DNA from: Methanobacteriota archaeon
GTDB lineage: Archaea > Thermoplasmatota > Poseidoniia > Poseidoniales > Poseidoniaceae
Reading direction: 5' to 3'
Length of the DNA stretch: 34,456 nucleotides
Assembly: GCA_018662825.1 (NCBI GenBank)
Contig: JABJFI010000001.1
Coordinates: forward strand, 1-34,456
Shown: one piece after another, positions 1 to 34,456 of the stretch
Layout: the number at the start of each line of letters is the position of its first letter
Position numbering within the stretch: the first letter of the stretch is position 1
The notes under the pieces: model-generated
Databases searched by the model: none
What the model was told of the DNA's origin: nothing
The model's input: only the letters and a program-made list of their open reading frames with translations
Position numbers and translations under genes: made by a program

Positions 1-31
1 AATTATATGATATTATTAGCAGTATTTGATA

Positions 32-39
32 TTTTAAAA
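32..39 (+). promoter_or_regulatory. possible TATA box upstream of the first surface protein
   Basis: An AT-only stretch TTTTAAAA lies about 55-70 bases upstream of the two possible start codons (94 and 103). That leaves room for a short leader after a start site about 25 bases downstream of the box. The rest of bases 1-93 is AT-rich and holds no gene that I can support. Whether this is the promoter is inference from composition and position only. Confidence 0.3.
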
Positions 40-90
40 GTGGCAATTGAGGCGCAGTATTATATTTGAGGGGGATATGGGAGAAAAGAA

Positions 91-96
91 GAGGTG
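91..96 (+). promoter_or_regulatory. Shine-Dalgarno-like GAGGTG that decides the start of the first CDS
   Basis: GAGGTG ends six bases before a TTG at 103. The alternative GTG at 94 lies inside this motif and has only a purine-rich stretch before it. The motif therefore favours TTG 103, which also gives a compact signal peptide beginning MKNTTSHKS. Confidence 0.45.
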
Positions 97-102
97 TCTA
101 TT

Positions 103-3100
103 TTGAAGAACACAACATCACACAAAAGCATATCGTTGGTTGCACTATTGTTGCTCTCAATCTTAACTGGGTTAATTACCCTGCCAACAGCTTCCGCTGT
201 TAACGAAACTAAATCCGGTATTATTTCTGGTACGGAAACTTGGACTGGTACAATGAATTTGAATGGCGACATAACTGTGGCTGAAGGAGCAAAACTCATT
301 GTCAATGCCGGAACTACGGTTAACATTCCATACGGAAATTATATCGATGTTGAAGGTGCAATATGTATTGGAGACAGTTCATGTGGTTCCAGTTCCGGTT
401 CGGCTGGCAACCAGGCTCGCTTTGTTTGGTCAACTCCTACTGATTATACCATCACAGGACGCTGTTTTTCCAATAGCAGCAATGATCCAAATTATAACGG
501 CGATACTGCTTGTGGCTCAGGTATGATCATACGTTCCACAATTGACCAAGCAATTACCTCCATAAAATACGCTCACTTTGAGAATGGATATGGTGTTCCT
601 TTCGATACAAACCAAGTTAGTGGAAAGCAATATGGCATATTGGTATTCGATGGTTCCTCTACTACCGCTACAGGGCTCACATTCCAAGATATCAACACTT
701 CAAATATCATGGCTCTAGATTTAGCATCTCCAACAATTACGGATTCCACCTTTACCCTCGGCGTTGATGGTAATGGGTATGATGCAGCAGCAGTTAGAGC
801 ATACGGTGCTGGAGCAGGTATTCTAGGCACAATGGTTATTCGAGACTCTGTATTTACAGGTAGTACAGAACCAGATTGTGGGCAACAAGGTGGTGGCCGA
901 AGCCTGTTATATGTCGAAAGTTCATATGTTGATTTTTCCAATCTGGATGTCAAAGACAATGCTTACGGATTGTTTTTGAAACAAAGTTCAGGTTCACTTA
1001 CTAACTCAACTATCAATGTAAAATGCAGCGGCATTGATACCAACTCTCACAAAGTAACTGGAACAATTAATCACACTTTGCTGGTTAATGATAATACCAT
1101 CACAACTGCAGATGGCTCAGGTATTACGGCATATGACGGAGCAATTGTCGAGGCAAACCGGAATACCATTTCTGGTGCGGCAGAAGGTTCTGGGTTTGGT
1201 ATCCGTTCATCCGTTGTCACCGCAAATAACAACATCATTGGCCCGATTGGTGGCTGGAATGGATTGTGGATATACGGAACATCAGATGTAAGTGCTGAAA
1301 ACAACACTATTCAGGATACAGGAAAGGAACCCGTTCTAATTGGTGAATATCACTTTAATGATCAGGGATGGAACGTCCCAACTCCAACAGCTTCACGTTT
1401 GTATTTTGCGAATAACCAAATCTCAAACAATACTGGTGTTTGTAATTCTCAGATGTATGGCGGAGACTTTGCTTGTCCGGCAATACACATGTTCATGTCA
1501 TCTGCTACCCTTTATGATAACACAGTGACCAACAATGGTGGCGATGGAATGAGAATCAAAGGCAGTATAGTCAATGCTCAGCGAAATACAATGGAAGTTT
1601 CTGGATTTGCAGCCAATATTTCCCATTTCGATGACAATTATGGTAGCAAATACGGTTCTATCGCCTACTTCTCTGGCAACTCATACTCCAATGCCTCTCA
1701 AATTTACAATATTACTGAATCACGAGTTACAGTCCAATCAGAATACATTCCTGATGCAGGTGGCAATGAACTCTATCCTGTTCAACTGCGATGGCTCGGT
1801 CCTGAATGTCCGTATGTCCTCGATGAATGTTTGTTGGTCCCATCAACTGCAATCATGCCTCCGGCATTCATGCCCTTGGCTCTTGAAGTTATTGAGAACT
1901 CGACAGTTTTCTCTTATGCAAATTTACAGAATTTCGATTCTTCGAAGATCCATGTCCAAAATCAGAATTCGGCATGGGGTAGTCAAGTTCGTGAAGGTGA
2001 ATTGGTACGCTACCAAGTCAAAGTTAAGAATAGCAATGTTGTAGATGCGACTGTTGTTATTCGTGACGCAACTGGACTCCCACTTTACACACTTACAACA
2101 GACGCTTTTGGTTTTACACCTGAAGTTTCACTCCCCTCTGATTTCTTACTTGACCGCAACTGGAACCATTTGGTTGGAGAAAGTAATGTGCAAATACCCG
2201 GCGTTACTGACTCCGAAGGCAATCCTGTATTCATCGATGAAGATTCATGTGCTGATGGATACGATAACGATGGTGATGCCAAAACAGACGATGAAGATGA
2301 AGATTGTGCCAGTGGCCGAGAATTGCCGTTCTATTCTGTAGAAGCCTTCAAATTTGGAAAGGGTCAAAAGGACTTCGACTTTGTTCTCACTGGCTCCATT
2401 GACGATGTTATTAATCTCAATAACCTCAAACCTAGTGTCACCGTGACACAAAACGATGGATTTTCATTTGCTACTACTGTTGCACTAACTGGAACTGCTT
2501 GGGACGGACAAAATGGTCCATATCCACTTGACTATGTAGCCTACCAAAGCCAATTCGGCCTAATCAAGCGTGTAGAAATACAACCGCCTGGTTCAACGGA
2601 ATGGAACTCAGCGATTGACACATCAGGTGCTGGTGGTATAATTACCAAATCGAACCATCCATTCAAGGCATGGGCCTTTGACTGGGACATGTCTGGACAC
2701 CCTGAAGGTGAAGGCGATGTAACCTTCCGTGTTCGTTCTTTTGACGGTCTCGATTATTCACCAGTTGAAGTTCGTAAATACAAACTGAACCTAGTAGCTC
2801 CTACTATTTTGGTCGATACGCCTAACGATGGAACTACTCACGACAATGGAAAAGTTACTTTCACTGGAACTTCCAGTGACCCTTACTCGGGTACTTGGGG
2901 AAGTGATATTGATTCTATTTGGTTTGATATTAATGGACCGAATGGCTACACAGCAAACTTCAATGTTCCCGGTTCAACTGCTTGGGCATATGATTGGATT
3001 TTCCAAGAACTTGAATCTGGGCAGTATGATTTCCGTATATGGGCTTCTGACAGTGATTTCTGTAATGTGAAAACTGGATGGACAGAGTGTAATTATGAAA

Positions 3101-4569
3101 CACGTTCAATAACGGTAAACACCGACAACGCCATTCCTTTCGTTCAATTATCAGAACCATTGAATTCAGATACCCTACGTGCCAGTGAAACTCAATTGAT
3201 TCAAGGTGTTGCCTTAGACAATGACGGTTTAGTGACTCGTGTTGAAATTACGATTTTTGATTTGGCCAGTGGAATAGAGGTCAACAATGGCCCTAACCCT
3301 GTGACAACCTTTGCCCAAAACGGTGCATGGCATACTACTTGGGACACATCGGACCTCATTCACGACCAACAATACGAATTGGTTGTGAAAGCCTGGGATG
3401 GAAAGAATTTCTCGATTGAAGAACGTATCAGAATTACAATCGATAATCCAAGTGATGCAGAAAATGAAATTCCTGAATTTAACTCAACTGGATGGGTTAG
3501 CACTATTACATTGTTCTGTGATTCGAATCCAACTAAGCAAGACCGCTGTAATGGTGGAATCAGCATCGATCTAACAGAACACTTTTCTGATCCAGACGGT
3601 ATTGCAGGAAGCTCTACTAATGGTCTCATTTTCGATGTATTCGATGATCTAACAAACCTTGATGATGATAATTATGGAAACTATCTAACTTTCAATGCGA
3701 ATGGTGTTGTGAAATATGACCCTGCATATGTAACGGGGCTATCAAACGATATTTCAGAATGGTCTCTTGTCGGTTTGATGTTTGAGGCACGAGATACTTA
3801 TGACTCAGTAGCCTATTCATATAAGGTAAATATCGTCGTTGTAGAAGTTTCATTCACCGTTATGCGTGAAAACACCGGTCCTTTGGGGCCAGAAACTCCT
3901 GCAATTTTCAGTGGCCAAGGTTTACCGAACAGTTTGGTTGAAGCCCGATTCGATAGTTTGAGCGGTGTCCGAATAAACCAAACCCGTGTCAATGCCGATG
4001 CAACATGGAGTATGGAGATATCGAGCAGTCTGCTTTCGGGAATTGAAGGTGATAGCAACATTGTCTTCGAAATGGATGATCAAGTGTACTCTGCACCTGG
4101 TGAAAATACGGATACCTTATTCAAACTCAGCGTTGGAGATGGCGAAACTTCGAGTTCGAATTTAGGACTGATATTAGCAATAGTAGTTGGTGTAATCATT
4201 TTACTTGGTGCGGGGATGTTCTTCTTGCAAGTTGAGTATGATGATTTCGATGAAGATGCAGATTTGACTGCAGCAGAAGAACAAGCAGCCGAAGACCCTT
4301 ATGCTTGGGCCAAAGCACGACAAGAACCTGTATCGATTCCTGCTGCCGCCGTAGCAACGACTCCTGTTGTTCAACAGCAAGTTGCCGCTGCTTCACAAGC
4401 ATCTCAACACCCCGGTTGGCTATGGGATGCGCAGTCTAACCAATGGGTTGCCGATCCGAATTATGATATTGGAAGCGGAGCACAGATTGTTCAAAACATT
4501 ACATACAATATTTCTGATAGTGCTATATCTGGAAATATTGGTGCTGGAGAAAAAGGTCCAGAAAACTGA
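103..4569 (+). CDS. Secreted, membrane-anchored beta-helix/Ig-like surface protein
   Basis: A large exported protein of about 1488 residues (1491 if translation starts at GTG 94). It begins with a signal peptide ending near TASA, residues 1-35. Roughly residues 60-600 are repetitive Asn/Thr/Gly-rich units with recurring NNTI, ANRNTIS and AENNTIQ steps, typical of right-handed parallel beta-helix (NosD/PbH1-like) repeats that often bind carbohydrate. Around residue 715-735 is an acidic, calcium-site-like segment (DNDGDAKTDDEDEDC). Several Ig-like or cadherin-like beta domains follow. One transmembrane helix lies near residues 1353-1375, then an acidic cytoplasmic tail of about 110 residues with a Trp-rich stretch (PGWLWDAQSNQWVADP). 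Role inferred: cell-surface adhesion or polysaccharide interaction. No catalytic residues are recognised. A STAND regulator follows 67 bases downstream on the same strand. Confidence 0.85.
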   Translation: MKNTTSHKSISLVALLLLSILTGLITLPTASAVNETKSGIISGTETWTGTMNLNGDITVAEGAKLIVNAGTTVNIPYGNYIDVEGAICIGDSSCGSSSGSAGNQARFVWSTPTDYTITGRCFSNSSNDPNYNGDTACGSGMIIRSTIDQAITSIKYAHFENGYGVPFDTNQVSGKQYGILVFDGSSTTATGLTFQDINTSNIMALDLASPTITDSTFTLGVDGNGYDAAAVRAYGAGAGILGTMVIRDSVFTGSTEPDCGQQGGGRSLLYVESSYVDFSNLDVKDNAYGLFLKQSSGSLTNSTINVKCSGIDTNSHKVTGTINHTLLVNDNTITTADGSGITAYDGAIVEANRNTISGAAEGSGFGIRSSVVTANNNIIGPIGGWNGLWIYGTSDVSAENNTIQDTGKEPVLIGEYHFNDQGWNVPTPTASRLYFANNQISNNTGVCNSQMYGGDFACPAIHMFMSSATLYDNTVTNNGGDGMRIKGSIVNAQRNTMEVSGFAANISHFDDNYGSKYGSIAYFSGNSYSNASQIYNITESRVTVQSEYIPDAGGNELYPVQLRWLGPECPYVLDECLLVPSTAIMPPAFMPLALEVIENSTVFSYANLQNFDSSKIHVQNQNSAWGSQVREGELVRYQVKVKNSNVVDATVVIRDATGLPLYTLTTDAFGFTPEVSLPSDFLLDRNWNHLVGESNVQIPGVTDSEGNPVFIDEDSCADGYDNDGDAKTDDEDEDCASGRELPFYSVEAFKFGKGQKDFDFVLTGSIDDVINLNNLKPSVTVTQNDGFSFATTVALTGTAWDGQNGPYPLDYVAYQSQFGLIKRVEIQPPGSTEWNSAIDTSGAGGIITKSNHPFKAWAFDWDMSGHPEGEGDVTFRVRSFDGLDYSPVEVRKYKLNLVAPTILVDTPNDGTTHDNGKVTFTGTSSDPYSGTWGSDIDSIWFDINGPNGYTANFNVPGSTAWAYDWIFQELESGQYDFRIWASDSDFCNVKTGWTECNYETRSITVNTDNAIPFVQLSEPLNSDTLRASETQLIQGVALDNDGLVTRVEITIFDLASGIEVNNGPNPVTTFAQNGAWHTTWDTSDLIHDQQYELVVKAWDGKNFSIEERIRITIDNPSDAENEIPEFNSTGWVSTITLFCDSNPTKQDRCNGGISIDLTEHFSDPDGIAGSSTNGLIFDVFDDLTNLDDDNYGNYLTFNANGVVKYDPAYVTGLSNDISEWSLVGLMFEARDTYDSVAYSYKVNIVVVEVSFTVMRENTGPLGPETPAIFSGQGLPNSLVEARFDSLSGVRINQTRVNADATWSMEISSSLLSGIEGDSNIVFEMDDQVYSAPGENTDTLFKLSVGDGETSSSNLGLILAIVVGVIILLGAGMFFLQVEYDDFDEDADLTAAEEQAAEDPYAWAKARQEPVSIPAAAVATTPVVQQQVAAASQASQHPGWLWDAQSNQWVADPNYDIGSGAQIVQNITYNISDSAISGNIGAGEKGPEN

Positions 4570-4591
4570 TTTCCGGAACAATTGTTCTAAA

Positions 4592-4597
4592 CTTATA
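4592..4597 (+). promoter_or_regulatory. possible TATA element before the STAND ATPase gene
   Basis: CTTATA sits in the 67-base gap after the surface-protein stop, about 40 bases before ATG 4637. A purine-rich GGAGAGGAT at 4623-4631 is in ribosome-binding position. This suggests the ATPase can be transcribed from its own promoter. The call rests on position and base composition only. Confidence 0.25.
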
Positions 4598-4636
4598 GGC
4601 ATAACACTCTAAGAGGACTGTGGGAGAGGATAGGAT

Positions 4637-7162
4637 ATGGCTCCTCAACCAAAACCTGGAGTGCAGGAACGAATTCTTTTACATCTGCTCGATTATTCGG
4701 ATTTCAAGAGTAGTGTTGAAGTGCCCTTTGCACTTTCACAGATGGGTATCGCAAATGCAGTGGCAATTGCCCGTTCAAATGTACCTCGTGCGATTGCGGG
4801 CCTAAAGGACCAAGGTCTGTTAATCGAACGTCAAGCACACGTTGCTGGAGTCTCTCGAAAGCGTAAGGCGTATTTTTTGACAGACCCCGGAATCAATGTC
4901 TCCGAAGACACATGGGAACGTTTACGCGAATTTCAATTGCGTTGCATAATGTCGGATGGCACCATCATTGCGTCAACCTTGGGAGAAATAAACGACCACC
5001 TTGAATTCTCAATGCGACCGGTAGATATTATTCGCTACATGGATGATAATTGCGTATTAGATTCTCGCGCTTTGTCGGCTGATTTGGTTGAAAGAGACCT
5101 ATCAAAGCATGTTGAGAAACAACTGGTAACCTCTCTGGGCGATTTACCACGTCTGCGTCACTTCTATGGGCGGGTAAAGGAACTTGACAACATGGCTAGC
5201 CTAATTGATGCTCGTGCAACGACTCTATTGGTTCCTGGAATCGCAGGAATTGGAAAAACGACCATAGCATCAAAACTCATTGAACGCTTTATGCACCGTC
5301 GTAACTTATTGTACCATCGCTGCCAAGATTGGGAAGGTTCACGTTCTTTCTTTGAGGCCGTTGCTGATTGGTTAGCGAATATTGGAGATTCGACCTTTTC
5401 TGATTATTTAGCAGCAACTCCAGTGCCTCAACCTGCTGATGCTGCTCGTTTATTGGTTGATTCTCTTGAAGGTACACCATCATTGATTGTTATCGATGAT
5501 TTCCATAAAGTTGCAGATACAACTCTGCATCAAACATTCCAAGCAATGTCATTGGCATTACTCGGAAGTGAAGAGGAAATAGGATTAGTCATCTTTTCAC
5601 GCTCATTCAAACCCGTTGTTCCTGCAAAGGATGCAGAGGGTCGAATTGCTAGTCTAGTTCTCCCCCTTGATGGATTAGATTCAGATGCTGGTCGTCAACT
5701 ATTGAGCAGTTTTGAGGACCTTGGCGATGAACAATGGCTCCATATACACGGACTCTCAAGAGGGCACCCTCTGGTTTTAGAACTCATCAATAGGGGGGCG
5801 TCTGCAGGCGCATTCCACGAAACACTGGAAAATTATGTGGCTGTAGAAATTTTTTCCAAACTCAGTGCTGAGCAAAAGCGTGTACTTTCTGCACTTGCGA
5901 TTTATCGTGAACCTGTAGCATTGAAGGCATTGGCCGAACAGGGTTTGGATACCGATGAACTTGATTCCTTGGTTGAACAAGGGCTTGCCCGACAAGGTGA
6001 TATCGACCATTATGATGTTCACGATTTAATTCGAGAATTTCTTTTGCGCAGTCTCGATGAGAATACGAAGAAGGAATTCCATGCGAAGTGTTGTAATTGG
6101 TATGAAAAACAAAACTTCGCACCTGATATTGTGATAGAACGAATCTTCCACCTAATTCGTTCTGATAAAGGTGCAGAGGCAGCATTGTTGATTGCCGAAG
6201 AGGGTAGAGATTTGGTATCCCAAGGGCATATGGAATTACTTGGTTTGATGGATGGACTTTCACTTGATTCATTGGACAACTTGGTTCAAATGCGCGTCTT
6301 GCAACTGCGAGGTGAAATTCTTGTTCTTCTTGGTAGATTTACTGAAGCCGAAGAGGCTTTTGTTTCGACGCAAACTTTGGGAATCAAATCGAAACCAACA
6401 CATCTTGATGCAGAAGTCCTGTCAGCATTGGCCGATATTTCCCTCAAGCAGGGAGATACTGAGAAAGCACTTTCAATGCACCATGATGCTCTGGAAAAAT
6501 TCATTCAATTTGGAGATGCAAAGGGTGCTGCACGTTCTTACAATAACATGGGATATTTGCTTCGCAGAAAGAATGACCTTGCTAAAGCTTTGGAAGCATA
6601 TGGCGAGGTAGAGGCGATTCTGAAAGAGTCAAAAGACACGGACCTCATTGGAACCCAACTCACACTTGCACGTGCCTTTATTGAATTGGATGAAATCGAC
6701 CGTGCACGAGACCATGCCCTACAAGCATTCGAAAATACTGATGGAGGAGATGATGCTTTGCTGCATGCTCGTGCACAAGCCGTACTAGGCAGATATTACG
6801 CAAAAGTGGGGGATTCTGATGTGGCATCACACCATTATTCGACTGCTTTGGAAACAATGAGCCAGGCTGGAGATTTATTGTCATTAGTCGAAATTACAAT
6901 TCTTTTGGGAGAAGTTTTACAGGATTCAGGTCGAGCTGAAGATGCAATGGAACATTATCGCGAAGCATTAGTAATCGCAGAAGCAAATGACTTACGGATG
7001 CAAATCGGTGAATTGCTTTCACGACTTGGTGGTGTTGCACCAGATAAGCCTAGACGCATGGAATACTTGCAAAGGGCATTATCGGTCTTTAGGGAACTTG
7101 GCGCAAAATCACGGATGCGAGAAGTCCAAGCACAGGTTCATGCTGCAGTTATGGGTCGATGA
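4637..7162 (+). CDS. STAND-type regulatory ATPase: winged helix, NTPase, TPR repeats
   Basis: An 841-residue cytosolic signalling ATPase. Residues about 13-85 form a winged-helix DNA-binding domain with the pattern of archaeal MarR/ArsR-like folds (recognition region near SNVPRAIAGLKDQGLL, then a basic wing RKRKAYFLT). FYGRVKEL at 177-184 matches the conserved entry motif of STAND/NB-ARC NTPases. Walker A is GIAGIGKTT (201-209) and Walker B is LIVIDD (283-288). A helical winged segment follows, and roughly residues 555-820 are tetratricopeptide repeats (for example KALSMHHDALEKF). MalT-like members of this class are ATP-dependent transcription regulators that sense a ligand or partner through the repeats; the specific signal here is unknown. 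It follows a surface-protein gene and converges on the pilin operon, leaving one base between the stops, so control of envelope genes is plausible but not shown. Confidence 0.85.
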   Translation: MAPQPKPGVQERILLHLLDYSDFKSSVEVPFALSQMGIANAVAIARSNVPRAIAGLKDQGLLIERQAHVAGVSRKRKAYFLTDPGINVSEDTWERLREFQLRCIMSDGTIIASTLGEINDHLEFSMRPVDIIRYMDDNCVLDSRALSADLVERDLSKHVEKQLVTSLGDLPRLRHFYGRVKELDNMASLIDARATTLLVPGIAGIGKTTIASKLIERFMHRRNLLYHRCQDWEGSRSFFEAVADWLANIGDSTFSDYLAATPVPQPADAARLLVDSLEGTPSLIVIDDFHKVADTTLHQTFQAMSLALLGSEEEIGLVIFSRSFKPVVPAKDAEGRIASLVLPLDGLDSDAGRQLLSSFEDLGDEQWLHIHGLSRGHPLVLELINRGASAGAFHETLENYVAVEIFSKLSAEQKRVLSALAIYREPVALKALAEQGLDTDELDSLVEQGLARQGDIDHYDVHDLIREFLLRSLDENTKKEFHAKCCNWYEKQNFAPDIVIERIFHLIRSDKGAEAALLIAEEGRDLVSQGHMELLGLMDGLSLDSLDNLVQMRVLQLRGEILVLLGRFTEAEEAFVSTQTLGIKSKPTHLDAEVLSALADISLKQGDTEKALSMHHDALEKFIQFGDAKGAARSYNNMGYLLRRKNDLAKALEAYGEVEAILKESKDTDLIGTQLTLARAFIELDEIDRARDHALQAFENTDGGDDALLHARAQAVLGRYYAKVGDSDVASHHYSTALETMSQAGDLLSLVEITILLGEVLQDSGRAEDAMEHYREALVIAEANDLRMQIGELLSRLGGVAPDKPRRMEYLQRALSVFRELGAKSRMREVQAQVHAAVMGR

Positions 7163-7163
7163 G

Positions 7164-7640
7164 TTATTCATTCGACTGAGGGCGGTCGTATTGCAAAGTC
7201 GTCATGCCATCCGAGTGGACAATCCAAACTGATGTGACTCCTGCGAGCACAACTGAACCTTCATGACTCCCAGCACCAGCACCAGAAATTGAAACATTTG
7301 TGTCTAGCGTACCACCTTCGTCAATTAATTCAATCGATGTATCAGTGAGCACTAGCGTCATTCGTGTTTCATCGGCTTCTGTAAGTCGCCAAGTTACCTT
7401 TTCAGCGTAATCCACAGACCCCATGCGACTTGCTTCATCTGCCCTTTCCACTGCAGCAGCAAGGTCATCCATATTGGATTGAATTGCATTTTCATTCCAT
7501 CGTTCGCGTGTCGCAGTTTCGATTTCATATGCCCATAGGCTGAACATGGTAAGAAGAAGCACTCCAAGAAGGAAGGTGAAAATATATCCCAATTCTGTTG
7601 CTGCAGCACGTTGGTCCTGCTTCAATGCCATTGTCCTCAA
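7164..7640 (-). CDS. Type IV pilin-like protein, third gene of a pilin operon
   Basis: A 158-residue exported protein with an archaeal prepilin-like N-terminus: short charged leader, then R11-A12-A13-A14 fitting the class III peptidase pattern, then a hydrophobic helix of about 20 residues (ELGYIFTFLLGVLLLTMFSL). The remaining 110 residues look like a small beta-rich head. It resembles the short pilin-like proteins of haloarchaeal pilin clusters (DUF7266-like, from memory). The TTG at 7640 is chosen because GGAGG at 7652-7648 lies seven bases upstream. It overlaps the previous gene's stop as TTGA, which indicates translational coupling. ATG at 7631 is the alternative. Likely role: minor pilin or pseudopilin at the cell surface. 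Confidence 0.75.
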   Translation of the reverse strand: MRTMALKQDQRAAATELGYIFTFLLGVLLLTMFSLWAYEIETATRERWNENAIQSNMDDLAAAVERADEASRMGSVDYAEKVTWRLTEADETRMTLVLTDTSIELIDEGGTLDTNVSISGAGAGSHEGSVVLAGVTSVWIVHSDGMTTLQYDRPQSNE

Positions 7641-9847
7641 GAGATCGCCTCCGTCATGTGTGCATTTAGGGCTGCCATCTGAAGTGTAAATTGAATTGGC
7701 ACTCCATTGGTATGCCAGACTGCTTCGGATGTCGAATACGAAGGGTCAGGAACCCATCCAACGTAATCGGTGAGTAAGTCGATACGTCCGGGGAAAATAG
7801 TCCAATCTTCACTGGATTCAAGGCCATCAGCAGAAGCATCTGCAATCGCCATCCCATACGGGCTTGACCATCCGCGTCGAACCTCAAATGCTGTGGTAGA
7901 TGCGAGTGATGAACGGTCAACTAATTCAATAGCTAAATTCATCGTTCCTGCACCACTCACGCTGTCTTGGGTTGGGTGAAGGGAAGGTATAGTGGCAGCA
8001 AATCTTGGACCAGGCCCCCCTCTATCGGAAGGTGGGACCACAATGTATGATTCAAATTCTGGGTGGTTGGTTACGACAGCGCCACCGACATAGGCAACTT
8101 CCATTCCAACGATTGAAGATGAAAATTGGTAACTTAGTCTAGAGAGGTGGAATCCCCAAACGGTTCCTAAATTCGCATGTGTTGAGGCACCATTGACTCC
8201 TATCAATGTGATTTGCATACTTGCAGGATGGCTACCACTCTCCCAAGCATTTTTCAAATCAACTTGACTTCTTCCACTCATTGATTCCCATGGCAGTTGA
8301 GTGGCAATCCAACCACTTGCTTGAACATTGATTGACAAGCAGCGTTGTGCGCCATCATGGTGTGCTTGGAAAAGACCGTCTTGGCCTCGTAAATTGTACA
8401 ACCGTAGAGCATGACCGGCTTCAATATTCATTTGACTAATGCCTTGGCTGAGGCCCAAAGTCGATTGTGTCTGTTCATCGTAAAGAGTACCATTAGCAAT
8501 CGTACTTCCAGTAAGGTTCCATTTGGCAGACGTTCCAGCTCGTGCGAGATGAATTTGGTTTGTACTTGTTCCATCCACATATAATGTATGGACTTGGCCA
8601 GATAATGCGCCGGTATCATCGGCAGGAATGACTTGCATACCCGAGCCGTTAACATCGGCTCTCCAAGAAACAAACAGGTCTCCATTTGCATCGAGCATTG
8701 GCGCTCCATCGATTTCTGCAGGTGGCCAATCAAAAACTACACTTTGATTCGGGCCAACTGAAAGGCCACCACCCCGCCATGTCACAGTTACGCTGTTTTG
8801 TCCAGGATTGGAGAAGACTACCTCGCCTTCGAGTGATGGTGCAACAAATGAGTGCCCGAGGTACTGTCCATCTATGCTGGGCCATGCAATTTGTCCAACA
8901 TCTGCATCGAGGGTCGTTTGGAGTACCAAACGGGAAGGTGAACTTGTAGTTACATGGACAACTTCTGCAGAATCGAGTGTGAGTTGATGACTGAAAGTTA
9001 CCCCAACACGGTTTTGATTCGACGGTAAGGCGTAATAAGAAGTCGAAGTATGGTTGGTAATAGTGATTTGATTTGCCACTTCACTCACTACATGAATTCG
9101 GTTGTTTCCACTTGGCAAAGGAAGTGACCAAGAAGTTCCAGTAGAATCTACAGGGCTTGGATCATTTGATTGCATGAGTGCAGTGCCACCTATGCCCTTA
9201 GATATCAGTAAGTGAAGTTGGTGGGAAGAATGAATTGCAATTTCTCCCGAAGAACTGGTGTTCAATATGAACATTCCATCAACCATAAGTTCGATTTCAG
9301 AAACCTTTGTGGATTGATTCCAAATTTCGACATCAATCGGTCCGAGTGGCAGTGCAAGTCCCGGCGATGCAGTCATCGATACACTTTCTGCCCATTCAGG
9401 GATAGTGAATATGTATGGATTTGCAGGGCCAAGGCGTAGGTCATCGACACATACAGCCGTATTCATTGATTCAGGGTGTCTGATTCTGAATTCGTCATCA
9501 TAATCCATAGCCCCTTGAACGCGAAAACTCGTATCATCCACCCATGTGGCAGAATACCACATACTAGATTGCATCATGTTCCAATTCAGTGTTCCATCCA
9601 CTGGAATCAACTCGATTTGAGTAGAATCGCCAGGCATTCCAGTTTCGCTAAGTGCTGATGTTTGATGTGAAAGAAGAGACATTTGTGAAGACATATCATG
9701 TCGCTCGATTGAACCCTCAAGTTCTTCAATAACTGGAATCATCGACACCATCATCATCGCAATGATAGACAAGACTCCACCAAATAGCAATACAGTAGCA
9801 ACTGCTGCTGAAACTGCGGAATCATCTCGCTGTAGTGCCGAGTTCAT
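7637..9847 (-). CDS. Very large type IV pilin-like surface protein, second gene of the pilin operon
   Basis: A 736-residue protein with a prepilin-like start: residues 9-12 (D-S-A-V) fit the class III cleavage pattern, followed by a long hydrophobic helix (AAVATVLLFGGVLSIIAMMM). The rest is a long beta-rich ectodomain with many Ser/Thr/Asn and no recognised catalytic motif. It is far longer than a usual pilin (about 100-200 residues), so it is more likely a minor pilin carrying an adhesive head than a structural subunit. ATG 9847 overlaps the upstream stop as ATGA and is preceded by GGAGG at seven bases. Its own stop overlaps the next gene. These couplings argue for one operon of three assembled partners. 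No homologue outside this class is recognised. Confidence 0.75.
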   Translation of the reverse strand: MNSALQRDDSAVSAAVATVLLFGGVLSIIAMMMVSMIPVIEELEGSIERHDMSSQMSLLSHQTSALSETGMPGDSTQIELIPVDGTLNWNMMQSSMWYSATWVDDTSFRVQGAMDYDDEFRIRHPESMNTAVCVDDLRLGPANPYIFTIPEWAESVSMTASPGLALPLGPIDVEIWNQSTKVSEIELMVDGMFILNTSSSGEIAIHSSHQLHLLISKGIGGTALMQSNDPSPVDSTGTSWSLPLPSGNNRIHVVSEVANQITITNHTSTSYYALPSNQNRVGVTFSHQLTLDSAEVVHVTTSSPSRLVLQTTLDADVGQIAWPSIDGQYLGHSFVAPSLEGEVVFSNPGQNSVTVTWRGGGLSVGPNQSVVFDWPPAEIDGAPMLDANGDLFVSWRADVNGSGMQVIPADDTGALSGQVHTLYVDGTSTNQIHLARAGTSAKWNLTGSTIANGTLYDEQTQSTLGLSQGISQMNIEAGHALRLYNLRGQDGLFQAHHDGAQRCLSINVQASGWIATQLPWESMSGRSQVDLKNAWESGSHPASMQITLIGVNGASTHANLGTVWGFHLSRLSYQFSSSIVGMEVAYVGGAVVTNHPEFESYIVVPPSDRGGPGPRFAATIPSLHPTQDSVSGAGTMNLAIELVDRSSLASTTAFEVRRGWSSPYGMAIADASADGLESSEDWTIFPGRIDLLTDYVGWVPDPSYSTSEAVWHTNGVPIQFTLQMAALNAHMTEAIS
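7648..7652 (-). promoter_or_regulatory. Shine-Dalgarno GGAGG inside the upstream gene, supports TTG start at 7640
   Basis: On the minus strand GGAGG lies seven bases before TTG 7640 and sixteen before ATG 7631. The same motif and spacing occur before the preceding gene of the operon, so TTG 7640 is the better start. Confidence 0.5.
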
Positions 9848-10929
9848 CTAGAAACCTCCACTCTTTTGACATCGACTTCCAAGAACAGTTGTGCACCTTG
9901 GGTTTCTACGGTAAATCCGTCAGCACCGCTCGCTCTCAAGTAAGGTGCATAACCAATGTATGTGTCCAAAGTTCCAGAAGCTCTGTTAAGGGTATATTCT
10001 TCCAGTAATCGGTCATGGTATTGAGGGGTAATCAGGTCATTGAGAACATTTACAACTGTGAATTTAACATTGTATGCTTCTCCGGTGAACAATGTCATTG
10101 GCCCGAGTGAAAGCATGTTCATCCCGACTCTGTTCCCTGAACCTAGTGAGCCATTTATCCGAACATCATTAAGAACCAATGAAAGGCGCAGTTCACCGGT
10201 AACCAAAGTATCAACCTCTATGTTCGGAAATTGGGTGACTCTCCATGGCTCATTCGGAAATCGTTCAACTCGGGCATCATTCATCAAAGCAATCTGATGC
10301 TCGCCCATTCCCAAAAACGTTGAGATTTGAATGCCTGAGATAAGATATGTTACACTTCGATGAATTGCATTACCGTCCGCATCATAAACGGTTACTGACC
10401 TCCAATGTTGCTGAGAGGATGTATGGTTCACAATAACCTCTAGGTGTGATGATTCAAAGAGGTAATTTTCAATTCCTATTTCGGTTTCAATGGTAATGCT
10501 ACGTGCAGTTTCATTCATCGAAAAAATACCCAAAGCCGTACTGTTAGCATCACGTACAACTACCGAGTCATAAGGTGTTAAATCAGCAGCAATAGTCCAT
10601 GTCTCTACTTTTTCAATCGGCTGAATCATGGTAGATTGCAGAGCGAGTGTATGGCGGATACCAGTTCCATTTGGCGCACTGCCAGCAACATCGATACGGT
10701 CTTGAAACCGCTCAGCAATTCCATTTGCACTATTCCAATTTGTATTATCTTCAAAATCTGATACATAGGGGCTCAAAAAGATCCACACCCCTCCCATTAT
10801 TGTAATTACCATGGCGAGCATCATGATTACTCCAAGCACTTCGCTTACCGCCCTTTGGTCCCGACGAAGGGACGGGCGCAAAACTGTGTTTGCCTGTGCG
10901 TTCACAGTCGGCACACACTTCGGCATCAT
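9844..10929 (-). CDS. Type IV pilin-like protein (DUF7289-like), first gene of the pilin operon
   Basis: A 361-residue protein whose region RRDQRAVSEVLGVIMMLAMV (22-41) closely resembles haloarchaeal pilin starts of the RGVSPVIGVILMVAIT kind. R26-A27-V28-S29 fits the prepilin-peptidase pattern, with processing expected around A27/V28. A hydrophobic assembly helix follows to about residue 52, then a beta-rich domain of about 300 residues. It resembles the DUF7289 proteins of haloarchaeal pilin clusters (from memory). ATG 10929 and ATG 10926 are adjacent, and GAGGG lies eleven bases before the first. The leader of about 26 residues is longer than usual, and a later start cannot be excluded. A GC-only hairpin lies just upstream. 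Confidence 0.75.
   Translation of the reverse strand: MMPKCVPTVNAQANTVLRPSLRRDQRAVSEVLGVIMMLAMVITIMGGVWIFLSPYVSDFEDNTNWNSANGIAERFQDRIDVAGSAPNGTGIRHTLALQSTMIQPIEKVETWTIAADLTPYDSVVVRDANSTALGIFSMNETARSITIETEIGIENYLFESSHLEVIVNHTSSQQHWRSVTVYDADGNAIHRSVTYLISGIQISTFLGMGEHQIALMNDARVERFPNEPWRVTQFPNIEVDTLVTGELRLSLVLNDVRINGSLGSGNRVGMNMLSLGPMTLFTGEAYNVKFTVVNVLNDLITPQYHDRLLEEYTLNRASGTLDTYIGYAPYLRASGADGFTVETQGAQLFLEVDVKRVEVSR
9855..9859 (-). promoter_or_regulatory. Shine-Dalgarno GGAGG for the large pilin-like gene
   Basis: GGAGG on the minus strand, seven bases upstream of ATG 9847 and inside the end of the preceding coding sequence. It supports the chosen start and translational coupling. Confidence 0.55.
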
Positions 10930-10946
10930 TTAGCCATTGACCCTCG

Positions 10947-10966
10947 CACCCCCCCATAGGGGGGTG
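10947..10966 (-). promoter_or_regulatory. strong C-run/G-run hairpin upstream of the pilin operon
   Basis: On the plus strand, CACCCCCC and GGGGGGTG form a perfect 8-base-pair stem around a 4-base loop. It lies in the 47-base gap between the hydrolase stop and the first pilin ATG (18 bases from the start codon on the minus strand). No T-rich tract follows on the minus strand, so it is a poor archaeal terminator. A leader hairpin affecting translation or processing is equally possible. Confidence 0.4.
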
Positions 10967-10976
10967 ATTTGAGGAA

Positions 10977-11789
10977 TTACTGTTTTGTCGAGTGCAGAAT
11001 CTCAGACACCTCGACTTGCGGAGTCTGGCCAATGTAATGTGAGTGCTCCGGTCCATCTTGGAGAGAGATTGAAATCTCACCTGTAAATATCTCATCGATA
11101 TGGTACAATACTGTCGATTCAGCAAGGTATGGCTGATTATTTTTTTCCGAGAGGTGAGTTAATGAGATGCTTTTGGTGGTAGGTGTGCATACTTGGGCAA
11201 GAAACCTCCCCGTTTGTTCATTTGACAGGTGGCCGCCACGACCACTTATTCTGTCCTTCAGAGAATAGGGATAAGGTCCATTCATCAGTCGCTCGTGGTC
11301 ATAATTTGCTTCGATTGCAATATGTTCGCAACCTCGCACATGCATGACCAATTCATCAGTCCAAGAACCCAAGTCGGTAATCACCGCCGCACGTTCCCCA
11401 TTGTGGCTAGCAATAAAAGCGACATTATCTGCCCCAGAATGTGGTACTGGGACTGGTAGAATTACTAGGTCCTGGCTGACATGAATCATGTCGAGTGATT
11501 CAAAATTATATGTTAATTCAGGAAGTAAGTCGAGTTCTTCAGCAGTTCGATGATTGGCTTGCACCTTCATATTCCAACGTTTTTGCACGACAGCAGCACC
11601 ACCGCCATGATCTCCGTGGTGGTGACTGATGAAAATATAATCAATCTCGGTTGGATGAATGTTTAGCCGACCAAGTCTTTTCTCGAGTTGAGAACCACTG
11701 AACCCTTGGTCAATCAAAACTTTTGCATGCTCGGTTTCAAGCAAAGTAGCGTTCCCGCGACTGCCTGTTCCAAGGTGCGTCAGTGTCAT
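10977..11789 (-). CDS. WalJ/YycJ-like metallo-beta-lactamase-fold hydrolase
   Basis: A metal-dependent hydrolase of the MBL superfamily, 270 residues from ATG 11789. LGTGSRGN (6-13) matches the opening strand of YycJ/WalJ proteins. HHHGDH (56-61) is the HxHxDH metal site, with likely further ligands H117, D139 (in TDLG), H187 (in GHLSNE) and H212. YPYSLKDRI and GHLSNE are hallmarks of this subfamily, whose bacterial members are linked to cell-wall homeostasis and DNA-end processing as 5'-3' exonucleases. The archaeal role is not established. The frame is open up to ATG 11870, but family members begin just before LGSGSSGN, so 11789 is preferred (11795 and 11807 are alternatives). It sits upstream of the pilin genes on the same strand. 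Confidence 0.8.
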   Translation of the reverse strand: MTLTHLGTGSRGNATLLETEHAKVLIDQGFSGSQLEKRLGRLNIHPTEIDYIFISHHHGDHGGGAAVVQKRWNMKVQANHRTAEELDLLPELTYNFESLDMIHVSQDLVILPVPVPHSGADNVAFIASHNGERAAVITDLGSWTDELVMHVRGCEHIAIEANYDHERLMNGPYPYSLKDRISGRGGHLSNEQTGRFLAQVCTPTTKSISLTHLSEKNNQPYLAESTVLYHIDEIFTGEISISLQDGPEHSHYIGQTPQVEVSEILHSTKQ

Positions 11790-11890
11790 CACCATCTCAA
11801 TCAGCATACACCGGGCGCGAGCGGCCTTTGAAGAAACCGCATGTCTTCTTTGTAATCCGTGAATTTGCATTCTGTTTCATGATAATCGAG

Positions 11891-11900
11891 TTTAATATTC
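11891..11900 (-). promoter_or_regulatory. weak TATA-like element in the divergent intergenic region
   Basis: On the minus strand GAATATTAAA lies in the space between the hydrolase gene and the divergent giant surface-protein gene. A start site about 25 bases downstream would fall near 11866. That removes the outermost ATG 11870 from the transcript and agrees with an internal start for the hydrolase. For the plus-strand gene I see neither a convincing TATA box nor a Shine-Dalgarno motif before ATG 12028. Confidence 0.25.
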
Positions 11901-12027
11901 GATGTTATGGAATGAATTCTTGGAGTCAGTGAATGAAGACTTGTCCGAACATCGCTCCATCATCCTCATAAGTGGCTTGAGAGGGATACACACTTGCGAA
12001 GCGTATGCTTTGTAGGCTGGTCACAAA

Positions 12028-15000
12028 ATGCGTCGAAGTTTAACCACTCTTCTAACCACTCTTGCCGTCGTTGCAAGTCTACTGTTCATGTCCCAATTTC
12101 CGGCTGTTTCATCAGTATCAAATCTCCACCCAGATACAACTGATGGCTCCAAGCCACCTTCTACCGATAGTGATGGAGATAAAATCCCCGATGTTCATGA
12201 AAACCTCTTCGAAGAATGGGTGAACTGGAGTTCCGTTGATGGGCGTGCAGTAATTATGCAGGGAATGGACAGCAATAATGCATCAGATGCCTTTGTTGAT
12301 ATTGACCACGATGGTTTGAATGCTACAGAGGAGTATTGTTGGCCGTATCCGGCGAATTGCACAGCCCCTGGATTCCCGCGAGGGTTAACAGGTACCGTCG
12401 ATAATGAGGGTGAGCGGAGCTACCTTGACCCTCGGATTGCGGATACGGATGGCGATGGAATGCCTGATGGTTATGAAGCCTATATGTGTGAACGTGTTGG
12501 CGGTTACAACATGTTTTCAATGAAATATGAATGTCAAAATTTCGACCCCCTTAATGGCTCAGACATTAATGATGACCCGGATGAAGACGGCTTTGATGTC
12601 AATAGAGACGGTGTATTATCGATTACGGAACGCTTTTCATCACCAGAAGAATATATCCAAGGTGCGCCGTTAAATCACACGACTGAGTTGGATGGAATGT
12701 GGTGTTCTGCAAGTTTGCCTGAAGGTTCCCTGTTCAAGAGTTGGCCATTTATTCCAACAGGTCAAAATGCAACATTTGATAATTTACTCTCTGCTTGTAC
12801 TGAAAACGCAACTATGGTCGTCGACCAAGACCTTTGGCTCGGGACCGACCCGCTCCTCGCTGATTCAGATCGTTATCACTGGGATGGATTTTCAATTCGT
12901 CGCCTTTTCCCTTCGTTTGGTGATGGAATTCCGGATGGCTGGGAGGTACATTTTGGTCTAGAGCCACTGAACCGAACCAACGCGCTGCTTGACCCCGACT
13001 CGGATGGCTGGGATGCTAATCGTGACGGAGGGGTATCTCCTGACGTCAGTCGTACATTGACAGCACTGGCTCTTGGGGAATCGCTTTCCACATTGGAGGA
13101 ATATTTTGTACATTACGACAATGGTAATTCAGTATTACCCGGTATGAAATCTGTTTCTCTTGGTAATCAAGATAGTACTCATCAATTTTTCCCATTGAGT
13201 TTTGTTGCAACTGAAGATGACATGAGTCTAATTCATCATGATATTCGTGATCTCGATGAAGATGGTTCTATGCTCTATGCCACCACACGTTATGGATTGA
13301 CGGTGTTCAATTACGACGAAATGAACAGTTTTGACCACTGGATGCCTCAAGGCGTGGAATTGCATGAATCCACTCTTCTCTCTCTTCAAGATTCATCTTT
13401 TGCCTTGGCAATTGCTACCAATGTGGGTATTGCGATTGCCCCCCTGCAGGCAGATGGAAACCTCGGGCCTCTCGAAACTTGGGCATGGTCCCTTTCCGAA
13501 GAAATATTTGCGCTGACACTTTTGAACATTGAAGGGCAGAATCAACATGTTCTCGGATTAGGGCAAAATGGCGAAGGTGCTGTGTTCGAGATTACCTCCT
13601 CATCTCAAATCGCACAACAATATGAAATTGCGATAGGGTTGCAAACCGCTTTGAGTCAATCTAATGCGAAGGTTACAGCAATTGCTCATGGCTCAGCAGG
13701 TGGAGGGAACAACACGCTGTATGTCGGAACAGACAGAGGATTAATCATAGGTGAAACAACCACTGCACGAGGTGCTTTTGATGCAACATGGAGATTTTAT
13801 TATACTCCAGAAGTCACACCTTTTCCAACTGCTATAGGTGAATTGCGCTCCCTTTCCCTCGGTATGGTAGCTAATCCTGCCGAAGTGCGGAGTATGGTTC
13901 TTGATGGCCCTACTCCCACCAATGCGCAGGTCTTGTGGTTTGGAACTCCTTCAGGTGTTCACATGCTACACCTCGTAGACAATACTATCTCTCACAGTGG
14001 ATTGCTAGAACATCCAGGCATCGATGGTCGGTATATGCGAGATTACAATAATGTATACTCAATTCTTCCAACAGGGGATGAAATTCTCGTTGGTTCAGAT
14101 AAGGGTCTATGGGCCATTTCAGGAGATTATTCTGCCGTATATGGGTTTCAAAAACAGGAACCAGTATTTGGTGAACTCGTCACAATTCAAACCCTAACAA
14201 TCGATGGAAATACTACAATCTATACTGGTTCATCACCGGGGCAATACGCCAACCTTGAATTGATGAATCCCGGTGCTAATGATTCAGATAACGATGGCAT
14301 GCCCGATGGTTGGGAGGTCGCCAATGGATTGGACCCAACAGACCCCTGGGACTCAATATTTGATACCGATGGTGACGGCATTGACCTTGACCAATCCGGT
14401 GATGGTTTTTTGGAACGCCTTTGGACAAATTTAGATGAATACAGATATGTGAGTCAAACTCTGAATGGGTATAATTCCACAAACCCCCGTGTTGGAGACA
14501 GCGACGGAGATGGTTTAGGTGATGGAAACGAATATTTCGGTTTCTTCTATGAAGACTCCACCCTTTGGTGCCATTATTCTGTTCAAATGGAATACATTTG
14601 CGATGATTTGGCAGGTCAAGAAGCCAATGCCACTTATCTCGGACTTTCAAGCAATGATCAAGGTACAGACCCGACAAATTTTGACAGCGACCAGGATGGA
14701 ATGCCCGATGGCTGGGAAATTAAGCATCGTCGCTGGATTGGCTCATCATTCACTGGCGGAAACAATTGGACACTTGACCCAAATCGAGCGGATGATGCAT
14801 TTTGGGATGCAGACCGTGATGGACTTGCTAATCTTTGTGAATATCAATGGTCTCTTGTTCGTGGTGCTGGCATCGAAGGCCTCTTGCTAGAATCACATGG
14901 AGAAACAATAAACTCGAGCCTTGAATGGTTTGAGGCAGACCCGAATAACATAGATTCTGATGGTGATACACTACCAGACGGTTGGGAATCTGGAGGTTTC

Positions 15001-17781
15001 TGTACTTGGGACCCTTCACGTCAAGGCGTAAATCCACTCAATGCATCCGACCTCTTTGAAAATCCAGATGGTGACGGTTATGATATCAATCATAATGGTA
15101 TTTTAGAAGATTCCGAGGCCTTCGTGAATTATCTAGAATTCCACGTTCGTTCAAACCTCTTTATTGGAAATCAAACATTCGACGGTGAGCCAATTCCAAA
15201 TGGGTTCTCCACTGATTTGTTCATGAATGTCAGTTCGTTTGGGATTCCTGAAGCAAACTTTGGAGACCGAGCTTCTGGTTCAGTTACGGCACTGCAAACT
15301 ATTACCGATATTGGTTCTTCTAACCCTCTTAATGCAGATTCGGATTCGGATGGAATGCCCGATGGCTGGGAAGTTTGGTTTGCTCGATGGGATATTCTTG
15401 AGGATGCATGGACCTTGAATCCGCTGGATTCTGCTGATCGGTGGGAAGATGCTGATGATGATGGAATGGCCAATTGGGAGGAATACAATGCTATTGCTCC
15501 AGAGCTTAGTGAAACAGACCAAAACCGAACAGCGCCACAATGGTTTGTAACTACAATTGGTTCAGCATTTGCGATGCAACAATGGCCAGGAAATACTGTC
15601 GAGTTCTCGTTTGGTTCTTTCATCTCTTCTGACCAAGTAAATTTGACTGGTTGGACATCTGATCCGAATAATATTGACACGGATGGAGATGGTATGATAG
15701 ATGGAATTGAACAGTTATTCACATCTTGGAATTTGACTGCTGAAACATGGACTCTTAACCCGCTAGTGCCGGGCGATGGAGGATTTGATGGTGACAACGA
15801 CGGACTCACTGATAGTCAAGAGTTCGCTATCGCTGTAGAGGCTCCAGTCAATGGATTAGACCACCCCTCAGATGCTCCTCTTCTTCACCTCGATGGTGAT
15901 GTTCAGCAACCAACAGAAAAGGCTCAGCGAGTTTTTAATATTCTTATCACCAAAGAAACGCGAGGAAAGCGTTTGTTGAGTGACTTTAATGATTGGCAGG
16001 CAGGCGTTCCAGCAAATGCAATTCTTTCGACACTTCTTGGTATGTCTGATCCGACCAATCCCGATACTGATGATGATGGGATGTATGATGGATTTGAATA
16101 TTGGTTTACAGAATGGGACTTAGAAGAGAACCGTTGGAGTATGAACCCACTTATTGATAGTGACGTCAACCTTGATACTGATGGTGATAGTTTCGATTGT
16201 GATGGAGATGGCAATATTTCCATGGATGAGCGCTTCTCCAATTTACGCGAATGGGAATCACGCACTTATGGTAAATATATTGAGCGATTCTCAGTTCCAG
16301 TTGCTGATGGAATTATCAATTTCGGAGACGATGCCATGGATGCATACATGGAAGAACTTGGCTTGTCGCCAATTCAAGCACAACAAGCACTCTACACTGA
16401 TTTTGCCTCTAAGAGTCAATCGAGTGCCGACCGAATGGCTATGATTAATGAATTCAATGAGGATAACTTCAATCGCACATTACTTGGAATTGCTGACCCG
16501 ACAAATAGTGATTCGGACTCTGACGGAATTGCAGATGGGTGGGAATATTGCTATGCCCTGTATGGTATGGAAGACACCACAACAATCAATCATTGGGCAT
16601 CCAACCCATTGAATCCTTGGGATGTTGATTATGATGGCGACCATGATGGTTGGTATGACCGCTCGAATTTCGACCAACCGGCTCAGCAAGGAACTTGGTC
16701 TGGGCGTGTATTCACGCCTGGGTCTGGAATTATTCAATCCGGACTTGGTGATTTGCCGTTCACCAATTGGATGGAATGGGACAACCAAACACGTCCGGAT
16801 TCAAACGACTCAGATGGAGATAGTGTGTCGTATTCGACGGTCGTATCCAATGGCACAGTTGTCTTCCATCAGCAAGATTTCAATCTGTCTGATGGGCGTG
16901 AAGTTTTCAAGTATGGAATTAATCCAAGTGATAATGATTCAGATGGCGACATGCTACCTGACTGGTACGAATATTCTAGAGGATGGAATGAAGATAACGA
17001 TAATTACAGTTCTTTGTTGCAAATCCGAGTTGTTTGGATAGATGCTGAAACTGGCGGTGCCTGTTCGACAGACACAAATTCATGTTTACCATTATCACAA
17101 CAAGGCGCTGGAGGCATTCTTTCTCGCCCTGAACTTTCATCGACATGGTTCACTTTGAATCCAGCAGATCCTGTTGATGCAAATTACGACCCAGACCAAG
17201 ATGGAAATTGGGATTGCACAGGAGCCGGATGTGTTTATGTTCCCTATACGAATTTCCAGGAATTCTATGCTATAACAGACACAGATCTCTCATCTCCGAA
17301 TGCTGTTCGCCTCAGCGGCATGATTTATGATGGAGAAATCGTTCTTGAATGGTGGCAATTACGTGCAGCATTATTGAAATTCGATTCATCGGGCTCAAGC
17401 AATGAAAATTACTTGAAGATGGATAAATCATTCGCGAATGATATTCGTTTTGCCTACCTTGTTGACGATAAAGATGTCAATTTCCTTATTCTCGATTCAA
17501 GCGATGATGAAGTTCGCTTGGCTGGTAACAGAACTGATTCTTGGGAGATTTACTATGCGGGTTCACCGAACACAGCACCAGTTCGTGCTGTAGGTGAACA
17601 CGAATTTGGTTGGTATCTGCTCGATTTGGACAATGACCACATTGCTGAAGGAACAGACCCAACCAATTGGGATACCGACGGTGATTGGATGGTCGATTGG
17701 TTCGAAGTGCATGATGATGAGCAAGATGGTGTTCGTGGTGATTCCTCGCCATTACGCTATGATTCGCGTCAAACTGAATGA
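12028..17781 (+). CDS. Giant secreted TSP3-repeat calcium-binding protein (1917 aa)
   Basis: A 1917-residue exported protein with an N-terminal signal peptide (MRRSLTTLLTTLAVVASLLF, cleavage near residue 29). About 13 copies of an acidic unit of the type D-S/T-D-x-D-G-M-P-D-G-W-E recur from residue 47 to near the end, each a thrombospondin-type-3/EF-hand-like calcium site. Many are followed by a WTLNPL-type segment and a second acidic turn such as DADDDGMANWEEY. Residues about 400-750 lack these units and look like a beta-propeller-type domain (recurrent strands, for example ATTRYGLTVFNYD and GTDRGLIIGETTT). The protein ends in a TSP3 unit with no transmembrane helix, lipobox or tail motif. 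It is probably a rigid, calcium-stabilised extracellular protein. The anchored protein encoded 70 bases downstream is a candidate partner. It is not a dockerin: the paired 22-residue dockerin architecture is absent. Confidence 0.85.
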   Translation: MRRSLTTLLTTLAVVASLLFMSQFPAVSSVSNLHPDTTDGSKPPSTDSDGDKIPDVHENLFEEWVNWSSVDGRAVIMQGMDSNNASDAFVDIDHDGLNATEEYCWPYPANCTAPGFPRGLTGTVDNEGERSYLDPRIADTDGDGMPDGYEAYMCERVGGYNMFSMKYECQNFDPLNGSDINDDPDEDGFDVNRDGVLSITERFSSPEEYIQGAPLNHTTELDGMWCSASLPEGSLFKSWPFIPTGQNATFDNLLSACTENATMVVDQDLWLGTDPLLADSDRYHWDGFSIRRLFPSFGDGIPDGWEVHFGLEPLNRTNALLDPDSDGWDANRDGGVSPDVSRTLTALALGESLSTLEEYFVHYDNGNSVLPGMKSVSLGNQDSTHQFFPLSFVATEDDMSLIHHDIRDLDEDGSMLYATTRYGLTVFNYDEMNSFDHWMPQGVELHESTLLSLQDSSFALAIATNVGIAIAPLQADGNLGPLETWAWSLSEEIFALTLLNIEGQNQHVLGLGQNGEGAVFEITSSSQIAQQYEIAIGLQTALSQSNAKVTAIAHGSAGGGNNTLYVGTDRGLIIGETTTARGAFDATWRFYYTPEVTPFPTAIGELRSLSLGMVANPAEVRSMVLDGPTPTNAQVLWFGTPSGVHMLHLVDNTISHSGLLEHPGIDGRYMRDYNNVYSILPTGDEILVGSDKGLWAISGDYSAVYGFQKQEPVFGELVTIQTLTIDGNTTIYTGSSPGQYANLELMNPGANDSDNDGMPDGWEVANGLDPTDPWDSIFDTDGDGIDLDQSGDGFLERLWTNLDEYRYVSQTLNGYNSTNPRVGDSDGDGLGDGNEYFGFFYEDSTLWCHYSVQMEYICDDLAGQEANATYLGLSSNDQGTDPTNFDSDQDGMPDGWEIKHRRWIGSSFTGGNNWTLDPNRADDAFWDADRDGLANLCEYQWSLVRGAGIEGLLLESHGETINSSLEWFEADPNNIDSDGDTLPDGWESGGFCTWDPSRQGVNPLNASDLFENPDGDGYDINHNGILEDSEAFVNYLEFHVRSNLFIGNQTFDGEPIPNGFSTDLFMNVSSFGIPEANFGDRASGSVTALQTITDIGSSNPLNADSDSDGMPDGWEVWFARWDILEDAWTLNPLDSADRWEDADDDGMANWEEYNAIAPELSETDQNRTAPQWFVTTIGSAFAMQQWPGNTVEFSFGSFISSDQVNLTGWTSDPNNIDTDGDGMIDGIEQLFTSWNLTAETWTLNPLVPGDGGFDGDNDGLTDSQEFAIAVEAPVNGLDHPSDAPLLHLDGDVQQPTEKAQRVFNILITKETRGKRLLSDFNDWQAGVPANAILSTLLGMSDPTNPDTDDDGMYDGFEYWFTEWDLEENRWSMNPLIDSDVNLDTDGDSFDCDGDGNISMDERFSNLREWESRTYGKYIERFSVPVADGIINFGDDAMDAYMEELGLSPIQAQQALYTDFASKSQSSADRMAMINEFNEDNFNRTLLGIADPTNSDSDSDGIADGWEYCYALYGMEDTTTINHWASNPLNPWDVDYDGDHDGWYDRSNFDQPAQQGTWSGRVFTPGSGIIQSGLGDLPFTNWMEWDNQTRPDSNDSDGDSVSYSTVVSNGTVVFHQQDFNLSDGREVFKYGINPSDNDSDGDMLPDWYEYSRGWNEDNDNYSSLLQIRVVWIDAETGGACSTDTNSCLPLSQQGAGGILSRPELSSTWFTLNPADPVDANYDPDQDGNWDCTGAGCVYVPYTNFQEFYAITDTDLSSPNAVRLSGMIYDGEIVLEWWQLRAALLKFDSSGSSNENYLKMDKSFANDIRFAYLVDDKDVNFLILDSSDDEVRLAGNRTDSWEIYYAGSPNTAPVRAVGEHEFGWYLLDLDNDHIAEGTDPTNWDTDGDWMVDWFEVHDDEQDGVRGDSSPLRYDSRQTE
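12163..17706 (+). repeat. about 13 TSP3-like acidic repeats within the giant secreted protein
   Basis: Core repeats encoding DxDxDGxxDGxE lie near 12163, 12442, 12920, 14281, 14497, 14684, 14956, 15338, 15676, 16065, 16510, 16936 and 17669. Several share near-identical DNA over GATGGAATGCCCGATGGCTG (14697, 15349). Spacing grows from about 190 bases in the middle to 400 or more near the end, and a gap from 12950 to 14280 holds the propeller-like domain. The unequal spacing suggests repeat units with inserted sequence rather than a strict tandem array. Confidence 0.75.
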
Positions 17782-17839
17782 TTTTGATAACTTACCGGTA
17801 GGCGTATGGTTCAAAGGCCAAAGGCTCTAAGGCTGTATA

Positions 17840-17846
17840 GGGGGGG
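17840..17846 (+). promoter_or_regulatory. seven-G tract in ribosome-binding position
   Basis: A run of seven G ends five bases before ATG 17852. It may act as a degenerate Shine-Dalgarno element through G-C and G-U pairing with the CCUCC end of 16S rRNA. It may also be prone to slippage. The rest of the 70-base gap shows only short AAGGC-type repeats. Confidence 0.4.
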
Positions 17847-17851
17847 CAGAA

Positions 17852-20800
17852 ATGCAGAACGATTTATCCAACGGCCGCGGAATAATGTTCGTACTTTTTT
17901 TCATCATGGTTCTCTCACCGATGGGTCCGATGGCAGATATTGTTGTTGGCTCCGCAGATGCGTCAGGAGTCTCTAGGCACATCTATTCCCTTCATGATGG
18001 TTCAAGTGAATATGTTGCGCTTTACCAAGGTGCAAACCCCGATGCTGGTGCCATGATTGCACTGCCAAAGGGTGCATTGGTTACTGATGTTTCGATGACA
18101 CTTTCTGGTGCATCTGCCACAGGATGGAGCCAAACCGTTACTGATGACCGAGATGAATGGATGGAAGGAACATCCTCTGCCACCGATTCAAGGAGTGGTG
18201 ATTTGAGCCTTGCCTTTTCCAATCGCTCGACAATATTCTTCCCGCATGGTTATGATGAAATTGCAGATTCTGCTTCCGATGCATGGCTCGACAATGGTTC
18301 GTATGCAATTCGACAACCCCACACATCAAACTCGACAGAGAACAGATTTTCACAGCAATCACTCAAAACTTCTTCTAGTTTGATGAAACAAGGTCAAGGC
18401 GCAATCCTCAAACATCATGATTGGCTCTTTATGTCAACTTGGAGTTCATCTTCATTCCACAACATCGTGCATCGCCTATATCCAAATAATGCTACCAAAG
18501 AATCTGTGATCACTTTAGATCAAGGACAATGCACTCTGCCAAATTTGCATTCAAGTTCCTACTACGGAAGTTATGGTTTCCGTGATTGGACCATTACCGA
18601 TGATGAGCGTATGTTTGCCATTCTTTCTGGCTACCGATACCACTACCAATCATCTGCTCCAACACAATATCATCGTGTCCTCGAAATGGATATCTCGAGA
18701 GATGACACCTGGAAGTGCATCGATTCGTATGATGTTTCTCCGCAATATTCGGACTATACCGCCATTGCATATGATCGGGACACAGAAGATGTTTGGATTG
18801 TTCATAATGCTCAACGCAGAATTGTTCCTTACACATTTGGGGAACTGCCGAATGGGCAGTATACTCGTGGACAAGGCATGTTCGACTATTCTTCTTCGGC
18901 TGGGAGTTCTTGGCAATGTGGCAAAACAGGTCAACAAGTCCGTGGCCTAGAAGTCAATCAAAGCACATTCTTCATGCGTTGTCAAAAGGGTACTTCAAGT
19001 CAAGACAAAGACCAACTTGAAGCTTGGACAATCTCTGGGTCATCGACATCTTTGGTGCCACAATCTGGGACACGTTTACTCTCTGCTCTTGGCTACGGTC
19101 TCCAATTCGATGGTTCTCGTTTCGTAACTGTTGACTGTGGATACTCGACCTGGTCCTCAGCAACATTGTACTATCGGGAATATGGTACTGGGTGGCAATA
19201 CAAAACTACACCTGCTCCGGGAACAACTACATGGTATGGGCCAGTAACTGAATCCGGCGACCTAATTCGGAGTGTAAATATGCAAACCTATTGGTCCGCA
19301 GCATCAATTGGTGACCGTGTTGATTACTGGGTTTCTGCAGATAATGGCACCCATTGGGAATCTGTCGAATCTAATTCTACGATCCACTTTGATTACCCTG
19401 GTAACGAATTGGTATGGAAAGCCCAATTGATTGGTTCGACAGCAGTATCTTGGTGGGTTGATGTTGAGTATTCAACTGAATATGCTTTGTCCGGTAGTTG
19501 GACTTCACCACCTCATTCAACAGGTACCAAAGTAGGAAAAGTTCGGCCAAATTGGGTAGCTGATGTCCCTTCAGGAACAACATTCGAGGTTAAAGTTTCT
19601 AATGATAATGGTACTACTTGGCTTGAGGCAACAAACAATCAGGAAGTTAGTTTCCCATCTACTGGGGCAGGAGATAAGATTCGATATGCAGTCATTTTGA
19701 AAACTACTGATGCCACATTATCTCCTTTGGTTGATTCGATTACAATGGAATACGAGGAAGGTTATCCAGACCGACCGAAATTGGACATTGGTAATGATTT
19801 GATTTGGGATTGGGAGTCCATCCTTTTCTTGAATGAATCAGCAGTTGTCGCAAGTGACAATTCCATAGTAAATGTGGATGTCAAAGCCCAACCCACTCTT
19901 GTTCAAGCGTTTAATTCACTCATTCCACAAAACGGTGATGGGGATGTGTTAATCCCTATCGCAGTGAAGGCAGCAACCTCAGGACGTGTGAAAATATCTA
20001 ACATCGATATTGCTTACAAGATGCAAACTCGTGCGATTGATGCGTCGTTAGAAGGGGGCCTTCTTTCTCCAGATGGTGTGTATCGTAATTTGCAGGTACG
20101 TATCGCACCTGGTGACGATGTTGATCGTGTAACAGGTTCTCTTATTGCCCTCAATAATTCATACGGTGAAAACCCTGCCTTTGATTGGCAACGCGGTGAT
20201 ACATGCTCGGTAGTCAGCGATGCTGGAGGTATTGTTCAGTTTGATGTTGCGAATTGTACTTCAACTATTGACTCCAATGGAATGGTCTCGATACGTATGC
20301 CGGTTACTGTTAATTGGACTTGGGATGATGAAAGCAAAATGCAAGCGCTAATTTCAATCGAGGATGACTTAGGTCAAGCAGTGGCCAATTGGGAAACTGA
20401 AGATTTAGATATCATTGTTGAAAACGATATTCAGTTAGATGGTTTACGAGTCTATGAAGAGACAGGAAGAGAATTGTATTCTCAAGACTGGGTTCGTGGT
20501 GGATTTAATCTATCGTTTACAGGTGGAATAAATTTCCAAAACTCTCAACTTTCTCCACTAGCAGGCCAATTTTCATTACGGATATTGGGGCAAAATGTGA
20601 CTTACGATGGTGATCCAATAGGGGAGCCTATCCTTTTGGCCCAAGAGCAAAACCCTGCGTTTGGAGAATACAATATCACGTTCCAATCACCAATTCAATC
20701 TGAACCGGGAGGAATGATATTCTATGTCGAAGCAATACAGATGCAAAATGGTTCGGTATATGCTAATCCGGGATACAATACAATACGACTTGTATTGGAT

Positions 20801-23257
20801 GGCAATTCACCTCTTGTCCTTTCCTCAACACCGAATGATGGTAGTGAACGTCATGCTGGACCTCCTGCACCTGGTGGACAAGCCGTGAGTATTGTCATTC
20901 AAGATTCAGTTGACCCACCAAATCAAGTTACTTTGAATTATTGGATTGGTTGCAAAGCGAGTGAGGCACTTGGTTGCAGCGATTACAATTTTGATGGTTT
21001 GCCAAATTCAGATGAATATGAAATGAAAACTCTCACTTCACCTGACACGCGAGCCGGCGGATTGAATATTTTTGAAGGCCTAATCGATGATTCAATGCTT
21101 CAGCACGGCCAACATGTTTCCTACTTTGTCACTGGAAAAGATGCTCAGGACAACGAGATTGCAATGGGAGGTGGGCCGGTCTGTCCTGACAGCAACATCG
21201 CCTGTGGATATGTGCCTGGAGAAGAAATTCCTGATTGGGATAACGATTTGGGAACTTACCGAATCCGTGTTGAATTTGAGCCGGAACTAGACCTTGATAA
21301 TTCAACCATACTCGGCCACGACGACCAATCACCATTACACCCAGGGATACCATACACCGCCCAAGTCGTTCTTTCAGACCGCAATGGTTGGCAAGATATT
21401 CAATATATTCAACTTGCTCTAGGTGGTAATTTTGACGATGATGAAACTTCTGTATTCATTTCTTTAACTAGAGGTGCAGATGGTGAGCCAATTGCCGTTA
21501 TGGAATCAGGTTCTGCAAATATTGCAGTTTCAAATCTGTATTCAAGTGTAGATTTGGATGAAACGGACAATAATATAATCAAGATTCTAGCCCGCTTCCA
21601 ATTGACATGGACATTCCCTGAATCATTTGATACAAACGGAATCAGCATGATTCTTCCAAAAATACTCGTTACTGATTTACCATGCAATGAGGGCGAAGAG
21701 AATCCATGTTTCGAAGCCACTGCTGGTTTAGGAAACGATGCATGGAGCCTCGATAATGATTTCAGATTCGATACCATGGAGGGGCATATTAGGGCGGTGG
21801 AACTTCGCGATGGAACAAATCACTACAATTCAGATTTCCAAGAGACACTCATAGGTGCGGGACAAGCATTGCGCGTCAACGGCCGCGTACTCTTTTCTGA
21901 AGATGAAACACCTGCTCCACCAGGTGCGTTTGATGTGATCTTTGGCGATTATGATAACACCTGGAAAACCTCAACAAGAGGAGATGGAGAGTTTAGTCTT
22001 GATATCTTGATTCCATCAGTTCCTTCAGGCCACCTTGATCTTCGTCTCGAACTTGATGATTTACCTGGTTTGGCGATGGACGAAACCTCAACACTCCAAC
22101 GAGTTCGCCTTGCAGTCGACAGTTCTCGCCCAACTATTGCGGCAATTTCTTTGGATGAAACCATGTCTGGTTCAAACTTGTCAATCGGTGCTTGTGGTGA
22201 CTTACTTGTCATGCTTGAGACAATTGATGACCATGGGTTTGACCTTGGCGAGCCCGCAGTCTTGCACTATCGCGTCCGAGCAGGTGAAGCAGAGATCTCA
22301 CGTGGTAGTGTGCCATTACCTGATACAACTCCTTTTGGCGACCAATTTTTCTGGACAGGAAATCTAGACCTTACCGATGCAGGGTCGACGACATTATTGC
22401 CATCCTATATGGTCGATGTTTGGGTTTCCGGTTCCGATTCAGCAGGTAATCCTTTCAATACCCTAGGAAATACACTTTTACAACCAATTGCCTCTTGGCC
22501 ATTAGCTCTACTTGGTCCTAGTATTGATTTGAATGCAGCAACTAGTTCTTTTTCATGGGACGACCCGAGCCCTATAACTCAGCAATCGGTCGGACTTGAC
22601 TTTGAAGTTAGGAACCTCGGAGGTAAAGGTGATGTGGCGTTTATCTTGCAACGTGCAGTTGAAGGAGGTTTCTGGGAAGATGCATCACGAGTTGACCTTG
22701 TTGCCACTGCAGGCGCTGTTGTGGCTGGAAAACTTCCTACAGTAGCCAATGTCGAGGCTGGCGAAAATATTGAATTCCGTCTTCTTGTTTTAGTTGACGA
22801 GGTTGAAATGGATCGTAAGACACTCGACCCTTTGCTGGTCAAAGGAGAAACGATTCGTGATGGAGAGGCTCTTGCCCTTCAAGCAAAACAAGGAACATTC
22901 AGCATTGTTCTTTACCTCATTGCATTGCTTTCCCTCAGTCTCGCCATGTGGTTATTGGTAATGAATCGCAGAATCCGTGAAGAAGAACTTGAAGGTGGTG
23001 CTTCTGACCAAACATCCGAAGTTCTCGATGAACTAAATCATTCCAAAGCACTACCTGAGATTGATGGTAATATGCCCCCACCTCCCGGTTTGATGATTCC
23101 ACCACCTCAAGCAGTTCCTGCACCAATAGCGCAGGCTACACCTTCAGCAGCAACACCGGCCCCACCGCCAATTCCGCCGACTGGATTACCTCAGGGATGG
23201 ACTCAAGACCAATGGAACCACTTTGGATGGCAATATGTTGAAGCAATGAAAAAGTGA
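17852..23257 (+). CDS. Giant anchored surface protein with Trp-rich cytoplasmic tail (1801 aa)
   Basis: An 1801-residue type I membrane protein. The signal peptide has hydrophobic core IMFVLFFIMVLSPMG (residues 11-25). Residues about 130-480 look propeller-like with many aromatic strands. Residues 488-550 and 577-638 are two related beta domains (VSADNGTHWE, VSNDNGTTWL) that appear duplicated. Further Ig-like beta domains fill 650-1670, including an acidic NFDGLPNSDEYEM turn. One transmembrane helix spans about 1681-1703 (IVLYLIALLSLSLAMWLLVM) and is followed by NRRIREEE, consistent with positive-inside topology. The tail is proline-rich and ends with GLPQGWTQDQWNHFGWQY, also seen in the protein encoded at 29951-32713. 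Probably a surface adhesin or scaffold. It lies between the unanchored TSP3 protein and a small cytosolic gene that starts nine bases after its stop. Confidence 0.85.
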   Translation: MQNDLSNGRGIMFVLFFIMVLSPMGPMADIVVGSADASGVSRHIYSLHDGSSEYVALYQGANPDAGAMIALPKGALVTDVSMTLSGASATGWSQTVTDDRDEWMEGTSSATDSRSGDLSLAFSNRSTIFFPHGYDEIADSASDAWLDNGSYAIRQPHTSNSTENRFSQQSLKTSSSLMKQGQGAILKHHDWLFMSTWSSSSFHNIVHRLYPNNATKESVITLDQGQCTLPNLHSSSYYGSYGFRDWTITDDERMFAILSGYRYHYQSSAPTQYHRVLEMDISRDDTWKCIDSYDVSPQYSDYTAIAYDRDTEDVWIVHNAQRRIVPYTFGELPNGQYTRGQGMFDYSSSAGSSWQCGKTGQQVRGLEVNQSTFFMRCQKGTSSQDKDQLEAWTISGSSTSLVPQSGTRLLSALGYGLQFDGSRFVTVDCGYSTWSSATLYYREYGTGWQYKTTPAPGTTTWYGPVTESGDLIRSVNMQTYWSAASIGDRVDYWVSADNGTHWESVESNSTIHFDYPGNELVWKAQLIGSTAVSWWVDVEYSTEYALSGSWTSPPHSTGTKVGKVRPNWVADVPSGTTFEVKVSNDNGTTWLEATNNQEVSFPSTGAGDKIRYAVILKTTDATLSPLVDSITMEYEEGYPDRPKLDIGNDLIWDWESILFLNESAVVASDNSIVNVDVKAQPTLVQAFNSLIPQNGDGDVLIPIAVKAATSGRVKISNIDIAYKMQTRAIDASLEGGLLSPDGVYRNLQVRIAPGDDVDRVTGSLIALNNSYGENPAFDWQRGDTCSVVSDAGGIVQFDVANCTSTIDSNGMVSIRMPVTVNWTWDDESKMQALISIEDDLGQAVANWETEDLDIIVENDIQLDGLRVYEETGRELYSQDWVRGGFNLSFTGGINFQNSQLSPLAGQFSLRILGQNVTYDGDPIGEPILLAQEQNPAFGEYNITFQSPIQSEPGGMIFYVEAIQMQNGSVYANPGYNTIRLVLDGNSPLVLSSTPNDGSERHAGPPAPGGQAVSIVIQDSVDPPNQVTLNYWIGCKASEALGCSDYNFDGLPNSDEYEMKTLTSPDTRAGGLNIFEGLIDDSMLQHGQHVSYFVTGKDAQDNEIAMGGGPVCPDSNIACGYVPGEEIPDWDNDLGTYRIRVEFEPELDLDNSTILGHDDQSPLHPGIPYTAQVVLSDRNGWQDIQYIQLALGGNFDDDETSVFISLTRGADGEPIAVMESGSANIAVSNLYSSVDLDETDNNIIKILARFQLTWTFPESFDTNGISMILPKILVTDLPCNEGEENPCFEATAGLGNDAWSLDNDFRFDTMEGHIRAVELRDGTNHYNSDFQETLIGAGQALRVNGRVLFSEDETPAPPGAFDVIFGDYDNTWKTSTRGDGEFSLDILIPSVPSGHLDLRLELDDLPGLAMDETSTLQRVRLAVDSSRPTIAAISLDETMSGSNLSIGACGDLLVMLETIDDHGFDLGEPAVLHYRVRAGEAEISRGSVPLPDTTPFGDQFFWTGNLDLTDAGSTTLLPSYMVDVWVSGSDSAGNPFNTLGNTLLQPIASWPLALLGPSIDLNAATSSFSWDDPSPITQQSVGLDFEVRNLGGKGDVAFILQRAVEGGFWEDASRVDLVATAGAVVAGKLPTVANVEAGENIEFRLLVLVDEVEMDRKTLDPLLVKGETIRDGEALALQAKQGTFSIVLYLIALLSLSLAMWLLVMNRRIREEELEGGASDQTSEVLDELNHSKALPEIDGNMPPPPGLMIPPPQAVPAPIAQATPSAATPAPPPIPPTGLPQGWTQDQWNHFGWQYVEAMKK

Positions 23258-23266
23258 GTTTTTGAA

Positions 23267-23719
23267 ATGACTGGCGAGAAGGCTTCGGCCGTAGATGGAA
23301 TGGTGACTTTGCAAGAACGCATGGTCAATCTCATCAATCAATTAAACATGCCATTGATCGAAGTGAGTCTTGTTTTAAGTAAACATATAGCTGGACTTTC
23401 TCGCTCATTGGACGAACACATCAGTGCAACTCAGCAAGAATTCCCTGATACAGTGACGCACCCATGGGTGATCGAAAACCCGGAATCAGATGGCAATGAG
23501 TTTACTTTTGACCTCGATAAAATACTCAAAATTATCGATGCAGACCGAATGGATATTTTGGCAACACTTATTCGTGTGACGCTCGTTGAAATTGATGCCT
23601 CATTAGCAGAGGGTTTGTTGGCACTTAGGCCATGGGAAGCCCTCTCAAGAACTCAATTGTCCAAGGCAAAAGGCCCAGGCCAATTATTTTCACCTCTTGA
23701 GATACCTGAAGACTGGTAA
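23267..23719 (+). CDS. Small helical cytosolic protein of unknown function
   Basis: A 150-residue protein that I do not recognise. No signal peptide or transmembrane segment is visible. Residues about 10-58 and 88-130 look helical and amphipathic (for example VTLQERMVNLINQLN and DKILKIIDADRMDILAT), with a Pro/Trp-containing turn between them (THPWVIENP) and a short tail ending IPEDW. Its ATG lies nine bases after the stop of the 1801-residue surface protein with no clear ribosome-binding site, so it is very likely co-transcribed and perhaps translationally coupled. That context suggests a cytosolic partner of the surface protein's tail; this is inference only. Confidence 0.7.
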   Translation: MTGEKASAVDGMVTLQERMVNLINQLNMPLIEVSLVLSKHIAGLSRSLDEHISATQQEFPDTVTHPWVIENPESDGNEFTFDLDKILKIIDADRMDILATLIRVTLVEIDASLAEGLLALRPWEALSRTQLSKAKGPGQLFSPLEIPEDW

Positions 23720-23722
23720 ACA

Positions 23723-23742
23723 GTGGGTTTGAAAATAACCAC
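23723..23742 (+). promoter_or_regulatory. small imperfect hairpin before the lipoprotein protease gene
   Basis: GTGGGTT and AACCAC can pair over six base pairs with one bulged G around a short A-rich loop, just after the stop at 23719 and before ATG 23757. It could be a weak terminator or a leader structure. There is no T-run after it. Confidence 0.2.
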
Positions 23743-23756
23743 CTCCACCGCACACC

Positions 23757-24548
23757 ATGGGGGGGAGAATTCGTATCTGTTTGGCGATACTTGCAGTTTT
23801 CCTCACTCCATCACTTTCGGGCTGTATTGGAGTAGATGATATCGCGAATTTGGGATTAAATCACGGTATACCCGGAGGTTTGACTCTGGCTTGTCTTGAC
23901 GATTCCACTTATACCTCAATGGTCATAGAAATCGATTATGAACCCGGATACAAACCCGAACCATCTTCAACTGATTTGCTAAAACAACGGTTGGAATCCG
24001 TATGTGAAAAGCCTCAGGGTATCAATTTTGAGTTTACTGAAACAAATTTTGCCAATGATGTGATTTGGACTGCGGAAGATGTGCGTAACATTGGCTGGGA
24101 AGAAAAGTCGAATAACCCGAGAGAAGGTTCAACGCTTTATTGGCAAATTATTTTCCCCGCTGGTACGTATGATGACTCAAGTGTTCTTGGTGTGGCGGTT
24201 GATGCTTCGACTGTTTCGATATTCAAGGATTCAATTGACGATGCCGAAAATATATTCCGGCGGCCATCAGCAGAAAAAATTGAAAACAGTGTACTTGTTC
24301 ATGAAATAGGCCACCTCTTGGGCTTAGTAAATACCGTCTACTCATCTCCAGCAGACCACGAGGATGATGAGCACCCGAACCATTCGAATAATGAAGATTC
24401 AGTCATGTATTGGGCTATTGAATCTTCGAGTATAGCCAATTTCTTTGACAATGAATTACCAACTGAATTTGACCTTGATGACAAGCAAGACCTGCAGGGT
24501 TTAGCAGATGGCACAATTTCATGCACGGATCAATTATGGAGACCTTAG
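23757..24548 (+). CDS. Lipoprotein zinc metalloprotease (HEIGHLLGL, metzincin-like)
   Basis: A 263-residue exported lipoprotein. The signal ends in the lipobox L20-S21-G22-C23, so Cys23 is the expected lipid anchor. HEIGHLLGL at 182-190 is the HExxHxxG zinc-protease motif with Glu183 as catalytic base. The segment SVMYW about 30 residues later can form the metzincin Met-turn. At the usual third ligand position (residue 192) there is Asn rather than His or Asp. The following ADHEDDEHPNH stretch offers other histidines. It resembles small membrane metalloproteases seen in marine microbes and Bacteroidetes (from memory). Likely role: cleavage of surface or environmental proteins outside the membrane. 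The start codon is followed at once by seven G. The stop overlaps the convergent neighbour by four bases. Confidence 0.8.
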   Translation: MGGRIRICLAILAVFLTPSLSGCIGVDDIANLGLNHGIPGGLTLACLDDSTYTSMVIEIDYEPGYKPEPSSTDLLKQRLESVCEKPQGINFEFTETNFANDVIWTAEDVRNIGWEEKSNNPREGSTLYWQIIFPAGTYDDSSVLGVAVDASTVSIFKDSIDDAENIFRRPSAEKIENSVLVHEIGHLLGLVNTVYSSPADHEDDEHPNHSNNEDSVMYWAIESSSIANFFDNELPTEFDLDDKQDLQGLADGTISCTDQLWRP

Positions 24549-24880
24549 TCTCTTGCTGCTGCAACATTTTGCGCTGCTTCTCGCCATGCATCAAAGATTG
24601 AATATCCCCACAACCCCAACCAAAGAAAAACTGTTAGGGCAAGGGGTATTTGCAGTAGCGTCCAGTCGAATGCTCTTCGATGCTGTCGGTTGAAATGCTG
24701 ACCAAGGAAAAGGAATGGGACTGCAGCAAGTAGTGCGGTGATTAACGGGCGTAATGTTCCCCAAGCACCAACGCCAAAAGTAATTTCTTTCCAGATTGCT
24801 CGCATAAGTCGAATAGGCCGCCATTCGAGTATCCCGTTCTGCTTCTCAGCAGGAAGCGTCATGGTCGATTCTGATTGCAT
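24545..24880 (-). CDS. Small two-helix membrane protein of unknown function
   Basis: A 111-residue protein that I do not recognise. Two hydrophobic helices are visible, at about residues 44-58 (LRPLITALLAAVPFLFLG) and 76-93 (IPLALTVFLWLGLWGY), joined by a basic loop (NRQHRR). Both termini are polar. There is no signal peptide or catalytic motif. AGGGGG lies seven bases before ATG 24880 and fits a ribosome-binding site. It converges on the lipoprotease gene with a four-base overlap and is divergent from the Pcp-Nudix gene across 100 bases. The shifted hydrophobic pattern supports a real gene, but function is unknown. Confidence 0.65.
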   Translation of the reverse strand: MQSESTMTLPAEKQNGILEWRPIRLMRAIWKEITFGVGAWGTLRPLITALLAAVPFLFLGQHFNRQHRRAFDWTLLQIPLALTVFLWLGLWGYSIFDAWREAAQNVAAARD

Positions 24881-24944
24881 TTTTAGGCCCCCTGCACACG
24901 GTCGTGTTGGTTCTTATTTGTCAATATGACGGGCCTTCATGTGG

Positions 24945-24967
24945 CAAGGGTATCAAAAACCCCCTTG
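24945..24967. promoter_or_regulatory. inverted repeat CAAGGG/CCCTTG in the divergent intergenic region
   Basis: Six-base arms separated by eleven bases lie shortly upstream of ATG 24981. A TATA-like TTCTTATTTG at 24911-24920 could drive the Pcp-Nudix gene, and its complement AAATAAG could drive the small membrane protein. The arms could be an operator or a leader hairpin near the start site. Evidence is symmetry and position only. Confidence 0.25.
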
Positions 24968-24980
24968 ACAAGGCAGTACC

Positions 24981-26027
24981 ATGGTTCGGATATTGGTGAC
25001 GGGTTTCGAGCCGTTTGGGGGCCACCAAAGAAACATTTCCAGTGACTTGGTTGAAACCTTATCGGACCGAATCCTGCTTGATGACCCGTGGGCAGATATT
25101 CGTGAGTACAGCATTGAATCTCTTGAAGCCATAATTGACACACGTATTCTCTCAGTTGATAAGGCCGGGTCGATTGATGTAGCAACATCCATTAAAAAAG
25201 GCCAGAATTGGGATGCCATTCTGCACATTGGATTGTGTGAGACATGTAAGATTCCTCGATTAGAAACTCGTGCTCAAGACCGAATTGATATGCGAATACC
25301 CGACAACGATGGTCGACAAATCTCCGAGCAAGAAATCAGTGGATTAGGCGACCTTTATGCTACTGCTCCCGTAAAATCATGGATGTCTCTGGCTTGGTCA
25401 ATAGATTGTGAACTTTCATCCAATGCTGGAACGTTCCTATGCAATGAAACATTGTATCAAACTCTTTCAGCCCTTGAAAACACAGCAATAAGTGATAGAA
25501 AAGTGCCTCCATGTTTCTTTCTTCACCTCCCATCGGAAGAGAATTGTACCCTTGATTCTGCAAACACATTTGTTCGTGAAATACTGCAAAGAATTATGTT
25601 TAGACCTGTTCTTTCAGTTGTTGGCGCCCTTATTATTCAAGATGAACACTACCTAGCTGCTCGTCGTTCACCTAGCCAGAGCCATGCAGGGAAGTGGGAA
25701 TTTCCTGGAGGGAAAGTTGAACCTAACGAACACATGACTCAAGCATTAGAGCGTGAAATTAAAGAAGAATTTGGCTGGCATGTCACCTGTGAAAGTTCAC
25801 TTGGAACTTGGTACCATTCACTTGAGCAAATTGATATTGCCTTACATATTTTACCAACCTCATTTGTAGGTAAGGTGCCTAATTTTGAGGACAAGGGGCG
25901 ATGGACCGCCCATGATGAAATTAAGTGGAGAACGCTCACTGATTCAACACCAATTGATTGGCTGGGGAATGATAAAGCAGTTGTAGAATGGATGAAACAA
26001 ATACAATACTTGTCTACAACCAAGTGA
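24981..26027 (+). CDS. pcp: Fusion of pyroglutamyl peptidase I and Nudix hydrolase
   Basis: One uninterrupted 348-residue frame with two complete domains. Residues 1-205 are a pyroglutamyl peptidase (C15), which removes N-terminal pyroglutamate from peptides: TGFEPFGG at 7-14, and the probable catalytic triad E95 (in RLETRA), C154 (in NAGTFLCNETLY) and H182 (in FFLHLP). Residues 207-345 are a Nudix hydrolase with a perfect box GX5EX7REUXEEXGU from G244 to W266, plus KWEFPGG before it, as in MutT-type 8-oxo-dGTP or CTP pyrophosphohydrolases. Both active sites look intact. An internal ATG at 25596 could start a separate Nudix protein, but no ribosome-binding site precedes it. The end overlaps the convergent UPF0201 gene by 14 bases. 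The biological link between peptide processing and nucleotide clean-up is unclear. Confidence 0.85.
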   Translation: MVRILVTGFEPFGGHQRNISSDLVETLSDRILLDDPWADIREYSIESLEAIIDTRILSVDKAGSIDVATSIKKGQNWDAILHIGLCETCKIPRLETRAQDRIDMRIPDNDGRQISEQEISGLGDLYATAPVKSWMSLAWSIDCELSSNAGTFLCNETLYQTLSALENTAISDRKVPPCFFLHLPSEENCTLDSANTFVREILQRIMFRPVLSVVGALIIQDEHYLAARRSPSQSHAGKWEFPGGKVEPNEHMTQALEREIKEEFGWHVTCESSLGTWYHSLEQIDIALHILPTSFVGKVPNFEDKGRWTAHDEIKWRTLTDSTPIDWLGNDKAVVEWMKQIQYLSTTK

Positions 26028-26553
26028 CTGCTTCCCCATCTTCACCCATTGTATGTTCGTCTTTGATTGAACGTGGTGCAATATCTCGGCCTTTGTGCCA
26101 TGTTGCTGCTTCAAGCCAATCGCTTAGGTGCTCTCCTTGTAATGTGATGGAGATGATTCCGCCAAGTGGCTGTTCATTTGGTAGTGGAAAGGCAACTTTT
26201 CCAACGATTGCCGCTTGCCTAAGTAGGCTGAATTGAGTTTTCACGCCATCAAAATTCACCGTCATAGCATCCAATGCAGTATCTAGAATTCTTTGGTCAT
26301 GGAGTAATTTTAGATATTTCGCAAGTGAAACTTGCTCGCCACGCCATGTAACATTACATGCTTTCCCAAGTACTGGTTCTTCCAAATCGTTTTCAAATGG
26401 GAATTCAGGGAATATTTCAATTACAGCATTTTTGACTTTTTGTGGTGAGTCTGCACCTTTTAGCTCTGTTTCAATAATGATACGCAAGTTTTCATTCACG
26501 CCGTTGAGGCGAAGCATTGGCTCTTGCATGAACCCGCCACCCATCACTTGCAC
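26014..26553 (-). CDS. UPF0201 (COG1931) family archaeal protein, predicted RNA-associated
   Basis: A 179-residue cytosolic protein matching the archaeal UPF0201/COG1931 family. The conserved opening (IIIETELKGADSPQKVKNAV), the centre QRILDTALDAM, the segment QFSLLRQAAIVGKVAF and the PLGGIISI strand all follow the family pattern. From memory the family has been described as exosome-associated or RNA-binding-like; the molecular role is not established. The usual length is about 140-150 residues, so the N-terminus may start at Met9 (26529) or Met13 (26517) rather than Met1. The C-terminal 25 residues (after the SDWLEAATW region) look like an extension. It converges with the Pcp-Nudix gene and diverges from the glycosyltransferase gene. 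Confidence 0.75.
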   Translation of the reverse strand: MQVMGGGFMQEPMLRLNGVNENLRIIIETELKGADSPQKVKNAVIEIFPEFPFENDLEEPVLGKACNVTWRGEQVSLAKYLKLLHDQRILDTALDAMTVNFDGVKTQFSLLRQAAIVGKVAFPLPNEQPLGGIISITLQGEHLSDWLEAATWHKGRDIAPRSIKDEHTMGEDGEAVTWL

Positions 26554-26622
26554 ATGAACATGCCTTTCATCGAGGAAAGGGGCGAAGAGGTGAAAGTCAA
26601 AGCCATGTTGGCAAGACTATGA
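26554..26622 (+). other. possible 22-codon leader ORF coupled to the glycosyltransferase
   Basis: A short frame ATG AAC ATG CCT continues without a stop through the whole divergent gap and ends in TGA, sharing ATGA with the glycosyltransferase start at 26619. It would encode MNMPFIEERGEEVKVKAMLARL or a shorter form from GTG 26590, ATG 26605. Such an overlap can couple translation, but a frame this short also arises by chance. Confidence 0.25.
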
Positions 26623-27650
26623 GTGATGCACAGCCGTTGATAGCATCAGTCATTCCGGTCTTTAATGAAGCATCATATATCGGAGAATGCTTAGATTCTC
26701 TAATTGCTCAAACTCTACCAGCAGACCAACATATCATTTTGGTATTGGATGGTGGGTCAGAGGATTCGACTCGAGACGAAGTATCCAAAGCAATAGAGCG
26801 CAGCAAAAAGGTAAACGGACCAGTTATTGAGTTGCACTCTAATCCCCGAAAATATGTTGCTGAGGCTAGGAATTTGGCGCTGAAATTACTTCCTGATTCG
26901 GTACAGTATACTGTAGAAATGATTGGTCATTCGACTGTCGAAGCCAAACATTTGGAAATTCGAATGGAGGAGTGGAAACGCATTGAGGCATCATCTAATG
27001 CCCCATTAGCCGCTGTTGGGATACGTGTCAAGCCTCGAACAGGAGAACATGGGGTTATCGAAACGTGGATAGAGAGAACTCTTTCCTCACCTTTCGGAAG
27101 TGGAAATGGGCAATTTGAGAACTTCACCACCCCTGGACCAACTAACACTCCGGCTTTTGCGATGCATTCCCGTTCGGCATTAGAACAGATTGGTGGCTGG
27201 GACACCTCCTACATTACAAGTCAGGATAGTGACCTTTCCATGCGACTTCTTGAGGCAGGATTTGCGCTTCATCGCACACCTGCAACTGGAGTTCACATGG
27301 TGAAACGCTCGGGACTCATGAAATGGTGGAAAATGGGCCATAGGTATGGTTTTTGGCGAATGAAAGTATTGCAACAACATCCAAAGCGAGTCAGTTTTCG
27401 AGAGTTTTTACCTTGGTTTGGAATGTTTGCGACAGTTGCTGTTTGTATTTTCCTGCCAACTTTCGCTTTATTACTTCCGAGTTGTTATCTCGCAGTATTG
27501 TTGCTTGAAGGCGTTCGAAGTAGCCTTTCCACGAGGCGCATGTCCACTCTTTTCGGGGTTCCGTTATGCTTACTAATGCTACACATTAGCTTTTCATTTG
27601 GTCTCCTAGATGGACTCATTCGAAAAGGCCAAGCACCTAGTGATCGTTGA
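26619..27650 (+). CDS. Family 2 glycosyltransferase with C-terminal membrane helices (ExoA-like)
   Basis: A 343-residue GT-A fold glycosyltransferase. Residues about 9-25 (SVIPVFNEASYIGECL) are the nucleotide-sugar binding start, VLDGGSEDST (42-51) the first acidic site, SQDSDLSMRLLEAGF near 197-211 the acceptor-side Asp motif, and GHRYGFWR near 240 the Q/RxxRW-like region. Two or three hydrophobic segments close the protein (about 267-296 and 311-330), as in ExoA-type enzymes that add sugars to lipid-linked exopolysaccharide or glycan precursors on the cytoplasmic face. The many exported Asn-X-Ser/Thr-rich proteins nearby would be natural clients of a surface glycosylation pathway, but the substrate cannot be read from sequence. 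The start ATG overlaps a possible leader frame. Confidence 0.85.
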   Translation: MSDAQPLIASVIPVFNEASYIGECLDSLIAQTLPADQHIILVLDGGSEDSTRDEVSKAIERSKKVNGPVIELHSNPRKYVAEARNLALKLLPDSVQYTVEMIGHSTVEAKHLEIRMEEWKRIEASSNAPLAAVGIRVKPRTGEHGVIETWIERTLSSPFGSGNGQFENFTTPGPTNTPAFAMHSRSALEQIGGWDTSYITSQDSDLSMRLLEAGFALHRTPATGVHMVKRSGLMKWWKMGHRYGFWRMKVLQQHPKRVSFREFLPWFGMFATVAVCIFLPTFALLLPSCYLAVLLLEGVRSSLSTRRMSTLFGVPLCLLMLHISFSFGLLDGLIRKGQAPSDR

Positions 27651-27713
27651 TACTAAACGGGACAATGGATAACAACATACTTGAGTGGTCGATTAGAGCG
27701 AAGGTTGATTGTT

Positions 27714-28685
27714 ATGGCATCAGAGCGTACTGTAACTGCCCGAGGCATAGCAATCTTGCCGTTACTCCTTATGGCCATGACACATTTTACAGTAACTCCC
27801 CTCAAAAATATGTTTGAGGTTGAACCGAATCTAATGTACGGATGGTATGGCTTGGGCTTAGTAATCGGTGTTGTTCTATTTAGAAAAACTCGTACAGTTC
27901 GTGACTATGAATATCATCGTTCCAAGGTGATGAAATCAATGAAAAAAGTATACCAGGCTGAAGAAGATGGAGTTTGGCAAACCAATGCACATCTCGATAG
28001 TAATCTCGGCCCTGAGGGTGAAAAAGTCCTTCTAAAACAAGTTTCAGCGATTGATAAAGAATCACCAGAACTTGAACTTGATGAAGATGAGAAGGTCGAA
28101 GTCGACCTTCTGCTAGAATCCGAACGCATTCGCAAAGCCAACCGTAGAATGTCGGGAGATGAAACATTTGATGACGAACTCGTTGATTCAACCATCGGAG
28201 CAACGCGAAAGAACTCACCGATGGACTCTTTTCTCGATGCGTTAAATCGATTATTTGGCAGAGGGGATTCTGTCGAACGCCGTGAGCAAAAAAGACAGGC
28301 GAGTCTTCGGGCAGCAGCAGATGCATCCCCTGTAATTGCTCAACGCCCTGTTGCTCCAATGAGGACTGAGACGCCATCTAATAAAACCGAATTAAAAGTC
28401 ACCTCAGTGAGCGATGATGGAGAAATCGAATCAGTAGTGACAGAGAGTGGAATTTCTGTTGAACCTCAATCTGAAACTGCAAAAGTCTACGCTTGGGATT
28501 CAAATTCACCGGCTGAACAATCCACAGAAAGTATCGAATCGATGGCTATGATTTCGATTCCTCAATATGAAACATCCCAACCTACTGAAGTTATTCAATC
28601 CCCAACAGGTACGTTGTGTCGTGGTTGTAATGCTGCAATTCCTCAGTCTGAGCCGTTTTGTCTTCAATGTGGTCTTGACGCGTGA
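27714..28685 (+). CDS. Membrane-anchored protein with C-terminal zinc ribbon
   Basis: A 323-residue protein from ATG 27714. The frame is open from TTG 27681, but 27714 gives a better start, with a GAAGG element about nine bases upstream. Two transmembrane helices lie at the N-terminus (about 11-28, IAILPLLLMAMTHFTV, and 43-58, YGLGLVIGVVLF), followed by a basic segment. The middle is long, acidic and probably disordered, with a helical patch (about 90-200). The end is a compact zinc ribbon CRGCNAAIPQSEPFCLQCG with a CxxC pair at each side, typical of domains that bind partners or nucleic acid. No enzyme motif is visible. Likely cytosolic, tethered to the membrane. It sits between a glycosyltransferase and dnaJ genes. 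Function unknown. Confidence 0.65.
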   Translation: MASERTVTARGIAILPLLLMAMTHFTVTPLKNMFEVEPNLMYGWYGLGLVIGVVLFRKTRTVRDYEYHRSKVMKSMKKVYQAEEDGVWQTNAHLDSNLGPEGEKVLLKQVSAIDKESPELELDEDEKVEVDLLLESERIRKANRRMSGDETFDDELVDSTIGATRKNSPMDSFLDALNRLFGRGDSVERREQKRQASLRAAADASPVIAQRPVAPMRTETPSNKTELKVTSVSDDGEIESVVTESGISVEPQSETAKVYAWDSNSPAEQSTESIESMAMISIPQYETSQPTEVIQSPTGTLCRGCNAAIPQSEPFCLQCGLDA

Positions 28686-28687
28686 GA

Positions 28688-28723
28688 AGGTCGTTTTCAA
28701 GCGAGATGTTCAAAGAGGTCGTT
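28688..28723 (+). promoter_or_regulatory. direct repeat AGGTCGTT upstream of dnaJ
   Basis: AGGTCGTT occurs at 28688-28695 and again at 28716-28723, and TCGTT recurs at 28732-28736, all within 65 bases before the dnaJ start. Repeated short sites before a chaperone gene could be regulator boxes. No known archaeal heat-shock consensus is claimed. Confidence 0.2.
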
Positions 28724-28742
28724 GAATCCCCTCGTTTTGTTC

Positions 28743-28748
28743 GGTGAG
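28743..28748 (+). promoter_or_regulatory. Shine-Dalgarno GGTGAG that decides the dnaJ start
   Basis: GGTGAG ends four bases before ATG 28753. It contains the alternative GTG 28744, so the ATG is the better start. The resulting protein begins MSEKRDYYEVLG, as DnaJ proteins usually do. Confidence 0.5.
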
Positions 28749-28752
28749 TGCA

Positions 28753-29880
28753 ATGTCGGAGAAGCGGGATTACTACGAGGTCTTAGGAGTAGCGAAAGAA
28801 GCTACTTCATCTGATCTAAAAAACGCATTCCGCAGCCTTGCCCGAAAGTATCATCCCGACCGAAGCGAAGAAGAAAATGCTGAGGATATGTTCAAGGAAA
28901 TTCAAGAAGCATATGCAGTTCTCTCTGATGATGAAAAGCGTGCACAATACGACCGATTTGGGCACAATGGCCCAGGCGGTTCACCATTTGGAGGATTTGG
29001 TGGTGGGGGATTCAATATCAACCTAGAGGATATTCTTGGAGGAGATTTCTTTTCAAATATCTTCGGTGGTGGTGGTGGCGGTGGCCGTCGCGCCAGACGT
29101 CGTGGTAGTGATATTCGGATGTATCATACCGTTGATTTGGAAAAAATATACCGAGGAAGTACAGAAGAAGTTGAGGTCGAATTACCGGTGGCATGTACCC
29201 AGTGTGCAGGAACCGGAGCGAAAGATGGAGCGATTTCTGACTGTGGTGATTGCAGCGGACAAGGGCGAGTTCGAATGCGACAACAAGTTGGACCCTTTGT
29301 CCAAGATGTCGTAAGGGAGTGCCCCACATGCGATGGTGCAGGACATCAAATCGATGAGCGGTGCAGCCCTTGCCGAGGAAATGGAAAAGAAATCAAAACC
29401 TCAACTCTACGATTCAATATTCCTGCTGGTGCAGAAGCAGGAACTCGTCTACGTATGCGAGGAAAAGGCGAACCGGCACCAAATGGCAAAGGAGAGGATG
29501 GAGACCTATTCATTGAAATTGATGTCGACCAACATCTGTGGTTTGAACGTTCCAATGCTGATTTAATAATGTCTCTTCCACTTGGTTACTCTGATTTGGT
29601 TTTGGGTACAAGCGTTAGCGTCGAGCATATTGATGGTAAGGAATTGGTTATCAAGATTCCACCATATTCAAATTCAGGAGACACAATTGAAATCAAAAAG
29701 CGCGGATTGCCACGTAACAGAGGTTCTGGTCGTGGTGACGTCATTGTTCTTCTCAAATTGCACATGCCGAAAAAGGTCGACAAAAAATCCAAGAAATCTC
29801 TTCAAGATTTGAAATCTGTTCTCGGACCAAAAGACCTGCTTGAAAGAATAAAGCAAGATGCTAAAGAGCGCCGGAATTGA
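28753..29880 (+). CDS. dnaJ: Type I DnaJ (Hsp40) co-chaperone
   Basis: A 375-residue co-chaperone that would stimulate DnaK (Hsp70) ATPase activity and deliver unfolded proteins. The J domain is at residues 5-70, with the essential H34-P35-D36. A Gly/Phe-rich linker runs 71-115 and includes a long Gly run encoded by GGT repeats. The zinc-binding domain has four CxxCxGxG motifs starting at C148, C164, C190 and C204. The client-binding C-terminal domains follow. Everything needed for function is present and the length is typical. DnaK and GrpE are not in this window. The start is ATG 28753, supported by GGTGAG. The gene is flanked by a zinc-ribbon membrane protein and a surface protein. Confidence 0.95.
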   Translation: MSEKRDYYEVLGVAKEATSSDLKNAFRSLARKYHPDRSEEENAEDMFKEIQEAYAVLSDDEKRAQYDRFGHNGPGGSPFGGFGGGGFNINLEDILGGDFFSNIFGGGGGGGRRARRRGSDIRMYHTVDLEKIYRGSTEEVEVELPVACTQCAGTGAKDGAISDCGDCSGQGRVRMRQQVGPFVQDVVRECPTCDGAGHQIDERCSPCRGNGKEIKTSTLRFNIPAGAEAGTRLRMRGKGEPAPNGKGEDGDLFIEIDVDQHLWFERSNADLIMSLPLGYSDLVLGTSVSVEHIDGKELVIKIPPYSNSGDTIEIKKRGLPRNRGSGRGDVIVLLKLHMPKKVDKKSKKSLQDLKSVLGPKDLLERIKQDAKERRN

Positions 29881-29950
29881 TATTTACACTCACGGCTCAT
29901 TCATTTGTTCGAAATACAAGGTATCAAAACACATCGCTCTTTGGATATAC

Positions 29951-32713
29951 ATGATGAACAAGCAGATAAGCATAATTCTCCTCAGTCTTTTGCTTTTTTC
30001 GATTCCCTCAAATGCAATTGCTTCAAAAGATTCACCTGTTGTTTCTCAGTTTGGTGTAGGCTTTGATGAGGTGGTAATTGCTGACTCCTCCGATGCTCTT
30101 TCCGACCCACGTGATTTGGAATTTCATCCTGGTCGGGCGAACGAATTGTGGGTGGCTAACAGAGCAACAGACAGCATTACGATTGTTCAAAATACAGGGC
30201 TTGAGAACCAAACTTCCCATAATCGCCAAGATTCAAATCGAAACCATTTCCTTGAAGAAGTAAGTTCAATCGCGTTTGGAGCATACCATCCAGAGTTCGA
30301 TTGGCAATGGGGTTCAGCCCAAGAGACCCGAAACACATTTTGTGGCCAAGGGGCGCCGAACAATTTCATGGGTCCAACTTTATGGCCCTCTTCATTGAAT
30401 CACTTTGCGGTGGAAAATCAAAACAATGGCAACGGTCTTCTTGGTAGTCATATCGATATGAACCATGAATCACCATATGGAGTTGGTATTGCTCACGATT
30501 CTGGCAATAAATATTGGTATAATGATGGATATTATGGGGAACTTGTGTATTATGATTTCCAAGTGGACCATGACACTGGTCAAGACGACCACTCCGATGG
30601 AATTGTCCGCCGATATGTGGATGTCCAACTCACTCATTCTTATGGCGTTCCTGGTCACATGATTTTGGACCAAGATTCAGGAATTCTTTACATTGCAGAT
30701 GCGGGAGCAAACCGTGTGTTATGGGTAAATACCGATGATACATCATATAATACCCAGGACATCATGGGTGATCCATCTCGACTGGAACCACTTGAAGAAT
30801 ATTCAAGCATAACTGGAATTGAATGGGGGGTTTTGGCATCCGGCCTCAACCGACCTTCAGGAATCGCTCTAGATGGTGACCAACTCTTTGTTTCCCTCAA
30901 TGGCAATGGAAAGATCGTTGCATATGACTTGAATAACGATGGCAAAAGCGCCTCTGTAGCTGATACGATTCAAACCACTGCTTCATCTATAATGGGCCTT
31001 GAAATTGGTCCGAATGGACATCTCTACTATGTCGATAATGGTCAAGATGAAGTCGTTCGCATCGACCCATATATGGATGAAGATGGAGATGGTATAGGTG
31101 ACGATGTTGATAATTGCCCATTGATTACCAATCCTTCTCAAGCCAATTACGATGGCGATGCACTTGGAGATGTGTGTGATAATGATGATGATGATGATGG
31201 AATCCTTGATCTTGCTGATGACTGCCATCTTGGAAATTTAAGCTGGATTTCTTCAACAGCAACAGACTATGATATGGACGGTTGTGCCGACCTCACTGAA
31301 GATTCCGATGATGATAACGATGGTGTTTTGGATCTGGTAGACTATTGTGCGACCGGTGACCTTGGATGGACTTCGACCACAACTTCGGATTATGACTTCG
31401 ATGGTTGCAGAGATTCTGGTGAAGACTATGATGATGATAACGACCGCATTTGTGATGCACTGGTATCCGATGGGGTTTGGGCCTGTAGCATTTCATCTGT
31501 AGATGTAGACTTCTGTCCAACAAGCCCTATCTCTTTCTTTTCAACCACCAGCAATGACGGCGACCGAGACGGATGTGAAGATATATCTGAAGATCTTGAT
31601 GACGATAATGATGGCTTTTCCGACAGCATCGATAACTGCCCTAAAAACGCTGGAACCAGCGATGCAGGCTCCCTCATAGGTTGCACTGATTGGGATGATG
31701 ATGGTTATGCAGATTCAATTGATGAATTCCCTATCGAACCAACTCAATGGTTCGACCTCGATGGTGATGGTTTTGGAGATGAAATCAATGGATTTGAGGG
31801 TGATTCCTGTGTCTCCGTCTCAGGCACATCATCGGAAGACCGTCTCGGCTGTCTTGATTCTGATGGTGATGGTTGGTCGAATCCAGATATGGATTGGACC
31901 GTTGCTTTAGGCGCTGACGCCTTCCCAACATACAGCACCCAGCATGCTGACCAAGATGGCGATGGTTATGGAGATGCTGCGGATGGATTTCAACCTGATT
32001 CTTGTCCCGTGATTGAAGGTTACTCGTCAGAGGATGTCTTTGGATGTCTTGATACAGATGGCGATGGCTGGTCAGATGCCATAGATGCTTTCCTGAATGA
32101 TTCAAGTCAATACCTTGATGCTGACCAAGATGGTTATGGGGATTCAATGACGGGTAATTCACCCGATGCTTGCCCGGGACTTTTTGGTAGTTCAAGTGAA
32201 CAACGTCTCGGCTGCCCAGATACAGATGGTGATGGATGGGATGATGGTCTCGATATGTTCCCTAGTGATGAACGGTTTTGGTCAGATTTCGATGAGGACG
32301 GATACCCCGACCAAAACGGAACGAACATGAGCGATGATTGTCTTGAAGTCGCTGGAACTTCTCATCAAGGCCTCATCGGTTGCCCAGATGGTGATGGGGA
32401 CGGTTGGTCTGACCAGGCAGATGCCTTCCCAATGGATGCTTCAAGGTATCTTGCTATGGATGATTCGTCCTTCCCTGGTGCCCTTGTTCTAGTGGCCTTA
32501 GGAGTAGTTGTCATGGTGCTTATTGGTTTTGCTCTAATGAGTCGCCGTAGAGTCGACAATACGCCAAACAGTCCTCCTTTCGTGAACGCCCCAGTTCAGT
32601 TTACCGCTCCCGCTGTACCAACAACCCCGCCCCTACCTCCTGAAGGTCTTCCGAATGGCTGGACAATGGACCAATGGGCTTGGTATGGTGAAGATTACCT
32701 TAAGAACCGTTAA
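29951..32713 (+). CDS. Anchored surface protein with NHL-like propeller and TSP3 repeats
   Basis: A 920-residue type I membrane protein. The frame is open from 29858, inside dnaJ, but the tandem ATGs at 29951 and 29954 are chosen because they begin a signal peptide (MMNKQISIILLSLLLF, cleavage near NAIA). Residues about 40-370 look like a six-bladed NHL-type beta-propeller (for example DPRDLEFHPG, LYIADAGANRVLWV, GLNRPSGIALDGDQLFVS). Residues 373-830 are TSP3 calcium-binding repeats (DEDGDGIGDDVDNCP and many DxDGDGWSD units). One helix spans about 841-863 (ALVLVALGVVVMVLIGFALM), followed by SRRR and a Pro-rich tail that ends GLPNGWTMDQWAWYGEDY. The tail matches that of the 1801-residue protein. 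Likely a surface receptor or adhesin. Confidence 0.85.
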   Translation: MMNKQISIILLSLLLFSIPSNAIASKDSPVVSQFGVGFDEVVIADSSDALSDPRDLEFHPGRANELWVANRATDSITIVQNTGLENQTSHNRQDSNRNHFLEEVSSIAFGAYHPEFDWQWGSAQETRNTFCGQGAPNNFMGPTLWPSSLNHFAVENQNNGNGLLGSHIDMNHESPYGVGIAHDSGNKYWYNDGYYGELVYYDFQVDHDTGQDDHSDGIVRRYVDVQLTHSYGVPGHMILDQDSGILYIADAGANRVLWVNTDDTSYNTQDIMGDPSRLEPLEEYSSITGIEWGVLASGLNRPSGIALDGDQLFVSLNGNGKIVAYDLNNDGKSASVADTIQTTASSIMGLEIGPNGHLYYVDNGQDEVVRIDPYMDEDGDGIGDDVDNCPLITNPSQANYDGDALGDVCDNDDDDDGILDLADDCHLGNLSWISSTATDYDMDGCADLTEDSDDDNDGVLDLVDYCATGDLGWTSTTTSDYDFDGCRDSGEDYDDDNDRICDALVSDGVWACSISSVDVDFCPTSPISFFSTTSNDGDRDGCEDISEDLDDDNDGFSDSIDNCPKNAGTSDAGSLIGCTDWDDDGYADSIDEFPIEPTQWFDLDGDGFGDEINGFEGDSCVSVSGTSSEDRLGCLDSDGDGWSNPDMDWTVALGADAFPTYSTQHADQDGDGYGDAADGFQPDSCPVIEGYSSEDVFGCLDTDGDGWSDAIDAFLNDSSQYLDADQDGYGDSMTGNSPDACPGLFGSSSEQRLGCPDTDGDGWDDGLDMFPSDERFWSDFDEDGYPDQNGTNMSDDCLEVAGTSHQGLIGCPDGDGDGWSDQADAFPMDASRYLAMDDSSFPGALVLVALGVVVMVLIGFALMSRRRVDNTPNSPPFVNAPVQFTAPAVPTTPPLPPEGLPNGWTMDQWAWYGEDYLKNR
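31070..32440 (+). repeat. TSP3 calcium-binding repeat region
   Basis: A dense run of Asp-rich repeats in the surface protein: first the classic thrombospondin form with Cys (VDNCPLITNPSQ), then about six copies of a longer unit with the pattern LGCxDxDGDGWxDxxDxFPxDxxQxxDxDxDGYGD. Adjacent copies near 31860, 32050, 32220 and 32390 have closely related DNA. A GAT trinucleotide run lies near 31180-31200. The region probably forms a calcium-rigidified stalk between the propeller and the membrane. Confidence 0.75.
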
Positions 32714-32714
32714 T

Positions 32715-32740
32715 GAGAGGAAATCCTTTCTGCCCCTCTC
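32715..32740 (+). promoter_or_regulatory. inverted repeat after the surface-protein stop
   Basis: GAGAGG (32715-32720) and CCTCTC (32735-32740) could form a six-base-pair stem with a 14-base loop directly after the stop codon. It may be a weak terminator. Downstream, AATTATATGG at 32751-32760 is TATA-like, and GAGGGG at 32772-32777 is a good ribosome-binding site for ATG 32783. Confidence 0.25.
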
Positions 32741-32782
32741 TTCCGGAAATGAATTATATGGATGGAACAGTGAGGGGCATTC

Positions 32783-33025
32783 ATGGCACAGGAATCACTC
32801 GCACCTGTTGCTGCAATCACTAACCTCATTCTAGGAATAATCACCATCCTCATGTCAAATCGGAGTGATAATCAAACATCTCACAAACGTTTCTCTGCAT
32901 TGTTGATTGGCTGGACCTTCATCCTTCTTTCGATCTATAATTTTGCAGAGACTCTCTTGACCAATATTATTCATTTGTCGCCCCAACTGAGATTGATTTC
33001 GGCCTCGTATCTCTCGACGGAATAA
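32783..33025 (+). CDS. N-terminal part of a polytopic membrane protein, apparently frameshifted
   Basis: This frame gives 80 residues with two hydrophobic helices (about 8-24, APVAAITNLILGIITIL, and 39-55, ALLIGWTFILLSIYN) and then drifts into unlikely sequence before stopping at 33025. GAGGGG five bases before ATG 32783 supports the start. The next frame, open from 32941 and running into the 33046 CDS, encodes TEIDFGLVSLDG and FGTDAALNI, which read as natural continuation. The two are best seen as one gene of about 443 residues with one base missing. As a stand-alone protein it would be a two-helix membrane peptide. Confidence 0.6.
   Translation: MAQESLAPVAAITNLILGIITILMSNRSDNQTSHKRFSALLIGWTFILLSIYNFAETLLTNIIHLSPQLRLISASYLSTE
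32941..33022 (+). other. interval that must contain the frameshift
   Basis: The upstream frame has no stop until 33023-33025. The downstream frame is open only after a TAA at 32938-32940. The shift therefore lies between 32941 and 33022. Adding one C to the CCCC run at 32981-32984 would give the join IHLSPPTEIDFGLVS and a single frame from 32783 to 34113. A sequencing error, an assembly error or a real mutation are all possible. Confidence 0.55.
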
Positions 33026-33045
33026 AAGGGCGGGATACACTCGTC

Positions 33046-34113
33046 TTGATTCAGTTCGGAACGGATGCGGCACTCAATATCATTATGCTCGTCATGGCCT
33101 TGCATATTCCAAAAGATATGGGCACCGGCAGTTCATGGAATTCAATGGTCATTCTTGTCATCACGCTCTATTGCATTATCATACCTGCACTGATTTTCCT
33201 TGGAGGGTTTAAATTCGCGGCCTTCCAACTGTTGTTGTGGGTTGTTGTTGGAATCTACTGGACCCACCGCTATATTCGTGGAATTATAGGGGAACACAAA
33301 ACAGGTGAAGAACAATACCGCTCAGAATCCAAGGCAAGTGCTGTCCTACTCCTCATATGGTTGGGTTGGCAAATGATTTGGTGGCTTTCTGCCTTCAGTT
33401 TCCTCAACAATGAATGGTTTGTCAGTGTTTTAACCCAACTTGATGCGCCCCCTACTAATCTTTGGCTCATTGCCGTCAACCTCGGTTGGAGTATTGGTGC
33501 GGTAACAATTTGCGCACTTTTGGTAGGTGAGGCATTTCGAACCTCGAAACGTGGACTTTCACCAATCTCCATCATTGTGTTCGTTGTCTTCTTCTTGGGA
33601 TTCGCCAATTGGATTCAAGATAAATTACTTCTTGATGCCTACTACAGTTGCATTGAAGGGAATTGTGCTCCTGAAAGCAGCATTTTCGAGCTCGTCAATT
33701 ATTTGACATCAGGGGTTTTGATTTATCTTCTCAAACCTCTTCTTTTTGTCTACCTAATGGTGCAGTTCCAAATTATTGACACCACCTCGGAGAGGAACAG
33801 GAATCTTACCCGGATGATGATTTTGTTAATCCTACTCATTATCTCGTCCAGTGTTATCGAATTGATTCAGTCATTGATACCAATCCCACAAATGATATCG
33901 GGTTCAATCCTAGCCATCGGTATTGTCTTTTTCATCGGATGGGAAGAAAAAATCACTGAGAGTTTCATCGGCAATGCCAACATTGCAGACATTGATTCGA
34001 TTCAAGGTGATGGATTTAACGACCAAATGTTGAGAAACACTTCCCTCCTCATGAGTTTCATTATCCTCTACATCATCGCTTTGGCGGTCATATTTGCAAA
34101 TGCGGGGGTCTAA
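33046..34113 (+). CDS. Polytopic membrane protein, main part (C-terminal to the frameshift)
   Basis: 355 residues from TTG 33046, but that codon sits inside apparently coding sequence, so the true start is most likely ATG 32783 across a frameshift. About nine hydrophobic helices are visible (for example ILVITLYCIIIPALIFLGG, ISIIVFVVFFLGFANWI, MMILLILLIISSSVIELI and a last helix ending AVIFANAGV). A cytosolic or external loop holds an acidic KTGEEQYRSESK stretch, and another contains two Cys residues (YYSCIEGNCAPES). No transporter signature is recognised. The next gene begins two bases after the stop and has its ribosome-binding site (GGGGGT) inside the end of this frame, so the two are co-transcribed and probably function together. 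Confidence 0.7.
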   Translation: MIQFGTDAALNIIMLVMALHIPKDMGTGSSWNSMVILVITLYCIIIPALIFLGGFKFAAFQLLLWVVVGIYWTHRYIRGIIGEHKTGEEQYRSESKASAVLLLIWLGWQMIWWLSAFSFLNNEWFVSVLTQLDAPPTNLWLIAVNLGWSIGAVTICALLVGEAFRTSKRGLSPISIIVFVVFFLGFANWIQDKLLLDAYYSCIEGNCAPESSIFELVNYLTSGVLIYLLKPLLFVYLMVQFQIIDTTSERNRNLTRMMILLILLIISSSVIELIQSLIPIPQMISGSILAIGIVFFIGWEEKITESFIGNANIADIDSIQGDGFNDQMLRNTSLLMSFIILYIIALAVIFANAGV

Positions 34114-34115
34114 CG

Positions 34116-34456
34116 ATGACGGACAAGCCTTCCTTTGAGATCAGTAGTGGCATAGCCGAATTATTGGATGAACCAATAGCCAACAAAATAACTGCTGGAA
34201 TCGTAGCTTTCTTCCTCGTATTCGTGACCATCAACACGTTTGATTTGGTGTCGAACAGTGACAATGTGAGGTCGATTGTTGATGGTGATAATTATTGGAC
34301 CATCAGTTTTGATGAACAAATAATCACGCTGACCGATTCGGTCATTGTCGCAGATGGAGATACAGAAATTCGTGCCTTCACTATCGATGAAACCCTTCTC
34401 GATGATGGATATCGATTTGGAGGAATATCTGTTACTCTGACCTATACAGAGACATC
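34116..34456 (+). CDS. Single-pass membrane protein, truncated by the window end
   Basis: 113 codons are visible from ATG 34116 and the frame runs off the window. It starts MTDKPSFEISSGIAELLDEP, followed by one hydrophobic helix at about residues 26-40 (AGIVAFFLVFVTINTF) and then an Asp/Thr-rich soluble segment with beta character (DGDNYWTISFDEQIITLTD). There is no classic signal peptide, so it is probably a type II membrane protein with an outer domain. GGGGGT seven bases before the start, and only two bases between the genes, indicate coupling to the upstream polytopic membrane protein. It is too incomplete to name. Confidence 0.7.
   Translation, partial: MTDKPSFEISSGIAELLDEPIANKITAGIVAFFLVFVTINTFDLVSNSDNVRSIVDGDNYWTISFDEQIITLTDSVIVADGDTEIRAFTIDETLLDDGYRFGGISVTLTYTET

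Follow-up and report, generated by a model that had tools for sequence, protein, structure and literature searches.

A conserved C-terminal tail, predicted to be cytosolic, on unrelated surface proteins of the archaeal order Poseidoniales

Two large membrane proteins encoded in the window, the whole 34,456-nucleotide stretch of archaeal DNA analysed here, end in a common short tail that is real, old, and under selection, and that is absent from the family libraries searched. The features of the two proteins are as follows.

17852..23257, + strand: 1801-residue protein, predicted type I membrane protein, ectodomain group E4, tail-bearing (open reading frame list).
22904..22960, + strand: predicted membrane helix of the 1801-residue protein (hydropathy scan, mean 2.61; MNRRIR follows).
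23159..23254, + strand: conserved tail of the 1801-residue protein, APPPIPPTGLPQGWTQDQWNHFGWQYVEAMKK (translation; profile match over 23159-23248).
29951..32713, + strand: 920-residue protein, predicted type I membrane protein, beta-propeller-like and TSP3-like, ectodomain group E1, tail-bearing (open reading frame list).
32483..32539, + strand: predicted membrane helix of the 920-residue protein (hydropathy scan, mean 3.06; SRRR follows).
32621..32710, + strand: conserved tail of the 920-residue protein, TTPPLPPEGLPNGWTMDQWAWYGEDYLKNR (translation, profile match, and AlphaFold2 helix).

A preliminary description had pointed out the common Trp-rich end of these proteins, which is translated as GLPQGWTQDQWNHFGWQYVEAMKK from 23183-23254 in the 1801-residue protein and as GLPNGWTMDQWAWYGEDYLKNR from 32645-32710 in the 920-residue protein. 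Translation and hydropathy analysis bore out the arrangement described: both tails lie at the ends of their frames and are preceded by a single predicted membrane-spanning helix, then basic residues, then a linker rich in Pro. The ectodomains are as unlike as had been stated, with no BLASTP match between them at E 1e-8; the 1801-residue protein was grouped with seven other loci as E4, and the 920-residue protein falls into E1. The former matched no Pfam family at E 1, and the latter gave matches to TSP_3, Lactonase, and NHL, all under the Pfam cut-offs. The tail itself is shared, but the version in the 1801-residue protein is one of the less typical ones, lacking the Met after GWT and carrying HFG in place of the usual HYG.

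The genome from which the window derives (1.96 Mb in 123 contigs) was searched with the tail of the 920-residue protein as the sole query, and nine other places were found at E 1.2e-6 or better. This genome holds ten complete tails, each C-terminal in its reading frame and with 8-14 residues following the stretch matched by the search pattern; a contig start truncates one frame (L006) on its N-terminal side. A profile (A1) built from the ten tails scored them at 2e-19 to 1e-15, which are thus self-scores, and also matched C24, a fragment truncated where its contig ends, and C91, a divergent instance (E 0.05). The mean pairwise identity of the ten tails was 0.63 over 25 residues, compared with 0.106 for the 25 residues directly upstream, and shuffling within the sequences (n = 200) gave a mean identity of 0.095 and a maximum of 0.117. 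The likeness of the tails is beyond chance. Third bases were compared in seven columns of four-fold degenerate codons in which the same residue occurs in 9 or 10 of the ten tails, and they agreed in 68 of 297 pairs (0.229), against 0.29-0.32 expected from the codon usage of the same genes. Since this agreement is no higher than codon usage gives, gene conversion or recent duplication cannot account for the shared residues, and the freedom of the third positions where the residues are kept indicates that selection acts on the protein. Separately, the odd tail encoded at 94-4569 of the window has no second copy in the same genome.

A wider set of tails was collected from 121 sources: the window, ten stretches of its own genome, the 30 best-scoring loci of a search through the order, and the best 80 of 417 loci confirmed in a named genome collection; the last two sets may contain one place twice. 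The tail profile was matched at E <1e-4 by 136 frames, or 135 after removal of L011, which is the same place as L003; L094, which has unread bases, was left out of the consensus, leaving 134 frames with 118 unique tails. The consensus of the 118 tails is PP[LVI]P-x-x-GLP-x-GWT-M-[ED]-QW-x-[HWY]-YG-x-x-[YW]-L, with frequencies of.96 and.95 for the first two prolines, 1.0 for the proline after [LVI],.97 for Thr,.92 for Met,.98 for Tyr, and.93 for the final Leu; it is skewed to good matches because most of the loci were the best-scoring ones, a bias from which the ten own-genome tails are free. The GLPxGWT core of the preliminary description therein holds, but the conserved block is wider than had been claimed, beginning at PP[LVI]P and extending to [YW]L. 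The pattern GLPxGW[TS]xxQWxx[YFH]G fits 133 of the 134 frames, including all ten from the window's own genome. As had been anticipated, the collected matches lie at or near the C-terminus: the first Trp is within 25 residues of the frame end in 114 of the 134 frames and within about 100 in the other 20, of which 19 belong to group E2 and one to E11. Nineteen of the 135 frames continue for 31-74 residues past the profile match, and the extended E2 frames terminate in variants of LLDDLDL. Neither of the two outcomes named beforehand as speaking against a common tail, internal matches in soluble proteins or a lack of recurrence, was found.

The placement of the tail relative to the membrane is similarly uniform. 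A hydrophobic helix precedes the tail in 133 of the 135 proteins, at a distance of 23-136 residues (median 61), in agreement with the single helix described for the window proteins; the two without an upstream helix are L006, which lies at a contig edge, and L029, part of which is masked. Hydropathy analysis detected no helix after the tail in any of the 135. Lys and Arg are more numerous after the helix than before it in 121 of 133 proteins, equal in 8, and fewer in 4. The helix before the tail, the absence of one after it, and the Lys/Arg bias together lead to the prediction that the tail is cytosolic. An N-terminal hydrophobic segment is present in all 78 N-terminally complete frames, 63 of which have no further segment in the middle of the protein, and the tail proteins are accordingly predicted to be type I single-pass proteins with the tail inside. 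The Pro-rich linker between the membrane helix and the tail is itself not conserved.

When the proteins were clustered without the tail, eight multi-member ectodomain groups and three singletons were obtained, one of the singletons (L029) being masked and hence uninformative. Peptidase_S8, Arylsulfotrans, CARDB, and PKD were matched above the Pfam cut-offs in different ectodomain groups, TSP3 and propeller-like matches fell under the cut-offs, and the representatives of E3, E7, and E11 matched no Pfam family at E 0.01. The proposal that the tail marks a class of surface proteins is therefore upheld: in the genomes searched, it sits on unrelated ectodomains, is C-terminal and preceded by a helix, and is restricted to one lineage.

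That lineage is an order which we take to be Ca. Poseidoniales, or Marine Group II. With matches accepted at E up to 0.001, the tail profile was found in all 222 genomes of the order and in none of the 21 genomes of the class outside the order (family f3), which substantiates the expected lineage restriction. At E up to 0.01, all 145 genomes of the order searched, which are included in the 222, were matched. In a draw of 145 genomes from the phylum, all 34 of the order matched, as did 2 of the 111 others; the matches of G285 and G296 (E 0.008, in the phylum but outside the order) are spurious, being 42-residue frames with an internal stop. The order is named from the labels of the best 80 of the 417 loci confirmed in the named collection, all of which read Euryarchaeota, euryarchaeote, Marine Group II, Poseidoniales, Poseidoniaceae, Thalassarchaeum, or Thalassarchaeaceae. 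Viral carriage was also considered and was rejected, as none of 37 pattern matches in viral contigs was confirmed. Sharing of the tail is not limited to two proteins: there are 5-12 copies per genome in the window's own family and 1-7 in the other family, down to a single tail protein in some genomes of genus g11 (G001, G028, G110). A search for the E5 ectodomain gave no match in 12 genomes of the class outside the order and a single short weak one (E 1.9e-6, G246) in five other genomes of the phylum; with so little matched outside the order, the gain of the tail could not be reconstructed by way of an ortholog. In surface waters, Marine Group II archaea are said to outnumber all other planktonic archaea, and at the date of that account they had no cultured representatives (PMC6461757).

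Structure prediction and library searches place the tail in no known family. An AlphaFold2 model of the 52-residue cytosolic end of the 920-residue protein, computed with 33 relatives (A2), had a mean pLDDT of 75.9 and a pTM of 0.43, with block means of 88 and 89 over residues 31-50. Its one helix, residues 38-51 of 52, begins directly behind GWT and stops close to the C-terminus. In a helical-wheel projection, the conserved positions share one half, which is aromatic and consists of Gln, Tyr, Thr, Tyr/Trp, Trp, Gly, Met, and Leu. A Foldseek search of the PDB with the tail model gave one match, at E 6.9, and nothing significant. At E 10, no Pfam family was matched by the tails of the two window proteins and L003, and no NCBIfam family by the GLPxGW tails of these three and L084; the L118 tail met only an unrelated desaturase model in NCBIfam (E 0.2). 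The divergent tandem tail of L009 gave a sub-threshold match to MbtH (E 0.0055), which we regard as chance. Against PDB sequences, the tail had no significant match, the best being Salvador homolog 1 (E 0.77) and the next Itchy ligase (E 1), both of which we take to be WW proteins. GLPxGW indeed resembles the start of a WW domain, but identity with that domain was rejected, as no Pfam family was matched at E 10 and the tail is too short and is predicted to be helical rather than a three-stranded sheet. In the pancreatic-polypeptide fold, a polyproline helix is packed against an alpha-helix. That fold, or the Trp-cage, would fit the residue order of the tail in laying a proline stretch on a short aromatic helix; the model has the helix at good pLDDT, and Foldseek gave no significant structural match. 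A literature search over titles and the starts of abstracts, mostly of papers available without subscription, found none on this tail.

The same ectodomain can carry a different cytosolic end. In the other family, L148 (genus g18) and L151 (genus g14) encode orthologs of the 1801-residue protein with 43% identity over about 1720 residues; they keep the ectodomain and end in an EF-hand-like stretch, matched under the Pfam cut-off, followed by a module of the W-S-D-E-Q-L / G-W-T-x-E-Q-I type. Other membrane proteins terminate in this module as well, and one has it ahead of the membrane helix. A further version, the tandem PxGWSxEQYRxWLEGEMPEGWTLxQW, occurs in a family of 1750-residue proteins in the window's own genus and was found in 14 of 40 relatives searched, all 14 from that genus. 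The retention of the ectodomain with a different end indicates that the tails are exchangeable parts, and they resemble interchangeable plugs on the inner side, each based on a GW[TS]xEQ helix start.

The preliminary description had also suggested a dedicated cytosolic reader of the tail. The gene neighbourhoods gave this suggestion no backing: no neighbour family with six loci or more is found next to different tail families, apart from genes of a single common cluster and cases in which truncation conceals the group; the view is limited by flanks of about 1.5 kb at many loci. Within an ectodomain group, the identity of the next gene is strongly conserved; after E2 it is an uncharacterised 209-residue protein in 18 of 35 frames, a partner E2 gene in 14, and another gene in 3. 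One conserved cytosolic neighbour was considered as the reader and followed genome-wide.

23267..23719, + strand: N18, 150-residue protein encoded just downstream of the E4 gene.

N18 is the next gene after E4 in all eight loci. It was found in 74 of 98 genomes of the class (41 of 41 in the window's own family, 33 of 36 in the other family, and 0 of 21 outside the order), the same range as that of the tail, and is single-copy in each except G025, in which the gene is split over two contigs. The three genomes that lack it (G017, G044, and G063) are of genus g16, and each has 3-4 tails. Ten N18 loci of the other family were fetched, N18 not being recovered in two of them, and the tail profile matched none of the ten. 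In six of the remaining eight, N18 directly follows an ortholog of the TSP3 giant encoded at 12028-17781 of the window, with no tail gene; in the other two, it follows an E4 ortholog with another tail. As N18 tracks the TSP3 giant where a tail gene is absent and is missing from the tail-bearing genus g16, we do not propose it as the reader; it more likely belongs to the gene cluster of the TSP3 giant. Its AlphaFold2 model was poor (mean pLDDT 61).

The most economical reading is that the tail is a docking module shared by these proteins, with a reader, further tails, and the folding machinery as possible partners. On balance, we think it probable that the tail is a cytosolic docking mini-module composed of a polyproline stretch and a short aromatic helix and read by a shared partner. 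The extended proline stretch and the GLPxGWT turn are predicted to lead into the 14-residue helix with its aromatic conserved half, and one common cytosolic partner may grip this helix face together with the proline stretch, with the linker acting as a flexible tether. A single inner apparatus could in this way retain, position, or couple adhesin-like, protease, sulfotransferase-like, and propeller-like outer proteins. Alternatively, the tails may fold as a polyproline and helix unit, like the pancreatic-polypeptide fold, and bind each other, so clustering the surface proteins or joining them in mixed complexes with no separate reader. Such self-association suits the order of the elements (proline stretch, turn, aromatic-faced helix), the modelled helix, and an invariant Gly at which packing might occur, and it would account for the lack of a reader gene accompanying the tail genes, but the net acidity of the tails (mean charge -2.7 in the 118 unique tails) disfavours clustering and Foldseek found no significant likeness to a solved mini-fold, and we consider it unlikely. 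Charge also bears on a third possibility, that the amphipathic aromatic helix lies in the plane of the inner leaflet as a membrane anchor. Trp and Tyr are interfacial residues, and the hydrophobic moment of the consensus helix is 0.39; the helix, however, has a mean net charge of -2.0 and is net positive in none of the 118 unique tails, which argues against a lipid-binding helix, and the strictly conserved Gln, Gly, and GLPxGW would be unneeded for binding lipid. A membrane anchor is thus very improbable.

The neighbourhoods suggest a link of the tail to folding or turnover, although this adjacency was noticed after the fact and has no genome-wide control. A thermosome (chaperonin) gene, identified by Pfam, is next on the same strand after E3 in 23 of 23 loci, and also follows the tail fragments L006 (truncated) and L121 (by BLASTP), giving 25 of 25 scorable cases. 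Likewise, a LonB gene (Pfam LonB_AAA-LID and Lon_C) is next after E5 in 6 of 6 loci and, by BLASTP, in L122-L124, giving 9 of 9. These loci come from both families (for example, G023 and G086 for E3; G130 and G011 for E5), and in the three g11 genomes with a single strong tail, as read, it is E5 that bears the tail. A chaperone gene also lies upstream of the 920-residue protein.

28744..29880, + strand: DnaJ, the next gene upstream of the 920-residue tail protein (Pfam DnaJ, DnaJ_C, and DnaJ_CXXCXGXG).

DnaJ is the immediate upstream neighbour in 2 of the 37 E1 loci that have an upstream gene. The tail might accordingly be a quality-control tag that reports to cytosolic chaperones or LonB and sets the timing with which giant secreted proteins are folded, inserted, or turned over. 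Chaperonin and Lon occur in archaea generally, but the tail does not, and the neighbours of E6, E7, E8, and E10 in the window's own genome, judged by eye, have no evident folding link; we hold a role as such a tag to be quite unlikely. The single-tail g11 genomes weigh against the docking reading, since there is less point there in one organiser common to many proteins. Finally, the tail might be a processing or sorting signal. LPXTG, PEP-CTERM, PGF-CTERM, and GlyGly-CTERM are described as C-terminal homology regions borne by unrelated secreted proteins in a many-to-one pairing, and homologs can carry other tails (PMC3237569). The occurrence of the archaeal tail on many proteins of one lineage, at the C-terminus, and with orthologs bearing alternative tails recalls these systems. 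In PGF-CTERM/LPXTG-type systems, however, the motif is N-terminal to the membrane helix, and a basic cluster closes the protein (PMC3237569), whereas the present motif is found beyond the helix, past the basic cluster, in 133 of 135 proteins and implies no cleavage. No curated CTERM model in NCBIfam was matched by the tails searched. Identity with PGF-CTERM or LPXTG was therefore rejected, and a signal of the PGF-CTERM, LPXTG, or GlyGly-CTERM type is extremely improbable.

A parallel to the docking module is found in the apicomplexan TRAP-family adhesins, described as Type 1 proteins that vary in their outer parts; their cytoplasmic tails have a conserved Trp close to the C-terminus and bind a single cytosolic protein (aldolase), proposed as a link to inner machinery (PMC5015959). 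The archaeal proteins resemble them in the predicted type I topology, the several ectodomain classes, and the C-terminal tail with conserved Trp. The sequences are unrelated, TRAP tails lack the proline-GLPxGW turn, the connector proposed there is only postulated for the archaea, and no motor is known to be involved here. The archaeal tail could work like the TRAP tails, without being homologous to them by that likeness.

To our knowledge, how Marine Group II archaea hold and use their giant surface proteins has not been worked out. A more specific form of the docking reading, which we advance tentatively as a possibility short of an even chance, is that Poseidoniales possess a dedicated adaptor in the cytosol, or a cortical scaffold, which recognises the GLPxGW tail and arranges the surface adhesins and enzymes, and that the alternative WSDEQL-GWTxEQI/EF-hand tails connect these ectodomains to another machine, possibly a calcium-linked one. 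If this is true, the adaptor and its tails would be a cell-surface coupling system peculiar to the order Poseidoniales. The 25-residue handle common to several proteins in each genome of the window's own family offers a route to the inner machinery, and the tail is a sequence mark by which members of the class can be collected from ocean metagenomes.

The beta-propeller-like tail proteins (group E1) have recurrent gene neighbours. Of the 37 E1 loci with an upstream gene, 19 have there a conserved 843-residue protein for which a Pfam search found nothing at E 0.01, and the adjacent downstream gene, on the opposite strand, encodes a ParA-type ATPase at 10 of 42 E1 loci. The coordinates given for these neighbours are:
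L001:5995-8523, E1 locus
L058:6686-7696, E1 locus

The tail itself also occurs in a tandem, diverged form, PxGWSxEQYRxWLEGEMPEGWTLxQW, borne by a family of 1750-residue proteins that was found in 14 of 40 relatives, all 14 from the organism's own genus:
L009:3860-9118 (G000:C91), family member in the own genome
L129-L143, further loci of the family

Two orthologs of the 1801-residue tail protein (window 17852-23257) keep its ectodomain but differ at the cytosolic end, where an EF-hand-like stretch and a WSDEQL...GWTxEQI-type module stand in place of the GLPxGW tail:
L148:4300-9891, ortholog with the alternative cytosolic end
L151:2173-7698, ortholog with the alternative cytosolic end

This second module, W[ST]DEQLLxxGWTxEQIxxxR, lies close to the C-termini of membrane proteins. 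It is C-terminal in L157, L159, L162, and L163, precedes a membrane helix in one case (L155), and follows a zinc-ribbon-like start in one case. In the own genome it occurs at:
L158 (G000:C100), second module

In the tail-bearing group E2, 18 frames extend 31-74 residues past the tail and terminate in variants of an additional C-terminal motif, LLDDLDL (L070, L084, L087, L097, L109, L110, L116, and others). Other Trp/Tyr-rich ends were observed, all of them after a membrane helix:
window 4384-4566, HPGWLWDAQSNQWVADPNY, after the helix, single copy in the genome
L001:184-2280, GTHWYLANNGEHWYSTDDGYRVF, after the helix
L118:4130-4294, GDGYYYQYLEDGTY, downstream of a GLPxGW tail within one protein

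The 1917-residue TSP3-repeat protein (window 12028-17781) is the first gene of a cluster conserved in both families, the organism's own and another of the same order, in which the 150-residue protein N18 comes after it; its orthologs lie at:
L144-L146, L148-L151, and L153
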